A stretch of DNA of 64,000 nucleotides. Source: Eubacteriales bacterium (GTDB lineage: Bacteria > Bacillota > Clostridia > Acetivibrionales > JANLFN01). Shown one piece after another: positions 1-64,000 of this stretch; position 1 is the first letter of the stretch; each line of letters begins with the position of its first letter. The stretch covers positions 62,001 to 126,000 of the forward strand of contig JANLFN010000001.1 of assembly GCA_024655885.1 (NCBI GenBank), written 5' to 3'. A program made the position numbers and the translations under genes. The notes under the pieces were generated by a model. The model worked only from the letters and a program-made list of their open reading frames with translations, was not told the origin of the DNA and did not search any database.

Positions 1-1
1 C

Positions 2-100
2 CTATCCATGGGTATGAGCAACGATTTCGAAGTTGCCATTGAAGAAGGTGCGAATATTGTCAGGATAGGGACAGCTATATTCGGAAAGCGGCATCCATAG
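2..100 (+). CDS. yggS: YggS/YlmE-family PLP-binding protein, C-terminal end only
   Basis: Only the last 32 codons are in the window; the gene starts upstream. The readable end ([15 protein letters not shown], then [12 protein letters not shown]) is the typical C-terminus of the YggS/YlmE family, single-domain TIM-barrel proteins that bind pyridoxal phosphate and help vitamin B6 homeostasis. The SMGMS stretch belongs to the phosphate-binding region of the family. In Firmicutes this gene sits directly before sepF, as it does here, so context supports the call. Confidence 0.85.
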
Positions 101-154
101 GAAGGAATAAAAATATGATTATTTTACAAAAGATAAACAGGGAGGTTGTGTACA

Positions 155-619
155 GTGGCTAAACTATTTAACAAAATGCTTAATTTTGTCGGATGGGAGT
201 CAGAAGAAGAAGAGGAAGAGGAAGAAGAGATAATCCAGGAACAGGAAGAAGAAAAGGAAGAAATTCATAAGAACCAATTTTTAAAGACCAATCCAAGCAA
301 GTCCCAGGGGAAAGTGGTAAATATCCATTCGGCTTCCCAGCTCAAAGTGGTTATTATGCAGCCTGAAAATTTCGATGATGCCCAGGACATATGCGACCAT
401 TTAAAGAATAAAAAGCCGGTTGTTATTAATTTAGAAGACATTGAGAAGGATACGGCGCAGAGGATTGTAGACTTTTTGAGCGGGTCCATTTACGCCCTGG
501 ACGGGAGTATACAGAAAGTGTCCAGCGGCATATTTGTGATTGCTCCCAATAACGTGGATATTATGAGTGATTTTAAGGAGGAACTTAAGAATAAAGGCGT
601 TTTTCCCTGGATAAAATAG
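155..619 (+). CDS. sepF: Cell division protein SepF
   Basis: SepF is a cytoplasmic FtsZ-binding protein that bundles Z-ring filaments and tethers them to the membrane. The 154-residue product has the family layout: a short amphipathic N-terminus (AKLFNKMLNFVGW) that inserts in the membrane, a very acidic linker (nine or more consecutive Glu around residues 15-23), then the compact DUF552 domain from about residue 65 (ASQLKVVIMQPENFDDAQ, with GSIYALDG later). I start it at GTG 155, which lies 9 bases after GGAGG at 141-145; a TTG at 146 is too close to that site. It is followed after 12 bases by yggT, in the usual yggS-sepF-yggT-ylmH-divIVA order. Confidence 0.94.
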   Translation: MAKLFNKMLNFVGWESEEEEEEEEEIIQEQEEEKEEIHKNQFLKTNPSKSQGKVVNIHSASQLKVVIMQPENFDDAQDICDHLKNKKPVVINLEDIEKDTAQRIVDFLSGSIYALDGSIQKVSSGIFVIAPNNVDIMSDFKEELKNKGVFPWIK

Positions 620-631
620 AGGGGGATTGGA

Positions 632-919
632 ATGTACTTACTGCCAAAGGCAATTGTCGGAGTGCTGGAACTGATTGAAATTGCAATTGTTATACGTGCT
701 GTTATATCCTGGTTTCCCATTTCAGGCGACAATGCATTTGTAAAAATTTTAAACCAGATAACAGAACCCGTGCTTTCTCCAATAAGAGGTATAATCAACA
801 GGTCGTCTGTAGGAAGGAATATAGTAGTGGATTTTTCGCCGATTATTGCATTTTTTTTGATTGAACTGGTTATACGCATTATTGCTGGCGCTTTGCGGGT
901 TCAGCCGTTTATATTTTGA
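632..919 (+). CDS. yggT: YggT family integral membrane protein
   Basis: A 95-residue membrane protein with two hydrophobic segments, roughly residues 5-27 and 65-88, and the family signature around residues 27-55 (SWFPISGDN followed by ITEPVLSPIRG). YggT proteins are linked to osmotic tolerance and, by gene order, to the division apparatus; their exact role is not settled. The start is preceded by GAGGGGG. It lies 12 bases after sepF and 6 bases before ylmH, so it is almost certainly cotranscribed with them. Confidence 0.9.
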   Translation: MYLLPKAIVGVLELIEIAIVIRAVISWFPISGDNAFVKILNQITEPVLSPIRGIINRSSVGRNIVVDFSPIIAFFLIELVIRIIAGALRVQPFIF

Positions 920-925
920 TTTGGT

Positions 926-1720
926 ATGATAAGCAAAGAGAATATATTAAAGAGAATTTCAAAGCCGGATGATAAGTTGTTTTTGTCAAAGATTATAGAT
1001 AAAGCCATCAAGTCTGAAGAAGTACACAATGTTATTTTTTCAGACTTTTTGGATCCTTATCAAAAAAAGATGGTTGCAGATGCTTTTTCTTCCGTGAAAG
1101 AAGTAAACCATACTTTTAATGGAGGCTATTCGGGGGCGGAAAGGGAAATAGTTCTATTTTGCCCCGAAGGCATGTCTATTGAGGATTTTTCCAACTTCAA
1201 ATATCCTTTCAAGATTTTGAATATAAAAATAAAAGCCAGGAGCAGTTTGACTCACAGAGATTTTTTAGGGGCTTTGATGTCTTTGGGAATTAAACGGGAA
1301 AAAATAGGGGATATTTTAGTAAAGGAAGATACAGGCACAATTGTGGTTTTAGGGGATATGGCGGATTATATAAAATGTAACCTGGCCCAAGTGGGCGATG
1401 CAAGTGTGGATGTAGAGGTCAGGGAGGCTGAAAACATAGAGGCACCCGAGTCTAAAGTGAAAGAGATTACTACAACCGTTGCGTCTCTCAGACTAGACAG
1501 CATATCCAGTGCAGGTTTTGGGATATCCAGGAGCAAAATAGTGGAGTTCATTAGAGCGGAAAAGGTCAGTTTGAACTGGGAACCCACCGGCAGTCTGACA
1601 AAGCTTGTAAAGGAAGGAGATGTCATATCCATAAAGGGTAAGGGCAGAGTGGTTGTTGACAAAATAGGGGGAACAACAAAAAAAGGAAGGATCGGTATTA
1701 CTTTGAAAAAATTAGTTTAG
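926..1720 (+). CDS. ylmH: YlmH family RNA-binding protein (S4 domain)
   Basis: A 264-residue protein of the YlmH family. The N-terminal two thirds is the YlmH region; an S4 RNA-binding fold occupies about residues 185-245 (RLDSISSAGFGISRSKIVEFI, with later VKEGDVISIKGKGRV). S4 domains bind structured RNA. Work on Bacillus homologues connects YlmH with rescue of stalled ribosomes and RNA binding at the ribosome; older literature lists it as a division-cluster gene. The upstream ribosome site is weak, which suggests translational coupling to yggT, six bases before it. Confidence 0.9.
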   Translation: MISKENILKRISKPDDKLFLSKIIDKAIKSEEVHNVIFSDFLDPYQKKMVADAFSSVKEVNHTFNGGYSGAEREIVLFCPEGMSIEDFSNFKYPFKILNIKIKARSSLTHRDFLGALMSLGIKREKIGDILVKEDTGTIVVLGDMADYIKCNLAQVGDASVDVEVREAENIEAPESKVKEITTTVASLRLDSISSAGFGISRSKIVEFIRAEKVSLNWEPTGSLTKLVKEGDVISIKGKGRVVVDKIGGTTKKGRIGITLKKLV

Positions 1721-1733
1721 CGAGGTGGAAGTA

Positions 1734-2192
1734 ATGAATTATACTCCGAATGATCTGCAGAATATCGTCTTTAAAAAAAAAGTGATGGGCTACAGCGAGG
1801 ACATGGTCAATGAGGTGCTGGATAAAATCATCGAGGATTACAGCAGTTACATACATGAGAACATAGAGCTGAAAGACAGGGTTTCGGTGCTGAATGAGGG
1901 AATACAGCACTACAAAACAATAGAGGAATCCCTTCAAAACACCTTGCTGGTCGCACAGCAAACAGGAGAAGACATAAAGAAAAATGCCTACCAAAAGGCG
2001 GAAAATATTATTAAGGAAGCTGAACTGAAAGCCCAGAAAATTATAAATGAGGCAAACGATGAAGTTGTAAAAATAAGATATGAGTATGAAGAAATAAAAA
2101 AAAAGCTTCATATTTTTAAATCCAAGGCAGAGACCCTGCTGATGTCACAGTTGGAAGTGCTGAAGCAGATGTTTAACGAAGAAGAAACTTGA
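1734..2192 (+). CDS. divIVA: DivIVA family coiled-coil protein
   Basis: A 152-residue protein with the DivIVA N-terminal membrane-curvature-binding motif (YTPNDLQNIVFKKKVMGYS, residues 3-21), followed by long heptad-like coiled coils (about 30-75 and 90-145). DivIVA localises to negatively curved membrane at poles and septa and recruits partners such as Min proteins or sporulation factors. The start is ATG 1734, 5 bases after GAGGTGG; an in-frame GTG at 1725 lies inside that ribosome site. The gene closes the division cluster, and its stop codon overlaps the -35 box of the next promoter. Confidence 0.92.
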   Translation: MNYTPNDLQNIVFKKKVMGYSEDMVNEVLDKIIEDYSSYIHENIELKDRVSVLNEGIQHYKTIEESLQNTLLVAQQTGEDIKKNAYQKAENIIKEAELKAQKIINEANDEVVKIRYEYEEIKKKLHIFKSKAETLLMSQLEVLKQMFNEEET

Positions 2193-2218
2193 CAGCAAAA
2201 TAGTCATTATTATATAAT
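2189..2218 (+). promoter_or_regulatory. Sigma-A-type promoter of the ileS T-box transcript
   Basis: A perfect TTGACA at 2189-2194 and a perfect TATAAT at 2213-2218 are separated by 18 bases. The -35 box overlaps the divIVA stop codon. Transcription would start near 2225 and run into the T-box leader, so ileS has its own promoter apart from the division genes. Confidence 0.85.
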
Positions 2219-2239
2219 TCGTATAGAATTTCGTATAGA

Positions 2240-2533
2240 ATAGTGTAAAAAACGATGATTGGAAAGAGTAGAAGAAGATACCCTTATAGAGAGCGGGTGA
2301 TGATGGAAATCCTGCAGGGTTAAACTTTGAAAATCATCCAGGAGTTGCTCCCGGAAATGATTCCTCAGCGGAATAAGAGTATGGGATGCCGGTAAAAGCC
2401 GTTAACAGGCCAGGGGAATCCATGTCCCCATAATGAAGAGTGATTATTCGTATTGAATAATAAATCTGGGTGGTACCGCGTGAGTTGAATATGCCCTCCC
2501 GTCCCTGCACAGCTAGGACTGGAGTTTTTTTAT
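2240..2533 (+). promoter_or_regulatory. T-box leader controlling ileS (tRNA-Ile sensing)
   Basis: The T-box sequence GGGTGGTACCGCG is at 2468-2480, and an AGTA-type box (AAGAGTAGAAGAAG) at 2264-2277. A candidate Ile specifier codon ATC is at 2309-2311 in the first stem. An intrinsic terminator follows at 2496-2530. Uncharged tRNA-Ile would pair with the specifier and with the TGG of the T-box to favour the antiterminator and let ileS be transcribed. The T-box and terminator are certain; the exact specifier loop should be confirmed by folding. Confidence 0.95.
2496..2530 (+). terminator. T-box intrinsic terminator
   Basis: CTCC and GTCC on the 5' side pair with GGAC and TGGAG on the 3' side around an 11-base loop, followed by a run of T at 2525-2530. 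This is the premature terminator of the ileS leader. Confidence 0.9.
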
Positions 2534-2561
2534 TTTGATTTAAAATATATGGAGGTAGTCT

Positions 2562-5500
2562 ATGTACAACAAAGTTTCAACTAATCTGAATTTTGCCGAG
2601 AGAGAAAAAGAAGTGCTAAACTTTTGGAAAGAAAAGAATATTTTTGAAAAGAGTATAAAGCTGAGGGAAGGCAGTCCCGATTTTACGTTTTATGACGGTC
2701 CCCCTACAGCCAATGGGAAGCCTCATATAGGCCACATACTCACTAGGGTTATAAAGGATATCATTCCCAGGTACAAAACCATGAAGGGATACAATGTCTT
2801 AAGGAAGGCCGGCTGGGATACCCATGGTCTACCTGTGGAGCTGGAAGTTGAAAAGCAGCTTGGCATCAATGGGAAGCCGGAAATTGAAAAATACGGTGTG
2901 GAGCCTTTTATTAAGATGTGCAAGCAGAGTGTGTGGAAATATGAAAATGAGTGGAGAAGGATGAGCGAACGGGTTGGGTTCTGGGCGGACATGGACAACC
3001 CCTATGTGACATACCACAACAGTTATATAGAATCCGTATGGTGGGCTTTGAAAGAGATCTGGAACAAGGATCTCCTGTATAAAGGCCATAAAATCGTGCC
3101 CTATTGTCCCCGCTGCGGCACTGCCCTATCAAGCCATGAGGTTGCCCAGGGATACAAGGACGTTAAGGAGCCTTCTATCTATGTGAAATTTCCCGTCAAG
3201 GGAGAAAAACAGGTCTTTCTCCTGGCCTGGACCACCACCCCCTGGACACTTCCGTCCAACGTGGCACTGGCCGTAAATCCTGGGGAGACTTATATAAAAG
3301 CGGAGTGCGGGGATGAAACGTATATCCTTGCGGAAGCACTGGCGGAAACAGTTTTGAGTGAAAAGTTCAAAATAATTGAAAAAATGGCCGGTGAAAAGCT
3401 TCTTGGAATGGAGTATGAGCCCCTCTTCGACTTTGCACGGGTGGATAAAAAGGCCTTCTACGTTGTGGGCGCCGATTATGTCACGCTGACGGACGGTACG
3501 GGTATTGTCCACACAGCTCCGGCTTTCGGTGAAGATGATGCCAGAACAGGCAGGGCTAACAATCTGCCCTTTGTGCAGCTGGTAAATGAACAGGGACGGT
3601 TTGTGGAGGCCGTTAAACCATGGAAGGGCGTTTTTGTAAAAGATGCGGACCCTGAAATTATTAAAAACCTTGATGAGAGAAATCTTTTATACAAGACCCT
3701 GGATTATGAGCACTCCTATCCTTTCTGCTGGAGGTGCGACACGCCTTTATTGTACTATGCCCGGGATACCTGGTTCATTAAAATGACGGAGGTCAGGGAC
3801 CGGCTTCTCAAGAACAACAGAATGATCCACTGGTTCCCGGACAGCATAAAGGAAGGACGTTTCGGAAACTTCCTCGAGAATGTGGTGGACTGGGGGTTAA
3901 GCCGTGAGAGATACTGGGGCACGCCCCTGCCCATCTGGGAATGTGAGTGCGGACACAGGCATGTGGTGGGAAGTATTGAGGAACTGAAAAAAATGGGCAC
4001 CGACGTGCCTGAGGATATTGAGCTTCATAAACCTTACATCGACGACGTCTATCTGACCTGTCCCCGGTGCAAGACAGGAAAAATGAAGAGGGTGAGTGAG
4101 GTGATCGACTGCTGGTTTGATTCGGGAGCCATGCCCTTTGCCCAATGGCACTATCCTTTTGAAAATAAGGAGGTATTTGAGCGCCGTTTCCCGGCTAATT
4201 TCATAAGCGAAGCCCTTGACCAGACAAGAGGATGGTTTTATACGCTGCTTGCCATCTCTACCCTCATATTCGACAGGCCTTCCTATGAGAATGTTATTGT
4301 TCTGGGACTTGTACAGGATAAAGAGGGACAAAAGATGAGCAAGCACAAAGGCAACGTGGTAGACCCGTGGGTTGTCCTGGATAAGCAGGGAGCGGATGCG
4401 GTCCGGTGGTATTTCTACACCAGCAGTGCGCCTTGGCTGCCCAGCCGCTTCTACGAGGAAGCGGTCAATGAAGCCCAGAGGAAATTTATGGGCACCCTGT
4501 GGAACACCTATGCTTTTTATGTGCTGTATGCCAATATCGACCGGTTTAATCCCATGGAGTATAAGCTGGAATATGACAAACTCTCTGTTTTGGATAAGTG
4601 GATTTTGTCGCGGCTCAATACTCTAATCGGCTTTGTAGATAAAAACCTTGAAGGCTACAGGATCACCGAAAGTGCAAGGGCGATCCAAGACTTCGTGGAT
4701 GAGCTCAGCAACTGGTATGTGAGGAGAAGCAGGGAGCGTTTCTGGCAGAAGGGGATGGAGCAGGATAAGGTCAACGCCTATATGACACTTTATACTGCGC
4801 TTACTACGCTGGCTAAATTGTCGGCTCCCTTCGTACCTTTTATTGCAGAGGAAATCTACAGGAATCTTGTGACCAATATAGACCTCAATGCTCCTGAAAG
4901 CGTCCATTTATGTGATTATCCGAAGTACAATGAAGGGTATGTGGACAGGGAACTGGAAAAAAATATGGAACTGGTATTAAAAATAGTTGCTCTTGGCCGT
5001 GCCTGCAGGAATACCGCCAATATAAAAAACCGTCAGCCTATTGGAAAAATGTATGTAAAGGCCGGATTTGTCCTGCCTGAACTCTATAAGACCTTGGTTG
5101 AAGATGAATTGAACGTCAAGGAATTGGTTTTCACCGAGGACACGAAATACTTTACCCAATATAAATTTAAACCACAGCTTAAGACGCTGGGACCCAGGTA
5201 CGGAAAGCTGGTGCCCCAGATAGCACAGGCTTTGAATGAACTGGACGGCAATGAGGTAATGAACTCTTTTAAAAACGGCGAGACAATCAGCTTCCAAATA
5301 GATGGGACCCAAATAACTCTTGCACAGTCGGATGTCCTGGTGGAAGTTGTTCAAAAGCAAGGGTTCGTTTCGGAAACAGACCGGGATATAACAACTGTAC
5401 TGGATACCAACCTGACCGTGGAGCTAATCGAAGAGGGCTTTGTCCGTGAAATTATAAGCAAGGTGCAGACCATGAGAAAAGAGGCGGGATTTGAGGTAAT

Positions 5501-5681
5501 GGACCACATAAAGCTGTTCCACGCAAATAACGCCAGAATTGCCGAGATCATAGAAAGAAACAAGGAAGAAATTTCAAAGGATGTACTGGCGGTAGAAATT
5601 TCTCAGGGCACTTCCGACGGTTATCATAAGGAGTGGAATATCAACGGTGAAAAGGTCGACATAACTGTAATGAAGATATAG
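2562..5681 (+). CDS. ileS: Isoleucyl-tRNA synthetase, long eukaryote-like (type 2) form
   Basis: Charges tRNA-Ile with isoleucine in the cytoplasm. The class I signatures are clear: HIGH at residues 55-58 (PPTANGKPHIGH) and KMSKH at about 591-595; the CP1 editing domain lies between (TTTPWTLPSNVA). At 1039 residues it is about 100 residues longer than the common bacterial form and lacks the C-terminal cysteine zinc ribbon of that form. This points to the type 2 (archaeal/eukaryotic-like) lineage, which in bacteria often accompanies low mupirocin sensitivity; that property is inference here. The start ATG follows GGAGGTAG by a few bases. Expression is controlled by the T-box just upstream. Confidence 0.96.
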   Translation: MYNKVSTNLNFAEREKEVLNFWKEKNIFEKSIKLREGSPDFTFYDGPPTANGKPHIGHILTRVIKDIIPRYKTMKGYNVLRKAGWDTHGLPVELEVEKQLGINGKPEIEKYGVEPFIKMCKQSVWKYENEWRRMSERVGFWADMDNPYVTYHNSYIESVWWALKEIWNKDLLYKGHKIVPYCPRCGTALSSHEVAQGYKDVKEPSIYVKFPVKGEKQVFLLAWTTTPWTLPSNVALAVNPGETYIKAECGDETYILAEALAETVLSEKFKIIEKMAGEKLLGMEYEPLFDFARVDKKAFYVVGADYVTLTDGTGIVHTAPAFGEDDARTGRANNLPFVQLVNEQGRFVEAVKPWKGVFVKDADPEIIKNLDERNLLYKTLDYEHSYPFCWRCDTPLLYYARDTWFIKMTEVRDRLLKNNRMIHWFPDSIKEGRFGNFLENVVDWGLSRERYWGTPLPIWECECGHRHVVGSIEELKKMGTDVPEDIELHKPYIDDVYLTCPRCKTGKMKRVSEVIDCWFDSGAMPFAQWHYPFENKEVFERRFPANFISEALDQTRGWFYTLLAISTLIFDRPSYENVIVLGLVQDKEGQKMSKHKGNVVDPWVVLDKQGADAVRWYFYTSSAPWLPSRFYEEAVNEAQRKFMGTLWNTYAFYVLYANIDRFNPMEYKLEYDKLSVLDKWILSRLNTLIGFVDKNLEGYRITESARAIQDFVDELSNWYVRRSRERFWQKGMEQDKVNAYMTLYTALTTLAKLSAPFVPFIAEEIYRNLVTNIDLNAPESVHLCDYPKYNEGYVDRELEKNMELVLKIVALGRACRNTANIKNRQPIGKMYVKAGFVLPELYKTLVEDELNVKELVFTEDTKYFTQYKFKPQLKTLGPRYGKLVPQIAQALNELDGNEVMNSFKNGETISFQIDGTQITLAQSDVLVEVVQKQGFVSETDRDITTVLDTNLTVELIEEGFVREIISKVQTMRKEAGFEVMDHIKLFHANNARIAEIIERNKEEISKDVLAVEISQGTSDGYHKEWNINGEKVDITVMKI

Positions 5682-5697
5682 CTTAAGCAGAGATTCA

Positions 5698-5735
5698 GGC
5701 TAAGGTGTCTTTGGCTTTCAGCCGTTGCCTTAGCC
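5698..5735 (+). terminator. Hairpin downstream of ileS, possible terminator
   Basis: GGCTAAGG (5698-5705) pairs with CCTTAGCC (5728-5735), with a smaller inner helix possible. It is followed by a T-rich but interrupted stretch (TTAACCTTTATTTTC), so it may be a weak terminator between ileS and aroB. Confidence 0.4.
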
Positions 5736-5765
5736 TTAACCTTTATTTTCTGGAGTGAGGAGTTT

Positions 5766-6848
5766 ATGACTAAACTGAATATCCATCTGGGTGAGAGAAG
5801 CTATCCCATTTATATAACCACAGATTTCGATTCCATATACAAAAATATGGACTATGCCGGAATCAATGGGAAAATCGTGGTTATTACCGATTCAAAGGTG
5901 GATAAGTGCCAGGGGGATGAATTTTTATCAGGACTAAAACAATATGGCGGTCCTATATATAAATATGTCATTGAAGCAGGGGAAAAGAGTAAGACCCTGG
6001 ACACGGTGAAGGCCATCTATAAGTTCCTTATAGAAAACAAGACCGAAAGAAATTCCACCCTGGTTGCATTGGGGGGAGGAGTTGTAGGGGATATTGCGGG
6101 ATTTGCCGCTGCCACATTTTACCGTGGCCTCAACTTTGTGCAGGTGCCCACCACCCTTCTTGCACAGGCGGACAGCAGTGTGGGAGGCAAGGTGGGGGTT
6201 GACTTTGAAGGCAATAAGAATGTGATAGGGGCGTTTTACCAGCCCAGGTTTGTTTATATAAACGTCAATACGTTAAGGACCCTTCCGGAGAGAGAACTGA
6301 AGTCGGGACTTGCCGAAGTGATTAAGCATGGAATTATCATGGACGAAGAATTCTTCGATTATATTGATGATAATATGGAAAAAATCTTCAACTTTAATGA
6401 AGACGTACTCCAGTACCTGGCCAAGGTCAATTGCACAATCAAGGGAACTGTGGTTGAGCAGGATGAAAAGGAAAGCGGCCTGAGGGCCATACTCAATTTC
6501 GGACATACCTTCGGACATGCCATCGAAAGTGCCTTCAATTTTGAATATTTGCACGGAGAATGCGTTGCTCTGGGCATTGCTGCCGCCTTTAAAACGGCGC
6601 AATACCTCAATATAACAAACCCCAGGGAAACCGAAAGGGTGACAAGGGTTTTGCAAAAGGCAGGCCTTCCTGTAAAAATGAAGAAAATGGATATAAACAG
6701 AATATATGAACAAATGTACAGTGACAAAAAAGTAAAAAAGGATACACTGCTGTTTGTCCTTCCGAAAAAAGTGGGTGAGGTGGTACAGATCACACTGGAT
6801 GATGAGAGTTTGATCAAAAGGGTGCTTTCGGAATTGATGGAGGCTTAG
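5766..6848 (+). CDS. aroB: 3-dehydroquinate synthase
   Basis: Catalyses the second shikimate pathway step, DAHP to 3-dehydroquinate, using NAD and a divalent metal. The 360-residue product has the NAD-binding glycine motif (ALGGGVVGDIAGF, about residues 99-111), the conserved PTTLLAQADSSVGGKVGVD region, and the metal ligands in HGII (Glu/His region near 185) and NFGHTFGHAIE followed by HGE (about 240-265). Length is normal. It stands alone rather than in an aro operon, and converges on mtnA two bases after its stop. Confidence 0.96.
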   Translation: MTKLNIHLGERSYPIYITTDFDSIYKNMDYAGINGKIVVITDSKVDKCQGDEFLSGLKQYGGPIYKYVIEAGEKSKTLDTVKAIYKFLIENKTERNSTLVALGGGVVGDIAGFAAATFYRGLNFVQVPTTLLAQADSSVGGKVGVDFEGNKNVIGAFYQPRFVYINVNTLRTLPERELKSGLAEVIKHGIIMDEEFFDYIDDNMEKIFNFNEDVLQYLAKVNCTIKGTVVEQDEKESGLRAILNFGHTFGHAIESAFNFEYLHGECVALGIAAAFKTAQYLNITNPRETERVTRVLQKAGLPVKMKKMDINRIYEQMYSDKKVKKDTLLFVLPKKVGEVVQITLDDESLIKRVLSELMEA

Positions 6849-6850
6849 GC

Positions 6851-7879
6851 TTATTTCAGTTTAAGGATATTTTCTTCAAAAGGCGGGTATATCACGCCTT
6901 TTTCGGTTATGATGGCAGTGATATATTTATGGGGGGTTACGTCAAATGCAGGATTCATCACTGTTACATCCTCAGGTGCAATTCTAATCCCCTTGATATG
7001 GGTGACTTCTTCGGCTCTCCTTTCTTCAATGGGGATCTCATCGCCCGACTTGATTGAAAAATCGATGGTGGAAATAGGGGCTGCCACATAAAAAGGGATG
7101 TTGTTTTCCCTGGCCAAAACCGAAATGGAATAGGTGCCGATCTTGTTGGCAGTATCCCCGTTTAGCGCAATTCTATCCGCCCCTACAATAACACAGTCTA
7201 TTTTGCCTGCTTTCATAAAGTGGCCGGCCATATTGTCGCATATTAGGGTTACAGGAATTTTATCCTGCATGAGCTCCCAGGCGGTAAGCCTGGCTCCCTG
7301 GAGATAGGGCCTTGTTTCATCAGCAAAGACCTTGATTTTTTTCCCTTTTTCATGGGCCACCCTGATGATACCCAGTGCGGTACCGTAGCCACAGGTTGCG
7401 AGGGCGCCCGCATTGCAGTGGGTGAGGATGGTCCAGTGGTCCTTAATCAGTTCGTTCCCGTGAATGCCGATCTTCTTGTTTGTGTCTACATCTTCCGAGT
7501 CCATGCGGAGTGCTTCCTGTAAAATTATTTCCTTTATTTCAGCCACAGGCTTCGACCTGTTGGACAAAGCCTTGCCGTAAACCCTGTCAATGGCCCAGAA
7601 CAGGTTTACGGCCGTAGGCCGTGTGCTGCGCATGTCATTGCATATCTCTTCCAGCTCTTTAAAGAAAATTTCGCGGGAAGAGGTGTAGATTCCCATGGCG
7701 CCTATGGCGATACCGTAGGCGGCTGTAACTCCTATGGCAGGAGCTCCGCGTACAATCATGCCGGAAATGGCGGCAGCCACTTCGCTGTAAGTTTTACAAT
7801 CCACTACACTGTATTCTGCTGGAAGCTTTGTCTGATCAATCAGCTTCAAAACCCCGTCTTTATATTCCAAAGGCCTCAT
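6851..7879 (-). CDS. mtnA: S-methyl-5-thioribose-1-phosphate isomerase
   Basis: Converts 5-methylthioribose-1-phosphate to the ribulose form in methionine salvage. The catalytic pair of the family is present: Cys155 in HCNAGAL and Asp235 in [12 protein letters not shown]. The N-terminal [16 protein letters not shown] is the conserved substrate region. I start at ATG 7879, six bases after AAGGAG; an upstream in-frame ATG (7945) would overlap mtnP and has no ribosome site. The 342-residue length is normal. It follows mtnP by 25 bases on the same strand, so the two consecutive enzymes are probably made from one transcript. Confidence 0.95.
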
Positions 7880-7904
7880 ATAAAACTCCTTAAAGATAAA
7901 ATAT

Positions 7905-8690
7905 TTATACCCTGCTGCATGTGCATTCTTTCTGGCCGGGATCAATTCTTTTCAGCATTTCGAGAAGCATCTTCTTTACCTTTTCGTTGTTTTCTCCAAA
8001 CACCTTATAAACTTCTTCCTCAGTAACGGGAGGGATGTCGTCACGACCTTCCAGGCCCGCGTCATAATCGGTTATAAGAGAAATATTTGCGTAGCACATG
8101 CCCATTTCTCTTGCAAGGTAGCATTCAGGATACTGGGTCATATTTATGACATCCCATCCCATTTTGCTGAACCAGCGGCTTTCAGCCACCGTTGAAAACC
8201 TGGGGCCCTGGATGACCACTACCGTTCCTTTTTCATGGATGGGGATGTTCATCTCTTTTCCAACTTCAATTGCCAGCTTCCTGAGAGAGGGGCAGTATGG
8301 GTGGGCCGCACTTGTGTGCTTGGTTTCAGGGCCGTCATAGAAGGTGTCCTTTCTGCCCCAGGTCCTGTCCACGAATTGGTCGCATACAACAAAATCACCC
8401 CGTTTGATGGTGGGCTGCAAGCTCCCTGAAGCCGTAGGCGCAATTATTTTTGTGGCTCCCAGCTGCTTCATGGCATAAATATTCGCCCGATAGGGTATCA
8501 TGTGGGGCGGAAGCTGATGCGCGCTTCCGTGGCGCGGAAGAAACGCCACCCTTTTGCCGGCATATTCCGCAAGGGCAATTTTATCGCTGGGCTTTCCGTA
8601 GGGAGTGTCAATTTCTATGTATTCAACGTTTTCCATAAAGGAATAAAATCCCGACCCTCCAAAAACTCCTATATCTGCTTTATATTCCAT
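7905..8690 (-). CDS. mtnP: S-methyl-5'-thioadenosine phosphorylase family protein
   Basis: A 261-residue member of the MTAP/PNP family that cleaves methylthioadenosine (MTA) with phosphate to adenine and methylthioribose-1-phosphate. Visible family motifs are [11 protein letters not shown] (phosphate site, residues 8-18), [14 protein letters not shown], and [19 protein letters not shown] (substrate loop). Some relatives prefer MT-inosine or adenosine, so the exact substrate is inferred from the adjacent mtnA, whose substrate is the product of this enzyme. Start ATG 8690 lies 6 bases after AGGAGG; a TTG two codons upstream is inside that spacing. Confidence 0.93.
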
Positions 8691-8736
8691 AGGCAACCTC
8701 CTGACTAAATTAAAATAATATAGGCAATCTATATAT

Positions 8737-8764
8737 ATTATATTATAAAAACCTAAACTTTCAA
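8737..8764 (-). promoter_or_regulatory. Candidate promoter of mtnP-mtnA
   Basis: On the minus strand TTGAAA (8764-8759) and TATAAT (8742-8737) are 16 bases apart, about 45 bases before the mtnP start. The region is A+T-rich with overlapping TATAAT-like words, so the exact -10 is uncertain. Confidence 0.45.
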
Positions 8765-8819
8765 TTATAGATTTATTTATAGGATATCCATAAAACAGAA
8801 AAACATAAGGAGGATGACC

Positions 8820-9101
8820 ATGCTGGAGATCATCGGTACGGAAATTAAAAGCGATTTGCTGAACATGTACAGGACAGCCGGAGACCTACTGAATTATCTG
8901 GAGGTGAAAGATTCGACAAGGAGGAATGAAGACTCGGGAGAGCTTTTGGAAATGGTAAAGTCTAAACTGATGGATATAACCGGGACTTTGCAGAAGGATA
9001 TTTACAACTGCGATTATATCCTTTCCAAAGCAAAGGTCATGTCCTTGCTGGAGGACGGTGAGGAAGCGGTGAGCAACAAAAGTCAACATTTTCATCTTTG
9101 A
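8820..9101 (+). CDS. Small protein of unknown function
   Basis: A 93-residue, soluble, mostly helical protein (LEIIGTEIKSDLLNMYR at the start) that I do not recognise. Start ATG 8820 is 6 bases after AAGGAGG; another ATG at 8814 directly abuts the ribosome site and is less likely. There are no membrane segments, no Cys cluster and no known motif. It stands 42 bases upstream of the DUF5665 gene and may share its transcript with the YteA-type gene that follows. Confidence 0.65.
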   Translation: MLEIIGTEIKSDLLNMYRTAGDLLNYLEVKDSTRRNEDSGELLEMVKSKLMDITGTLQKDIYNCDYILSKAKVMSLLEDGEEAVSNKSQHFHL

Positions 9102-9143
9102 TTTCTATTTCGGAGGGGAAAATAAGCCGGGGGAATTGTTTTG

Positions 9144-9461
9144 ATGTTTGGAAAGAGAAGGCTTTTGACGCGTATTAATAAAAAATTGGATGAAATCTCC
9201 GTTACTATGGAGAAATTCAAGCTGGTAGACTATGTCTATTACCTGGAGCATCCCAGGAAGATGCTGCTGGCAAATTTTATAGGAGGATTGGCGCGCGGGT
9301 TTGGAATAGCCGTGGGCTTTACGCTGCTAGGGGCGTTCATTATTTATTTCCTCCAAATTATAGTGAAATGGAATCTACCGGTGATCGGACAATTCATAAG
9401 CGAAATAGTAAAAATAGTCCAGGAAAATATATCAAAGACAGGAGGCAGAATTGATGGATAG
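9144..9461 (+). CDS. DUF5665-type small membrane protein
   Basis: A 105-residue protein with a cytoplasmic N-terminus (MFGKRRLLTRINKKLDEIS), a HPRKMLLANFIGGLARGFGIA motif at about residues 33-53, and one strong hydrophobic segment (about 50-76). This pattern matches the short clostridial DUF5665 family, whose function is unknown. Start ATG 9144 follows a GGGGGA site. The end overlaps the start of the next gene by 8 bases, which indicates translational coupling with the YteA-type protein. Confidence 0.75.
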   Translation: MFGKRRLLTRINKKLDEISVTMEKFKLVDYVYYLEHPRKMLLANFIGGLARGFGIAVGFTLLGAFIIYFLQIIVKWNLPVIGQFISEIVKIVQENISKTGGRIDG

Positions 9462-10095
9462 GAACAACATAAATCATTTCAGGGATTTATTAAACAGGCA
9501 GGAAAAAGAAATCGAGAGAACAATTCAACGGATGAAGGAGAATAATACAGGGGAACAAAACAATACTTCACCCAATGAACTCTCCAATTACGACAACCAC
9601 CCGGCTGAAATGGGTACCGAGGTGTTTATGATAACCATGAATAATGCGCTGAAAGTGCATGAAGAGCATTTATTGAAGGAAATCCGTGATGCCCTGGGAA
9701 GAATAGAGGACGGGACTTACGGGAAATGTGCCTTCTGTGGAGAAGATATCGATGTTGAAAGGCTGGAAGCCTTACCGTATACAAGGCTTTGCATAGGCTG
9801 CGAGAACAGCAAAGCCGTAGATCCCGAAATCCTCAGGAAGCAGCGCCCCAATGAAGAGCTGGTGCTGGATGCGCCTTTCGGCAGAAAGTATTTAAATGAA
9901 AGGGAAGATGATGAATACGAGGGGATGGACTTCCTGAACGATGTGATGAAATACGGTTCAGCGGACAGCCCCCAGGATCTGGGAGGCTATCACCACTACG
10001 AGGAGTACTACACCAATGAAATCGATAAACAGGGAGTTGTAGATAATATGGACCAGGTTTCCAACCAAGAGTATAAAAAACAACTGCCCGATTAA
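9454..10095 (+). CDS. yteA: TraR/DksA-type zinc finger protein, YteA family
   Basis: A 213-residue protein with an N-terminal helical region and a C4 zinc finger at about residues 92-116 (CAFCGEDI, then LCIGCE). This is the pattern of DksA/TraR proteins; the acidic C-terminal tail is typical of the sporulation-associated YteA family. DksA acts in the RNA polymerase secondary channel, but it is not known whether YteA does. ATG 9454 is 8 bases from GGAGG; a TTG one codon earlier is also possible. It overlaps the DUF5665 gene. Confidence 0.87.
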   Translation: MDRNNINHFRDLLNRQEKEIERTIQRMKENNTGEQNNTSPNELSNYDNHPAEMGTEVFMITMNNALKVHEEHLLKEIRDALGRIEDGTYGKCAFCGEDIDVERLEALPYTRLCIGCENSKAVDPEILRKQRPNEELVLDAPFGRKYLNEREDDEYEGMDFLNDVMKYGSADSPQDLGGYHHYEEYYTNEIDKQGVVDNMDQVSNQEYKKQLPD

Positions 10096-10116
10096 TACCC
10101 GCTAACCGGGCAATTG
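10075..10116 (-). terminator. Terminator between convergent genes
   Basis: CAACTGCCCG (10081-10090) pairs with CGGGCAATTG (10107-10116) with one G-U or mismatch. On the minus strand it is followed by TTTTTTATA, so it terminates the radical-SAM pair; the stem overlaps the stop codon of the last gene of that pair. It can also fold in the plus-strand yteA transcript. Confidence 0.7.
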
Positions 10117-10845
10117 CTTCTCGGTGAGGTATTTCCAGTAACGGACCGGCATATTTCTCTTTTGCAGCTTAGGATTCCTCCTATTTGGAATAGCTATCCT
10201 TTTAAAGTATTGCTTCCAGAGCTCCTGAAAGTCCGGTGCACAGTCGCTGGCGGAAATAAAGCCGGTGTGGCTGAAAGGGGTCAGGGTCCACCGTTTCTTG
10301 TTGTAAAGGACGGCGAGGCTTCGTTTGACATCATGCAGGATCCAGTTCTGGTCGGGCAGACGTGCGGAAAAATGAGGAGCCAGCAGGCCTACGATATTGT
10401 AGTCCGGTTCAAAGCCAGCGTAGTAGATATTGTCCGCCAGGAGCTTGAACCTTATGAAACCAAGCATCCGGTGCCTTTCCCCCACCACCTTCCTCACAAT
10501 GCTGTGTACTTTCAGGACCTGCTCGTCCGCAAGACAGGAATCCACTTCTTTTCCCATGGACCAGCCCAGCCTTAAATAGTTGTAAATCCATGTGGCGGCA
10601 TCTTCGTGCTCCGAAAGGAATGTATAATAAACATTTTTATAGCAGAGAGGCGAAATTTTTTCCTTAATCGACCTATAGACCCTGTAAGCCTTGGAGGGGT
10701 CGGTCCGGATGTACAACACCTGGTCCAGCAAGGACTCCTGGTAATATTTCCGGGATAGGATCCTTTCCGGCACCTCATGCCGGTAATACGCCTCAAAAAC
10801 TGCCGTTAAAAGTCCCTCAAAGCTTCCATCATAAAGAAAATCCAT
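10102..10845 (-). CDS. DUF4130 / TIGR03915-type probable DNA metabolism protein
   Basis: A 247-residue protein of the DUF4130 family, annotated in databases as SAM-enzyme-associated or probable DNA metabolism protein. It opens with MDFLYDGSFEGLLTAVFEAY and ends in a basic, W/Y-rich tail (RNMPVRYWKYLTEK). The same domain is found fused to UdgX/family-4-like uracil-DNA glycosylases, which supports a role in DNA base damage. I start it at ATG 10845, one base after the TGA of the upstream radical SAM gene, with GGGGGAG before it; the longer frame upstream lies inside that gene. The two genes are a conserved bacterial pair. The biochemical activity is unknown. Confidence 0.85.
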   Translation of the reverse strand: MDFLYDGSFEGLLTAVFEAYYRHEVPERILSRKYYQESLLDQVLYIRTDPSKAYRVYRSIKEKISPLCYKNVYYTFLSEHEDAATWIYNYLRLGWSMGKEVDSCLADEQVLKVHSIVRKVVGERHRMLGFIRFKLLADNIYYAGFEPDYNIVGLLAPHFSARLPDQNWILHDVKRSLAVLYNKKRWTLTPFSHTGFISASDCAPDFQELWKQYFKRIAIPNRRNPKLQKRNMPVRYWKYLTEKQLPG

Positions 10846-10846
10846 A

Positions 10847-12157
10847 TCACAGCTCCCCCGTGATACTTGGAAGTAAGACCTGGGCGGGGACAGGCCTGTC
10901 CGGAGAAGGAAACAGGGAAAGCTGCTGCCACTGGGGATTCTTGTCCTTTGATTTTTCTCCGGCGGATGCAAGGCTATCCTTGATTAGGGCCTCATTCATA
11001 GAGATATTTCCGTAGTATTTTCCCCGGCAGGTTATGAAAAGGCAGGCCCGCTTCAGGACAACACCGATTTTTTTCAGGCTGCCGTAATCAAGGGAATGAT
11101 GCCTCCTTGCGGCTACGATCCGGTGTGCCGAGTGCACCCCTATTCCCGGGACCCTTAACAGCATGGAATAATCCGCGCTGTTGACCTCTACGGGAAACAG
11201 GTGGAGGTTGCGGACAGCCCAATCGGATTTTGGGTCTAATTCCATGTCCAGGTTCGGGTTGTCCGCATTGAGCAGTTCCTCTGCTTTGAAGCCGTAAAAT
11301 CTTAAAAGCCAGTCCGCCTGGTAGAGCCTGTGCTCCCGCAGAAGCGGGGGGACAATGTTGCCTGGCAACGCAGGATGGCTGGATACGGGCACATAGGCGG
11401 AGTAATAGACCCTTTTTAGCCGGAACCGCTTGTACAGGTTTTCAGACAGCGTCATGATGGTCAGGTCTGTATCCGGAGTTGCGCCGATCACCATCTGGGT
11501 GGATTGTCCTGCCGGGACGTAAGCCGGAGAGCTGCTGTAATGTTTTCTTTCATCCCGATTTTCCAGTATTTTTGAACTTATTACGCTCATAGGTTTTATG
11601 ATCGCATCCTTGCTCTTCTGGGGGGCCAGTAGTTTAAGGCTGTTTTGAGTGGGAAGCTCAATGTTGACGCTCATGCGGTCGGCATAGTATCCTGCTTCAC
11701 GGATTAAACGGGGGTCTGCGCCCGGAATTGCCTTAAGGTGGATATAGCCGTTGAACCTGTTGTCTTTCCGCAGTTTGCGCACGGTGGTCAGGAGCAGTTC
11801 CATTGTATAATCCGGATTTTTATAAATGGCTGAGCTCAAAAACAGTCCTTCAATATAATTCCGGCGGTAAAAGCCCAAGGTGAGTGCGGTAATCTCATCC
11901 GGAGTAAAAAATGTCCTGGGTATATCGTTGGATGCTCTATTCACACAGTATTTGCAATCAAAAATACAGTGGTTTGTAAGCAGGATTTTAAAAAGAGAGA
12001 TGCAGCGCCCGTCATCGGAAAAGCTGTGGCAGATTCCTCCCAGGCTGCCGTTGCCCACCCCTCCCGGCTTGTTTTTACGGGTGCTGCCGCTGGAAGAGCA
12101 GGAAGCATCATATTTTGCAGAATCAGCCAGTATATTGAGCTTTTTTTCCAGTTCCAT
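10847..12157 (-). CDS. Putative DNA modification/repair radical SAM protein (TIGR03916 family)
   Basis: A 436-residue radical SAM protein. The CX3CX2C cluster ligands are Cys64, Cys68 and Cys71 (NHCIFDCKYC). The C-terminal third has a helix-hairpin-helix DNA-binding motif (LLRVPGIGVHSAHRIVAARR, about residues 320-340). That combination gave the family its putative DNA modification/repair name; no reaction is established. Start ATG 12157 lies 6 bases after AAGGTG; a GTG three codons earlier is possible. It is translated just before the DUF4130 partner (TGA, one base, ATG), so the two are coupled. The last 40 residues after the HhH are rich in Pro/Ser and variable. Confidence 0.9.
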   Translation of the reverse strand: MELEKKLNILADSAKYDASCSSSGSTRKNKPGGVGNGSLGGICHSFSDDGRCISLFKILLTNHCIFDCKYCVNRASNDIPRTFFTPDEITALTLGFYRRNYIEGLFLSSAIYKNPDYTMELLLTTVRKLRKDNRFNGYIHLKAIPGADPRLIREAGYYADRMSVNIELPTQNSLKLLAPQKSKDAIIKPMSVISSKILENRDERKHYSSSPAYVPAGQSTQMVIGATPDTDLTIMTLSENLYKRFRLKRVYYSAYVPVSSHPALPGNIVPPLLREHRLYQADWLLRFYGFKAEELLNADNPNLDMELDPKSDWAVRNLHLFPVEVNSADYSMLLRVPGIGVHSAHRIVAARRHHSLDYGSLKKIGVVLKRACLFITCRGKYYGNISMNEALIKDSLASAGEKSKDKNPQWQQLSLFPSPDRPVPAQVLLPSITGEL

Positions 12158-12403
12158 ACATTTCACCTTAAATTTCTTTAATACCTATAGAATACCATAA
12201 TAAAATGAAAAAATCAAACATATGTTCGGTTTATTTAAAAAAATTATCTAAATACTGCCACATAAATATAAAAAATGCAATTAATCTCGGAAAAATTTTC
12301 CTGAATTTAAAAAAATAGCATTTCTACTTAGACGTTTTATATGGTAAAATTATGTTGTACTTTAACCTGAGGTTTATGCAAAAAACAGAAAGAGGAATTT
12401 TTT

Positions 12404-12754
12404 ATGAAAAGAGTGCTTCTTGTCAATGATAGTATGTTTCAAAGCATAATCATGAAGGACAGCCTGAGTGAAATGGGTTTTAAAGTGGAAGTTACCGATG
12501 AGTACGATGCCATTGAGCTCACCAAAAGCTTCAAACCGGACATCGTAGTAGTCAATTATATTATGAAGGAGATCAGGGGAGACCAGTTGATTTCCTTAAT
12601 AAAGCTGGAGCACCCCGAAATAAAATGCATACTTTCTTCAAGCAGCGCCATAGATCGAAGGAATACCCTTACCCAAAAAATAGATGAGTTTCTGCACATC
12701 CCCGCTGAAACAGACGAGCTAACCCACATGTTCAATAAGTACCTGGATGAATAG
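12404..12754 (+). CDS. CheY-like receiver domain protein lacking the phosphoacceptor Asp
   Basis: A 116-residue stand-alone receiver fold (RVLLVNDSMFQSIIMKDSL, then KPDIVVVNYIMKEIRG). The aspartate that receives phosphate in response regulators is replaced by Asn51, and the conserved Lys before Pro in the last strand is His (FLHIP). One acidic residue near the N-terminus (Asp9) remains. The protein probably acts as a phosphorylation-independent signalling or scaffold receiver, which is inference. It has no output domain and no adjacent kinase. The 246 bases upstream are A+T-rich and show no other gene. Confidence 0.85.
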   Translation: MKRVLLVNDSMFQSIIMKDSLSEMGFKVEVTDEYDAIELTKSFKPDIVVVNYIMKEIRGDQLISLIKLEHPEIKCILSSSSAIDRRNTLTQKIDEFLHIPAETDELTHMFNKYLDE

Positions 12755-12819
12755 AGTACCGAGTGCCGGCTTTTGGAGCCATAGGTATCTGCAGTAAAAT
12801 GCTTTGCGCCTGCTTTTCG

Positions 12820-12866
12820 GGGGACGGTTCTTGCGTCTGGCCTTGCCAGACGCAAGAACCGTCCCC
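12820..12866. repeat. Perfect 21-bp inverted repeat (REP-like), bidirectional terminator candidate
   Basis: GGGGACGGTTCTTGCGTCTGG (first 20 bases shown end at CTG) at 12820-12840 is perfectly complementary to 12846-12866 around the loop CCTTG. It sits between two convergent genes. The GGGGACGGTTCT core resembles palindromic repeats that I recall as dispersed in many clostridial genomes, but only one copy is present here. Confidence 0.8.
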
Positions 12867-12871
12867 TTGTC

Positions 12872-13507
12872 TTAAAATTCGTTGTTTGTAACGGAAATAA
12901 TCCTAAAACCGTTGCCTTCCAGGCCTTTTATTATATCATGTGTGTTCTGGGTATTGACCCGTACAATCAATTCGTTTCTAAAAATCACCAGGTGAGTGAT
13001 GTTTACACCATAACCGGCGATGATACCGGCCACCTGGGCTAGTACGCCCGGCCTGTCATCTTCGATTTCGATGGCTATCCTGCTGCTGTTGGTATCCTTA
13101 AATCCTAGGATTTCAACGAATGAGTCAAATATATCTGTTTCGGTTATGATCCCTATAACTTTTCCATTCTCTACGACAGGCAAACCGCCGACATTATGTT
13201 CCCTCATTTTCAATGCAGCTTCTTCCAAAAGGCTGTCCGGGGAAACGGTGATGACATCTTTCGTCATGATGGAGTCGATTTTGGTTTTTGACAGGAGGTA
13301 GTTAATCTCGAATATGCTCAGGGATGTAGCTGGTGAAGGGGAGACTTCTAGGAGCTGTCTTTCCGAAATAATTCCGGCTAGTTTCCCGTTTTTGACAACC
13401 GGAACCCTGCGTATTTTCTTGCTCCGCATGAGCTCCAGGGTTTCCGCTACCGTTGCTTCCGGCGTCACAATAAAAGGGTTAGCTGTCATACGATTTTTAA
13501 CATACAT
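12872..13507 (-). CDS. Tandem CBS plus ACT domain protein (AcuB-like)
   Basis: A 211-residue cytoplasmic ligand sensor: CBS1 at residues 4-60 (MTANPFIVTPEATVAETLELM), CBS2 at 78-132 (IMTKDVITVSPDSLLEEAALKM), then an ACT-like fold from about 138 (RIAIEIEDDRPGVLAQVAGIIAGYGVNI). CBS pairs commonly bind adenosyl nucleotides, and ACT domains amino acids; B. subtilis AcuB has this layout. ATG 13507 is 8 bases after GGGAGG; an upstream frame extension has no ribosome site. It lies just downstream of the liv operon on the same strand (141 bases after livF). A role in sensing branched-chain amino acids is possible but only suggested by position. Confidence 0.88.
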   Translation of the reverse strand: MYVKNRMTANPFIVTPEATVAETLELMRSKKIRRVPVVKNGKLAGIISERQLLEVSPSPATSLSIFEINYLLSKTKIDSIMTKDVITVSPDSLLEEAALKMREHNVGGLPVVENGKVIGIITETDIFDSFVEILGFKDTNSSRIAIEIEDDRPGVLAQVAGIIAGYGVNITHLVIFRNELIVRVNTQNTHDIIKGLEGNGFRIISVTNNEF

Positions 13508-13647
13508 ACAAAAAACCTCCCTATTTTTGTTCATTGAGAATGATCATAAGTTATATTTATGATGCATATATACCACAAAATATATATACTCAAAATAATT
13601 TTATTAAAATGCATGGTTATTGCCAATTTTGATTGAGCAATTCTGTT

Positions 13648-14352
13648 TTATTTCCCCAGGTATGCCTTCCTGATCTCTTCGCTGGCAACCAGTTCCTTGG
13701 AGCTTCCCGAGAGGACAATTTTTCCCGTTTCCAGTACATAGGCCCTATTTGCTATGGAAAGAGCCATATTCGCATTTTGCTCAACCAACAGAACGGTGGT
13801 GCCTCCTCTGTTGATATCCTGTATTATGGAGAAAATTTCCTTGACAAGCAGAGGAGCAAGGCCCATGGAGGGTTCGTCCATCAATAGAAGCTTGGGCCTG
13901 GACATAAGGGCTCTGCCTATGGCCAGCATCTGCTGCTCTCCGCCGCTTAATGTGCCCGCCACCTGCTTGATTCTTTCCTTGAGCCTCGGAAACCTGCTGA
14001 AGACCATTTCATAATCATCCCTGGCCTGTGCTTTGTCCTTCCTGATGTAGGCACCCATTTCCAGGTTTTCCATTACCGTCATGTTGGCAAAAATACGCCT
14101 TCCTTCGGGGACATGGCCTATACCCATTTCCACTATCTTGTTTGCAGCTACATGGGTTATGGGTTTCCCCATAAATTTTATCTCTCCGGATTTCGGCTGT
14201 ATTAGACCCGAAATGGTATGAAGCGTGGTGGTTTTTCCAGCTCCATTGGCGCCTATGAGGGTCACGATTTCTCCCTCGTTCACTTCAAATTCAATATCGT
14301 GTAAAGCGTGTATGGTTCCGTAATATACGTTTAAACCTTTAATACTAAGCAT
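13648..14352 (-). CDS. livF: Branched-chain amino acid ABC transporter ATP-binding protein LivF
   Basis: One of the two ATPases that power high-affinity leucine/isoleucine/valine uptake. In 234 residues it shows Walker A (GANGAGKTT), the signature LSGGEQQML and Walker B (LLLMDEPSMGLAP), with the short length typical of LivF. ATG 14352 lies after a run of G and overlaps the livG stop by 8 bases; a GTG three codons earlier falls on the ribosome site. It is the last gene of livKHMGF. Confidence 0.95.
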   Translation of the reverse strand: MLSIKGLNVYYGTIHALHDIEFEVNEGEIVTLIGANGAGKTTTLHTISGLIQPKSGEIKFMGKPITHVAANKIVEMGIGHVPEGRRIFANMTVMENLEMGAYIRKDKAQARDDYEMVFSRFPRLKERIKQVAGTLSGGEQQMLAIGRALMSRPKLLLMDEPSMGLAPLLVKEIFSIIQDINRGGTTVLLVEQNANMALSIANRAYVLETGKIVLSGSSKELVASEEIRKAYLGK

Positions 14353-15142
14353 CGAATTCACCCCCCTCTCCGAGATATGCCTTGATCACTTTGGGATCCT
14401 TGCGGATTTCGGCAGGTGTCCCGGCGGCAATGGTCTGTCCGTAATCCAGCACGACGATCCTTTCGCATATTCCCATAACCAGGCTCATATCGTGCTCTAT
14501 TAAAAGGATGGTCAGATTAAATTGATCTTTAATGAATTTAATCAATTTCATCAAATCCTGAGTTTCCTGTGGGTTCATTCCTGCTGCGGGTTCGTCCAGA
14601 AGCAGGAGCTTGGGGTTGGTAGCCAGAGCTCTTACAATTTCCAGCTTTCTCTGCTCACCGTAAGGGAGGTTCTTTGCCAGTTCGTTTTGTTTTTCGCCTA
14701 TATGAAAAATTTCCAGTAATTCTTTTGCTTTTCCGGCCACCCTTCCTTCTTCCCTATAGAAGGCGGATGTCCTGAACACTGCCTGCAGGGCGTTATACTT
14801 CACATTAAAGTGCAGAGCGATTCTTACGTTATCCAGAACGGTCAGATCCTTAAAAAGCCTGATATTTTGAAATGTCCTGGCAATCCCCAGTTGAGTTATC
14901 TGATAGGGCTTTAAGCCCACAATACTTTTGGAGGCATTATCGTCACTGGAATAATTAAATAAAATATCCCCGCTGGTTGGATTGTAAACACCGGTCAGCA
15001 TGTTGAATACCGTAGTTTTTCCGGCGCCGTTTGGACCTATAAGGCCTACAAGTTCTCCTTTTTCAAGCTTTAAGTCAAAATTGGTTACAGCCTTCAGTCC
15101 TCCAAAAACGATAGAGATATTTTGTGCCTCTAAGACCGCCAT
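14345..15142 (-). CDS. livG: Branched-chain amino acid ABC transporter ATP-binding protein LivG
   Basis: A 265-residue cytoplasmic ATPase with Walker A (GPNGAGKTT), a LivG-type signature NLPYGEQRKLEI in place of LSGGQ, and Walker B (LLLLDEPAAGMNP). It pairs with LivF on the LivH/LivM permeases. The extended linker around residues 65-105 is characteristic of LivG. ATG directly follows the livM TAA with no gap, and its end overlaps livF. Confidence 0.95.
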   Translation of the reverse strand: MAVLEAQNISIVFGGLKAVTNFDLKLEKGELVGLIGPNGAGKTTVFNMLTGVYNPTSGDILFNYSSDDNASKSIVGLKPYQITQLGIARTFQNIRLFKDLTVLDNVRIALHFNVKYNALQAVFRTSAFYREEGRVAGKAKELLEIFHIGEKQNELAKNLPYGEQRKLEIVRALATNPKLLLLDEPAAGMNPQETQDLMKLIKFIKDQFNLTILLIEHDMSLVMGICERIVVLDYGQTIAAGTPAEIRKDPKVIKAYLGEGGEFDA

Positions 15143-16174
15143 TTATTTCCCCTCCCTACTGCCGTTCTGTTGAGAGACAGTTCTTTCCGGATTATTTTCT
15201 CTCTTAAAAAGTTTTCTTAGGAAACCGGATATGGATAGCTCCTTGTTTCCCAAAAGTCCTTTCGGCCAGAAAATCATCACTAAAATAAGTGCAAGGCCGA
15301 AAATAACAAGCCTTAAATCCTTGAACACTCTCAGCCATTCCTGAATATAAGTGAAGGCCACACTGGCCACAACAGTACCTGTAATACTTCCCAGTCCACC
15401 AAGGACGACAATGACCACAATATTCATAGAGGGCATAAAACCGAACATCGTAGGATTCAAGTACCCCATGTAGATTCCGTATAGGCCGCCCCCAACACCA
15501 GCCAGGAAAGCCGACAGTGTGAAGGAGAATATTTTATAGTAAGCAATGTTGATCCCCATGGAGTTGGCGGCTATTTCATCCTCTCTGATGGATATGATGG
15601 CTCTGCCGGGCGATGAATTTATCAAATTGCTTATGATGACTATGGTAATTACGGCAAATACATATACCCATGAAAACTTTATTACTGCATCCAGCACAAA
15701 ATTCTCTGTTTCAGAAAAGGCCGGGATTCCTTTCAGACCTGCCGCACCTCCAGTCAGACTGCCGAGATTGATCATCAAAACCCTGATTATTTCGCCAAAT
15801 CCGAGGGTTGCGATGGCCAGGTAGTCTCCTCTCAGCCTCAGAGTAGGAAAGCCGATAATAATACCGAAAACCGCAGCGACAAGGCCACCGATCAATATGG
15901 CAAGAAGCATAGGTACATGGAACTTCATTATTGCAATGGCCGTAGTATAAGCACCCACAGACATGAAGCCCGCCTGGCCCAAAGCCAGCTGTCCGGTGAA
16001 ACCTGTAATCAGGTTTAAGCTTAAAGCTACGACAATGTATATGCCTGAAAGTGTAAGCAGCTGTCCGTTGTATTCATCGATTACGCCAATATACTGAAGC
16101 GCGGCCAGAATGACAAAAACTACCACGGAAGCTCCTAATATCACAACTGCGTTGAATATCCTGTTCTTTTTCAT
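15143..16174 (-). CDS. livM: Branched-chain amino acid ABC transporter permease LivM
   Basis: A 343-residue membrane permease with eight to ten hydrophobic segments and the LivM signature (LNLITGFTGQLALGQAGFMSVGAYT; and later TLRLRGDYLAIATLGFGEI). It forms the membrane channel with LivH. I use ATG 16174, which follows AGGTGAG; the GTG at 16183 is part of that site. The soluble, charged tail (after about residue 315) is variable. It is ten bases from livH. Confidence 0.94.
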   Translation of the reverse strand: MKKNRIFNAVVILGASVVVFVILAALQYIGVIDEYNGQLLTLSGIYIVVALSLNLITGFTGQLALGQAGFMSVGAYTTAIAIMKFHVPMLLAILIGGLVAAVFGIIIGFPTLRLRGDYLAIATLGFGEIIRVLMINLGSLTGGAAGLKGIPAFSETENFVLDAVIKFSWVYVFAVITIVIISNLINSSPGRAIISIREDEIAANSMGINIAYYKIFSFTLSAFLAGVGGGLYGIYMGYLNPTMFGFMPSMNIVVIVVLGGLGSITGTVVASVAFTYIQEWLRVFKDLRLVIFGLALILVMIFWPKGLLGNKELSISGFLRKLFKRENNPERTVSQQNGSREGK

Positions 16175-16183
16175 TTTTCTCAC

Positions 16184-17071
16184 CTACACTTTCTCTCTCT
16201 CATTTTTACCAAGTATTCCTGTGGGTTTCACAACCAGAATAATGATTAGTATACCAAAAGCAACTCCGTCAGCAAGTTTGGATGAAATAAAGCCTTTCGT
16301 CAATGTCTCGGCAATGCCCAATAAGAATCCTCCCAGCATAGCTCCGGGGATGCTTCCGATGCCGCCCAGCACCGCAGCGACAAAGGCCTTTAGTCCGGGC
16401 ATGAAGCCCATATAAGGTTCTACCTGGGGGTATGAACTGGCAAAGAGGATTCCGGCGGCCGCCCCCAGTGCAGCGCCAAGAGCAAATGTAAAAGATATAA
16501 TTCTGTTTATATTAATACCCATCAAACAGGCTGCATTCATATCAAAGGAAGTTGCCCGCATTGCTTTTCCAATTTTTGTATAATTTATAATGTAGTTTAA
16601 TAGGGCCATTAGCAGAATGGATATTGCAATTGTCATTATCTGAGTCTGACTTATATTTATGCCCAGAAAGTTGTAATTTTGAATTTTAAAGGTGGGAAAC
16701 TGTTTTGGGTTTGGCCCCATAAAAGGCAATACACGTCCGCCGTTTTCCAACAGATAAGACACACCGATTGCGGTTATAAGGGCATTAATCCTTGGTGCGT
16801 TTCTGAGCGGCGCATAGCAGGTCTTCTCAATGATTATGCCGATGATAGCACATACTCCCATAGATACTATAAAAGATATCAGTATGGTGGTTGGAGAAAC
16901 TCCAAAGGCCCCCATGATGAAAAAACCGCCAAAAGCACCGATCATTAATATATCCCCGTGAGCAAAGTTGATCAGCTTTACTATGCCGTAGACCATTGTG
17001 TACCCAAGCGCAATTAATGCGTAAACGCTTCCCAGGGATAAGCCATTTAAAACTTGCTGCACAAATTCCAT
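16184..17071 (-). CDS. livH: Branched-chain amino acid ABC transporter permease LivH
   Basis: A 295-residue permease with about eight membrane segments. The N-terminus (QQVLNGLSLGSVYALIALGY) and the NFAHGDILMIGAF motif are diagnostic of LivH. ATG 17071 follows AAGGGGTGG. It is the first membrane gene after the binding protein and is separated from it by a strong hairpin. Confidence 0.95.
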   Translation of the reverse strand: MEFVQQVLNGLSLGSVYALIALGYTMVYGIVKLINFAHGDILMIGAFGGFFIMGAFGVSPTTILISFIVSMGVCAIIGIIIEKTCYAPLRNAPRINALITAIGVSYLLENGGRVLPFMGPNPKQFPTFKIQNYNFLGINISQTQIMTIAISILLMALLNYIINYTKIGKAMRATSFDMNAACLMGININRIISFTFALGAALGAAAGILFASSYPQVEPYMGFMPGLKAFVAAVLGGIGSIPGAMLGGFLLGIAETLTKGFISSKLADGVAFGILIIILVVKPTGILGKNEREKV

Positions 17072-17095
17072 TATTCCACCCCTTAAAGATTTGCA

Positions 17096-17130
17096 ATAAC
17101 AATGGGAGAATAACATTCTCCCATTGTTAT
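17096..17130 (-). terminator. Perfect 16-bp intercistronic hairpin between livK and livH
   Basis: ATAACAATGGGAGAAT (17096-17111) and ATTCTCCCATTGTTAT (17115-17130) are perfectly complementary around a 3-base loop. On the transcribed minus strand no clean T run follows, so it is more likely a partial terminator or RNA stabiliser that leaves more livK than permease mRNA. This is a common arrangement in ABC importer operons. Confidence 0.7.
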
Positions 17131-17192
17131 AGACACTTATTACTAATTATATATTAGAAATATAAATTCTTAAAGGTCGTATTTTTGCCAGT

Positions 17193-18398
17193 TTATTGCG
17201 GATTGATGGTTCCACCGAAAGCAGCGATCAGTTTTCCGCTGCTGTCTTTTTCAATTTTAACCATGGTAATTGCTTTTATGGGAACTCTGGTGTTGGGGTC
17301 AAATTTAATAGATCCTGTTACAAACTTCTTGTTTGTTTCCAGCATGGCAGCTTTGATCTTTTCGGGATCAGTGGATCCGGCTTTTTGAATGGCGTCGGCC
17401 AGTATATAGGTGGAGTCGTATGCAAGAGCGGCCAAAGCATTGGGGACAACATTAAACTTAGTCTGGTATTTGCTTACGAAATCCTTTACTTCCTTGTCGT
17501 CGCTGTACGGAGCATAGTGGTTGCTGTAATATGAGCCGACAACCTCGTCTCCGGCGTTGTTGGTTATTTCATCCCAGCCGTCTCCGCCCAGCAGGACAAC
17601 CTTATCCATTCCCACATTTCTTATTTGTTTAGCCATAAGAGATACTGTGGGGTAGTAATCGGAAATAAATAACACGTCGGGATTGGAAGCCTTCAATTTG
17701 GTCAATTGAGCGTTAAAATCCTTGTCGCCGGTAGCATAGGACTCTTCAACAACCTTGGTGCCGCCAAGCTCCATGAATTTTTTCTTGAAGCTGTCTTTCA
17801 GGCCTACAGAATAATCGTTTGTATTGTCAAACATAACGGCGGCGGTTTTTGCCTTCAGGGTTTCTATAGCGAATTTTGCCACCGAAGGTCCCTGGAAGCT
17901 GTCATTATAGCAGGCCTTGAAAATATAATCCCCGGCATCGGTAACCGTATCGTTGGTGGATGAAGGAGAAATCATAATGACCTTTCTCTGCTGGGCTTCC
18001 TTTGTGATTGCCAGGGAGCATTTGCTGGTCAAAGCTCCGATGATGCCGATAACCTTGTCCTGAGTAACCAGCTTTTTAAAAGCGTTCACTGTTTTTTCAG
18101 GGGTATTTTCATCATCTTCTACAACAACCTTAAGCTTTTTCCCCAGAACTCCACCCTTTTGATTGATTTCATCTACAGCCATTTGAATGGCATCTCTTGA
18201 TTGGGTTCCATAGGCTGAAATTGCGCCGCTGATGGGCTGGATTGTACCTATAGTGATGGTATCTCCCGTGGCTCCCGTGCTTTCAGCAGCTCCTGTTGTG
18301 TTGGTGGGGGTATTGGTGTTCCCGCCGCCTCCGCAGCCTGCAAGAAGTGAAACTGACATGACTACAACTACCAGTAAAGCTAATAATCTTTTAAACAT
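17193..18398 (-). CDS. livK: Branched-chain amino acid ABC transporter substrate-binding lipoprotein
   Basis: A 401-residue periplasmic-binding-fold type I (Leu/Ile/Val-binding) lipoprotein. The signal peptide ends in the lipobox LLAGC (Cys22), followed by a Gly/Thr-rich linker (residues 23-45), then the receptor fold beginning ITIGTIQPISGAISAYG with FKKLVTQDKVIGIIGALTS. Ligand type is taken from the linked livHMGF genes. ATG 18398 is preceded by AAGGAGGG. It is transcribed first, which fits its need for excess over the permease. Confidence 0.95.
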   Translation of the reverse strand: MFKRLLALLVVVVMSVSLLAGCGGGGNTNTPTNTTGAAESTGATGDTITIGTIQPISGAISAYGTQSRDAIQMAVDEINQKGGVLGKKLKVVVEDDENTPEKTVNAFKKLVTQDKVIGIIGALTSKCSLAITKEAQQRKVIMISPSSTNDTVTDAGDYIFKACYNDSFQGPSVAKFAIETLKAKTAAVMFDNTNDYSVGLKDSFKKKFMELGGTKVVEESYATGDKDFNAQLTKLKASNPDVLFISDYYPTVSLMAKQIRNVGMDKVVLLGGDGWDEITNNAGDEVVGSYYSNHYAPYSDDKEVKDFVSKYQTKFNVVPNALAALAYDSTYILADAIQKAGSTDPEKIKAAMLETNKKFVTGSIKFDPNTRVPIKAITMVKIEKDSSGKLIAAFGGTINPQ

Positions 18399-18444
18399 TG
18401 AAATTACCCTCCTTTTGTTTTTTATATATGTTTAGTTACAAAAA

Positions 18445-18498
18445 TAGACAAGAATAGGAAAAATAGATGTAGATGCACCATTGCCCCACTCTTGTCTA
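18445..18498 (-). promoter_or_regulatory. Hairpin with T run in the liv operon leader, possible attenuator
   Basis: TAGACAAGA (18445-18453) pairs with TCTTGTCTA (18490-18498). On the transcribed strand the closing arm is followed by TTTTTGTAAC, about 40 bases before livK. With the promoter near 18612-18640 this makes a leader of about 200 bases. I see no T-box motif and no leader peptide rich in Leu, Ile or Val, so the ligand, if any, is unknown. The remaining part of the 414-base gene-free stretch 18399-18812 holds the promoter and the cotJC terminator. Confidence 0.5.
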
Positions 18499-18611
18499 TA
18501 TTTTACAAAAAATTTATAAAAACATTTTTTAATTATTATCGCCTCTGTTTTCAGGCGGCTGCTTTATGTAAATATTGTGTCCGTATACTCCTCATCAACT
18601 ATATATTATAT

Positions 18612-18640
18612 ATTATATATGTAAATAACTGCTTTAACAA
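18612..18640 (-). promoter_or_regulatory. Promoter of the liv operon
   Basis: On the minus strand TTGTTA (18640-18635) and TATAAT (18617-18612) are 17 bases apart. Transcription would begin near 18605, giving a leader of roughly 205 bases before livK. Confidence 0.65.
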
Positions 18641-18757
18641 GATTAAATTTGAAAAATAGTATCAAACACATTTTTAGTGCAGTCAAAAAGTTAATGCACT
18701 ATGAGGCTTGCCGTGCGCAGCTTCTGGAACCAAAGTCTGTTACAGCTCACAAATATA

Positions 18758-18796
18758 TTCCCGGTACCGCTTTTTTCAAAAAAGAAGTACCGGGAA
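18758..18796 (-). terminator. Hairpin terminating the cotJ operon
   Basis: TTCCCGGTAC (18758-18767) and GTACCGGGAA (18787-18796) form the ends of an 18-bp near-perfect stem with an inner T6/A6 section, 17 bases after the cotJC stop on the minus strand. No long T tail follows outside the stem; the T run lies within it. Confidence 0.6.
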
Positions 18797-18812
18797 CAGG
18801 GTTTTTGTAAAA

Positions 18813-19400
18813 TTACTCCGGTTTTTTTACATAAAACTTCTTTTCCGCCAGTTTATCCTGCACGATTCTGAGGGCTTCCCCAAACCTCTGGAAGTGCACA
18901 ACCTCCCTTGCTCTCAAGAACTTAAGGGGCTCTATGACATCCGGGTCGTCGGCCAGGTTAATAAGCCACTCATAGGTTGATCTTGCCTTTTGCTCCGCGG
19001 CCATGTCCTCATAGAGGTCGGTAACAGGGTCGCCTTTGGATTGAATGTACGCTGCGGTAAAGGGATTTCCCGCCGCACTGATAGGATAAACGGCCTTGTC
19101 ATGGTCTGCGTAGTAAGCTCCAAGGTCCGACTCTTTGATTTCCTCAATACTTACGTCATCCATTAGTTGACGTACCATGGAGCCTACGATTTCCAGGTGT
19201 GCGAGTTCTTCGGTACCTATATCGTTCAGTGTTGCCCGTGCCTGGGGTGTGACCATGGAAAACCTCTGGCTTAGATACCTCAGGGATGCGGCCAATTCAC
19301 CGTCCGGCCCGCCGTACTGAGTGATGATATATTTTGCCATTTTGGGGTTGGGATTTTTAATTTTAACAGGGTATTCCAGCTTTTTTTCATAGATCCACAT
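18813..19400 (-). CDS. cotJC: Spore coat protein CotJC, manganese catalase family
   Basis: A 195-residue protein of the CotJC/manganese-catalase ferritin-like family that is placed in the inner spore coat. Metal-ligand-type Glu/His residues are visible in GTEELAHLEIVGSM (about 65-78) and in REVVHFQRFGEAL (about 164-176), and AAEQKARSTYEWL provides another Glu. It probably protects the spore from peroxide, although catalase activity is not proven for all CotJC. It is the third gene of cotJABC, 6 bases after cotJB. Confidence 0.95.
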   Translation of the reverse strand: MWIYEKKLEYPVKIKNPNPKMAKYIITQYGGPDGELAASLRYLSQRFSMVTPQARATLNDIGTEELAHLEIVGSMVRQLMDDVSIEEIKESDLGAYYADHDKAVYPISAAGNPFTAAYIQSKGDPVTDLYEDMAAEQKARSTYEWLINLADDPDVIEPLKFLRAREVVHFQRFGEALRIVQDKLAEKKFYVKKPE

Positions 19401-19406
19401 AACTGA

Positions 19407-19685
19407 TTACTCCTCTCCAGCAAGTTTAAAGTTAAATTCATATTCCCAGGGCCAGGGATTATTTATCCACCGCCAGGGGTAGTCACTGGTGGACCTGAAT
19501 GAATATAGGGGCCCGTACATTCTCTCATAATAGGATCTCAATGCGTTGGCCTGCATTACAATGGAATTGTACCTTAAAAGAGCATCCCGGTCGTAAGGGT
19601 GGGTGTCAAGATACAAATTCAGGTCTACAGCCATAAAATCCAGTGCGCTAAGCTGTTTCAAAAGTTTTTGCCTGTTCTTATCCAT
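19407..19685 (-). CDS. cotJB: Spore coat protein CotJB
   Basis: A 92-residue protein with the CotJB pattern (LKQLSALDFMAVDLNLYLDTHP at residues 9-30, and the aromatic C-terminal YPWRWINNPWPWEYEF). CotJA and CotJB are required for CotJC to enter the coat. It has a strong AAGGAGG site and is placed between cotJA and cotJC on the same strand. Confidence 0.94.
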   Translation of the reverse strand: MDKNRQKLLKQLSALDFMAVDLNLYLDTHPYDRDALLRYNSIVMQANALRSYYERMYGPLYSFRSTSDYPWRWINNPWPWEYEFNFKLAGEE

Positions 19686-19699
19686 ACCATTTCCTCCTT

Positions 19700-19963
19700 T
19701 TACTCGTATCGTGGTGTCTTCATGGGTTTATCCGGACTTCTATAGGGACTGTAAAGCTCCGGGAAAGCCGTCCCCCTACTGAGCGATTCTACAGGCGGAA
19801 AAGTAGTGCACAAATTCTGAAAGGGAACATATGCATTGGCCAGTTTTACATTTGTTAAGACTGTTTCCTGCGGAATGCAATATCCTGTAGGTGCATAATA
19901 TTCATTTGGCATGGGTTGTATCTGAGACATATTGGTATCGGTGGTTATTACATTATATGGCAT
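19700..19963 (-). CDS. cotJA: Spore coat associated protein CotJA
   Basis: An 87-residue protein with the CotJA C-terminal motif (LANAYVPFQNLCTTFPPVES, then GTAFPELYSPY). I start at ATG 19963 (MPYNVITTDTN); AAGGAGG lies 12 bases before it, somewhat far, and the longer frame upstream lacks a site. First gene of the cotJABC operon, which is transcribed in the mother cell in Bacillus (sigma-E). I did not find a convincing sigma-E promoter by eye in the 279 bases upstream. Confidence 0.9.
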   Translation of the reverse strand: MPYNVITTDTNMSQIQPMPNEYYAPTGYCIPQETVLTNVKLANAYVPFQNLCTTFPPVESLSRGTAFPELYSPYRSPDKPMKTPRYE

Positions 19964-20242
19964 ATTAGTTAAAAACCTCCTTATCAAATAATTCTTTACT
20001 ATACATAATACTAACATTTATGTAGAACGGTTCCACATATCACGGTCCCTATTTGGCATAAACTTATAATGCGCTGCTGGTATGGATTTTTAGCTAAATT
20101 TTTCATATAATGATAGAAGCAGGTTTAAAACAGCGAAGCAACGAACGATTACCCGTTGCAATATTTGTGCCGGTTTGAAAACACTACCCAACCTAAAGCA
20201 AAACGGGTTATCGCTTGAAACAGGTATAAAGGAGAGGGCAGC

Positions 20243-21094
20243 ATGCCAAACAAGTTTAATATAGCCATATGTCAGATGAATGTAATAAACAGCAAGAGTG
20301 AAAATCTGAAAAAAGCGGTAGCAATGATAGAAGCATCGGGAAAAAGTAAGGCGGATATTGTGGTCCTTCCGGAAATGTTCAACTGCCCGTATGACAATAA
20401 AAAGTTTTCCGAATATGCCGAGCATGCCCATCACAGTGAAACAATAGACAAAATATCCGAAACCGCCAGAAAGTTGAAAATGTATGTAATTGCCGGCTCC
20501 ATTCCTGAAATTGAAAGAAATAGAATATATAATTCCTGCTTTGTCTTCAACAGGAAGGGTGAAGTGATAGGCAGGCACCGCAAGCTACATCTGTTTGATA
20601 TAGATATAAAAGGAGAAATAAAATTTACTGAGTCTGAAATATTGACGGCTGGTGAAGAAATAACGGTGATTGATACGGAGTTTTGCAAAATAGGCATAGC
20701 CATTTGCTACGATATAAGATTCCCTGAGCTGTTCAGGCTGATGGCTCTGAAAGGGGCTAAACTGATGGTTGTTCCGGGCGCTTTCAACATGACCACAGGT
20801 CCGGCCCATTGGGAGACGCTTATAAGGGCAAGGGCAATAGACAATCAAGTCTATATTGCGGCTGCATCGCCGGCCAGAGATGAAAATTCAAGCTATAGGG
20901 CGTACGGCAATTCCATGGTGGCAGATCCATGGGGGACCGTTACGGCCAGGGCTGACGCCGGTGAATGCATCATCTTTTCGGACATAGACCTGCTGCAGGT
21001 GGAAAAGGTAAGGCGAGAGCTGCCGCTGCTGAAGCACAGAAGGGTTGATATTTACTTGCTTGAAGAAATGAAAAGGTACGCCCCTTTACCTTAG
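20243..21094 (+). CDS. Carbon-nitrogen hydrolase, omega-amidase (Nit2)-like
   Basis: A 283-residue nitrilase-superfamily enzyme. The catalytic triad is visible: Glu44 (VLPEMFN), Lys114 (HRKLHLFDI) and Cys155 (ICYDIRFPE). The FDIDI segment after the lysine and the CYDIRFPE motif match omega-amidase/Nit2, which hydrolyses alpha-ketoglutaramate or alpha-ketosuccinamate. Other small amides cannot be excluded. The start ATG follows GGAGAGGG. It is monocistronic, with a terminator-like hairpin about 170 bases downstream. Confidence 0.9.
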   Translation: MPNKFNIAICQMNVINSKSENLKKAVAMIEASGKSKADIVVLPEMFNCPYDNKKFSEYAEHAHHSETIDKISETARKLKMYVIAGSIPEIERNRIYNSCFVFNRKGEVIGRHRKLHLFDIDIKGEIKFTESEILTAGEEITVIDTEFCKIGIAICYDIRFPELFRLMALKGAKLMVVPGAFNMTTGPAHWETLIRARAIDNQVYIAAASPARDENSSYRAYGNSMVADPWGTVTARADAGECIIFSDIDLLQVEKVRRELPLLKHRRVDIYLLEEMKRYAPLP

Positions 21095-21261
21095 GCTGCA
21101 CTGCCAAACTTTGATTTCTTTCTCTCTCAAGCTTTGAGATTAAAGGAGACATTGTAAAATTTTTATGTACTCTGTTATTGAATGCAGGAAAATTTTATGT
21201 TAATATAAATGTTAATATAAAAATAAATAAATTAAGTATATTTGAAAGCTCATGTGTAACC

Positions 21262-21309
21262 AATGGCGTTTAGACACTGATAGTGGGTAAACGTCATTTT
21301 TTATTTTTT
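21262..21309 (+). terminator. Intrinsic terminator upstream of the chemoreceptor-like gene
   Basis: AATGGCGTTTA (21262-21272) pairs with TAAACGTCATT (21288-21298) with one bulge, followed by TTTTTTATTTTTTC. It lies just before the ribosome site of the next gene, so it could terminate the amidase transcript or act as an attenuator; I see no riboswitch consensus in the upstream 140 bases. Confidence 0.65.
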
Positions 21310-21324
21310 CTGAAGGAGGAATCT

Positions 21325-22863
21325 ATGTCAAAATACAAATTTTTTTTCGTGTGCAGCTTTATTGTAATTTTTCCTGTGTTTATTCTGACCGTTATGCAGG
21401 CAAAGTTGTTTTGGTTCGGGCTGGCGATGCATCTGGTGGCAGTCTCCGCCGCCTTATATTTAATTTTTATGCTTCAGAAGCGGGAGAATATAAGGCTTAA
21501 TAAGATTATAGACGATATGAAAAAAGAACTGGCCAAATTCAACATGGAGGTGCAAGTGGCTTCCAGCCAGGTATCTGCCGTATCAGAGCAGCTCCATGTT
21601 ACGCTGGATGAAAACAGCGCTTTCACTCAGCAGTTGTATGCTGAAACGGCGGATATGGTGCAGCAGAATCTAGAGGTAAACGAGAGTATAAAAAACATGG
21701 TTTCGGTTGTAAAAAGCATTACTGAACTGTTGCATGAAGCAAACAAAACTTCAAATGAAATGCAGGACAAAAGCACCGCTTCAAATGCCGTTATTAAACA
21801 CAGCCTGGAGGAAATACTGGAAATTGTTAACACCATAGGCGGCATACAGCATTCAACCAATAAAACCATGGAATACATGGAAAGGCTTAATACGTCTTCA
21901 AAGGAAATTGTAAAAATACTTGAAACAGTAAATAATATTTCAAATCAAATCCATCTCCTCTCCTTGAATGCTTCAATAGAATCCGCAAGAGCAGGTGAGG
22001 CGGGTAAAGGGTTTTCGGTGGTGGCGGAAGAGATCAGAAAACTGTCGCTGGTGACAAGCAATGCCGTAAATGATATTAACAACCTTATTTCGAGCATACA
22101 GGAGGAAGTTCACAGCGTGTTCGATGTGGTAAAGGAAAATTCCAGGATGGTTGAAAAAAGCGTTATGGCAACAAACCAGGTGGAAAAAAACCTTGAAAAG
22201 ATTGAGATTTCTTTTGATGAGGTGGTCAATCTGGTGAAAAAAATCATCGATCTGTCTGAAAAAGAGGGAGATTTTACACGGAAAATCGAGGGCAATATAA
22301 AAACCGTGGAGGAAAAGGTAAAATTGACCGCTCAATCGGTGAATGTGGTTATGGAGTCGGTCCATAAACAGAAAAACAATATTGAAGATATTGCCGGATT
22401 GAGCGAAAGACTTTACGAATCGGCGGGAGATCTTAAAAAGTTATTTGAAGGTTTGGAGACCGATTATACGGAAGATAACAGGATACCCGGCATGGAGCAG
22501 GACATCATGGCATGCAGGCAGATTATTCGTGAACTTCATGAAAATCAGCGATTTGTGGCTCTGGACAAGCTTGAGCATCAGAAATTGTTGGATTCTATAA
22601 AGGAAAGGTACGCGTTTGTTGAAGCAGTGTGGACTAACGACAAAAAGGGTAAGTTTATTTATTCGGTCCCCCCGTCGGGAATAGCTAATGCCGCTGTACG
22701 GGAATGGTTCAAGCAAAGCATAAAAGGGGAGGAATATACGTCCCGGGTCTATATTTCCGCCATCACAAAAAGTCCCTGCATCACATTTTCCGCTCCAATA
22801 GTAAGTAATGCAGGAGATATTGTAGGAGTAGCGGGGATTGACCTGAAATTGAACAATATTTAA
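21325..22863 (+). CDS. Methyl-accepting chemotaxis-like protein with C-terminal Cache (PDC) domain
   Basis: A 512-residue protein with an unusual order: two close membrane segments at the N-terminus (about 4-24 and 28-47), no HAMP domain, a helical MCP signalling region (about 60-375, with the hairpin tip GEAGKGFSVVAEEIRKLS), then at the C-terminus a half-Cache/PDC sensor fold (WTNDKKGKFIYSVPPSGIAN, AVREWFKQSIKGEEYTS, and VGVAGIDLKLN). In normal chemoreceptors the Cache domain is extracellular and N-terminal; here it would be cytoplasmic. ATG 21325 follows GAAGGAGG; a longer frame upstream has no site. No che genes are near. Confidence 0.88.
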   Translation: MSKYKFFFVCSFIVIFPVFILTVMQAKLFWFGLAMHLVAVSAALYLIFMLQKRENIRLNKIIDDMKKELAKFNMEVQVASSQVSAVSEQLHVTLDENSAFTQQLYAETADMVQQNLEVNESIKNMVSVVKSITELLHEANKTSNEMQDKSTASNAVIKHSLEEILEIVNTIGGIQHSTNKTMEYMERLNTSSKEIVKILETVNNISNQIHLLSLNASIESARAGEAGKGFSVVAEEIRKLSLVTSNAVNDINNLISSIQEEVHSVFDVVKENSRMVEKSVMATNQVEKNLEKIEISFDEVVNLVKKIIDLSEKEGDFTRKIEGNIKTVEEKVKLTAQSVNVVMESVHKQKNNIEDIAGLSERLYESAGDLKKLFEGLETDYTEDNRIPGMEQDIMACRQIIRELHENQRFVALDKLEHQKLLDSIKERYAFVEAVWTNDKKGKFIYSVPPSGIANAAVREWFKQSIKGEEYTSRVYISAITKSPCITFSAPIVSNAGDIVGVAGIDLKLNNI

Positions 22864-22979
22864 CAAAGATTCACATGCAGGCATAGGGATAAAATAATTT
22901 GAGAAACTCTTTGAGTCCATATAAAATAGCATAACAAATTTATGTTACAATATTTACATTTAAATTATATTGTGTTACA

Positions 22980-23070
22980 ATACCTAAGTGCATGGATAAC
23001 CGTATGCGCGGTTTCTGGAAGACTCCGACCTGTTACCGGGCTAATGGTGATTGAGAAAAATTAGGAGGTT
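22980..23070 (+). promoter_or_regulatory. Candidate structured rpsO leader
   Basis: Between the chemoreceptor-like gene and rpsO (212 bases), a small hairpin AACCG-tatgcg-CGGTT is at about 22998-23013, and a region with ACCTGTTACCGGG follows. S15 mRNA leaders in several phyla bind S15 for autoregulation. The sequence alone does not prove this; a covariance search is needed. Confidence 0.3.
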
Positions 23071-23075
23071 TTTTT

Positions 23076-23339
23076 ATGGTAAAGGAAGTAAAACAGGAAA
23101 TTATTAACAAGTATAAGCTGCATGAGAATGATACCGGATCCCCAGAAGTACAGGTTGCCATTCTTACAGAAAGAATCAACCACTTGAACGAACATCTTAA
23201 GATTCATAAGAAGGATCATCATTCAAGGAGAGGCCTGTTAAAAATGGTCGGTCACAGGAGAGGGCTTCTCAATTATTTACAAAGCAAAGATATTGAAAGA
23301 TATCGTTCCATCGTTGAAAAATTGAATCTAAGAAAGTAA
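23076..23339 (+). CDS. rpsO: 30S ribosomal protein S15
   Basis: An 87-residue protein that binds the 16S rRNA central domain early in 30S assembly. Family motifs: [19 protein letters not shown] (residues 16-34) and [22 protein letters not shown] (48-69). It has TAGGAGG before ATG and a clean terminator directly after the stop. The rpsO-pnp order is the standard one. Confidence 0.98.
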
Positions 23340-23340
23340 A

Positions 23341-23366
23341 ATGAGCGGAGACACCGCTCATTTTTA
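23341..23366 (+). terminator. rpsO terminator
   Basis: ATGAGCGG (23341-23348) pairs with CCGCTCAT (23354-23361) around GAGACA, followed by TTTTT. It starts two bases after the rpsO stop. Confidence 0.9.
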
Positions 23367-23580
23367 TAATGCCCAGGGAATTATAGATTTACCTTAATTT
23401 AGAATTTACCCTGGAACATTAAAGTCAAAAACACTATAGAATGATTTAACGTTTTATGCACTGTTTAGAATATAACTATCGGTCAATAATTATATTATGA
23501 CAAGCAGGGTCAATGATTTTTACATTTTGAAAGAATCAGGAAAACTGAAAAATGAAGGATGTGTTTGTGCAAAATCTGAA

Positions 23581-23610
23581 TTGAAAAAGGTATGTTGCAA
23601 AACATATAAT
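23581..23610 (+). promoter_or_regulatory. Candidate pnp promoter
   Basis: TTGAAA (23581-23586) and TATAAT (23605-23610) separated by 18 bases. Transcription would start about 25 bases before the long leader hairpin. The rest of the 408-base gap 23340-23747 (23367-23580) shows nothing recognisable. Confidence 0.6.
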
Positions 23611-23642
23611 AGGATGGTCTATTTGTGAAATAATATCGTTAA

Positions 23643-23726
23643 TAACTACGGACGGTAGAAAGTAGATTGTACAGCAAACCGGAAACATGTGTTGCTGCAG
23701 AATCTACGTCCTACAGTCTGTAGTTA
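23643..23726 (+). promoter_or_regulatory. Long interrupted hairpin in the pnp leader
   Basis: TAACTAC (23643-23649) and GTAGTTA (23720-23726) close a long stem. Further paired blocks are GGTAG/CTAC, GTAGATT/AATCTAC and CAGCAA/TTGCTG, so almost the whole 84 bases are double-stranded, ending 10 bases before the AGGAGG of pnp. E. coli pnp has an RNase III-cut leader stem used for autoregulation; a comparable role here is inference. Confidence 0.7.
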
Positions 23727-23747
23727 AATACAGAAGGAGGCAATGGA

Positions 23748-25847
23748 ATGGTAAAAGAATTCAGTGTAGATTTAGCAGGAAGAAAGCTAACAATTGAAAC
23801 AGGGAAAATGGCACAGCTGGCCAACGGGGCTGTCCTTGTAAGGTATGGCGACACGGTGATTCTGTCTACGGCAACGGCATCATCAGCCCCAAGGGAAGGG
23901 ATTGATTTTTTCCCTTTAAGCGTGGACTATGAAGAGAGGCTCTATGCGGTGGGAAAAATCCCGGGAGGTTTTATCAAAAGGGAAGGCAAGCCTGCGGAGA
24001 AAGCCATCCTCACATCAAGGGTGATTGATCGGCCTATCAGGCCCTTATTTCCCAAAGACTTGAGAAATGACGTTTCGGTTGTTAATACCGTATTATCGGT
24101 GGATCAGGATAATTCCCCTGAAATAGCCGCAATGATAGGTACCTCTGTAGCCCTGTCCATATCGGATATTCCTTTTAACGGTCCCATTGGCGGGGTTATC
24201 TTAGGGCTGGTGGACGGCGAAGTGGTCATCAATCCCACGGCGGCCCAGAGGGAAAAAAGCCGGATGTATGTCACCCTGGCAGGAACAAAGGAAAAGATCA
24301 CCATGATAGAGGCAGGGGCGGATGAAGTGCCTGAGGAGGTCATGCTGGCCGCTATCCGGAAGGGCTATGGCGAAATAAAGAGAATTGTGGAGTTTATTGA
24401 AGAAATAAAAAATGAGGTTGGGAAACCCAAGTTCGAGTACCAGTCTTCAGAAATACCTGAGGAAATATTTAAAGCGGTCAAAGAGTTTGCTTATGAAAAG
24501 ATGAGAAAAGCGGTTCTTGCCACAGACAAGCAGGTTAGGGATGAAAATATTGCAAAATTGACGGAAGAGGTGCTTCAGAACTTTGCAGAAATCTATCCCG
24601 AGAGCGAAGCCGTACTTGCCGAAGCGGTATACAAGCTGGAAAAGAAAGTTGTCAGGGAGTATATTTTAAAAGAAAACAAGCGTGTAGACGGCAGAAGACT
24701 GGATGAAATCAGGCCCTTGTCCGCGGAAGTAGGCCTGCTTCCAAGAACTCACGGTTCAGCCCTGTTCCAGAGAGGACAGACTCAGGTATTAACAACGGTC
24801 ACCCTTGGAGCCATCGGTGAAGTACAGTTGCTGGACGGACTGGACCTGGAGGATACAAAAAGATACATGCACCACTATAACTTTCCAGGTTACAGTGTAG
24901 GCGAAGCCAAGCCCCCCAGAGGCCCCGGAAGAAGGGAAATCGGCCATGGCGCTTTGGCGGAAAGGGCTCTGGAGCCTGTAATCCCCAGTGAGGATGTATT
25001 TCCCTACACCATCCGTCTTGTTTCGGAGGTACTTATGTCCAACGGCTCCACTTCACAGGGAAGCGTGTGCGGCAGCACCCTGGCCCTTATGGATGCAGGT
25101 GTGCCTATCAAAGAACCTGTTGCGGGAATTTCCGCCGGATTGGTCATAGATGAGGAGAACCCCGAGAATTTTGTGACGTTTATGGACATTCAGGGTATAG
25201 AAGATTTTTTCGGCGACATGGACTTCAAGGTGGCCGGCACAAAAAATGGAATCACTGCCATACAGATGGATATCAAGGTTGACGGACTGACGGAAGAAAT
25301 TATAAAGCAGGCCTTTGAGCTTACTAGAAAAGGACGTCTGTATATACTTGACGAGGTTATACTGAAGACCATCAAGGAGCCGAGAAAAGAACTTTCGCCT
25401 TATGCGCCCAAAATATTGACCACAACCATTGATCCCGATAAGATACGCGATGTTATCGGACCTGGCGGTAAAATGATCAACAAGATCATTGCGGAAACGG
25501 GCGCTAAAATAGACATAGAAGATGATGGCAAAGTATTTGTAGCGTCTTCGGATACCAAGGCGGGACAAAAAGCCATACAGATTATCGAGGGTATAGCGAA
25601 AGACATCCAGCCCGGGCAGGTCTATATGGGCAAAGTGGCCAGGATTACTTCTTTTGGAGCCTTTGTAGAATTCCTTCCGGGAAAAGAAGGACTTGTCCAC
25701 ATTTCAAAGCTTGATAAGAAAAGAGTAGGAAAAGTCGAAGACGTAGTATCCGTTGGAGATGAAATCCCTGTTAAAGTTGTAGAGATTGACAAACAGGGCA
25801 GAATAAACCTGTCAAGGAAGGATGCCATGACCGAAGAAGCAAATTAA
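23748..25847 (+). CDS. pnp: Polynucleotide phosphorylase
   Basis: A 699-residue 3'-5' exoribonuclease/polymerase that uses phosphate to degrade RNA. Domain order is complete: RNase PH 1 (about 10-140), a helical linker, RNase PH 2 (about 320-460, with [15 protein letters not shown]), KH (about 555-612, [12 protein letters not shown]) and S1 (about 620-690, [22 protein letters not shown]). Length is normal. ATG 23748 follows AGAAGGAGG. It follows rpsO as in most Firmicutes, but with its own promoter and leader. Confidence 0.98.
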
Positions 25848-25901
25848 CAAAAATCCCGTGTATAACACAATAAACCGGGTATCGTAATGTAAGGTACAAC
25901 A

Positions 25902-25968
25902 TTAAGGCTTAAAAGCAGAATTCGTTTATTGTTGGACTATTAAAACCGGATTCGTGCGTAAGCCTTAA
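25902..25968. repeat. Inverted repeat between pnp and the M16 protease gene
   Basis: TTAAGGCTTA (25902-25911) and TAAGCCTTAA (25959-25968) are perfect complements separated by 47 bases. No T run follows, so function is unclear; possibly a long-loop terminator or processing site. Confidence 0.4.
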
Positions 25969-26047
25969 CCTCAATATCAGCCAGTAACCGGCCAGATGGA
26001 ATATACCAAATTATACGACAAATAATATATTTGTAACTGGAGGAACC

Positions 26048-27304
26048 ATGTTTAAAAGATATAAATTAGATAACGGTATCAGGGTTGTGTGTGAAAAAAT
26101 TCCTTACATGCATTCAGTTTCTCTCGGCATATGGATTGGTACCGGTTCCAGGAATGAAAATATTTCCAATAACGGTATTTCTCATTTTATTGAACATATG
26201 CTTTTCAAAGGAACAGAAAGCAAAAGTGCAAAGGAAATAGCCGAAACAATTGACAATATCGGCGGACAGCTGAATGCTTTTACCGGTAAGGAGTGCACCT
26301 GTTTCTATGCGAAAACCCTTGATGCCCATATCAATATATCCCTTGAATTGCTTTCCGACATGTTTTTCAATTCCAGGTTTGATAAAAAAGATATTGATGT
26401 AGAGAATAAAGTAATCCTTGAAGAAATAGGCATGTATGAAGATTCACCCGAAGAACTGGTACACGACCTGCTGTCCGAAACCATATGGGCAGGGGATTCT
26501 CTGGGTTATCCCATACTGGGCACCGAGGAGAGTTTAAGGAATATCAACCGGCAAACCATCCAAGAATATCTCCGTCAAAACTATACCCCCGAAAATACGG
26601 TAATCTCCGTAGCAGGCAATTATGAAGACGACAAGCTGGCCGAGTTGATAGAACAATATTTTAGCGGCTGGAATTTACAGGTGAAGAGCAAAAAACCTTA
26701 TAAGACGCCCGAATTTGTTGTAAATTCAAGAATAAGGGAAAAAGACACAGAACAGGTACATATATGCCTTGGTTTTAATGGCATAGAGCAGGGAAATGAT
26801 GAATTGTATGCACTTCTGGCTGTGAACAATATTTTGGGGGGCGGCATGAGCTCCAGGCTGTTCCAAAAAATCCGTGAAGAAAAGGGGCTGGCATACTCCA
26901 TTTATTCCTATCCTTCATCCTATAAAGACGCAGGACAATTTACCATATATGCAGGGATGAACCCCGAACACCTGGAAAAGGTCATTGCTTTGATTTACAA
27001 AGAGATCGATGGGCTGAGAAAAAACGGGATAGGGAAAGAAGATTTGGAAAAATCAAAGGAACAGCTTAAAGGCAGCTACATTCTTGGGCTGGAAAGCACC
27101 AGCAGCCGCATGAACAGTATAGGAAAATCCGAATTGCTGCTGGGTGTAATATACACGCCGGAGGAAATATTGCAAAAGATTGACAACATAACCATGGAAG
27201 ATATTCATAGAGCAATTGCTTCCACTTTTAATATGGAAAAAGTAAGCTTTTCAGCGGTAGGAAGACTGAATAAGGATATTGATTTTATAAAACTGTTTAA
27301 CTAG
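26048..27304 (+). CDS. mlpA: M16 family zinc metalloprotease (MlpA/YmxG/PepR)
   Basis: A 418-residue insulinase-family peptidase of the processing-peptidase type. The inverted zinc motif HXXEH is present (ISHFIEHMLFKGT, His-Phe-Ile-Glu-His at about residues 46-50), with the distal Glu in ENKVILEEIGMYEDSP (about 120-135). The second M16 half without metal site follows (NNILGGGMSSRLFQKIREEKGLAYS). Its position between pnp and dpaA is the same as mlpA in Bacillus. The start follows CTGGAGG. A strong terminator stands downstream. Confidence 0.93.
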   Translation: MFKRYKLDNGIRVVCEKIPYMHSVSLGIWIGTGSRNENISNNGISHFIEHMLFKGTESKSAKEIAETIDNIGGQLNAFTGKECTCFYAKTLDAHINISLELLSDMFFNSRFDKKDIDVENKVILEEIGMYEDSPEELVHDLLSETIWAGDSLGYPILGTEESLRNINRQTIQEYLRQNYTPENTVISVAGNYEDDKLAELIEQYFSGWNLQVKSKKPYKTPEFVVNSRIREKDTEQVHICLGFNGIEQGNDELYALLAVNNILGGGMSSRLFQKIREEKGLAYSIYSYPSSYKDAGQFTIYAGMNPEHLEKVIALIYKEIDGLRKNGIGKEDLEKSKEQLKGSYILGLESTSSRMNSIGKSELLLGVIYTPEEILQKIDNITMEDIHRAIASTFNMEKVSFSAVGRLNKDIDFIKLFN

Positions 27305-27375
27305 GCTCCGTAGCACAATTCATTTCCGGAAGCGGGCACAGCACTCAAGCAAGTGCTCCTGAAATGGTCCGGCTT

Positions 27376-27429
27376 AAGGCAAGGGGCTGCGGCAAAACCT
27401 GAATTTTGCCGCAACCCCTTGCCTTTATT
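27376..27429 (+). terminator. Terminator after the M16 protease gene
   Basis: AAGGCAAGGGG and GCTGCGGCAAAA (from 27376) pair with TTTTGCCGCA and CCCCTTGCCTT (to 27425), a stem of over 20 bp with a 6-base loop, followed by TATTTC. It isolates the dpa transcript from the upstream gene. Confidence 0.8.
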
Positions 27430-27461
27430 TCTCCGGCCTATATCTACAAAAATAGTCAAGC

Positions 27462-27489
27462 ACTTAAAAGTTGAAAGATACATAATATA
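27462..27489 (+). promoter_or_regulatory. Sigma-K-type promoter of dpaA
   Basis: An AC dinucleotide in the -35 position (27462-27463) and CATAATATA (27481-27489) are separated by 17 bases. This agrees with the sigma-K consensus (AC, 16-17 bases, CATANNNTA). In B. subtilis the orthologous spoVF operon is read by sigma-K in the mother cell. Transcription would begin about 35 bases before the GTG start of dpaA. Confidence 0.65.
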
Positions 27490-27533
27490 ATATTGGCTGT
27501 AGCATTTGGGTTGATGAAATGGAGGAGTTAGCG

Positions 27534-28061
27534 GTGAATAATAAAAAATTTACAATAATCGGAGGGGATTTGAGGAATATAAAGCTTGCCAACTTAATTG
27601 CAGGTGAAGGAAATAAAGTTAACATATATGGGTTTAAAAATGCGGGCTTTGAGACGGGTATTAAGGAAAGCGAAGACCTGGGCCTTGCTATTGATGAATC
27701 GGATGTTATCATTGGCCCTCTGCCGTGCTCCAATGATAATGAAACCATAAACAGTCCTTTCCACCCCGACAGGATTTACATAAATGAAGTCTTTAAAACC
27801 ATGAACAAAAATCAGTTGTTTATTGCCGGGCGGATTGGAGAAAAAATATCAAACCTTGCTCAAATCTACAATGTCTATTCCATTGATATTTGGGACAGAG
27901 AGGAAATGGCCGTACTGAACGCAATCCCTATTGCGTTACCGAAAGGGGCACACCGGGTCCTGGTTTTAGCACTAGCGACGCTTTTTTCTAAAATGCTCGA
28001 CAGCATATCTGCTGGAAATAACTTGATCTTAAAAAGCATTGCAAAAGCAACGGCCATTTGA
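27534..28061 (+). CDS. dpaA: Dipicolinate synthase subunit A, 5' part, interrupted by a mobile element
   Basis: DpaA (SpoVFA) with DpaB makes dipicolinic acid in the mother cell. Residues 1-132 are real DpaA (KFTIIGGDLRNIKLANLIA, then WDREEMAVLNAIP); the family reading stops at codon 132 (27929). The next 43 codons are element DNA read by chance to a stop at 28059, giving a 175-residue product lacking the C-terminal Rossmann part. GTG 27534 lies 6 bases after GGAGGAG. The missing 3' part lies 14.3 kb away at 42187-42675 in the same orientation. Joining the two at AACGCAATCCC gives a single 290-codon gene, near the normal length of about 300. Confidence 0.95.
   Translation: MNNKKFTIIGGDLRNIKLANLIAGEGNKVNIYGFKNAGFETGIKESEDLGLAIDESDVIIGPLPCSNDNETINSPFHPDRIYINEVFKTMNKNQLFIAGRIGEKISNLAQIYNVYSIDIWDREEMAVLNAIPIALPKGAHRVLVLALATLFSKMLDSISAGNNLILKSIAKATAI
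27918..27928 (+). repeat. attL, left 11-bp core repeat
   Basis: AACGCAATCCC, the left copy of the direct repeat at the point where DpaA homology ends. The element side continues TATTGCGTTACC, whose ATTGCGTT is the reverse complement of AACGCAAT, so the left junction is itself an inverted repeat around CCCT. The likely central crossover dinucleotide is CC at 27927-27928. Confidence 0.88.
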
Positions 28062-28412
28062 ATGACTCCAATAGCAAAAAATAGGATATGCAGCGGTGAA
28101 TGGACCTCAGGATATAACACTGTATAACAATCCACATGCAGAGAATTGCACCAAGGATTCCACTCATATAAGGCCCGTATTTGAATTTAAAACAGGTCAT
28201 TATGCAGGAAGTGACGTTCCCTGCACCTATCACTGTGAATAAAAATATGCCGGAATTAAGAAGCTGCTAAAAGGTGAATTCTTTAGTGCTTGGGCGGCAG
28301 GCATTCCGAATTTGATGCCGCTGGGGTCCGACAGTGCCAACATACCGCCGAAGAATGCGCCTATGCCAACACAAGCCTGTAAAAAAATCAAACAGCGGGT
28401 TAAGACTTTCAT
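27985..28412 (-). pseudogene. Small membrane protein gene broken by two frameshifts
   Basis: From ATG 28412 (with AAGGAG 8 bases before it) the minus strand reads MKVLTRCLIFLQACVGIGAF and so on for about 55 codons, then continues in another frame (GIFLFTVIGAGNVTSCIMTC) after a one-base loss near 28250, and again in a third frame (VHSPLHILFFAIGVIQMAVA) after a shift near 28105. Joined, it would be an approximately 140-residue protein with four hydrophobic segments. I do not recognise the family. Its end lies within about 60 bases of attL. It is antisense to the chance tail of the dpaA 5' part. Sequencing error in one base run cannot be excluded, but two shifts suggest decay. Confidence 0.6.
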
Positions 28413-28454
28413 CCCATGATCTCCTTGTATCCTAATGCGTTTTCATACATTAAG

Positions 28455-28484
28455 TCAAAGCGGCAGAAGATTCTGCCGCTTTGA
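28455..28484. repeat. Perfect 14-bp inverted repeat after the peptide transporter operon
   Basis: TCAAAGCGGCAGAA (28455-28468) and TTCTGCCGCTTTGA (28471-28484) are perfectly complementary. It lies 39 bases after the dppF stop on the minus strand and probably terminates or stabilises that transcript, although no T run is present. Confidence 0.6.
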
Positions 28485-28522
28485 GCAGATATTCCGCTTT
28501 TATTAAGCCCCTTTTTGCTTTA

Positions 28523-29497
28523 TTATATCCCGTCATACAGCCGGCAGGCCACGCGGTGGCCGCCGCCCACATCCTTAAGCTCGGGGAATGTCTCGCCGCA
28601 GCCCTCAAACGCTTTAAAGCAGCGCGAGAAAAAGCGGCAGCCCTTGCCCGGGTCAATGGGGCTTGGCACATCGCCTTTCAGAATAATGCGCTCCTTCTTC
28701 CGGGTAACGTCGGTAGTGGGAATGGCCGAAAACAACGCCTGGGTGTAGGGGTTTAGCGGGTTTTCATACAGCTCGTCCTTTGTGGCAATTTCCATGAGCT
28801 TGCCGAGATACATTACCCCCACTCTGTCGCTGATATGCTTTACCACATTAAGACCATGGGCGATAAACAGGTAGGTAAGGCCGAACTCGTCTTTTAAATC
28901 ACTCAGCAGGTTCAACACCTGGGCCTGAATGGATACGTCCAGCGCCGACACCGGCTCGTCGCACACAATCAGCTTGGGCTGCACTGCCAGTGCGCGCGCA
29001 ATGCCCACACGCTGGCGCTGGCCGCCTGAAAATTCATGGGGATAGCGGTTGCGGTGGTGGTTTGCAAGTCCCACACAGTTGAGCAGGTAGTTCACCCTGG
29101 CCTCCACTTTGTTAGAAGGCAGCAGCTTATTGATGCGTATAGGCTCGGCGATAATGTCGCCGATGGTCATGCGCGGGTTGAGCGAAGCGTAGGGGTCCTG
29201 GAAGATAAGCTGGATATCCCTGCAGTATTCGCGCCGCTTTGTATCGTTTAACGCGGTGAGGTCCTGACCGTTAAAAATGATTGTACCGCTTGTGGGGCGA
29301 TAGAGGTTCACCAGCATCTTGCCGATGGTGGTTTTGCCGCAGCCCGACTCACCCACCAACCCGAAGGTTTCCCCATTGTAGATGTCAAAAGTAACGTCAT
29401 CCACAGCCTTGAGCACTGAGGTGGGGCGTCCCAGCAGGTCGGTTTCCACCGTAAAGTACTTTTTGAGATTCTTAATCTGTACGAGGGGCTCACTCAT
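28523..29497 (-). CDS. dppF: Dipeptide/oligopeptide ABC transporter ATP-binding protein (DppF/OppF)
   Basis: A 324-residue ATPase with Walker A (GESGCGKTT), signature [15 protein letters not shown], Walker B ([12 protein letters not shown]) and the C-terminal oligo/dipeptide-transporter extension with CRFFSRC and later a Cys in GCGETFP, typical of OppF-like proteins. Its start overlaps the dppD end by 8 bases. Codons are markedly richer in G and C at third positions than in dpaA or pnp, as for the whole five-gene block, which suggests later acquisition. It is the last gene of the operon. Confidence 0.93.
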
Positions 29498-30470
29498 CGC
29501 TTTTCACCTCCACTTCATCGCTGTATAAGAAGCACCTGACCTTGACGCCGTCCTTCTCCACAAGGGCGGGCATATGCTCTTTGCATTTCTCCATGCAACG
29601 GTCGCACCGGTCGGAAAATGCGCAACCCTCGGGCATGTGCATGGGGTTTGGCACCATGCCCTTAATCATATACAGGCGCTTGCGGTTGTCGTCCAGCTTT
29701 GGAATGGATTGGAGCAGCCCGACGGTATAGGGGTGCCTGGGGGCGGTAAACAGCGTTTTAACGTCCGCTTCCTCCACAATCTTGCCGCAGTACATGACAA
29801 TCACCCTGTCGGCGGCCTCGGCCACAACGCCCAGGTCATGCGTAATCAGCAGCACGGCCATGTTTAGCTTTTCGCGCAGGCTGTACAAAAGGTCCAGGAT
29901 CTGGGCCTGTATGGTTACGTCCAGCGCTGTGGTGGGCTCGTCGGCAATCAAAAGCTCGGGGTGGCAGGAAAGCGCCATGGCAATCATCACCCTTTGACGC
30001 ATGCCGCCGCTCAGCTGGTGAGGGTAGTCGTACGCCCTTTTCCTGGGCGACGGGATCCCTACCAGATCCAGCATCTCTATGGCGCGATTCAAGGCCTTTT
30101 CCTTTGAAAGCTTCATGTGGGTCATGATGCTTTCCATAAGCTGGTCCTTGATGCGGTATACCGGATTGAGCGAGGTCATGGGTTCCTGGAAGATCATGGA
30201 AATCTGGTCGCCGCGTATCTTTTGCAGCTCGTTCAGGGGCAGCCTGATAAGGTCGCTGCCTTTAAAAAGAATCTCTCCGCCCGCAATTTTGCCCGGCTCG
30301 GAAATAAGCCCCATAATCGAAAGGGAGGTTACGCTTTTGCCTGATCCCGATTCACCTACAATGGCAAGTATCTCGCCCTTATCCACCGAAAAGCTGACGT
30401 CGTTGACGGCGCTCACTACACCTTTTTTTAATCTGAATTCAGTTTTTAAATGTTTTACTTCAAGTAGCAT
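29490..30470 (-). CDS. dppD: Dipeptide/oligopeptide ABC transporter ATP-binding protein (DppD/OppD)
   Basis: A 326-residue ATPase with Walker A ([10 protein letters not shown]), signature [15 protein letters not shown] and Walker B ([12 protein letters not shown]). The C-terminal cysteine motif ([18 protein letters not shown]) is that of the DppD/OppD group, where related Cys can bind a 4Fe-4S cluster. It pairs with DppF on the DppB/DppC permease. AAAGGTGG lies 8 bases before the ATG; it follows dppC by 15 bases. High G+C codon use like its neighbours. Confidence 0.93.
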
Positions 30471-30485
30471 AGCTGTGTACCACCT

Positions 30486-31388
30486 TTAAATTTTCCTCGA
30501 TTTGGGGTCAAGTGCGTCGCGCAGCCCATCGCCCAGCAGGTTAAATGCCAGCACCGTAATGGTGATGGCGATGCCGGGGAAGACGAGGGTATGGGGGGCG
30601 GAGAAGATAAAGCCTCGCGCACGCCCAAGCATATCGCCCCATTCCGCGAAGGGCGGCTGCACGCCAAGCCCCAAAAAGCCGAGGGCCGAAGTATCCAGTA
30701 CCGCTGTGGAAATGCCGAGGGTTGCCCTTACCACAATGGAGGAGAGAATATTGGGTACGATATGCTTAAAAACGATGCGCACATCCTTGTTGCCCACCAC
30801 CTTTGCCGCCTGCACATAATCGTTTTCTTTTACCGACAGGATACAGCCGCGCACGATTCTTGCATACTCGGGGATGGAAACGAGGCCTATGGCGATAACC
30901 GCCTTGTCGATGCCCTTGCCCAGCGCCGCCATAAACGCAATGGCAAGCAGGATGGACGGGATGGCGAGCATCATGTCCATGAAGCGCATAATCACGGCAT
31001 CGGTTTTGCCTCCCCGGTAACCGGCCACGGCACCCAGAATGGTGCCGATGGTCAGCGAAATAGCCACCGCGGAAAGGCCCACGGTAAGGGAAATGTGCGT
31101 GCCGTCGATAATCCTTGAAAAGATATCCCTGCCCAACTGGTCGGTTCCAAACCAGTGGGCGGTGCTGGGAGGCTGAAAGCTTATGGCCATGTCGGAATAG
31201 TTGGGGTCATAAGGCATAAGCCATTTGCCGAAGATGGCCACAAAGGTAAGAATTGCAATGATAATAAGCCCCGCAACGGCGCCCTTGTTGGAGATAAGGG
31301 AGGCCCACATTTCTCTAAGCTGCGATTCCGGCTTTTCCAAAACCTCGGTGGTCTGTATGGCGGATATATTGTCTGTGTTGTTCTCCAT
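30486..31388 (-). CDS. dppC: Dipeptide/oligopeptide ABC transporter permease (DppC/OppC)
   Basis: A 300-residue permease with an N-terminal cytoplasmic tail, then six membrane segments. The OppC N-terminal signature is present (FGKWLMPYDPNYSDMA, HWFGTDQLGRDIFSR), as is the EAA loop (AAKVVGNKDVRIVFKHIVPNI). ATG 31388 is 8 bases from AAGGAGG, and that site lies within the end of dppB (3-base gap between genes). Forms the channel with DppB. Confidence 0.94.
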   Translation of the reverse strand: MENNTDNISAIQTTEVLEKPESQLREMWASLISNKGAVAGLIIIAILTFVAIFGKWLMPYDPNYSDMAISFQPPSTAHWFGTDQLGRDIFSRIIDGTHISLTVGLSAVAISLTIGTILGAVAGYRGGKTDAVIMRFMDMMLAIPSILLAIAFMAALGKGIDKAVIAIGLVSIPEYARIVRGCILSVKENDYVQAAKVVGNKDVRIVFKHIVPNILSSIVVRATLGISTAVLDTSALGFLGLGVQPPFAEWGDMLGRARGFIFSAPHTLVFPGIAITITVLAFNLLGDGLRDALDPKSRKI

Positions 31389-31391
31389 GAG

Positions 31392-32408
31392 CTACGCCTC
31401 CTTTTTGGAATACTTGATGCGCGGGTCTAAAAAAGCGTAGATAACGTCTACAATCAGGTTAATAATCACAAAGGTGATTGCCACCAGCATTACCACGCCC
31501 TGGACCACCGGAAAGTCGGACTTTAAAATGCAGTTGACGGTGTAAGCGCCTATCCCCGGCCAGGAGAATACCGTTTCGGTGAGCACCGCGCCTCCTAAAA
31601 GCGAACCGAACTGAAGGCCGATCACCGTTACAATGGGGATAAGCGCATTGCGCAGCGCATGCCTTCTTATCACCCTGCCTTCGGTTACGCCCTTTGCCCG
31701 CGCCGTTCGTATGTAGTCCTGCTCCAGCGTTTCCAGCATGCTGGAGCGCGTCATGCGCGCGATAATGGCCATTGAGTACATGCCAAGCGCGCAGGACGGC
31801 AATATCAGATGAACCAGTGTGTCGGCAAAAGACTGCAGGTTGCCGGTAAGCAGGCTGTCGATAAGGAAAAAGCCGGTCACCGTGGCAGGCTGCAAAAGCG
31901 GGTCGGCCCTGCCGCCCGACGGCAGGATGTGCAGGGTACCCGAAAAGATGATAATCAGGATAATGCCAAGCCAGAAGATTGGCATGGAAACGCCGATCAG
32001 CGCGGTGACCATCCCTGCACTGTCAAACACCGAGTTTTTCTTAACCGCCGATATGGCGCCAATGATAATGCCGAAGAGGGAGGCAAAAAGGATTGACGAG
32101 ACGGCCAGCTCGATGGTAGCGGGAAAACGGGCAAAAATTTCTTCTAGCACCGGCGTTTTCGTATAGTAAGAATGGCCCAGATCGCCGGTAATCACGCCTT
32201 TAATGAAGTTGAAATATTGGATGTGCAAAGGGGCGTTAAGGCCGTTTACCTCACGCCACGCATTTGCCATTTCGACGGTGGCATGCTGCCCCAGCACAAT
32301 GGGCGCCGGGTCGGGTGAAAACACCCGCATGATGACAAAAACGATGATGGAAACGCCGATTAAAACCGGAATCAGCATCAAAAGCCGTTTAATAATGTAT
32401 TTCAGCAT
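31392..32408 (-). CDS. dppB: Dipeptide/oligopeptide ABC transporter permease (DppB/OppB)
   Basis: A 338-residue permease with six membrane segments. OppB/DppB features: N-terminal KYIIKRLLMLIPVLIGVSI, GDLGHSYYTKTPVLEEIFAR, and the EAA loop (ARAKGVTEGRVIRRHALRNA). ATG 32408 is chosen; two in-frame TTG codons just upstream (32417, 32414) are alternatives because the ribosome site (AAAGG) is weak. It is the first permease gene after the binding protein gene and is separated from it by two large hairpins. Confidence 0.93.
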   Translation of the reverse strand: MLKYIIKRLLMLIPVLIGVSIIVFVIMRVFSPDPAPIVLGQHATVEMANAWREVNGLNAPLHIQYFNFIKGVITGDLGHSYYTKTPVLEEIFARFPATIELAVSSILFASLFGIIIGAISAVKKNSVFDSAGMVTALIGVSMPIFWLGIILIIIFSGTLHILPSGGRADPLLQPATVTGFFLIDSLLTGNLQSFADTLVHLILPSCALGMYSMAIIARMTRSSMLETLEQDYIRTARAKGVTEGRVIRRHALRNALIPIVTVIGLQFGSLLGGAVLTETVFSWPGIGAYTVNCILKSDFPVVQGVVMLVAITFVIINLIVDVIYAFLDPRIKYSKKEA

Positions 32409-32545
32409 CCGCAACAAACCTTTCGTAGGAGTTAATATGCGCGTTTATGTCACTGTAAAAGGTGGACCGTATATCACGCTTTGCATATGCCGGAGGATTC
32501 AGGCACATGCAAAGCGCCACGCCCCATTACAAAAAGCTTAATGTC

Positions 32546-32580
32546 GGAAGACGGCAAAATTCAACGAATTGCCGTCTTCC
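32546..32580 (-). repeat. Hairpin 2 between dppA and dppB
   Basis: GGAAGACGGCAA (32546-32557) pairs with TTGCCGTCTTCC (32569-32580), with two extra A residues bulged near the loop. On the transcribed minus strand it follows the perfect hairpin at 32594-32638 and precedes TTAAGCTTTTTG. It may be a partial terminator lowering permease expression. Confidence 0.65.
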
Positions 32581-32593
32581 GGCTGTCAGCGGC

Positions 32594-32638
32594 CCAAATC
32601 GAATAGGTTTAAGCAAAGCTTAAACCTATTCGATTTGG
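32594..32638 (-). repeat. Perfect 21-bp hairpin directly after dppA
   Basis: The 21 bases beginning CCAAATCGAATAGG (32594-32614) are perfectly complementary to 32618-32638 around an AAA loop. It lies 11 bases past the dppA stop on the transcribed minus strand. Such a structure usually protects the binding-protein mRNA 3' end. Confidence 0.75.
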
Positions 32639-32648
32639 AATATAAAAA

Positions 32649-34208
32649 CTATTTGTTTTTCGACATCCCGGATAAGAAAACATTGCCCGTTACATGGTAG
32701 TAATAGCCCTGAACCTTAGGACTGTATGCGGAAAGGAGCTTAGAGTGCGAAACCAGCAGCCACGGATTCTGGTCGGCCTGAATCTTCTCAAGCTGTGCGT
32801 AGATATCGTCGCGCTCCGGGCCTTCAGGGGTCGCCTTGCCTTTCGCAATAAGTTCGTTGTACTGAGGGTTGTCGTAGCGGGCCACGTTCATGGTCGGGTC
32901 TTTGTCGGAGAGCAGAGCCATGAAGTTGTCGGGGTCGCCGTTGTCGCCCGTCCAGCCATAGAAACAGATGTCGTAGTCACCGGCCTTTATCTTCTGTTTA
33001 TAGGTTGTCCAGTCGAACACCTCAATGTTGCAGGTGACGCCCACTTTGGACAGGTAGCCCTGAACTGCTTCGGCAAGCGCCTGGCCGGTGGCGGTGTTGT
33101 AAGGCCTGGGGTTGGAGTAGGTGATCATATGAACGCTGGTAATGCCTGCTTTTGCAAGTGCTGCCTTGGCGGCTTCAGGGTCATAGGCGACCTGCTTTAC
33201 ATCCTTGGCAAAGCCGGGCACAAAGCTGGGCAGGATGGAATCGGCAGGAGAAGCATAGCCCTGATAGAGGCTCTTCACCAGCTCGGGTACATTGATTGCC
33301 TGGGAGAATGCCTTTCTGTTTTCAGGCTTGCTGAAAATGGGAGAGGTGGTATTGTAGGCCATGTAGTTGATGTTCATGCCGTCGGGCTGGTCAACCACAT
33401 TGCCGGCTTTGGTAATCTGGTCCACTACCGTGGCGTCGATGCCGTCAATCATGTCAACCTCGCCGTTGTTGAGCGCCACCACCCTGGCGGAGTTGTCCTT
33501 GATAATTTTAAAGATAACATTTTTGGTTTTCGCCTTTTCTCCCCAATAATCGTCGTTCCTGACCAGAACAACGGCCTGGTCCTTATCCCATCTAACAAAC
33601 TTATAGGGACCAGTGCCGACGGGATGCTCGTTTACATTGTTGTTGTTGTCCTGCAGTGCCTTGGGGCTTACCATGGGCGCTGCAATGCTCATGGCAAGGT
33701 TGTACAGGAAAGGCGTGCAGACATCCTTTAAAGTGATTACAACAGTGTATTCATCGACAGCCTCTACCTTGGTAACATAGCCGTATACGAAATCGGCGTA
33801 ACTCATATCCTGGGTGGCCTTGCCCTTCATCTGGCGCTCGATGTTGAACTTGACGGCCTCGGCATTGAAGTCGGTGCCGTCATGGAACTTCACGCCCTTG
33901 CGCAGATGGAAGGTGTAGGTTAAGCCGTCCTTGCTTACATCCCACGATTCGGCTAGGCAGGGCTCAAGTTTGGTGGAATCTTTCGCATACTTTAAAAGGC
34001 CCTCATAGATGTTAACGATAACCTTGGAGGATTCGCCGTCATCCACCAGCGCGGGGTCAAGCCCTCTTGGTTCCGCGCCCTGCGCAAAGATCAGCGTGTC
34101 GGTCGAAGCTTGAGTTGGGCTCTGCTGTCTGCTGCCGCATGCCGTAAAGGTGAGGCACAACAGAACCGTGGCCAGCACAACACAAAATACTCTTTTTACT
34201 GTGTTCAT
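32649..34208 (-). CDS. dppA: Dipeptide/oligopeptide ABC transporter substrate-binding lipoprotein
   Basis: A 519-residue SBP_bac_5 lipoprotein. The signal peptide ends in the lipobox FTAC (Cys24). Family motifs are LDPALVDDGESSKVIVNIYEGL, TYTFHLRKGVKFHDGTDFNAEAV (limit: shown to FHDG in the sequence) and VGTGPYKFVRW. Ligand is probably small peptides; nickel or other solutes are possible in this family. I start at ATG 34208 after GAGGAAGAGAG; the longer upstream frame lacks a site and would bury the signal peptide. It heads the operon dppA-B-C-D-F within the dpaA element. Confidence 0.92.
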   Translation of the reverse strand: MNTVKRVFCVVLATVLLCLTFTACGSRQQSPTQASTDTLIFAQGAEPRGLDPALVDDGESSKVIVNIYEGLLKYAKDSTKLEPCLAESWDVSKDGLTYTFHLRKGVKFHDGTDFNAEAVKFNIERQMKGKATQDMSYADFVYGYVTKVEAVDEYTVVITLKDVCTPFLYNLAMSIAAPMVSPKALQDNNNNVNEHPVGTGPYKFVRWDKDQAVVLVRNDDYWGEKAKTKNVIFKIIKDNSARVVALNNGEVDMIDGIDATVVDQITKAGNVVDQPDGMNINYMAYNTTSPIFSKPENRKAFSQAINVPELVKSLYQGYASPADSILPSFVPGFAKDVKQVAYDPEAAKAALAKAGITSVHMITYSNPRPYNTATGQALAEAVQGYLSKVGVTCNIEVFDWTTYKQKIKAGDYDICFYGWTGDNGDPDNFMALLSDKDPTMNVARYDNPQYNELIAKGKATPEGPERDDIYAQLEKIQADQNPWLLVSHSKLLSAYSPKVQGYYYHVTGNVFLSGMSKNK

Positions 34209-34483
34209 CACTCTCTTCCTCTCTTTCAAATATTTTACATGAAAAAAAGGCACTTGCCTTAAACGGCAAGCATCCTCGCTTATTGTGTTTACTATAATAT
34301 CACAAATAAGCCGATTAAACAATGGGTAAATAACATAAAACCACGGCTGACGCACGAAATTTATCTACAACCGACAGCCCGTCGGGAGTTTTTAAACAAA
34401 ATATTCAAAAAACGGATTAAACAGCCACATTTTTATTCATCTGTAATAAAATGGAATTAGAAATAAAAAAGTAGGGAATAAAA

Positions 34484-35755
34484 ATGGAAACATTGACTTT
34501 AGGTTCTACAGGTCCAAATGTAAAATTGATTCAGAGTCTTCTCAGCAGAATCGGCTATAATGCCGGCACGGTAGACGGGGAATTCGGGCCGCAAACCCGG
34601 CAGGCGGTCACAGCTTTTCAGAGAAACAACGGACTCGTTCCCGACGGGGTTGTCGGTCCTTCGACGTGGAGTGTGTTTGAAAGGCTTCTTTTAGGTTATG
34701 ATATCTATAGGGTCCGACCGGGTGATACTTTATACAATATAGCCCGAAGATATTTTACCACTTTAAACGCCCTATTCACTGCAAATCCGGGAATAAACCC
34801 AAATGCATTGGCCGTAGGGCAGCAGATTGTAGTGCCTTATGGAATAGATATTGTGTTTACCGATATCGACTACACTTACGACATCATGGAGAGACAAATA
34901 CGAGGGCTTAGAGTGAGGTATCCGTTTATTGAGGTGGGCGTTGCCGGAAGCAGTGTTATGGGTAAGAATCTATATAGTATAAGGCTTGGAAGAGGTTCCA
35001 ACCAGGTGTCATACAACGCATCCCACCATGCCAATGAATGGATTACCACACCTTTGCTGATGAAGTTTGTTGAAAATTTTGCAAAGGCCTATTCAATTGG
35101 AGGGCGTATGAGAGGCTACAGCATTCCTGATCTATGGAACCGCAGCAGCATGTATATTGTACCTATGGTTAATCCTGACGGAGTCGACCTGGTTAATTAC
35201 TGGCCCAACTATACAGATCCGGTGTACCGGCAGGCAGCCCGGTTAAATACTACCGGGCTGCCTCTGCCAAGTGTATGGAAAGCCAACATCCGGGGTACTG
35301 ACTTGAATTTGAATTATCCTGCGGACTGGGAAAGAGAACATGAGCTTGAAATAGCGCAGGGGATAACCGGGCCGGCCCCAAGAGACTATGGAGGTCCCGC
35401 TCCTCTGTCAGAACCTGAATCTACTGCCATGGTAAGCTTTACAGGGCAGCACAACTTCAGGCTGGTCATTGCATACCATACCCAGGGAGAAGTAATATAC
35501 TACCAGTATGAAAACCTTCAGCCTCCTGAATCATTGACCATAGCCCAGCTGTTTTCAAGGGCCAGCGGCTATATAATCTCCCAGAACCCTGGAGAAGCTT
35601 CCTATGCAGGATATAAGGACTGGTTCATTCAAGAGTACAGGAGACCCGGGTTTACCATTGAAGTGGGGAGAGGTGTAAATCCTATCCCTACGTCCCAGTT
35701 CCCCGTCATATACCAGCAGAATGAGGAAATTTTGCTGCTGGGTGCTTTAGTATAA
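34484..35755 (+). CDS. PG-binding/LysM/M14 zinc carboxypeptidase, gamma-D-glutamyl endopeptidase-like
   Basis: A 423-residue cell-wall enzyme: peptidoglycan-binding domain 1 at residues 5-65 (IQSLLSRIGYNAGTVDGEFG), LysM at 74-119 (YRVRPGDTLYNIARRY) and an M14 peptidase from about 128. Zinc ligands His182 and Glu185 (HHANEW) and the later His in IAYHTQGE are visible; the catalytic Glu is in FTIEVGRG. There is no signal peptide, as in the Lysinibacillus endopeptidase I that acts on D-Glu-diaminopimelate bonds of the sporulating cell. A sporulation role is therefore plausible. It is the first plus-strand gene of the element, divergent from dppA (275 bases). Confidence 0.92.
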   Translation: METLTLGSTGPNVKLIQSLLSRIGYNAGTVDGEFGPQTRQAVTAFQRNNGLVPDGVVGPSTWSVFERLLLGYDIYRVRPGDTLYNIARRYFTTLNALFTANPGINPNALAVGQQIVVPYGIDIVFTDIDYTYDIMERQIRGLRVRYPFIEVGVAGSSVMGKNLYSIRLGRGSNQVSYNASHHANEWITTPLLMKFVENFAKAYSIGGRMRGYSIPDLWNRSSMYIVPMVNPDGVDLVNYWPNYTDPVYRQAARLNTTGLPLPSVWKANIRGTDLNLNYPADWEREHELEIAQGITGPAPRDYGGPAPLSEPESTAMVSFTGQHNFRLVIAYHTQGEVIYYQYENLQPPESLTIAQLFSRASGYIISQNPGEASYAGYKDWFIQEYRRPGFTIEVGRGVNPIPTSQFPVIYQQNEEILLLGALV

Positions 35756-35783
35756 GTGATTTACTCTATTTTAAAAGGGCGTC

Positions 35784-35817
35784 GGCATCAGAAGATTTGC
35801 TTCCGGTGCCTTTTTAA
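35784..35817 (+). terminator. Terminator after the M14 peptidase gene
   Basis: GGCATCAGAAG (35784-35794) pairs with CTTCCGGTGCC (35800-35810) around ATTTG, with two mismatched or wobble positions, followed by TTTTTAATTTT. The rest of the 252-base gap before the decarboxylase gene shows nothing clear. Confidence 0.8.
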
Positions 35818-36007
35818 TTTTCACTATTACACAATAAAGGCTGGATTCTCATAATATAAAGAATGGTAAATAGTAGCAAAACTATTTTTGTAACTATATG
35901 AACCGCGAAAAAGAAATTACAATGTAAAATCATTTTCACGCTCAATACATTCAAAGTTTCAGCACTGGTGGACATTTGACTGAAAGAAGAAAGGAAGGTA
36001 AAACCAA

Positions 36008-37465
36008 GTGAGCAAAATAAGCCAGGAAAAAACCCCGCTGTTTGATGCCGTAAAGAAATATATCGAGGATAAGGTAATCCCTTTTCATGTACCCGGTCAC
36101 AAGCAAGGGCGCGGAATACCTGAACTAAAAAACTATATAGGTGGTTATATCCTCAATATGGATGTGAACGGCATGGAGGATCTGGATTACATAAACAACC
36201 CTACAGGGGTTATATGTGAAGCTGAAAAATTAATGGCCCTCGCCTTTGGCGCACAAGAGGCTTTTTTCCTCGTAAACGGGACCACTTCAGGAGTGCAGGC
36301 AATGATTATAAGTGCCTGTGATCCCGGAAACAAAATTATTATCCCCAGGAACGCACATAGATCGACCATCGGTGGAGTTATCCTGAGCGGAGCCATCCCT
36401 GTTTATGTACAACCTGAAATAAATAAAGAACTGGGGATTGCTATGGGTGTTACGGTAGAAAGCATTAAAACGGCCATCAGGCAGAATCAGCATGCAAAAG
36501 CCCTATTTCTCATAAATCCTACATATTATGGGGTTGCTTCAGATATAAAATCCATTGTAAGAATTGCCCATATCAACGATATGGTAGTTATGGTGGATGA
36601 AGCCCATGGCGCACATATGCCGTTCCATGATGACTTTCCTTTAACGGCCATGGAAGTAGGAGCGGATATGAGTGCTGCCAGTATGCATAAAACCGCCGGC
36701 TCATTAACTCAAAGCTCGGTTCTGTTAACGAGGGGCAATAGAGTTTCTCCAGATAAGATAAAGCATGTGCTAAGCCTTATGTACACATCAAGCGCTTCCT
36801 ACCTGCTCATGTGCTCGCTGGATGTAGCACGCAAGCAAATGGCAACAAAAGGAAATGAAATGCTGGAAGAGACCCTCCAGCTTGTCCGATGGGCCAGGAA
36901 GGAGTTAAACCAAATTGAAGGGATATATGCATTCGGCAAGGAAATTGCCCGAACACCAGGGTGCTGGGATTTTGACGAAACCAAACTCGGCATTAACATA
37001 AGGGGACTGGGTTATACAGGATACCAGATGGAAGAGAAGCTCAGGAAAGAATACAATATACAGATTGAACTGTCTGATCTGTACAATATTCTTGCTGTGG
37101 TGACAATAGGCGACAGGAAGGAAGACCTTCAGGCGCTTATTGACGCGTTGAAGGATATAGCCTCCAAAACCAAGGTGTCCGTGCTAAAAAACGCTACAAT
37201 CGTTCCTCCCACTCCCGAAATGATTGTATCTCCCCGCGACGCATTTTATAATCCTAAAAAATCTGTAAGGCTTGAGGAATCAGAGGGGGAAATTGCCGGA
37301 GAAATGATCATGGCATATCCCCCCGGAATACCTGTAATATGCTTGGGTGAGCGCATTACGAAAGATGTTATTGATTATATAAAAATATTGAAGGGGGAGA
37401 AGTGCCAGCTGCAGGGTACTTCCGACCCGCATGTGAACTACGTCAGGGTGCTTGGCCGTGAATAG
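36008..37465 (+). CDS. Orn/Lys/Arg decarboxylase family protein (SpeA-like)
   Basis: A 485-residue fold-type I PLP enzyme. The N-terminal PFHVPGHKQG, the NGTTSGVQAM loop (residues 90-99), VMVDEAHGAH (195-203) and the PLP lysine Lys228 in SMHKTAGSLTQSS match the short SpeA/YaaO/lysine decarboxylase group of Firmicutes. Probable reaction is decarboxylation of arginine (agmatine for polyamines) or lysine; the sequence alone does not decide. GTG 36008 follows AGGAAGG. It is plus-strand cargo of the dpaA element and converges on the EamA gene 10 bases further. Confidence 0.93.
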   Translation: MSKISQEKTPLFDAVKKYIEDKVIPFHVPGHKQGRGIPELKNYIGGYILNMDVNGMEDLDYINNPTGVICEAEKLMALAFGAQEAFFLVNGTTSGVQAMIISACDPGNKIIIPRNAHRSTIGGVILSGAIPVYVQPEINKELGIAMGVTVESIKTAIRQNQHAKALFLINPTYYGVASDIKSIVRIAHINDMVVMVDEAHGAHMPFHDDFPLTAMEVGADMSAASMHKTAGSLTQSSVLLTRGNRVSPDKIKHVLSLMYTSSASYLLMCSLDVARKQMATKGNEMLEETLQLVRWARKELNQIEGIYAFGKEIARTPGCWDFDETKLGINIRGLGYTGYQMEEKLRKEYNIQIELSDLYNILAVVTIGDRKEDLQALIDALKDIASKTKVSVLKNATIVPPTPEMIVSPRDAFYNPKKSVRLEESEGEIAGEMIMAYPPGIPVICLGERITKDVIDYIKILKGEKCQLQGTSDPHVNYVRVLGRE

Positions 37466-37475
37466 CCTTGCCCTC

Positions 37476-37889
37476 CTATAGGCTGAGGGCGATTCCCAGA
37501 ATAACCAATACGGCGCCGATCACTCTAAGAAGAGTGATCGGTTCGTTGAGGAAAATAGCCGCGAACATGATGGTGACCAGCGGGGAGCTGGACATGATGA
37601 TGGTAACCAGAGAAACTTCTCCTCTCTTTATGGCGGCATAATAGGCCAGGTCTCCTACCAGCGTGGCAAGAAGGGCTTCAATTCCAATAAATACCCATGT
37701 GTTTAGCGTTATGGCTTTAAAATTTATGCTGTTTCCACTGAATAAAGTCCATAAGATAATCATACAGGCTGCAAAAAGGGTTCTTATGGTGAGGCCGGTC
37801 ACAGAATTCACATTTTTCAATGCCAGCTTGGCGAATATGGGAGCGATTCCCCAGCACACCATTCCGAAAATAGCCAAAAAAAAGACCAT
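37476..37889 (-). CDS. Single-domain EamA-type membrane transporter
   Basis: A 137-residue membrane protein with five hydrophobic segments and one EamA/DMT repeat (FGMVCWGIAPIFAKLALKN, and LNEPITLLRVIGAVLVILGI). Full EamA transporters carry two such repeats, so this half-size form must work as a dimer. ATG 37889 is about 10 bases after AGGAG; an earlier ATG (37919) adds ten basic residues and is possible. Substrate unknown. Minus strand, within the dpaA element. Confidence 0.88.
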   Translation of the reverse strand: MVFFLAIFGMVCWGIAPIFAKLALKNVNSVTGLTIRTLFAACMIILWTLFSGNSINFKAITLNTWVFIGIEALLATLVGDLAYYAAIKRGEVSLVTIIMSSSPLVTIMFAAIFLNEPITLLRVIGAVLVILGIALSL

Positions 37890-38062
37890 GATCTTTTTTC
37901 TCCTGATAATAATTAACATAATTTTTTCCTTTATCGGAAGGTATTTCTCAATAAAACTATGTTGTCAAAATGCCTTTTAGTACAGGAAAATTTTAAAAGT
38001 TTAAACCTGTTTGCAATGTAAATAATATTTACAGTTTATCTTCAATTAAGGACGGTTTTATA

Positions 38063-39010
38063 ATGGGACAGAAACATAGATTTCTCTTTGCAGCCATATT
38101 GCTCTTGTGCCTGGAAGCAATATTGTGCTGGCATAAGTTCAACCATGGGATGGGTATTAAGATAAATCCGGCGTACAAAAACAGGATGGTGGAATGCGAA
38201 AATGAATCCGGCGGTCAGCAGGAACCCATCCCGGAAAGCGAAAAAACAATAAATTCGGGACCTGTTAAGATTTTACCCTGGGAGAACGATGAGAATTTTA
38301 TAAACGCCAGGACAAAAAACGGGACAAACGTGCTGATGGGTGCCTATCGCACCGTTTTAAGGGATCCCCTCCCCGGTGAAGAATATAATGTGCACCTGGC
38401 TGCAGAAAGGCTGGCGGGAATGGTTGTAAAGCCGGGGGAGATTTTTTCCCAGAATGCAAGCTTAGGCCCGTACACAGAAGGAAGAGGATACAGAAAAGGG
38501 CCTACCTATATGGGGACACGTCTTACTACGACGGTAGGGGGTGGGGTGTGCAAAATTGCATCTACACTTTATAATACAGTGGTTTTGAGTGACCTCCAGG
38601 TCATTGAGCGCCATGCCCACAGCATGCCCGTACCCTATGTGCCATACGGCCAGGATGCTACGGTAGCTTACGGCGCAAAGGATTTCAAATTTAAAAATAA
38701 TACCGATGCCCCCATATTAATATGGGCCCAAGGAATTGACAATATTCTCTATATTGCTTTTTACGGGATAAAAAGTCCCCCTACGGTGGAATGGAACCAT
38801 AAGATACTTCAAGTCTTCGAAGCACCGCGTATATACAGGATCAACCCTGACCTGCCGCCTTCAGAAGAAAAGGTGAAAGTGGAAGGCATGGATGGAGCCG
38901 TTGTAATGTCCTGGGTAACAGTAACAGACAGCAACGGAATGGTTTTTACAAAACGAATGGGCGATAGCTATTACTCTCCTATGCCCTATTTAATTGAAAA
39001 AGGAAAATAA
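38063..39010 (+). CDS. VanW family cell-surface protein
   Basis: A 315-residue protein with an N-terminal membrane/signal segment (residues 6-23) and a VanW domain (about 110-245: VVKPGEIFSQNASLGPYTEG, TTVGGGVCKIASTLYNTVV, HAHSMPVPYVPYGQDATVAYG). VanW proteins are common in Clostridia; the function is unknown, although the name comes from a vancomycin resistance cluster. It has no neighbouring van genes. Start ATG follows AAGGACGG. Cargo of the element. Confidence 0.92.
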   Translation: MGQKHRFLFAAILLLCLEAILCWHKFNHGMGIKINPAYKNRMVECENESGGQQEPIPESEKTINSGPVKILPWENDENFINARTKNGTNVLMGAYRTVLRDPLPGEEYNVHLAAERLAGMVVKPGEIFSQNASLGPYTEGRGYRKGPTYMGTRLTTTVGGGVCKIASTLYNTVVLSDLQVIERHAHSMPVPYVPYGQDATVAYGAKDFKFKNNTDAPILIWAQGIDNILYIAFYGIKSPPTVEWNHKILQVFEAPRIYRINPDLPPSEEKVKVEGMDGAVVMSWVTVTDSNGMVFTKRMGDSYYSPMPYLIEKGK

Positions 39011-39154
39011 ATCATAACTTTTCTCTTCCATTAATACATCTTAATTATATGTACTCAACCGGATATTTAACCACGAAATTTGCCGTAAAGGGATTTAAAT
39101 CAAAGCAGAATTCATAGCTTTACTTGTTGTAAAGCCGGAACGGAGGAAGGGAAA

Positions 39155-40402
39155 ATGCTTTCGATAAAACTAAGTACAGGCCGCTCATTATGGAATACAT
39201 CTTTTCCCATGTTCCTGATTTCTCAAAGTGCTTCAGGCCTAGGAGATGCGGTAAGGTTTATTGCTTTGACCGCATTGCTGGTACAGATATCCGGGTCAGG
39301 CCTGTCGGCGGCCTTGGGCCTGGTATTTTCAATAGTTCCATCCCTTGTTTTGTCGCTTTTTGCGGGAAGCGTGGGAGATCTCCTGCCGGAGAAAACTCTT
39401 TTGATATCTCTGGAATTAGTGCGGAGTGCAGTTTTAATGATGTTCATTAATTGCGCCGAGATACCCTTGATTTACGGACTGCAGATGATCCTCTCCTCCT
39501 TGGATGCGATTTTTAATCCACCGTTAAGAAAAATAATGGCAAATCTGCTGGGGGAAAAAATTTTGCGCGGCAATGCAATATTCAACGGTGTATCCGGCAT
39601 GACCAATATATTCGGCTCCCTGCTCTCAGCGGTAATAATAAGCCGATGGAATATAAAAGCGGCCTTACTGACAAGCTGCTATTTACACGCCATATCCGCC
39701 GTATTCCTGCTTTTTACAAGAACAGGAGGCCGCCACCAAAAGGCGCCCGGCGGTGAAAAAAAAGCCCACACAAGTGTTTGCAGCAATATTAAAAACGGCG
39801 TGATGTACATAAAAGCCAAAAAACAAATACGCGAAATCATAATGGCCAATACGGTGCTGTGTTTCGGGGCCGTCGCCACCACCATGGCCTTCTACCCTTA
39901 TGCCTTTGATGTTTTAAAGATGACCCAGAAAGAGTGGGGGCTTTTGATGTCCATATTTTACGGGGCCAATTTCATTGCAATGCTTCTATCCCCGGGGCTG
40001 CAGGAAAACTTTAAAAGGAAGGGCCTGTTTTCAACATATTTAATATTTATATTTATATCGGGAATCTGGCTTTTATATGGAAGCCTGGAAACTGCCGCAC
40101 CGGTGTTTATTTTGCAGTTGCTCGAGGGAAGTGCGGTGGCCTTATGCGGCATATTTCTGGTAACCATGCAGCAGTCCATAACCGAAAGACGGTATCTTGC
40201 AACCACCACCGGCATCAGTGATTTTATCGCCAGTATAGGAAAAACCGTTGGATTAGGCTATGCTTATACGGCTATGAGCCTATGGTCCGTCAGGCATGTT
40301 TTTGTTATAAACGCGGCAGTCCTCTCATTATACGCAGTCTATAAAATAAGCCTCCTGCTAAATCATAGAGGGAGCGCAGCCATAAGAAGTAAGAGTCATT
40401 AG
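39155..40402 (+). CDS. MFS family transporter
   Basis: A 415-residue protein with about 12 hydrophobic segments, opening with FLISQSASGLGDAVRFIALT, a pattern seen in MFS_3-type putative exporters. The loop between halves is basic and hydrophilic (RTGGRHQKAPGGEKKAH). Substrate unknown. ATG lies 3-10 bases after GGAGGAAGGG. Its stop is 42 bases before the small recombinase-associated gene, so the right-end genes may share a transcript. Confidence 0.9.
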   Translation: MLSIKLSTGRSLWNTSFPMFLISQSASGLGDAVRFIALTALLVQISGSGLSAALGLVFSIVPSLVLSLFAGSVGDLLPEKTLLISLELVRSAVLMMFINCAEIPLIYGLQMILSSLDAIFNPPLRKIMANLLGEKILRGNAIFNGVSGMTNIFGSLLSAVIISRWNIKAALLTSCYLHAISAVFLLFTRTGGRHQKAPGGEKKAHTSVCSNIKNGVMYIKAKKQIREIIMANTVLCFGAVATTMAFYPYAFDVLKMTQKEWGLLMSIFYGANFIAMLLSPGLQENFKRKGLFSTYLIFIFISGIWLLYGSLETAAPVFILQLLEGSAVALCGIFLVTMQQSITERRYLATTTGISDFIASIGKTVGLGYAYTAMSLWSVRHVFVINAAVLSLYAVYKISLLLNHRGSAAIRSKSH

Positions 40403-40444
40403 ACAATCCCCCGGCTTAATAGATTAGTTGAGGGTGAGTTTCTT

Positions 40445-40612
40445 TTGGAGAGCCGGGAAAGCCACATTTCTTTAAAACTTCAGATAGGAATTATTAAAGA
40501 GCTGTATAAGCAAAATCTCTTAACCGAAAATCAGATGCAATGTTGTCTTGATGTAATTACATCATACGGGAAGAGACTTGAAACTTCCATAGACTATAGT
40601 GAACGAGAGTGA
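40445..40612 (+). CDS. 55-residue protein upstream of the recombinase, candidate excision cofactor
   Basis: A short frame beginning at TTG 40445, 6 bases after GAGGGTGAG, and ending with TGA at 40610-40612, just before the recombinase ribosome site. The product starts LESRESHISLKLQIGIIKEL and contains LYKQNLLTENQMQCCLDVI, a helix-turn pattern similar to short SHOCT-like helices. I do not recognise it further. Serine integrases need a small recombination directionality factor for excision; in C. difficile skin that protein is encoded in the element. Tight coupling to the recombinase makes this a candidate, which is inference only. Confidence 0.6.
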   Translation: MESRESHISLKLQIGIIKELYKQNLLTENQMQCCLDVITSYGKRLETSIDYSERE

Positions 40613-40630
40613 AAAAAAGAGGTGCACCTT

Positions 40631-42244
40631 ATGATGAGAGTTGCGGCCTATTGCAGGGTATCCACCGACAAAGGCGACCAGGTAAACTCCCTTGAAAATC
40701 AAAAAAGATATTTCAAAGAATATATCATGAAAAACGAGGGATGGGAGTTTGTAAACCTGTATGTGGATGAAGGCATCAGCGGTACAAATGTAAAAAGGCG
40801 TTCAGGCTTTCGGCAAATGGTTGCGGATGCGGAGAATAACAAGTTTGACCTGCTGCTGACAAAGGAAATCAGCCGGTTTGCGCGAAATACCCTGGACAGC
40901 ATATTTTACATCAGAAAGCTTAGATCCAAGGGAATAGGCATTATTTTCATGAATGACAATATCAATACCCTTGACCCCGACAGTGAGCTGCGCCTTACCA
41001 TTATGGCCAGTATAGCCCAGGAGGAGAGCAGGAAAATATCCGAGCGGGTCAAGTGGGGACAGAAGAGGTCCATGGAAAACGGGGTTGTTTTTGGCAGCAG
41101 GATCTATGGCTATGATATAAAAAACGGGAAAATATACGTAAACGAGCGTGAGGCTGAGGTAGTCAAGCTGATATTTAAGCTGTATTATGAGGAGGGTATG
41201 GGAACTCATTTAATAGCTAAAAAATTAGACGGTATGGGGATACGGACACCTTCCGGAGCCCAAATTTGGAGTAATGCCACTATCCTAAAAATATTAAAAA
41301 ACGAAAAATATAAAGGACAATTAAAGCAAAAAAAGGAAATCACCACCGACTTTCTTACTCATTCAAGGAAAGCAAACAGGGGCGAGGAAGAATTTATTGT
41401 AATAGAGGACAACCATGAGGCCATTATTGATAAAAATATGTTTGACGCGGTCCAGCAGGAGATAAAAAGAAGAAGCCGCCATGAATCTTCCGGGACAAAA
41501 TATTCAAACAGGTATGTGTGGTCGGGAAAGATTATTTGCGGCTTATGCGGGGCCAAATTCAAAAGGAAAGTATGGCACAGCGGAAAGGCATATCAGAGAG
41601 TTGTATGGCAGTGCACCGAAAATATAAAGTATGGCAGCGAAAATTTCGATGAAGAAGGCCGGAAGAAGGGATGCAGCTGCAAAGCTGTCCCTGAAACCGT
41701 ACTGGAGCAATTGTTTTTATGGGTTCTATCCGACGTGGTGAAAAATAAAAGCGAAGTGGTAAAAAACCTTGAAAATGCAATATTTAAAGCTCTGGGGCAA
41801 TCTGAAAACGCACAGGCTTTGAATGAGGCCTTGTCCCGGATAAATAAATTAAAAAGGCGGAAAGAAAGGCTTATCGATTTATACTCCGACGGTTTAATTA
41901 CAAAGAATGAATTTACACAGAGAAATGATGAATACAATAAACAGCTTGAAGGGTTGGACCGGCAGCTTGGAAAGAGAGGAGAACCGGGTGAAAACCAAAA
42001 GGAAAATGAAAGATGGCTTCAAAAAATCAAATCAACGGTAGAAGAACTGGTAAATGCAAATGTTTTTAGTGAAGAGATATGTAAGCAGCTGCTAAATAAA
42101 ATAATCATTTATGACAGGCACCATTTCAAAATCATTTTTAACGGAAACATTGAGAAACAAGCATTCCTAGACGTATTCCCACCGATAACGCAATCCCAAC
42201 TGCAGAAGGAGCAATCCAGATTGCCATGGAGGAAATGCCCATAA
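40631..42244 (+). CDS. Large serine recombinase (SpoIVCA/CisA-like) of the dpaA element
   Basis: A 537-residue site-specific recombinase: resolvase catalytic domain at residues 1-145 (nucleophile Ser in AAYCRVSTDKGDQ; Arg in ISRFARNTLD), recombinase domain about 155-265 (VVFGSRIYGYDIKNGKIYVNE), zinc ribbon with CGLCGAKF and a later Cys pair (CSC), and a coiled-coil C-terminus. ATG 40631 or 40634 follows GAGGTG. The frame passes the attR core at 42187-42197 and ends in dpaA DNA, so its last residues depend on integration state: after circularisation it would end LLRYRKGHTGSWF (535 residues in all). It is oriented toward attR. Confidence 0.95.
   Translation: MMRVAAYCRVSTDKGDQVNSLENQKRYFKEYIMKNEGWEFVNLYVDEGISGTNVKRRSGFRQMVADAENNKFDLLLTKEISRFARNTLDSIFYIRKLRSKGIGIIFMNDNINTLDPDSELRLTIMASIAQEESRKISERVKWGQKRSMENGVVFGSRIYGYDIKNGKIYVNEREAEVVKLIFKLYYEEGMGTHLIAKKLDGMGIRTPSGAQIWSNATILKILKNEKYKGQLKQKKEITTDFLTHSRKANRGEEEFIVIEDNHEAIIDKNMFDAVQQEIKRRSRHESSGTKYSNRYVWSGKIICGLCGAKFKRKVWHSGKAYQRVVWQCTENIKYGSENFDEEGRKKGCSCKAVPETVLEQLFLWVLSDVVKNKSEVVKNLENAIFKALGQSENAQALNEALSRINKLKRRKERLIDLYSDGLITKNEFTQRNDEYNKQLEGLDRQLGKRGEPGENQKENERWLQKIKSTVEELVNANVFSEEICKQLLNKIIIYDRHHFKIIFNGNIEKQAFLDVFPPITQSQLQKEQSRLPWRKCP
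42187..42197 (+). repeat. attR, right 11-bp core repeat
   Basis: AACGCAATCCC, identical to the left copy. Element DNA precedes it (CACCGAT) and dpaA follows (AACTGCAGAAGG). The circle junction made from the element ends would read TAACGCAAT, CCCT, ATTGCGTTA, an inverted repeat as expected of attP. Confidence 0.88.
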
Positions 42245-42675
42245 CTCTTCATGACAGCAAGGCACTCGTACTGGGCTTCGGGAGGGTCGGAAAAATACTG
42301 TCGAAAATGTTGAGCGGAATTGGAGCGGAGGTATACGTGGAGGCGCGTAAATATTCCGATATCTCATGGATCAGAAGCTACGGCTATAATCCCGTATCCC
42401 TCAACCATGTCTCCGAATATCTTCCGGGAATGGATGTGATATTCAATACCATCCCAAGTGTAATATTAGGCAGTGATTTGCTCAGCAAGATAAAAAAGGA
42501 GACCCTGATTATAGATCTCGCTTCAAAACCCGGCGGGGTTGACTTTGATATGGCTAAAAAGCAGGGCTTGAGAACAATCTGGGCTCTATCGCTGCCAGGC
42601 AAGGTAGCGCCCATTACTGCGGCTAAGTTTATAAAAGAAACCGTATACAACATCATTGACGAGCTGGGGGTGTAA
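42187..42675 (+). CDS. dpaA: Dipicolinate synthase subunit A, 3' part
   Basis: Carries the last 162 codons of DpaA with no start of its own: NAIPTAEGAIQIAMEEMPIT leads into a Rossmann NAD(P)-binding site (LVLGFGRVGKILSKML) and the family C-terminus (ASKPGGVDFDMAKKQG, ALSLPGKVAPITAA). A methionine at 42226 could be misread as a start, but family homology extends upstream of it to the att core, and no ribosome site precedes it. Frame and orientation match the 5' part at 27534; the two join within N-A-I-P at residues 129-132. It ends 3 bases before dpaB. Confidence 0.94.
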   Translation, partial: NAIPTAEGAIQIAMEEMPITLHDSKALVLGFGRVGKILSKMLSGIGAEVYVEARKYSDISWIRSYGYNPVSLNHVSEYLPGMDVIFNTIPSVILGSDLLSKIKKETLIIDLASKPGGVDFDMAKKQGLRTIWALSLPGKVAPITAAKFIKETVYNIIDELGV

Positions 42676-42678
42676 ATA

Positions 42679-43257
42679 ATGTTGCTGGAAGGAATAAGAA
42701 TTGGATTTGCCCTGACGGGTTCATTTTGTACCTTTGATAAAATAATTCCTGAGATCAAAAAAATAGTGGATGAGGGCGCTGATGTTTTTCCCATCATGTC
42801 CGAATCCGTTAAAAACCTGGATACAAGGTTTGGAACTGCAGAGGAATGGAAGGCAAAGATAAAAAGCATTACAGGGAAGGAGATCATTTCATCCATTGTG
42901 GAGGCGGAACCCATAGGCCCCAAGTCATTGCTGGACATTGTGGTGGTTGCGCCCTGCACGGGCAACACACTGGCAAAATTAGCCAATGCCATTACGGATA
43001 CCCCTGTCACAATGGCATGCAAGGCTAATCTGAGGAACGGCAAGCCTATAGTATTATCGGTTTCGACCAACGACGGCTTGGGAGCCAATGCAAAAAATAT
43101 CGGCCTGCTTTTAAACATGAAAAATATCTATTTTGTTCCCTTTGGACAGGACAGTCCCCAGAGCAAGCCGAATTCGCTGCTATCCAAAAATGAGCTGATG
43201 ATTCCTACAATTTTGGAAGCATTAAAGGGAAAACAGATACAACCGTTACTCGTATAA
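42679..43257 (+). CDS. dpaB: Dipicolinate synthase subunit B
   Basis: DpaB (SpoVFB) is the flavoprotein-like subunit of dipicolinate synthase, which turns a tetrahydrodipicolinate-pathway intermediate into dipicolinic acid for the spore core. The 192-residue product has the flavoprotein fold (IGFALTGSFCTFDKIIPEI at the N-terminus and VVVAPCTGNTLAKLANAITDTPV in the middle), and ends in a normal family C-terminus. It is 3 bases from the dpaA stop and has no visible promoter of its own, so while the element is integrated its expression would depend on transcription from within the element. Confidence 0.95.
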   Translation: MLLEGIRIGFALTGSFCTFDKIIPEIKKIVDEGADVFPIMSESVKNLDTRFGTAEEWKAKIKSITGKEIISSIVEAEPIGPKSLLDIVVVAPCTGNTLAKLANAITDTPVTMACKANLRNGKPIVLSVSTNDGLGANAKNIGLLLNMKNIYFVPFGQDSPQSKPNSLLSKNELMIPTILEALKGKQIQPLLV

Positions 43258-43337
43258 AATAAGCTGTGCAATAAACAGGCATAAATTCGACTTCATTTAC
43301 CAAACGGAATTGACTCAGCTTTCTCACCTTGCACAAA

Positions 43338-43394
43338 GCAGCCGTTCATTTGAAAGATTGCGGAAACTTTCGGTATTTTCAAATAAACGGCTGC
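43338..43394 (+). terminator. Large hairpin downstream of dpaB
   Basis: GCAGCCGTT and ATTTGAAA (from 43338) pair with TTTCAAAT and AACGGCTGC (to 43394) with single-base bulges. No T run follows. The other bases of the 327-base gap 43258-43584 show nothing recognisable apart from A+T-rich DNA before the next gene. Confidence 0.55.
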
Positions 43395-43584
43395 AAAACT
43401 ATCATGACACCGAAAAGTTGAATAATTAGTTCATTGTCTTTTAACAAAGCAGCATATAATATAACAATAAGAAAATTTGAAGTTTATGTTTGATACTACT
43501 TTGTAGGTCATTGCAATAATAAAAAAGAATTGGATTTGGGACAAGTTATTTTCATTTCCTATTTTGATTTAAAGGAGCATTTAT

Positions 43585-44724
43585 ATGTCAAAGGTAGCTG
43601 TTGTCAGGTGTGAAAGTTATGAATACCCTCAAGTTAAAAGTGCGGTGGAAAGAGGAATTCACCTGCTTGGGGGCGCAGGCGCCTTCGCAAAACCCGGAGA
43701 AAAAATTCTGTTAAAGCCCAATCTGCTTGCGGCGGATTCCCCGGAAAAATGTTCAACAACCCATCCCGCAGTTTTTAAAGCGGTTGGGGAGGTATTTAAA
43801 AGTACGGGGGCTGTGCTTTCCTATGGCGATTCTCCTGCGGTACACACGCCCAGATATGCGGCCAAAAAGGCGGGCATTGCCGATGCCGCTCGGGAAATAG
43901 GCATTGAGCTTGCCGAATTTGAAAAAGGTGAAGAGCGGGCCTTCCACGGGGGAGTCCAAAATAAAAGGTTTATCATTGCCAAGGGGGTTGTGGAGAGTGA
44001 AGGGATCATCAGCCTTTCCAAAATGAAAACCCATGGCTTTGCAAGGATGACAGGAAGCATTAAAAACCAGTTTGGATGCATACCGGGAACCTTGAAGGGA
44101 GAATTTCATGTAAAAATACCCGATGTAAATGAATTTGCCCGCATGCTTGTTGACCTTAATCTGCTGCTCAAGCCAAGGCTGTTTATTATGGATGGGATTT
44201 TGGCAATGGAAGGCAATGGGCCCAGGAGCGGGATACCCAGAAAGATGAACGTCCTTCTGTTTTCCTCTGACCCTGTTGCCCTGGATTCCACGGTATGCAG
44301 GATGATCAACCTGGACCCGGAATATGTGCCTACCATAAAATTTGGACAGGAAGCGGGGCTGGGAACATACCGGCGTGAAGAGATAGAAGTTGTGGGGGAT
44401 GATTTTGCAGGTTTTTATGTCGGCGATTTCGACGTTAAAAGGGAACCGGTTAAACCGTACAAACCGGGTGGGGTTATACAATTTTTGAGAAACCGCTTGG
44501 TTCCGAGGCCGTACATCAATAAGGAAAAATGTAAAAAATGCGGTGTTTGTGTAAGTATGTGCCCCGTATCGCCTAAAGCTGTTGACTGGCATGACGGAAT
44601 AAAAAACACGGTCCCCGAGCACGCCTACAAAAGGTGTATAAGGTGCTACTGCTGCCAGGAGATGTGTCCCGAAAGCGCTATTGAGCTGAAAGTGCCCCTT
44701 TTAAAAAAGGTGTTGAAAAAGTAA
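43585..44724 (+). CDS. DUF362 protein with C-terminal 2[4Fe-4S] ferredoxin domain
   Basis: A 379-residue protein: DUF362 at about 30-240 (KILLKPNLLAADSPEKCSTTHP, LSKMKTHGFARMTGSIKN), then two ferredoxin clusters at the C-terminus (CKKCGVCVSMCP and CIRCYCCQEMCP). Such proteins are frequent in anaerobes and presumed to transfer electrons; no reaction is known. It occupies the place where asd-dapG-dapA follow spoVF in Bacillus. ATG follows AAAGGAG. Confidence 0.92.
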   Translation: MSKVAVVRCESYEYPQVKSAVERGIHLLGGAGAFAKPGEKILLKPNLLAADSPEKCSTTHPAVFKAVGEVFKSTGAVLSYGDSPAVHTPRYAAKKAGIADAAREIGIELAEFEKGEERAFHGGVQNKRFIIAKGVVESEGIISLSKMKTHGFARMTGSIKNQFGCIPGTLKGEFHVKIPDVNEFARMLVDLNLLLKPRLFIMDGILAMEGNGPRSGIPRKMNVLLFSSDPVALDSTVCRMINLDPEYVPTIKFGQEAGLGTYRREEIEVVGDDFAGFYVGDFDVKREPVKPYKPGGVIQFLRNRLVPRPYINKEKCKKCGVCVSMCPVSPKAVDWHDGIKNTVPEHAYKRCIRCYCCQEMCPESAIELKVPLLKKVLKK

Positions 44725-44825
44725 TGGTGTGATTTGATGGAATATTTTTATAGCAAATATAAATACTAATTAATGTTATCAAGTTGCTTGTCAGCCTTGG
44801 AATTACATAATAAGGACGTGATGGA

Positions 44826-45572
44826 TTGAGTCAGGAGAATAAGGTTACTTACGGTAATCCTCCATTAAAGGATGAAGTACACGGGGAAAACGAAAACACG
44901 GGAGGTATGGAAAGATTAAAGGAATTAGGAAGTTCCACGGTCTCAAATCCGAAGGGAAACATCCATTGCCTCACCATCATAGGGCAGATTGAGGGACATA
45001 TTGTTTTACCTCCCCAGAACAAAACCACAAAATATGAACATGTGATCCCCCAACTGGTAGCGATTGAAGAGAGCGAGGAGATAGACGGCCTCATGCTCAT
45101 ATTGAATACGGTGGGCGGGGACGTGGAAGCAGGCCTGGCCATCGCCGAAATGATAGCCAGCATGTCCAAGCCCACAGTGTCTCTTGTTCTTGGAGGAGGA
45201 CACAGTATAGGTGTACCCATGGCCGTTGCTACAAACTATTCCTTTATAGCCCCTTCGGCCACAATGACAATACATCCTATCCGGTTAAACGGGTTAATTG
45301 TTGGAATTCCTCAAACCTATGAATATTTTGACAAAATGCAGGAAAGGGTTGTCCAGTTTGTATCCAAAAACTCAAATATTTCCAAAGAACGGTTTAGAGA
45401 GCTTATGCTCAAAACCGGGGAACTGGCTAATGATGTGGGCACCGTCCTATTTGGCGAGGAAGCCGTAAAATATGGTTTGATCAATGAGGTGGGAGGCCTT
45501 GCGGAGTCTTTGAGAAAGCTGTATGACTTCATTAAGGAGAACAGGGAGAAAAAAAAGGTTCAAACACACTAA
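44826..45572 (+). CDS. tepA: ClpP-class serine protease TepA (translocation-enhancing protein)
   Basis: A 248-residue Clp/crotonase-fold protease. Family motifs: [22 protein letters not shown] (start of the fold, residues 58-79), [20 protein letters not shown] and the serine in [15 protein letters not shown] (around residue 127); the catalytic His is in [11 protein letters not shown]. TepA of B. subtilis affects protein secretion and degrades small acid-soluble spore proteins. TTG 44826 is the start, with AAGGACG about 8 bases before. It precedes ylzJ and ftsK as in other Firmicutes. Confidence 0.92.
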
Positions 45573-45590
45573 AAACAGAGGTGACCTGCA

Positions 45591-45806
45591 GTGGTTTTTT
45601 ACTCCATCATGCCGTTTGAAACCGTATTTAGCGGTTACTACAGCAATGCGAAAGATGTTTTAATGGAAATGGATTATTTGGGTGAAAAGGTAGAAGTTGC
45701 TCTTGCCGGTGACAGCCGGTACGTCATACGCAGGCTGATAAGCACTTCGCCCAAGGCCTACCTGGATCCCAGGCTTCAGCCCGGCTCGGTCATATCAAAG
45801 TATTAG
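45591..45806 (+). CDS. YlzJ-like small protein
   Basis: A 71-residue protein with the YlzJ pattern (YSIMPFETVFSGYY at the start, RRLISTSPKAYLDPRLQPGS near the end). Function unknown. GTG start preceded by AGGTGACC. The order tepA-ylzJ-spoIIIE/ftsK is conserved in Firmicutes, which supports the call; it is 18 bases after tepA. Confidence 0.85.
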   Translation: MVFYSIMPFETVFSGYYSNAKDVLMEMDYLGEKVEVALAGDSRYVIRRLISTSPKAYLDPRLQPGSVISKY

Positions 45807-45977
45807 AATAAGCTTGCAATCGCGCCTGCAGAGATTTTTGCTTCTTTTCACAGCAGAGGAGGATTTCCAAAGTCCTAAATTACTATAGTAAATATTACAG
45901 AAATATGGTATATTTAGGACATGTGAATAAAAAAATCGCTTTTGTTCAGCTTTGGGAAATTTTCCGGAGGTGTGGGA

Positions 45978-48398
45978 GTGAAGGCAAAAAAAGTGCAAAG
46001 GAAGAAGTATCGGGTTAAAAAAAACAACCTGTATAAATACGGCCATGAGATATTTGGGATACTGGTATTCGCTTTTGGCCTACTTTCGGTGTTGAGTTTT
46101 TACTTTAACCATTCGGCAGGTATTTTGGGGGACTTGTTAAGAAGTGCGCTCTTGGGTTTATTCGGCCTGCCATCCTTTCTAATTCCCCCTGGGCTGGTGG
46201 TGTATGCTTTTTTTATCATTTTTAAAAAGGACGACGCTACTCTGAAGCTGCGAATGCTGTATTCTTTGGCCCTGCTGGTCCTGGTGGCGGCAATGGCCGA
46301 AACCGCATTTTATAAACCGGAGAATTTTCTGAAGCTTACTCCTTTAAACAGCCTTTACCAATTCTTCAAAGACGGAACCGAATTCAGGGGGGGAGGCATT
46401 TTCGGCGGAATCATAGCCGCACCGCTTATGTCTGTACTCCGGCCTTTAGGAACCGTCGTCATCTTAACCGCGGCCTGTGTAATTGACATAATCCTTTTAA
46501 CCAATATCTCCATTGCCAACTTTATAACCAATATTAAAAATGTATTGTTGAACCTGTTTAAAAAGAAGGCGGAGGACAGGAAAGAATTAAAGGGACCGAC
46601 GGCCGGCGGCGACTTGAGCTCTGAACCCGGAATTATAGGAGAAGAAGAAAACCTGAGCCTGGATTTTGAAACCGGATCAAAGGTAATTGACTTTAAAATA
46701 GAGAAAACGGCAAAGGAACTTAAGGAGAAAATGGACAGTCCCGGTAAAAAGCACAAAAAAGGTATGGACATTATTTCTTCAAAGCCTGAAGCTGATGAAC
46801 TGCATACCGAACTCATAATTAAGGATTTTAGAAGCACTGCGAAGGCAGAGCCCATAAGAACCGGCGGTATGAATGAAAACGAAAGTATAAAGGAAAATTC
46901 TGCAGAAATGGCCGGGAATGTAAAGAGGGTCTTACCGGGCAAACAGACCGGCGGTTATAATTATCCCCCTTTTGACCTCCTTAAGGATAATACCGAAACG
47001 GATATAAACTTGAAGCAATACAGGAACACGGCCATTGAATTGGCTAGAAAACTGGAAGAGACACTGTTAAGCTTTGGCGTTGATGCCAAGGTGATCAATA
47101 TCAGCCGTGGACCTGCGGTAACTCGTTACGAACTTCAGCCCAGCCCGGGAGTTAAAGTCAGTAAGATTGTGAGCCTTTCAGATGATATCGCCTTGAACCT
47201 TGCGGCTTCCGGAGTAAGGATAGAGGCACCTATTCCTGGCAAAGCGGCCATAGGGATCGAGGTTCCCAACAAGGAGGTAACCCCTGTGCTGCTGAGAGAA
47301 GTTGTTGGGTCCCAGGAGTTTATCCGGTGTCCGTCCAGGCTTGCATTCGCGCTGGGCAAGGATATATCGGGTGAAAGCATTATCGCCGATATTGCCAAAA
47401 TGCCCCACCTTCTGATAGCGGGGGCCACAGGCTCTGGTAAGAGTGTGTGTATCAACAGCCTGATTATCAGTTTACTGTATAAAGCCTCCCCGGAGGAAGT
47501 AAAGTTGTTGATGATTGACCCGAAAGTTGTAGAGCTTGGAATTTATAACGGGATCCCTCATCTTTTGATCCCTGTGGTGACAGACCCGAAAAAGGCAGCG
47601 GGGGCCTTGAACTGGGCGGTGCAGGAAATGACCAACCGGTACAAGCTCTTTGCCGCCAAGGGTGTCCGGGATATAAAGGGCTACAACAGTGTCATGAGAG
47701 AGACCAAGGAGAATGAGCCGCTGCCCCAGGTTGTCATTATTATTGATGAGCTTGCGGACTTAATGATGGTTGCCCCCAACGATGTGGAGGATGCCATATG
47801 CAGGCTTGCGCAGATGGCAAGGGCTGCGGGAATGCACCTGGTCATTGCGACTCAACGGCCTTCGGTGGATGTAATTACCGGGGTAATTAAGGCCAATATC
47901 CCTTCCAGAATATCCTTTGCCGTATCTTCCCATATCGATTCAAGGACTATTCTGGATATGGCAGGTGCGGAAAAGCTGTTGGGCAAAGGGGATATGCTTT
48001 ATTACCCTGTGGGTGAGCCGAAACCCATAAGGGTCAAGGGAGCCTTTGTTACGGATAAAGAAGTGGAAAAAGTGGTTGAATTCGTTAAAACTCAGGGAAA
48101 TGCGGAATATGATGAGGATATTATAGACGAAATAAACAGCGAAAACCAATCTGTAGAAAATAATCCGGGGGATCGGGACGAACTCCTGTCCCAGGCCATC
48201 GAACTGGTGGTTGAAACAGGGCAGGCCTCCGTTTCCCTGATCCAGAGAAAACTTAAGGTGGGTTATGCCAGGGCCGCAAGAATCATCGACCAAATGGAAG
48301 AAAGGGGTGTAATAGGGCCTTTCGAAGGAAGCAAACCAAGACAGGTGCTTATTTCCAAACAGCAGTGGCATGAACTGCAAATGGCGGACAACCAATGA
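45978..48398 (+). CDS. ftsK: DNA translocase FtsK/SpoIIIE
   Basis: An 806-residue membrane-anchored ATPase that pumps chromosome DNA through the septum at division or into the forespore. N-terminal four or five membrane segments (about 20-180), a low-complexity charged linker (about 195-330), then the RecA-like motor with Walker A GATGSGKS at about 482-489 and Walker B VVIIIDELADLM, and the winged-helix gamma domain at the C-terminus (QASVSLIQRKLKVGYARAARI). GTG 45978 is 7 bases after GGAGG; a longer frame upstream has no such site. Whether it is the vegetative or sporulation paralogue cannot be decided, though its position fits SpoIIIE. Confidence 0.96.
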   Translation: MKAKKVQRKKYRVKKNNLYKYGHEIFGILVFAFGLLSVLSFYFNHSAGILGDLLRSALLGLFGLPSFLIPPGLVVYAFFIIFKKDDATLKLRMLYSLALLVLVAAMAETAFYKPENFLKLTPLNSLYQFFKDGTEFRGGGIFGGIIAAPLMSVLRPLGTVVILTAACVIDIILLTNISIANFITNIKNVLLNLFKKKAEDRKELKGPTAGGDLSSEPGIIGEEENLSLDFETGSKVIDFKIEKTAKELKEKMDSPGKKHKKGMDIISSKPEADELHTELIIKDFRSTAKAEPIRTGGMNENESIKENSAEMAGNVKRVLPGKQTGGYNYPPFDLLKDNTETDINLKQYRNTAIELARKLEETLLSFGVDAKVINISRGPAVTRYELQPSPGVKVSKIVSLSDDIALNLAASGVRIEAPIPGKAAIGIEVPNKEVTPVLLREVVGSQEFIRCPSRLAFALGKDISGESIIADIAKMPHLLIAGATGSGKSVCINSLIISLLYKASPEEVKLLMIDPKVVELGIYNGIPHLLIPVVTDPKKAAGALNWAVQEMTNRYKLFAAKGVRDIKGYNSVMRETKENEPLPQVVIIIDELADLMMVAPNDVEDAICRLAQMARAAGMHLVIATQRPSVDVITGVIKANIPSRISFAVSSHIDSRTILDMAGAEKLLGKGDMLYYPVGEPKPIRVKGAFVTDKEVEKVVEFVKTQGNAEYDEDIIDEINSENQSVENNPGDRDELLSQAIELVVETGQASVSLIQRKLKVGYARAARIIDQMEERGVIGPFEGSKPRQVLISKQQWHELQMADNQ

Positions 48399-48477
48399 TA
48401 AAATAGCGTAATATACTGAAGGATGAATTAAATAAAAGATGCGTTATGTTAAAAGATGTGCAATGGGGGTGTATTAC

Positions 48478-50304
48478 GTGTCCGTCCTGTATGGTTTTGT
48501 AATTGTTTTAATGCTTTTATTTATCGCATATACGGCCTATCGTTTATTTTTTAGAAGAAAAGCTTTTATTTTGGCGTCTCTGGCCCTGCAAATCACGGCC
48601 GAGACTCTTGCGATCCTATGTTTTTCCGGGAATGTACAGATGTCCTCCCTGGTGGAAATTATGCTGCTCTTGTTTGGTATTACTGTTCCTGCCGCTTTTT
48701 TTTTAACCGATTATTACAAGATGGTCAAAGGAATCAGGGAACAAGGGGCATATGGCGGCTTTCTAGAAGCAATGCCGAGGGAGCATGAAAAGGAAGCCGC
48801 TGGGGATACGGCCGACAGGTATATTAATCCTTTAATCAAGGAAAAACAGGTACCCGAATTGGTTAGGGATTTATCCCTCAACGGGGAAGAGATCATTAAA
48901 AACATAAAGAAAAATCTTTTACAAGCCCAGGCCTATTTAAATAAAAGCGACTATGACAATGCTTACGAAATTTACAGTATGCTGATCAGGCTTGTAAATA
49001 ATTGTCCCGGATTATTCTACAACTACGGCAACATCTGCTATTATAAAGCACAATACATAGAAGCGGTACAAAGCTACAAAAAGGCCTTAGCCATAAATGA
49101 AAGCCTGGCTGGTGAAGCGAAATCTTCCCAAGACGCTTTCACCGTATTGAAGCCGGCGAAGGAAACAGGTGGGAGGAACAAATCCGAAAGGGATGTTCGC
49201 CGCGAAGAATACATGGTATATTATAACCTTGGCAATGCACAATTCAAGCTTAACAGATTCCAGCAGGCCATTGAGTCTTATATGAAGGCACTGGAGATAA
49301 ACCCGGTGCTTGAAGATGCCAATGAGAATATTGCCAGGGCAATGATCGCTTTAAAAAAAGTGGATGAAGCCATTGAATATTATAAAAAAATAGTGGAAAA
49401 AGAGAAAAATAATTACAAGCTGCACTTGATTATAGGAAAGCTGTATTCGGAGATTAATCAATATGCTGAGGCCGAAAAAGAGCTTAAAGAATCCTTGAGG
49501 CTAAACAATGGCTGCAAGGAAGGCTATGAGGAACTGGGCAAAATCCTCTTAAAGCAGGGCAGGTATGGTGAAGCTGTGGATATATACAAAAAGCTTTCCC
49601 GCATAAGCCCTGAAGATTTCAAGGCTTATTACAATCTGGGCGTATGCCAGTATCAGTCCGGTTTAATAGAGGAATCTACCCGGTCATATAAAAAAGCGAT
49701 TGAATTGAAACCGGACAGCTATAGGGCCTATTACAACCTTGCCATTGCACTTGACGGAATGGGGAGGCCGGATGAGGCTATTGCCTATCTAAAAAAGGTC
49801 ATTGAGCTTAAGCCGGATTTTACTGATGCGTATAATAACCTTGGGGTGCTGCTGTCAACACAGGGGAAACATCTGGAAGCTCTTGGTGTCTATACCAAAG
49901 GCCTGAAAAAGAATCCGGAAGACTACGGCTTGTTTTATAACATGGGAATCACACTGGCTGAGATGAGAAGATATGGAGAAGCCGTGGAGGCTTACAAATC
50001 TGCCCTGGAACTCAAGCCGGACGAGTATGAAATAAGCTATCATCTGGGAGCGGCTTTAATAGAGCTGAAAAAATATAATGAAGCGGTGGAAGTCTATAAA
50101 AGCGCATTAAAAATAAAACCGGAAGACAGTGAAATATTCTACAACCTTTCCATTATCTATGCCCTGCTCAAAAAGCAGGATATTGCCGTTGACAACTTAA
50201 GAAAAGCCATTGAATTGAACAGCGATATAAAGGAGGACGCCAGGTATAACAAAGCCTTCGATTCCCTGAGACAAATAAATGCTTTCAAGGAAGTTGTATC
50301 ATGA
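48478..50304 (+). CDS. Membrane-anchored tetratricopeptide repeat protein
   Basis: A protein of about 608 residues with two N-terminal membrane segments (about 3-25, 28-80) followed by around twelve TPR units (for example AYYNLGVCQYQSGLIEESTRSYKKAIELKPDS, in pieces of 34 residues). TPR arrays mediate protein contacts; no specific partner is evident. I prefer GTG 48478, 6 bases after GGGGGTG; an ATG at 48439 or 48463 is also possible but has no good site. It sits 79 bases after ftsK and ends with a terminator. Confidence 0.85.
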   Translation: MSVLYGFVIVLMLLFIAYTAYRLFFRRKAFILASLALQITAETLAILCFSGNVQMSSLVEIMLLLFGITVPAAFFLTDYYKMVKGIREQGAYGGFLEAMPREHEKEAAGDTADRYINPLIKEKQVPELVRDLSLNGEEIIKNIKKNLLQAQAYLNKSDYDNAYEIYSMLIRLVNNCPGLFYNYGNICYYKAQYIEAVQSYKKALAINESLAGEAKSSQDAFTVLKPAKETGGRNKSERDVRREEYMVYYNLGNAQFKLNRFQQAIESYMKALEINPVLEDANENIARAMIALKKVDEAIEYYKKIVEKEKNNYKLHLIIGKLYSEINQYAEAEKELKESLRLNNGCKEGYEELGKILLKQGRYGEAVDIYKKLSRISPEDFKAYYNLGVCQYQSGLIEESTRSYKKAIELKPDSYRAYYNLAIALDGMGRPDEAIAYLKKVIELKPDFTDAYNNLGVLLSTQGKHLEALGVYTKGLKKNPEDYGLFYNMGITLAEMRRYGEAVEAYKSALELKPDEYEISYHLGAALIELKKYNEAVEVYKSALKIKPEDSEIFYNLSIIYALLKKQDIAVDNLRKAIELNSDIKEDARYNKAFDSLRQINAFKEVVS

Positions 50305-50336
50305 AAGCTGCACAATCCGCCTCTTTTGAACTTCCT

Positions 50337-50364
50337 AAAACCGGTGTTTAGAGTGCCGGTTTTT
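50337..50364 (+). terminator. Terminator after the TPR gene
   Basis: AAAACCGG (50337-50344) pairs with CCGGTTTT (50356-50363) around an 11-base loop; the 3' arm continues into TTTTTG. Confidence 0.75.
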
Positions 50365-50429
50365 GTGTTAAAATTAATGAATAAAACATGCTACCCTATT
50401 AATAATTTATAAAAGCAGGTATATGTGAA

Positions 50430-52316
50430 ATGAGTTTTTTACCTACAACAAAAGAAGAAATGGAAAAAAGAGGATGGAAGCAGCTGGACTTCTTATATAT
50501 CAGCGGGGATGCCTATGTGGACCATCCCAGTTTTGGACATGCAATCATCACCCGGCTCCTTGAGGCGGAAGGCTTTAAGGTGGGTATTATTCCTCAACCC
50601 GACTGGAGAAGTACTGCCGACTTTATTAGGTTAGGACGTCCTAAATACGCCGCATTAATTTCCTCCGGGGTGATTGATTCCATGGTGAATCATTATACCG
50701 CCAGCAAGAAGATAAGAAGCAGCGATCATTACTCACCGGGAGGAGAAGCCGGCCACAGGCCCGACCGATCTGTAATAGTCTATTCCAACAGAATTAAGGA
50801 GGCCTTTAAGGATTTGCCCGTGGTTATCGGGGGAATTGAAGCAAGTTTAAGAAGATTTGCCCATTACGACTACTGGGACAATAAAGTCAGAAGATCCATC
50901 CTTCAGGACTCTAAAGCAGATTTATTGATATACGGCATGGGAGAAAAACCCATAGCTGAGATAGCAAAACTGCTGAAGAACGGCATCCCTGTCAGAGAAA
51001 TAAAAAATGTGCGTGGAACTGTTTATCTTGCCCGTTATGACGACCTGCCGGAAGGCCTGAAAAAAAATGTAGACCTTCCTCAAGCCGGGAAAAGCTCCGT
51101 ATCCTTTTTGCCTCCTTTTGATGAAGTGGCAAAGGACAAAAGGAAATACGCGGAAGCTTTCAAAATCCAATATGACGAGCAGGACCCTTTTACAGGGAAG
51201 GCCCTGGTGCAAAAACACGGCGACCGGTATCTCGTTCAAAATCCTCCTGCATTTCCTCTGACTGTGAAGGAAATGGACAGAATTTACCGTCTCCCCTATG
51301 AACGTACATATCATCCTATGTATGAACCTTTTGGGGGAATTCCTGCGATAAAGGAAGTGGAATTCAGTATTACCAGCCATAGAGGATGCTACGGAGGGTG
51401 TTCGTTTTGTGCGCTCCACTTTCACCAGGGCCGGATAATCCAGAACCGGAGCCAGACATCCATATTGAATGAAGCCAGAGAACTGGTAGGGCTGCCGGGA
51501 TTTAAAGGGTATATCCATGATGTGGGCGGGCCCACGGCCAATTTCAGGCATAAGGCGTGCAAGAAGCAGGAAAAGGAGGGCGCCTGTAAAGGAAAGCAGT
51601 GCATGTTTCCGTCTCCGTGTAAAAATCTGATTGTTGACCACAGTGAATACCTTCAGCTTTTAAGAAGTTTAAGAGAAATTCCCGAAATAAAAAAGGTGTT
51701 CATACGTTCAGGCATACGGTATGATTACCTGGTGCTGGATAAAAACGACGACTTTTTTATGGAACTGTGCGAGCACCATGTCAGCGGACAATTAAAGGTT
51801 GCCCCGGAACATGTTGTGGACAGAGTCCTTGAAAAGATGGGCAAACCCGGCAGAAAGGTGTATGATCAATTTGTGAAGAAGTTTTATGAAATTAATCGAA
51901 AGATGGGAAAGAAGCAATATCTTGTCCCTTATCTGATTTCAAGCCATCCGGGCAGTGATTTGAAAGCGGCCGTTGAACTGGCCGAATATCTCAGGGACCT
52001 GGGACATATGCCGGAACAGGTGCAGGACTTTTATCCCACGCCCGGGACCCTTTCCACCTGCATGTTTTATACAGGTCTTGACCCCAGAAATATGGAAAGG
52101 GTCTATGTCCCGAAATCACCCAGGGAAAAGGCTATGCAAAGGGCGCTTTTACAGTACCGTAAAAAGGAAAACTACGACCTGGTGTATGAAGCTCTCATAA
52201 CAGCGGGAAGAAAGGATCTGATAGGCTACGGCAAGAAATGTTTGATCGCTCCCCGTAAAAACCCTGGTACTCATTATGTAAAGCAGAGGGGTAAAGAAAA
52301 GCGATATTTTCGTTAA
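50430..52316 (+). CDS. YgiQ family radical SAM protein
   Basis: A 628-residue radical SAM protein of the YgiQ (UPF0313) family. N-terminal domain [21 protein letters not shown] is typical, and the cluster motif CX3CX2C occurs at about residue 320 ([11 protein letters not shown]). A further conserved Cys group ([21 protein letters not shown]) is a YgiQ feature. The reaction is unknown; the family is widespread. The basic C-terminal tail ends soon after the family core. Monocistronic between terminator and the RNase Y promoter. Confidence 0.93.
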
Positions 52317-52418
52317 TTAAATAATTAAAAAGGAAGAAAAAGGCATGATCGCACCGGATCGTCCGAAAAAGGATGCCGGCTTGAAATAGGGAAGAATAAG
52401 CCGTTCTGTATTTGATTC

Positions 52419-52447
52419 TTGACATAAAATATAAAAAAGATTAAAAT
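52419..52447 (+). promoter_or_regulatory. Sigma-A-type promoter of rny
   Basis: Perfect TTGACA (52419-52424), 17 bases, then TAAAAT (52442-52447), about 75 bases before the RNase Y reading frame. Nothing else is seen in the 198 bases between the genes. Confidence 0.75.
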
Positions 52448-52523
52448 TAATCTGTGCTATTAGCAATAAACTTTTAAATAGCAAATTGACCATTGAAAAC
52501 TGAATATTGAGGAGGTGTGTGCT

Positions 52524-54080
52524 ATTTTAAACTTTGGTTTAGGATTGTTAATAGGTGTAATTATTGCAGTTATTGCTTCAATTATAATGTTCCGCAGAGG
52601 CATTGAATGGAGAAGGAAAAAGGCTGAAGCGGAAATTGGTAGTGCTGAACAAGAGGCTAAGAGGTTGATAGGTGAAGCTCAAAAAACCGCTGAAAGCAAA
52701 AAAAGGGAAGCACTTCTTGAGGCTAAGGAAGAAATTCATAAAAGTAGGGTGGAGCTGGAAAGGGAAATAAAAGACAGAAGGAATGAAATCCAGAGGTTGG
52801 AAAGAAGACTGGTGCAGAAGGAAGAAACTCTGGATAAAAAAGTAGAGTACCTGGAGCAAAAGGAAGAACAGCTAAACAAAAAAATCAAGGATGTTCAACA
52901 GCAGCAGGATAAAACGGCAGAAATTCAGAAAAAACAGCTGGAAGAATTAGAAAAAATATCCGGCTTATCCAGTGAAGAGGCAAAAGAGGTTTTACTGAAG
53001 AATATCGAAAACGAGGTCAAGCACGAAGCAGCAATCCTTATAAAGGAAATTGAAGCTAAGACCAAGGATGAAGCGGATAGGAAAGCAAAAGAAATCATTG
53101 CATGCGCTATACAAAAATGTGCAGCCGATCACGCGTCCGAAGTCACCGTATCCGTTGTACCGCTCCCCAATGATGAGATGAAAGGAAGGATTATCGGAAG
53201 GGAAGGTAGAAATATAAGAACATTAGAAACCTTAACAGGAATTGATCTTATAATTGACGATACGCCTGAAGCTGTAATCCTATCAGGGTTTGATCCCATA
53301 CGGAGGGAAGTTGCCAGAATTACGCTTGAAAAGCTTATTCTTGACGGAAGGATTCACCCCGCAAGGATTGAAGAAATGGTGGAAAAAGCGAAGAAAGAAG
53401 TAGATAATGTCATACGCCAGGAAGGTGACCACGCAACTTTTGAAACAGGTGTTCACGGATTGCACCCCGAAGTTGTGAAATTGCTGGGAAAGCTGAAATT
53501 CAGGACAAGTTACGGGCAAAATGTTTTGAATCATTCCATTGAAGTAGCTCACCTCGCAGGACTGATGGCAGCGGAATTAGGCGCGGATGTGAACCTGGCC
53601 AAAAGGGCAGGGCTGCTGCATGACATAGGCAAAGCCGTAGACCATGAAGTGGAAGGTTCCCATGTGACCATAGGAGCGGATATTGCAAAAAAATACAGGG
53701 AGAGCAGCGAGGTTGTAAATGCAATTTTATCACACCATGGAGACATCGAAGCATCCTCTCTCGTAGCTGTGCTGATCCAGGCCGCAGATTCCATTTCTGC
53801 AGCAAGGCCTGGAGCAAGAAGAGAAACATTGGAGTCATACATTAAGAGAATTGAAAAGCTGGAGGAAATTGCAAATTCCTTTGCCGGAGTGGAAAAATCC
53901 TATGCGATTCAAGCAGGACGAGAGATTAGAATCATTGTAAAGCCTGAAGATGTAGGCGACGACGATATTGTCTTAAAGGCACGTGAAATTGTTAAAAAGA
54001 TTGAAAATGAACTTGAATATCCCGGACAGATCAAAGTGAACGTAATACGGGAAACCAGAGCCATTGAGTATGCAAAGTAA
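52524..54080 (+). CDS. rny: Ribonuclease Y
   Basis: A membrane-tethered endoribonuclease that starts mRNA decay. N-terminal membrane segment ([18 protein letters not shown]), long coiled coil (about 25-190), KH domain ([20 protein letters not shown], about 205-265) and HD domain with [10 protein letters not shown] near residue 370. The start is unusual: in frame, GTG 52515 overlaps the GGAGG (52511-52515) itself, while the best-spaced codon (8 bases) is ATT 52524. The next TTG is within the membrane segment. I place the start at ATT, giving 518 residues, with GTG 52515 as alternative. Followed by ymdB as in Bacillus. Confidence 0.93.
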
Positions 54081-54084
54081 AAAA

Positions 54085-54134
54085 TGATGATATAATAAGA
54101 AGCGTGGAAACACACGCTTCTTATTATATCATCA
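54085..54134. repeat. Perfect 22-bp inverted repeat between rny and ymdB
   Basis: The 22 bases 54085-54106 (TGATGATATAATAAG and so on to GCGTG) are perfectly complementary to 54113-54134 around the loop GAAACA. It begins 4 bases after the rny stop and is likely the terminator or an mRNA stabiliser; there is no T run downstream. Confidence 0.75.
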
Positions 54135-54214
54135 GGAATTGTGATTATTTTTCAAAAGCTTCATTATAGCCTTTATGATTTAGAAGCTTTTGTTATTAAG
54201 GTGGGAAATATTCA

Positions 54215-54997
54215 TTGAGAGTTTTATTTATAGGAGATATTGTAGGAAATCCCGGGAGAAAAGCGGTCAAAGAGGTATTAGGTACAATAAAACGTGAAAA
54301 TGGAATAGATTTTTGTGTGGCAAATGGCGAGAATGCAGCTGGAGGAAGCGGGATTACATATGTAGTTGCACAGGAGCTTTACAAATACGGAATTGACGTG
54401 ATCACCATGGGAAACCATACCTGGTCTAAAAAGGAAATAACCAATTTTATTGATTCGGACAATAAGATCATAAGACCTGCGAACTACCCCAAGGAACTGC
54501 CCGGAAAAGGCTCTACCATTGTGAGCGGCGATAAAGGTAAAATAGGAGTGGTAAATGTCATGGGGAGAGTCTATATGGAAAGCCTTGACTGTCCCTTTAA
54601 AGCAGCAGATAAAGAAATTGAATATTTAAAAACCTTTGTGAAAGTTATCATTGTGGATGTTCACGCAGAAGCCACCTCTGAAAAATATGCGATGGCATGG
54701 TACCTGGATGGGAGAGTCAGCTGCGTTTTGGGGACCCATACCCATGTTCAAACGGCAGACGAAAGGATTTTACCCTGCGGTACCGGTTATATCACCGATG
54801 TGGGTATGACGGGTCCCTATGAAGGGATCATAGGGGTTGACCGGGAAATAGTACTGAATAAGTTTTTAACCCATATGCCTTTAAAGTTTGAAGTGGCAAG
54901 GGGGATGACCCAATTGAACGCGGTGGTGTTGGATATTGACGATAAAAGCGGTAAGACTTTGGACATTCGAAGAATATACAGGACAATAGATATTTGA
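54215..54997 (+). CDS. ymdB: YmdB metallophosphoesterase (2',3'-cNMP phosphodiesterase)
   Basis: A 260-residue TIGR00282-family calcineurin-like enzyme. Metal-binding motifs are visible: FIGDIVGNPGR (Asp8 region), VANGENAAGG (about 35-44), TMGNHTW (about 65-71), VDVHAEATSEK (about 148-158) and GTHTHVQTAD (about 173-182). Bacillus YmdB hydrolyses 2',3'-cyclic nucleotides and affects biofilm and RNase Y-linked RNA decay. TTG start follows AAGGTGGG. Position after rny is conserved. Confidence 0.94.
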   Translation: MRVLFIGDIVGNPGRKAVKEVLGTIKRENGIDFCVANGENAAGGSGITYVVAQELYKYGIDVITMGNHTWSKKEITNFIDSDNKIIRPANYPKELPGKGSTIVSGDKGKIGVVNVMGRVYMESLDCPFKAADKEIEYLKTFVKVIIVDVHAEATSEKYAMAWYLDGRVSCVLGTHTHVQTADERILPCGTGYITDVGMTGPYEGIIGVDREIVLNKFLTHMPLKFEVARGMTQLNAVVLDIDDKSGKTLDIRRIYRTIDI

Positions 54998-55033
54998 ATG
55001 AGGCTGAAATTACAAAAACTTGAATTAAAAAAA

Positions 55034-55058
55034 AGGATTTTTAAATTTTATGTAGAAT
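55034..55058 (+). promoter_or_regulatory. Sigma-H-type promoter of spoVS
   Basis: AGGATTT (55034-55040), 13 bases, AGAAT (55054-55058). This matches the sigma-H consensus (AGGAWWT, about 12-14 bases, RGAAT). In B. subtilis spoVS is sigma-H controlled. It lies 40 bases before the ATG at 55098. Confidence 0.65.
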
Positions 55059-55097
55059 GTATTATAGAGATAGAGAATGTTTTGGGGGGTACTCTAT

Positions 55098-55361
55098 ATG
55101 GATGTGTTAAAAGTCTCAGCAAAATCCAGTCCAAATTCTATCGCAGGAGCTTTAGCAGGTGTAATTAGAGAAAGGGGGACAGCTGAAATCCAGGCCATAG
55201 GAGCTGGTGCATTAAACCAGGCAATTAAAGCGGTTGCCATTGCCAGGGGATTTGTGGCCCCGTCTGGAATTGAGCTGATTTGTATACCGGCCTTTACTGA
55301 TATACTGATCGATGGAGAGGAAAGGACTGCCATTAAGCTAATTGTCGAGCCAAGAAGATAA
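55098..55361 (+). CDS. spoVS: Stage V sporulation protein S
   Basis: An 87-residue Alba-like protein, highly conserved (MDVLKVSAKSSPNSIAGALA; AEIQAIGAGALNQAIKAVAI; GIELICIPAFTDI). It is needed for progress of sporulation beyond engulfment and coat stages in Bacillus, and probably binds nucleic acid. ATG 55098 follows GGGGGGT; a longer frame starting at 55077 lies over that site. It has its own sigma-H-type promoter and terminator. Confidence 0.97.
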   Translation: MDVLKVSAKSSPNSIAGALAGVIRERGTAEIQAIGAGALNQAIKAVAIARGFVAPSGIELICIPAFTDILIDGEERTAIKLIVEPRR

Positions 55362-55417
55362 CTGCCAACACAGTAATTCCCTTAATATTGAATCCTATAA
55401 CAGTTTAAGCATTGGAG

Positions 55418-55444
55418 AAAGCATATATGTATGCTTTTTTTTTG
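55418..55444 (+). terminator. spoVS terminator
   Basis: AAAGCATA (55418-55425) pairs with TATGCTTT (55430-55437), followed by a T run to 55443. Confidence 0.85.
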
Positions 55445-55576
55445 TATTCAAGCCCCGATAAATCGAAAGGGGTTTACCCATTTGTGCAATATTGAGCATT
55501 GTATGAATCTATGGTATTATATACCTGGCAAGAGAATAAACCCACATTTACCCTTATTGCCGCCGGAGGTATCCCA

Positions 55577-56416
55577 TTGAAGAAAGGTATTATAAATAGC
55601 GAGAATATATGCTATATAAATCACAACGGTGTGGAGTACATACAGTTTAAAAACCTGAAAAAATACGACAATGCAATAACCCATTGCTTTACAACGAGGA
55701 AGGGCGGTGTAAGCTCCGGGGAATGCGAGTCCCTAAACCTGGGGTTCAGCCGCAAGGATTCCAGAGACAACGTCATGGAGAATTTTAAAAGGGTGGCGAA
55801 AGCCATATCTGTGGACTGCAGGAACATGGTTTTTGCCAACCAGGTCCATGACAATAAAATCAAGGAAGTCGGTGAAGGAGACCGGGGAAAAGGCATTACA
55901 GAAGAAAGCGATATCATCGGATATGACGGTTTGGTTACAAATCAAAGGGAAGTTGCTCTCGTAACTTTTTATGCGGACTGCGTGCCTGTGTTTTTTTATG
56001 ACCCTGAAAAAAACGTTATAGCTGTATCCCATTCGGGATGGAGAGGAACCGTAAAAAAAATTTCTGCCCAAACGGTCAATAAAATGCAAAACGCATACGG
56101 GTGCAGGGCAGAAAACATAGAAGCGGCCATAGGACCTTCCATAGGCCGGTGCTGCTTTGAAGTGGGTGAAGAGGTGTACAGGGAGTTCGTGGATAAGATG
56201 GGCTGGTCGGATAAGTTCTGTAAAAAAACGGGAACGTCAAAATGGCATATAGACCTTCAGGAAATTATCAAGAAGACATTGACGGAATGTGGGGTCCGTG
56301 AGGAAAATATATGCATGTGTAATATTTGCACTAGGTGCAATAGGGATGTTTTCTTTTCCCATAGGGGAGATCACGGAAAAACGGGGAGTATGGCGGCCAT
56401 AATTCAGCTGAGGTAG
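55577..56416 (+). CDS. pgeF: Peptidoglycan editing factor PgeF (YfiH/multicopper polyphenol oxidase family)
   Basis: A 279-residue protein. Family metal or active-site residues are seen: His in NQVHDNKI (about 102), Cys and His in FYADCVPVF and AVSHSGWRG (about 137 and 155). E. coli YfiH removes wrongly incorporated L-Ser from peptidoglycan precursors; purine-nucleoside phosphorylase or deaminase activity has been found in relatives. I start it at TTG 55577, 6 bases after GGAGGT; a longer frame from 55499 has no site. Ends 51 bases before the next frame. Confidence 0.88.
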   Translation: MKKGIINSENICYINHNGVEYIQFKNLKKYDNAITHCFTTRKGGVSSGECESLNLGFSRKDSRDNVMENFKRVAKAISVDCRNMVFANQVHDNKIKEVGEGDRGKGITEESDIIGYDGLVTNQREVALVTFYADCVPVFFYDPEKNVIAVSHSGWRGTVKKISAQTVNKMQNAYGCRAENIEAAIGPSIGRCCFEVGEEVYREFVDKMGWSDKFCKKTGTSKWHIDLQEIIKKTLTECGVREENICMCNICTRCNRDVFFSHRGDHGKTGSMAAIIQLR

Positions 56417-56557
56417 AGGGGGTAGATTTGCCAGGGAAATAGAACCCTGTTTGTAAAGTGAAACGGAGTGCTTTATCCCTTGCAGAAATGGATTTATGCA
56501 GGCGGTTTCCGGCAAAATACAGGTCAGTCCTCAATTGTTTTGGGAGCGTGGTGGCAT

Positions 56558-58225
56558 TTGTTAAAAAAGTACAAGCTTGCAATACTTGGTTTAATAACGG
56601 TTTTAATTCTGGCTTCCTGCAAAGCTGCGCCGGACAATGCCAAAAATGGCGCGGACAGTGGAAACCAGGCCGACAGCGTGAGCAGTGAAGCCAGAATAGA
56701 CAGAGGCCCTGTGAAGGGCGGAGTCATAAATATTTTCAGCACTGTACCCGATACCTTAAATCCAATATTTACATCCAATATTTACGTCCAGGACTTCTCA
56801 AGCCTTTTATACGAAGGTCTGGTAAAGCTGGACAAAAATCAGCGGCCTTTGCCTGAACTGTCCGACAAGTGGGAAGTATCCGGCGACGGACTGGTATGGA
56901 CTTTTCATATCAGAGATGGGGTATTCTGGCATGACGGCATGCCCCTGACCGCCGAGGATGTTGAGTTTACCGCTTCAACCATTCTTAGCCCGTCGGTTTC
57001 CAGCGTGTATAAAGTGAATTTTCAAAATGTCACTACCTTTGCGGCTGTGGACAGCAGCACATTCAGAATTATCCTGAAAAAACCCGATTCATTTACGGCG
57101 GAATCCATGACCTTCCCCGTCCTGCCCAAGCATTATTATGCGGGAGAGGACATCTTGAAGACGCCAAGGAACATGAGCCCTGTAGGTACCGGACCGTACA
57201 GGTTTGTTTCCTATACCGACAAAAGCAGCATAGTGCTGAGGGCAAATGACAAATGGTGGAACGCCAAGGATAATGGCGGCAGTTCCATAAGCCTGCCCTA
57301 CATAAGCGAAGTTCACATCAAAATCTATAAAAGCAGTAAGGAGTGCATCAACGCTTTTCAGACGGGGGATATTGACGTCGCTTATATAGAAGCCGATTAC
57401 AGCGGCAAGTATATCGGAAGGACGAATCTGGCAATTAAAAAATATCCCAGCAGAAATTTTGATTTTATTGCGCTTAATCTGTCCAAGCCGGCGTTAAGCG
57501 ATAAGTCGGTAAGACAGGCCATGGCCTATGCCATTAATAAAAATAAGATTATTAACAGTTTTCTTCCCGGTGCCGCTACTGCCGCCGATATACTCCTCAA
57601 TCCGGATTCCTGGCTGTATGATGCAAATATTGTGTCCTATACGCCCAATATCTCCAAGGCTAAGGAACTGTTGGCCCAGGGAGGCTGGAAAGACAATAAC
57701 GGCGTTATGTACAAGTATATCAGAGGGGTTTATGTACCCTTAAATATGGAAATACTTGTAAACAATGACAATAACCTGAGGCTTAAGGTGGCGGAGGAGA
57801 TAAAGAGCCAGCTGGCGGAGATCGGGATAAACCTTGAAATAAAGAGTGTAAGCTGGGATGAGGAATTCAGCCTGATCAACTCAAGGGTATATGACATGGC
57901 CCTGATGGGCTACAGTGTTCCGTCCATACCGGACATATCCTTCGCCTACTCTGCGGCGGAAATTTATTCGGGGAGGAATGTATCCGGGTATAATAACATT
58001 AATGTAGATACATATCTCCAGAATATGATGTCTGAAAATGACAGCGGCAGGAAAAAGCAAACATTTCAACAGTTGAAGGCTACCCTGGATGAAGACGTTC
58101 CCAGTATAGGCCTGTACTTTTACAATAATGCCATGCTGCTGAATAAAAGGGTCAGAGGGGAAGTAAACCCCTGTATATGGGACAAGTACAATAACATTGC
58201 CAAATGGTACGTAACAATCCAATGA
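56558..58225 (+). CDS. Peptide-type ABC transporter substrate-binding lipoprotein
   Basis: A lipoprotein of about 555 residues of the SBP_bac_5 family. N-terminal signal KKYKLAILGLITVLILASC has its lipobox ASC at about residue 20. Core motifs: PDTLNPIFTSNIYVQDFSSL, WTFHIRDGVFWHDGMPLTAE and SPVGTGPYRFVSY. No permease or ATPase gene is near, so it is an orphan receptor or works with a distant transporter. Start is uncertain: TTG 56558 is chosen because it precedes the signal peptide, with GGGAG 11 bases before; a longer frame starts at 56468. Confidence 0.85.
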   Translation: MLKKYKLAILGLITVLILASCKAAPDNAKNGADSGNQADSVSSEARIDRGPVKGGVINIFSTVPDTLNPIFTSNIYVQDFSSLLYEGLVKLDKNQRPLPELSDKWEVSGDGLVWTFHIRDGVFWHDGMPLTAEDVEFTASTILSPSVSSVYKVNFQNVTTFAAVDSSTFRIILKKPDSFTAESMTFPVLPKHYYAGEDILKTPRNMSPVGTGPYRFVSYTDKSSIVLRANDKWWNAKDNGGSSISLPYISEVHIKIYKSSKECINAFQTGDIDVAYIEADYSGKYIGRTNLAIKKYPSRNFDFIALNLSKPALSDKSVRQAMAYAINKNKIINSFLPGAATAADILLNPDSWLYDANIVSYTPNISKAKELLAQGGWKDNNGVMYKYIRGVYVPLNMEILVNNDNNLRLKVAEEIKSQLAEIGINLEIKSVSWDEEFSLINSRVYDMALMGYSVPSIPDISFAYSAAEIYSGRNVSGYNNINVDTYLQNMMSENDSGRKKQTFQQLKATLDEDVPSIGLYFYNNAMLLNKRVRGEVNPCIWDKYNNIAKWYVTIQ

Positions 58226-58355
58226 AATCCTATGAAAAATTTGAGCGCAAAGGGCGGTATCCATAACTTTACACACAAGAAAAAGGAGTATATAATTTTA
58301 CTGTTAATTCTGCGTGATTTTTAAAGCCTTAAATACTATACTGAAAGGAATGTTC

Positions 58356-58823
58356 ATGATGCTCTGGGGTATAATAATTGTATTGATAGTTGCTTTGGAC
58401 AGGGTTACGAAACTGCTTGTTGTTAAAAACTTCGCTATAGGCGATTCCCTCATGGTTATCAATGGCTTTTTTTATTTGACTTATACCGAGAATAAAGGAG
58501 CAGCCATGGGCATTCTTCAAAACGCAAGGTATGTACTGATTGCATTGACAATCCTTGTGTCCCTGTTTTTGCTGTATTACTTAAACAAGGCCGAAGACAG
58601 GATGCTGAAACTGGTCTTTTCATTGATTCTCGGGGGAGCGGGAGGGAACCTCATCGACCGGATATTCAGGGGAAGTGTGGTGGATTTTTTGGACTTCCGG
58701 TTTGGATCCTATCATTTTTATATTTTCAATATTGCGGATACGTTTGTGGTTATCGGAACAATCCTGCTGGCTTACTATTTGCTGTTTGTCTATAAGGAAA
58801 AAGGCAGGGAGAAACTTCTATAA
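58356..58823 (+). CDS. lspA: Lipoprotein signal peptidase (signal peptidase II)
   Basis: A 155-residue aspartic membrane protease with four membrane segments that cleaves lipoprotein signal peptides. The catalytic motifs are present: GGAGGNLIDRIFRGSVVDFLD (first Asp) and FNIADTFVVIG (second Asp). ATG 58356 is 6 bases after AAAGGA; an earlier ATG (58350) abuts it. It is 3 bases from rluD, the usual partner in this order. Confidence 0.95.
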   Translation: MMLWGIIIVLIVALDRVTKLLVVKNFAIGDSLMVINGFFYLTYTENKGAAMGILQNARYVLIALTILVSLFLLYYLNKAEDRMLKLVFSLILGGAGGNLIDRIFRGSVVDFLDFRFGSYHFYIFNIADTFVVIGTILLAYYLLFVYKEKGREKLL

Positions 58824-58826
58824 TTT

Positions 58827-59744
58827 ATGAAAGAGATAAGATTAACTTCGGACAGGAAGGATATCCGAATTGATGTGTGGCTTTCGGAGAAACTGGAGGA
58901 CTATTCGCGCTCCTATATTCAAAAGCTGATGGGTGACAATTTGGTACTCATAAACGGAAAAGCTGTAAAACCCAACTATAAGCTCAAAGCAAATGATGAG
59001 GTGTACATACGGATACCTGAGCCTGAAATGCTGGATATACAGGCTGAGGAGATCGACCTCAAGGTCCTGTATGAAGATGACCACATAATCATTGTAGACA
59101 AGCCCAAAGGGATGGTTGTCCACCCTGCGGCTGGCAACCGCACCGGCACCCTTGTCAATGCCCTTATGAATTACTGCGGCGATAAGCTGTCTGATATAAA
59201 CGGCGTCATAAGGCCGGGGATTGTTCACCGGATCGACAAAGACACTTCGGGGGTGCTGGTGGTTGCCAAAAGCAATGCCGCCCATGAAACGCTGTCCCAA
59301 ATGCTTAAGACCCACAGCATCAAGCGGGTGTATATTGCCATTGTGGAAGGCGTAATAAGGGAAGACTCGGGCAGGATAGACGCACCCATAGGCAGGCATC
59401 CCGTGGACAGGAAAAAGATGGCTGTAAATGTGAAGAACGGCCGGAGGGCGGTAACCCACTTCAAGGTGATTGAAAGATTCGCAGATGCAACCTATATAGA
59501 AGTTCGACTTGAGACAGGAAGGACGCATCAGATAAGGGTCCACATGTCCTATATTGGCTATCCCGTCCTGGGCGATGAAGTTTACGGGAGAAGAAAACAA
59601 AAGTATGATATCAAAGGACAGGCCCTGCACGCGAAAGTCCTGGGCTTCCACCACCCCATAACCAAAGAATATATGGAGTTCGAGTCTGAAATACCGGGAT
59701 ATTTTGAAAACCTGCTCCATTCTTTACGAAAAAAAAGTGATTGA
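58827..59744 (+). CDS. rluD: RluD-family 23S rRNA pseudouridine synthase
   Basis: A 305-residue RluA/RluD family enzyme. S4 domain at residues 12-75 (DVWLSEKLEDYSRSYIQKLM), catalytic motif HRIDKDTSGVLVVAK with the Asp nucleophile (about residue 135), and TGRTHQIRVHMSYIG late in the fold. It makes pseudouridine in rRNA; the exact position is assigned only by family. ATG is 3 bases after lspA. Confidence 0.93.
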   Translation: MKEIRLTSDRKDIRIDVWLSEKLEDYSRSYIQKLMGDNLVLINGKAVKPNYKLKANDEVYIRIPEPEMLDIQAEEIDLKVLYEDDHIIIVDKPKGMVVHPAAGNRTGTLVNALMNYCGDKLSDINGVIRPGIVHRIDKDTSGVLVVAKSNAAHETLSQMLKTHSIKRVYIAIVEGVIREDSGRIDAPIGRHPVDRKKMAVNVKNGRRAVTHFKVIERFADATYIEVRLETGRTHQIRVHMSYIGYPVLGDEVYGRRKQKYDIKGQALHAKVLGFHHPITKEYMEFESEIPGYFENLLHSLRKKSD

Positions 59745-59804
59745 TATATAGACAGAAATTTTATCTTATGTTATGATTAATCTAATATAAGTAACCTTTT
59801 AATT

Positions 59805-59904
59805 AGTCCAGAGAGGCTGGAAGGGTTTATAGCTGAGATGATAATGCAAGTATTATTTTGCATGCTTATTGCTTCCTGTCTGCGGACAGGAAGTTTTTCG
59901 TTTT
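59805..59904 (+). promoter_or_regulatory. PyrR-binding attenuator of the pyr operon
   Basis: The PyrR recognition loop AGTCCAGAGAGGCT is at 59805-59818. The terminator is CTTCCTGTC (59872-59880), TGCG, GACAGGAAG (59885-59893), then TTTTTCGTTTT. PyrR with UMP would stabilise the anti-antiterminator and allow this terminator to form, lowering pyrR-pyrB-pyrC-pyrF expression. Confidence 0.93.
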
Positions 59905-59919
59905 ATAAAATAAAAATGA

Positions 59920-60492
<573 letters not shown>

Positions 60493-60807
60493 AAGGCGGG
60501 CTGTGGATATGGGACCCGGACCGGCGGGCGGCAGCAGGTTATTTAAGAATGGTTTTGCTTCTTAAAATAAAGAGATACAGAAAGGGAAAAGCATATGAAA
60601 GCATGTGTTAAAAAAATCTTTGGACAGGGGATAGAGGGAAAAAAGAGGCCGGATATTTTTTATAACGTGTTTTCATTCAGGGGCAGTGTCAACAACTTCT
60701 TAATTAATATAAGAAAATCAAAAAGTAGTAAGGAATATACGCCTTACTATTTTTTTGTAAATATTGTTTGTTCTTATTCTGTTAACTAAAAGGAACGGGG
60801 TGCACAT
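60493..60807 (+). other. pyrR-pyrB intergenic region with terminator-like hairpin
   Basis: The 315 bases between pyrR and pyrB hold a hairpin TAGTAAGG (60727-60734) / CCTTACTA (60743-60750) followed by seven T, about 50 bases before pyrB. No PyrR loop (AGTCCAGAGAGG) is seen in this gap, unlike in Bacillus where further attenuators occur. A 64-codon frame from 60595 (MKACVKKIFGQG) has a moderate ribosome site and runs over the hairpin; I consider it a possible leader peptide or chance reading, not a supported gene. Confidence 0.55.
60727..60757 (+). terminator. Hairpin with T7 tail before pyrB
   Basis: An 8-bp stem (TAGTAAGG with CCTTACTA, 8-base loop) followed by TTTTTTT at 60751-60757. It should terminate part of the transcription between pyrR and pyrBCF, and may be a second control point. 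Confidence 0.75.
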
Positions 60808-61746
60808 ATGAACTTGAAATCAAAGGACCTGCTGGGCCTTAAGGATCTGACCGCCCAAGAGATCGGACACATACTGGCTACGGCGAAAACCATGAAGGTA
60901 GTTTTGACGACAAATAACAAAAAGACACCGCATTTACAGGGAAAATCCATTGTAACGCTTTTCTATGAAAACAGCACCAGGACCAGGCTTTCCTTTGAAC
61001 TTGCCTCCAAATATATGAGCGCAAGCTCGGCGAACATTTCCGCCTCCGGCAGCAGTGTTGCGAAAGGAGAAACGCTGATTGATACAGGAAGGACCATCGA
61101 TAGGATGGGAACCGATATTATTGTTATAAGACACCCCATGTCCGGCGCACCCCATCTTTTGGCCAGGAACGTCAACGCTTCGGTCATCAATGCGGGGGAC
61201 GGCATGAATGAACATCCCACCCAGGCCCTGCTTGATATTTTCACTATTCTTGAGAAAAAAGGAAAGCTGGAAGGGCTTAAGATAGCCATCATCGGGGATA
61301 TATACCACAGCCGGGTGGCAAGAAGCAATATATGGGGCTTGACAAAGATGGGGGCGGAAGTCAGTGTAGCCGGTCCCTCTACCCTGATCCCTCCCGGGCT
61401 GGAAAAAACAGGCGTCAAGGTTTTTACCACGGTTCAGGAAGCGCTGCTGGATGCGGATGTGGTCATGGGATTGAGAATACAGCTGGAAAGGCAGAAAAAA
61501 GGATTGTTTCCATCCATCAGGGAATATGCCAGGTTCTTCGGGCTGGATGAAAAGCGCCTTAAGCTGGCAAAAGAGGATGCGCTGGTACTTCACCCCGGTC
61601 CTGTAAACAGGGGGGTGGAGCTCTCATCCGGCGTAACCGACAGCGAGCATTCGCTTATAAACGAGCAGGTGACAAACGGTGTGGCGGTGAGAATGGCACT
61701 TCTATACCTTTTAACTAGGAGGAGCGGCAATGAAAATACTAATTAA
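60808..61746 (+). CDS. pyrB: Aspartate carbamoyltransferase catalytic subunit
   Basis: Catalyses carbamoyl phosphate plus aspartate to N-carbamoylaspartate in pyrimidine synthesis. In 312 residues it shows the carbamoyl-phosphate loop [15 protein letters not shown] (residues 52-66), [12 protein letters not shown] (about 134-145) and the aspartate-binding region with [11 protein letters not shown] near 267. No pyrI regulatory gene is adjacent. ATG follows AAAAGGAACGGGG. Its 3' end overlaps pyrC by 17 bases, a sign of coupled translation. Confidence 0.96.
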
Positions 61747-63016
61747 AAACGGACATGTTGTAGACGCAAAGTCGGGCAGAAACGGCCTATATGATATCCT
61801 TATCGAGGAAGGCAGGATTGTGGAGATAGGAAATAACCTGGAAATAACCAATGGGGATTGGATTGACGCCTCGGGCAAATATGTTTTGCCCGGATTTGTG
61901 GATGCACACTGCCACTTGAGGGACCCCGGCTTTGAATACAAGGAGGATATGGAGAGCGGGACAAAAAGTGCGGCAAAAGGGGGGTTTACTTCCATTGCCT
62001 GTATGCCTAACACGGATCCGGTGATAGACAACCAGTCGGTTGTCAAATACATTATCAATAAAGCCAAGCAGGAAGGCGTGGTGAATGTATACCCCATCGG
62101 TGCAATCACCAAGGGACAAAAAGGAGAAGAGCTCTCTGAAATCGGAGAACTCAAGTTTGCAGGTGCCGTAGCCATATCGGACGACGGGAAACCGGTAAAA
62201 AGTTCGTCTTTGATGAAAAAAGCGCTGCAGTATGCTTCCATGTTCGACACTACAGTGATATCCCACTGCGAAGATACCGACCTGGCAGAGGATGGGGTCA
62301 TGAATGAGGGCTACTACTCAACGGTTCTGGGACTGAAAGGAATTCCCTCCGCCGCTGAGTCCATTATGGTGGCCAGGGACCTGATTCTGGCCGAATATAC
62401 CAAAGCGCCCATTCATATTGCTCATGTGAGCACCGAGCTTTCGGTGGATCTGATCCGCATGGCCAAGAAAAGAGGGGTAAGGGTTACGGCGGAGACATGT
62501 CCTCATTATTTTTCTTTGACCGATGAGGCATGCTCCAACTTCAATACAAATGCAAAGGTAAACCCTCCGCTGAGGGGAAAAAAAGATGTGGATGCAGTGA
62601 TTGAAGGCTTGAGGGACGGGACCATCGACATTATCGCGACGGACCATGCTCCCCATCATCCGGATGACAAGAATGTGGAATTCAACCTGGCAGCCAGTGG
62701 GATGGTGGGCTTTGAAACCGCCCTGCCGCTGGCGGTCACCTATCTTGTCCATCCCGGCTATTTAACCATTGAAAAACTGGTGGAAAAAATGTGTTTGAAC
62801 CCTTCAAAAATCCTGGGGTTGAACAAGGGAACCATTGAGGTGGGAAAAGCGGCGGACTTAACAATCATTGATTTAAACGAAGAGAATACGGTTCATGTGG
62901 AAAACTTCAAATCAAAGGGCAAAAACTCTCCTTTTAACGGGTTTTTATTAAAGGGAGCGGTTTATTATACCCTTGTGGACGGAAAGGTTGTTGTAAGGGA
63001 AAAAATACTGCTTTAA
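61730..63016 (+). CDS. pyrC: Dihydroorotase (type I)
   Basis: A 428-residue amidohydrolase that closes carbamoylaspartate to dihydroorotate. Metal ligands are visible in [18 protein letters not shown] (about 57-74: His-x-His) with the later His in SHCEDTD and IAHVSTE and the Asp in IATDHAPHH (about 302). ATG 61730 follows AGGAGG and overlaps pyrB. Normal length for the type I group. Confidence 0.96.
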
Positions 63017-63034
63017 TATTTAAGAGGTGACCAG

Positions 63035-63976
63035 ATGTTTATCGATGTTTTAATTGACCGGACAAAAGAAATGAAAAATCCATCCGTAGTAGGGCTGGAT
63101 ACCAGAATCGATTATGTGCCTTCTTTCATAAGGGAGAATGCCTTCAAGGAGTATGGGAGAAACATCAAAGGCGCTTGTGAGGCGATATTGAGCTTTAATA
63201 AAAAAATTATTGACGCGGTGTGTGACATAGTCCCGGCAGTAAAACCCCAGATGGCTTACTATGAAATGTATGGATTGGAGGGCCTCAGGGTGTTTTATGA
63301 AACCGTGGGCTACGCAAAAAAAAGGGGAATGCTGGTGATTGTGGACGGAAAGAGAAATGACATAGGAAGTACCGCCGAAGCATATTCTTCCGCCTATCTG
63401 GGCCAGACATTCGTCGATGGCGGCCACCAGGAATCGATGCTGTGTGCCGATGCCCTTACGGTAAACCCCTATCTGGGCTATGACGGAATAAAGCCCTTTG
63501 TGGAGGACTGCAAAAAGTACGGCAAAGGGATATTTGTCCTGGTTAAAACGTCCAATCCGTCTTCGGGACAGGTTCAGGATTTGCTGACCGACCGGGGCAG
63601 GAGCCTTTACGAAATCATGGCCGAATACGTGGAAGACTGGGGCAAAAGCCTTGTGGGAAAAAACGGATACAGCAGCGTAGGAGCCGTCGTAGGAGCAACT
63701 TACCCAAATCAGGCGAAAATACTGAGAAAAATTATGAAAACGGCGTATATCCTGGTTCCCGGGTACGGTGCTCAGGGCGGGACGGCCAGAGATGCGGCCC
63801 ATTCCTTTAATGCGGACGGACTGGGGGCCATCGTCAACGCTTCCAGGAGCATCCTGTGTGCATACCGGTCGGAGCCTTGGAAGGGCAAATACGGCGAAGA
63901 CCGGTTTGACGAGGCCAGCAGGGCTGAAGCCGAAAGGATGAGGGACGATATCCTTTCGGCGTTATCCATGAAATAA
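63035..63976 (+). CDS. pyrF: Orotidine 5'-phosphate decarboxylase (type 2, long form)
   Basis: A 313-residue enzyme of the long PyrF group found in Clostridia and Mycobacteria. The active-site motif is VIVDGKRNDIGSTAEAYSSA (about 105-124, with the Lys and Asp pair). It forms UMP. ATG follows AGAGGTG. Eighteen bases after pyrC. The remaining bases to the window end (63977-64000) contain GGGGAG, probably the ribosome site of the next pyr gene outside the window. Confidence 0.95.
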   Translation: MFIDVLIDRTKEMKNPSVVGLDTRIDYVPSFIRENAFKEYGRNIKGACEAILSFNKKIIDAVCDIVPAVKPQMAYYEMYGLEGLRVFYETVGYAKKRGMLVIVDGKRNDIGSTAEAYSSAYLGQTFVDGGHQESMLCADALTVNPYLGYDGIKPFVEDCKKYGKGIFVLVKTSNPSSGQVQDLLTDRGRSLYEIMAEYVEDWGKSLVGKNGYSSVGAVVGATYPNQAKILRKIMKTAYILVPGYGAQGGTARDAAHSFNADGLGAIVNASRSILCAYRSEPWKGKYGEDRFDEASRAEAERMRDDILSALSMK

Positions 63977-64000
63977 AACTATTTTGACCGGGGAGTGATT

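Follow-up and report, generated by a model that had tools for sequence, protein, structure and literature searches.

A 55-codon gene ahead of a large serine recombinase is a candidate directionality factor of elements splitting dpaA and cotJC in Clostridia

Introduction

In the 64,000-nucleotide stretch of DNA of a Eubacteriales bacterium analysed here (hereafter the window), a 55-codon gene lies directly ahead of a large serine recombinase (LSR) gene, and both are placed inside an element that splits dpaA. The locus raises the question whether the product of this small gene is the recombination directionality factor (RDF) by which the recombinase would excise the element during sporulation. 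Known sporulation-gene-intervening elements include skin, vfbin, gin, yin and SP-beta. The RDFs of serine integrases seem mutually unrelated and have usually been found singly, by experiment.

RDFs through which an LSR restores a split sporulation gene are already a known kind (SprB, CD1234 and GirX). The first-pass annotation of the locus, made from the sequence, rightly cited as established the RDF carried by the skin element of C. difficile: this is CD1234, a protein of 72 aa, with the LSR CD1231 being constitutive and mother-cell control exerted via sigma-E and SpoIIID (PMC5025042). In B. cereus the gin element, located in gerE, has as RDF the 42 aa GirX, on which excision depends in vitro and which there blocks GirC-mediated integration (PMC5595907), and the putative yin RDF is of 53 aa (PMC10747680). 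The integrase YokA of phage SP-beta is directed by SprB/YotN, which acts through the LSR coiled coil (PDB 9dxd; PMC12191101). According to two papers citing it (PMC10747680 and PMC5595907), vfbin is an excisable element in spoVFB of B. weihenstephanensis.

Results

A 14.27 kb element splits dpaA in the window

The gene dpaA encodes dipicolinate synthase subunit A. Its 5' part (nt 27519–27928, + strand) runs to the left core AACGCAATCCC (attL, nt 27918–27928, + strand), and its 3' part (nt 42187–42675, + strand), with dpaB directly after it, begins with a second copy of AACGCAATCCC (attR, nt 42187–42197, + strand), thus delimiting an element of 14.27 kb (nt 27918–42186). Joining at the core leads to an intact, uninterrupted DpaA frame (...NAIP followed across the joint by TAEGAIQIAMEE...), such as is found in the unsplit dpaA of G001, a genome of the same family. 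Beside the cores an inverted repeat, CCGATAACGCAAT-CCCT-ATTGCGTTACCG, was read from both junctions, as expected of a palindromic LSR attP. A split gene, a repeated core, a frame restored on joining and a recombinase with matching att arms were therefore all found, as in a sporulation-gene-intervening element. The split copy is the only dpaA of this genome, and an intact cotJC is present in the window at nt 18813–19400 (− strand).

The LSR gene (nt 40634–42244, + strand), which carries Resolvase, Recombinase and Zn ribbon domains, has its probable start at ATG 40634, with its own AGAGG, and an in-frame alternative GTG at 40622. Its product is related by sequence to the SP-beta integrase YokA (E about 1e-20). 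Since the gene runs through the right att junction, the LSR C-terminus is encoded by dpaA DNA, and the last residues (frame 40622–42244) would change on excision.

The cargo of the element (nt 28523–40402) is metabolic and was assigned by inspection to peptide ABC-transporter genes, an M14 peptidase with LysM, an Orn/Lys decarboxylase, an EamA transporter, a VanW-like protein and an MFS transporter. Four of these genes (Orn/Lys decarboxylase, EamA, VanW and MFS) are shared by nt 36008–40402 of the window and nt 8848–13206 of the Ruminiclostridium cotJC element L017, with the order of the block inverted.

The small gene is conserved

On direct reading of the window, the small gene (nt 40445–40612, + strand) starts with TTG at 40445, comprises 55 codons and ends with TGA at 40610–40612. 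The first-pass annotation had described a TTG start with GAGGGTGAG (the ribosome-binding region, nt 40430–40438, + strand) six bases upstream and a stop just before the recombinase; both were borne out, the gap to the LSR being 9–21 nt according to whether the latter starts at GTG 40622 or at ATG 40634. The small ORF and the LSR stand in one frame, with a single TGA between them (nt 40610–40634).

The encoded protein gave no match above cut-off in Pfam, PHROGs or NCBIfam, none in Pfam even at E 10, and tblastn against phages retrieved nothing. Searches with the single sequence retrieved homologues from Ruminiclostridium only, in four genomes and with 44–45% identity, each directly upstream of an LSR ~45% identical to that of the window. 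Among the four Ruminiclostridium copies the small gene is under purifying selection (pS about 0.12, pN about 0.03). Because homologues precede homologous LSRs, selection is purifying and a family profile finds the gene almost solely beside related LSRs (see below), the 55-codon ORF is a real conserved gene, beyond chance, whose translation is predicted.

The family profile was iterated on the ORFs upstream of the LSRs in a set of 81 loci, 80 of them from genome contigs scanned with an LSR alignment and one from a viral-collection contig. Members were recognised in 66 of the 81 loci, with three more at weaker scores; the homology search proposed at the outset thus did find the same small protein elsewhere, upstream of related LSRs in about 70 loci. 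The proteins are 38–97 aa long (median 57, for the 66 members and three dpaA copies), and family starts are mostly ATG with a Shine-Dalgarno sequence. The best-conserved positions are L20 (66/69) and Q30 (62/69), followed by F/I8, K/Q13, G/A15, I/V16, L/I26 and T/S27. No convincing Pfam, NCBIfam or PHROG match was obtained for any family member, nor did the family profile, when run against the PDB, match the 9dxd chain carrying YotN.

When 245 Clostridia genomes were searched with the profile independently of the LSR, 25 of the 28 matches immediately preceded an LSR belonging to this clade, and the remaining three were weak, with the worst or near-worst scores. A six-frame scan of the 24,630 ORFs of the LSR loci gave 67 matches immediately upstream of the LSR and seven elsewhere, of which five belonged to loci whose LSR was without an adjacent strict match. 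The small gene lies apart from the LSR in L080 (by 2.9 kb), L024 (1.2 kb) and L098 (0.6 kb), stands ahead of a second, tandem LSR in L067, and overlaps the LSR in some loci. Since as much as 2.9 kb can lie between it and the LSR, it probably acts in trans and not as a leader. Within the locus sequence scanned, no family member was found in L023, L025, L026, L091 and L097; its automatic absence from L095, L096 and L017 is an artefact (frame limits, weak score or locus unscanned).

Elements splitting dpaA and cotJC share the same pair of genes

In most other genomes of the window's order dpaA is intact, and a split at about codon 134 was also found in G401, G416 and G429. Both in G401 and in G416 the small gene and the LSR (51% and 61% identical to the window LSR, respectively) lie directly ahead of the dpaA 3' part, split at the same codon as in the window, and the element-side left arm is conserved in both G416 and G429. 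The cargo of the G401 and G416 elements, where sequence was available, is unlike that of the window, and the small gene is present at all three readable right ends of dpaA elements in this order. Beyond the left end in G416 (L152) and G429 (L153), inspection pointed to defence-like genes (HEPN/nucleotidyltransferase-like, SIR2-like and Schlafen-like). A dpaA element of 2.7 kb in Clostridium viride DSM 6836 (L099) consists of the small gene, the LSR and one further gene. In L091 the dpaA 3' half seems to be interrupted again: residues 118–252 and 245–289 are encoded some 4 kb from each other, which hints that this gene holds two elements.

A split sporulation gene was found at 69 of the 81 LSR loci, this being dpaA in four cases and in 65 cotJC, which codes for a manganese-catalase-like spore-coat protein. 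In these 65 loci the cotJC fragment ends near residue 62, in 51 of them less than 300 bp from the LSR end, and in most loci other than the window (L021–L101, e.g., L027, L050, L071 and L095) the LSR 3' end abuts the CotJC fragment. The LSR element splitting cotJC at about codon 62 is a widespread and apparently undescribed sporulation-gene-intervening element. No account of cotJC- or dpaA-intervening elements was found in the open-licence literature, a prior description elsewhere being possible.

Nineteen loci contain both gene halves, with elements ranging from 2.3 to 10.6 kb, and the small gene is kept in the smallest ones (2.3 kb in L050, 2.6 kb in L035 and 2.7 kb in L099). In the 2.3-kb element the LSR is the sole ORF of at least 80 codons, accompanied by the small gene. 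The cotJC matches of L050 and L086 were flagged as full, and L050 was examined by inspection; an apparent tRNA-Ser gene was read by eye at nt 11602–12117 of this locus. Overall, the small gene is the only gene that stays with the LSR through complete cargo turnover, and a tandem module of small gene and LSR is, on comparative grounds, kept in elements splitting cotJC and dpaA across Clostridia.

The small protein is predicted to form a helical hairpin

The short helical sequence noticed in the first-pass annotation was recovered in the AlphaFold2 model built on the family alignment, in which the small protein forms a two-helix hairpin (helices 2–22 and 28–51; pLDDT >90 over residues 11–40). 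In the LSR model the coiled-coil helices span residues 391–418 and 424–449 and are joined by the turn DGLIT (419–423), the turn of the small protein being QNLLT. Alignment of the two families with hhalign returned a single alignment, at the coiled-coil tip (residues 409–437; p = 0.032), and the profile score for homology to the coiled-coil tip was barely over that of shuffled LSRs.

Two-helix hairpins are a generic fold, and the structural searches are to be read in this light. Foldseek with the small-protein model gave nothing at E <0.001; the LSR coiled coils 5uae, 9dxh and 4kis were among the structural matches of the small protein, not set apart from other hairpins, and VIA-align Z values of 6–7 for integrase coiled coils were equalled by parts of RNA polymerase. 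The resemblance of the small hairpin to the LSR coiled-coil tip is, in these models, suggestive only.

The SHOCT domain (PF09851), likewise a short hairpin of helices whose turn reads Gly-Leu/Ile-Thr, was also considered, and a weak SHOCT score was obtained within the LSR coiled coil (E = 0.043). Membership of the small protein in this family was rejected, given that neither the window copy nor 63 relatives matched PF09851 and that they have LT..Q instead of IT.EEF.

Promoter-like sequences point to the mother cell in relatives of the window gene

The first-pass annotation had also proposed mother-cell synthesis of the small protein as a possible trigger of dpaA repair. A sigma-E-like pattern (ATA-N15-19-CATA) was found in 30 of 68 regions of 150 bp upstream of the small genes. 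Dinucleotide shuffles gave 5.9 ± 2.3, and among 1084 control genes taken from these loci 81 (7.5%) had the pattern (Fisher p = 7e-15), a statistic that is inflated, and overstates independence, because the loci are related. The commonest spacing is 17, with CATA mostly 24–46 nt before the small-gene start. A sigma-A promoter for the small genes was considered and dismissed, sigma-A-like sites not being enriched (1/68 versus 3.0 in shuffles).

The window gene itself has a poor sigma-E match and no clear sigma-E promoter upstream, so that the better hint there is a SpoIIID-like box, TTAGACAATC (nt 40399–40408, + strand), 46 nt upstream of the TTG. The box matches WWRRACARNY, which we take to be the SpoIIID consensus, with a background of 4.2% per 100 bp on the strand. 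A similar box lies 44–56 nt upstream of the small gene in all three readable dpaA copies, against 4 of 66 other loci. Mother-cell synthesis is thus favoured by the sigma-E-like promoters of many relatives and by the SpoIIID-like boxes of three dpaA copies, whereas the part of the claim that concerns the window gene itself finds no convincing sigma-E promoter there. Dipicolinate is produced in the mother cell (PMC5629000), which makes a mother-cell repair of dpaA sensible. The small gene, lying directly ahead of the LSR, is probably co-transcribed with it, and the switch would then be the expression of the pair and not of the RDF alone.

Discussion

Because its family sits beside the recombinases of elements splitting sporulation genes, the 55-codon gene is read here, as in the first-pass annotation, as the RDF of the adjacent LSR, a function that we consider probable. 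The comparative side of this reading is strong, comprising the constant pairing with the LSR, its persistence through cargo turnover and in the smallest elements, and the copies detached from the LSR; the activity itself is a prediction. As with RDFs of this class, the small gene lies inside the same element as its LSR, and does so in the related elements too. The module of small gene and LSR would be transcribed in the mother cell, where the hairpin protein would bind the LSR and make it recombine attL x attR instead of attP x attB; the element would depart as a circle, dpaA would be joined in frame, and dipicolinate could be made. Against the RDF reading stand the LSRs of the clade without a family member, the window copy without a clear sigma-E promoter and structural matches that are not significant. 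Known LSR RDFs are, moreover, often encoded away from the integrase, and if both genes are made together integration should be disfavoured, which also counts against it.

The small protein may instead be a partner of the LSR with another role, either an inhibitor holding the LSR inactive during vegetative growth or an accessory factor that integration and excision alike require. The same pairing, action in trans and hairpin would be expected of such a partner, and a coiled-coil mimic could inhibit as well as redirect; nevertheless, the two genes seem to be jointly expressed from promoters of the mother-cell type, in the compartment where excision of the element is required, and a vegetative inhibitor should have a vegetative promoter of its own, at odds with the lack of enrichment of sigma-A-like sites, so that we hold this role unlikely. 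A regulator of the LSR gene, be it an autorepressor or a leader ORF coupling LSR translation, would agree with the small distance between the ORF and the LSR start and with the overlaps seen in some loci. What makes it quite improbable is that amino acids are conserved under purifying selection, that the gene is found at a distance from the LSR (L098, L024 and L080) or before a tandem LSR (L067), and that the family matches no helix-turn-helix family, its members having mixed pI values and the window protein an acidic one.

There is very little likelihood that an unrelated small gene, e.g., for a toxin or a peptide precursor, merely travels with the recombinase, or that the ORF is non-coding: a weak match of the window protein to TIGR04194, over 17 residues and below the cut-off (E = 0.0038), would speak for the former, but it occurs in only 1 of 63 family members, and the gene persists in the smallest elements and through full exchange of the cargo.

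How such an RDF could act is suggested by the SP-beta integrase, in which the coiled-coil tips stabilise the pre-recombination tetramer and lock the product dimers, and in which the RDF governs the coiled coil (PMC12191101). These tip contacts and their control make tip mimicry an attractive, unproven mechanism for the small protein. More speculatively, the hairpin would imitate the LSR coiled-coil tip and so undo the contact between tips by which the attL/attR product complexes are locked.

In size the small protein fits the RDFs of known sporulation elements, as represented by GirX, CD1234 and the putative yin factor. Compared by description, CD1234 is likewise a small element-encoded protein with no family match, required alongside its LSR for the repair of a split sporulation gene and under mother-cell control, but it does not immediately precede its LSR, is longer (72 aa against 55 codons) and restores sigK instead of dpaA. 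GirX, also compared by description, shares the absence of a known motif, the expression of girX and girC in sporulation and an element, gin, that is not phage-like; it differs in lying distant from girC within the element and in host class and target gene. SprB/YotN is a small RDF too, and its integrase YokA is a relative of the window LSR, although it is encoded by a separate gene in a large prophage. The vfbin element, as far as the citing papers describe it, similarly splits a dipicolinate synthase subunit gene, but that of the beta subunit in Bacillus, whereas the window has the alpha subunit (dpaA) split in Clostridia by another recombinase/small-protein module. With CD1234 and GirX compared in this way, what appears to be new is the small-protein family, together with the constant position of its gene ahead of the LSR and the breadth of cotJC and dpaA elements; no report of the family was found in the open-licence literature, where an earlier description elsewhere is possible.

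A wider proposal, about which we are more doubtful than confident, is that an undescribed family of tiny directionality factors mimics the LSR tip, that a self-sufficient two-gene excision module, made up of such a factor and its LSR, has colonised the mother-cell genes cotJC and dpaA throughout Clostridia, and that programmed repair is far commoner than the known cases indicate. An RDF family recognisable by sequence and position would supply candidates for dozens of integrases in one step, which would help both in studying what sets the direction of recombination and in building reversible genome-engineering tools. The splitting of sporulation genes (cotJC foremost, and dpaA) and their repair in the mother cell would be widespread in gut and environmental Clostridia, and split genes in Clostridia assemblies can wrongly pass for a loss of sporulation functions.

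Two groups of contigs in the locus set carry labels that call for care. The LSR of L101, an IMG/VR contig filed as viral, adjoins a cotJC fragment and may therefore belong to a chromosomal element and not to a virus. The MAG contigs L021, L022 and L024–L026 are labelled archaeal and harbour close relatives of the clostridial LSR, these labels being probably binning errors.
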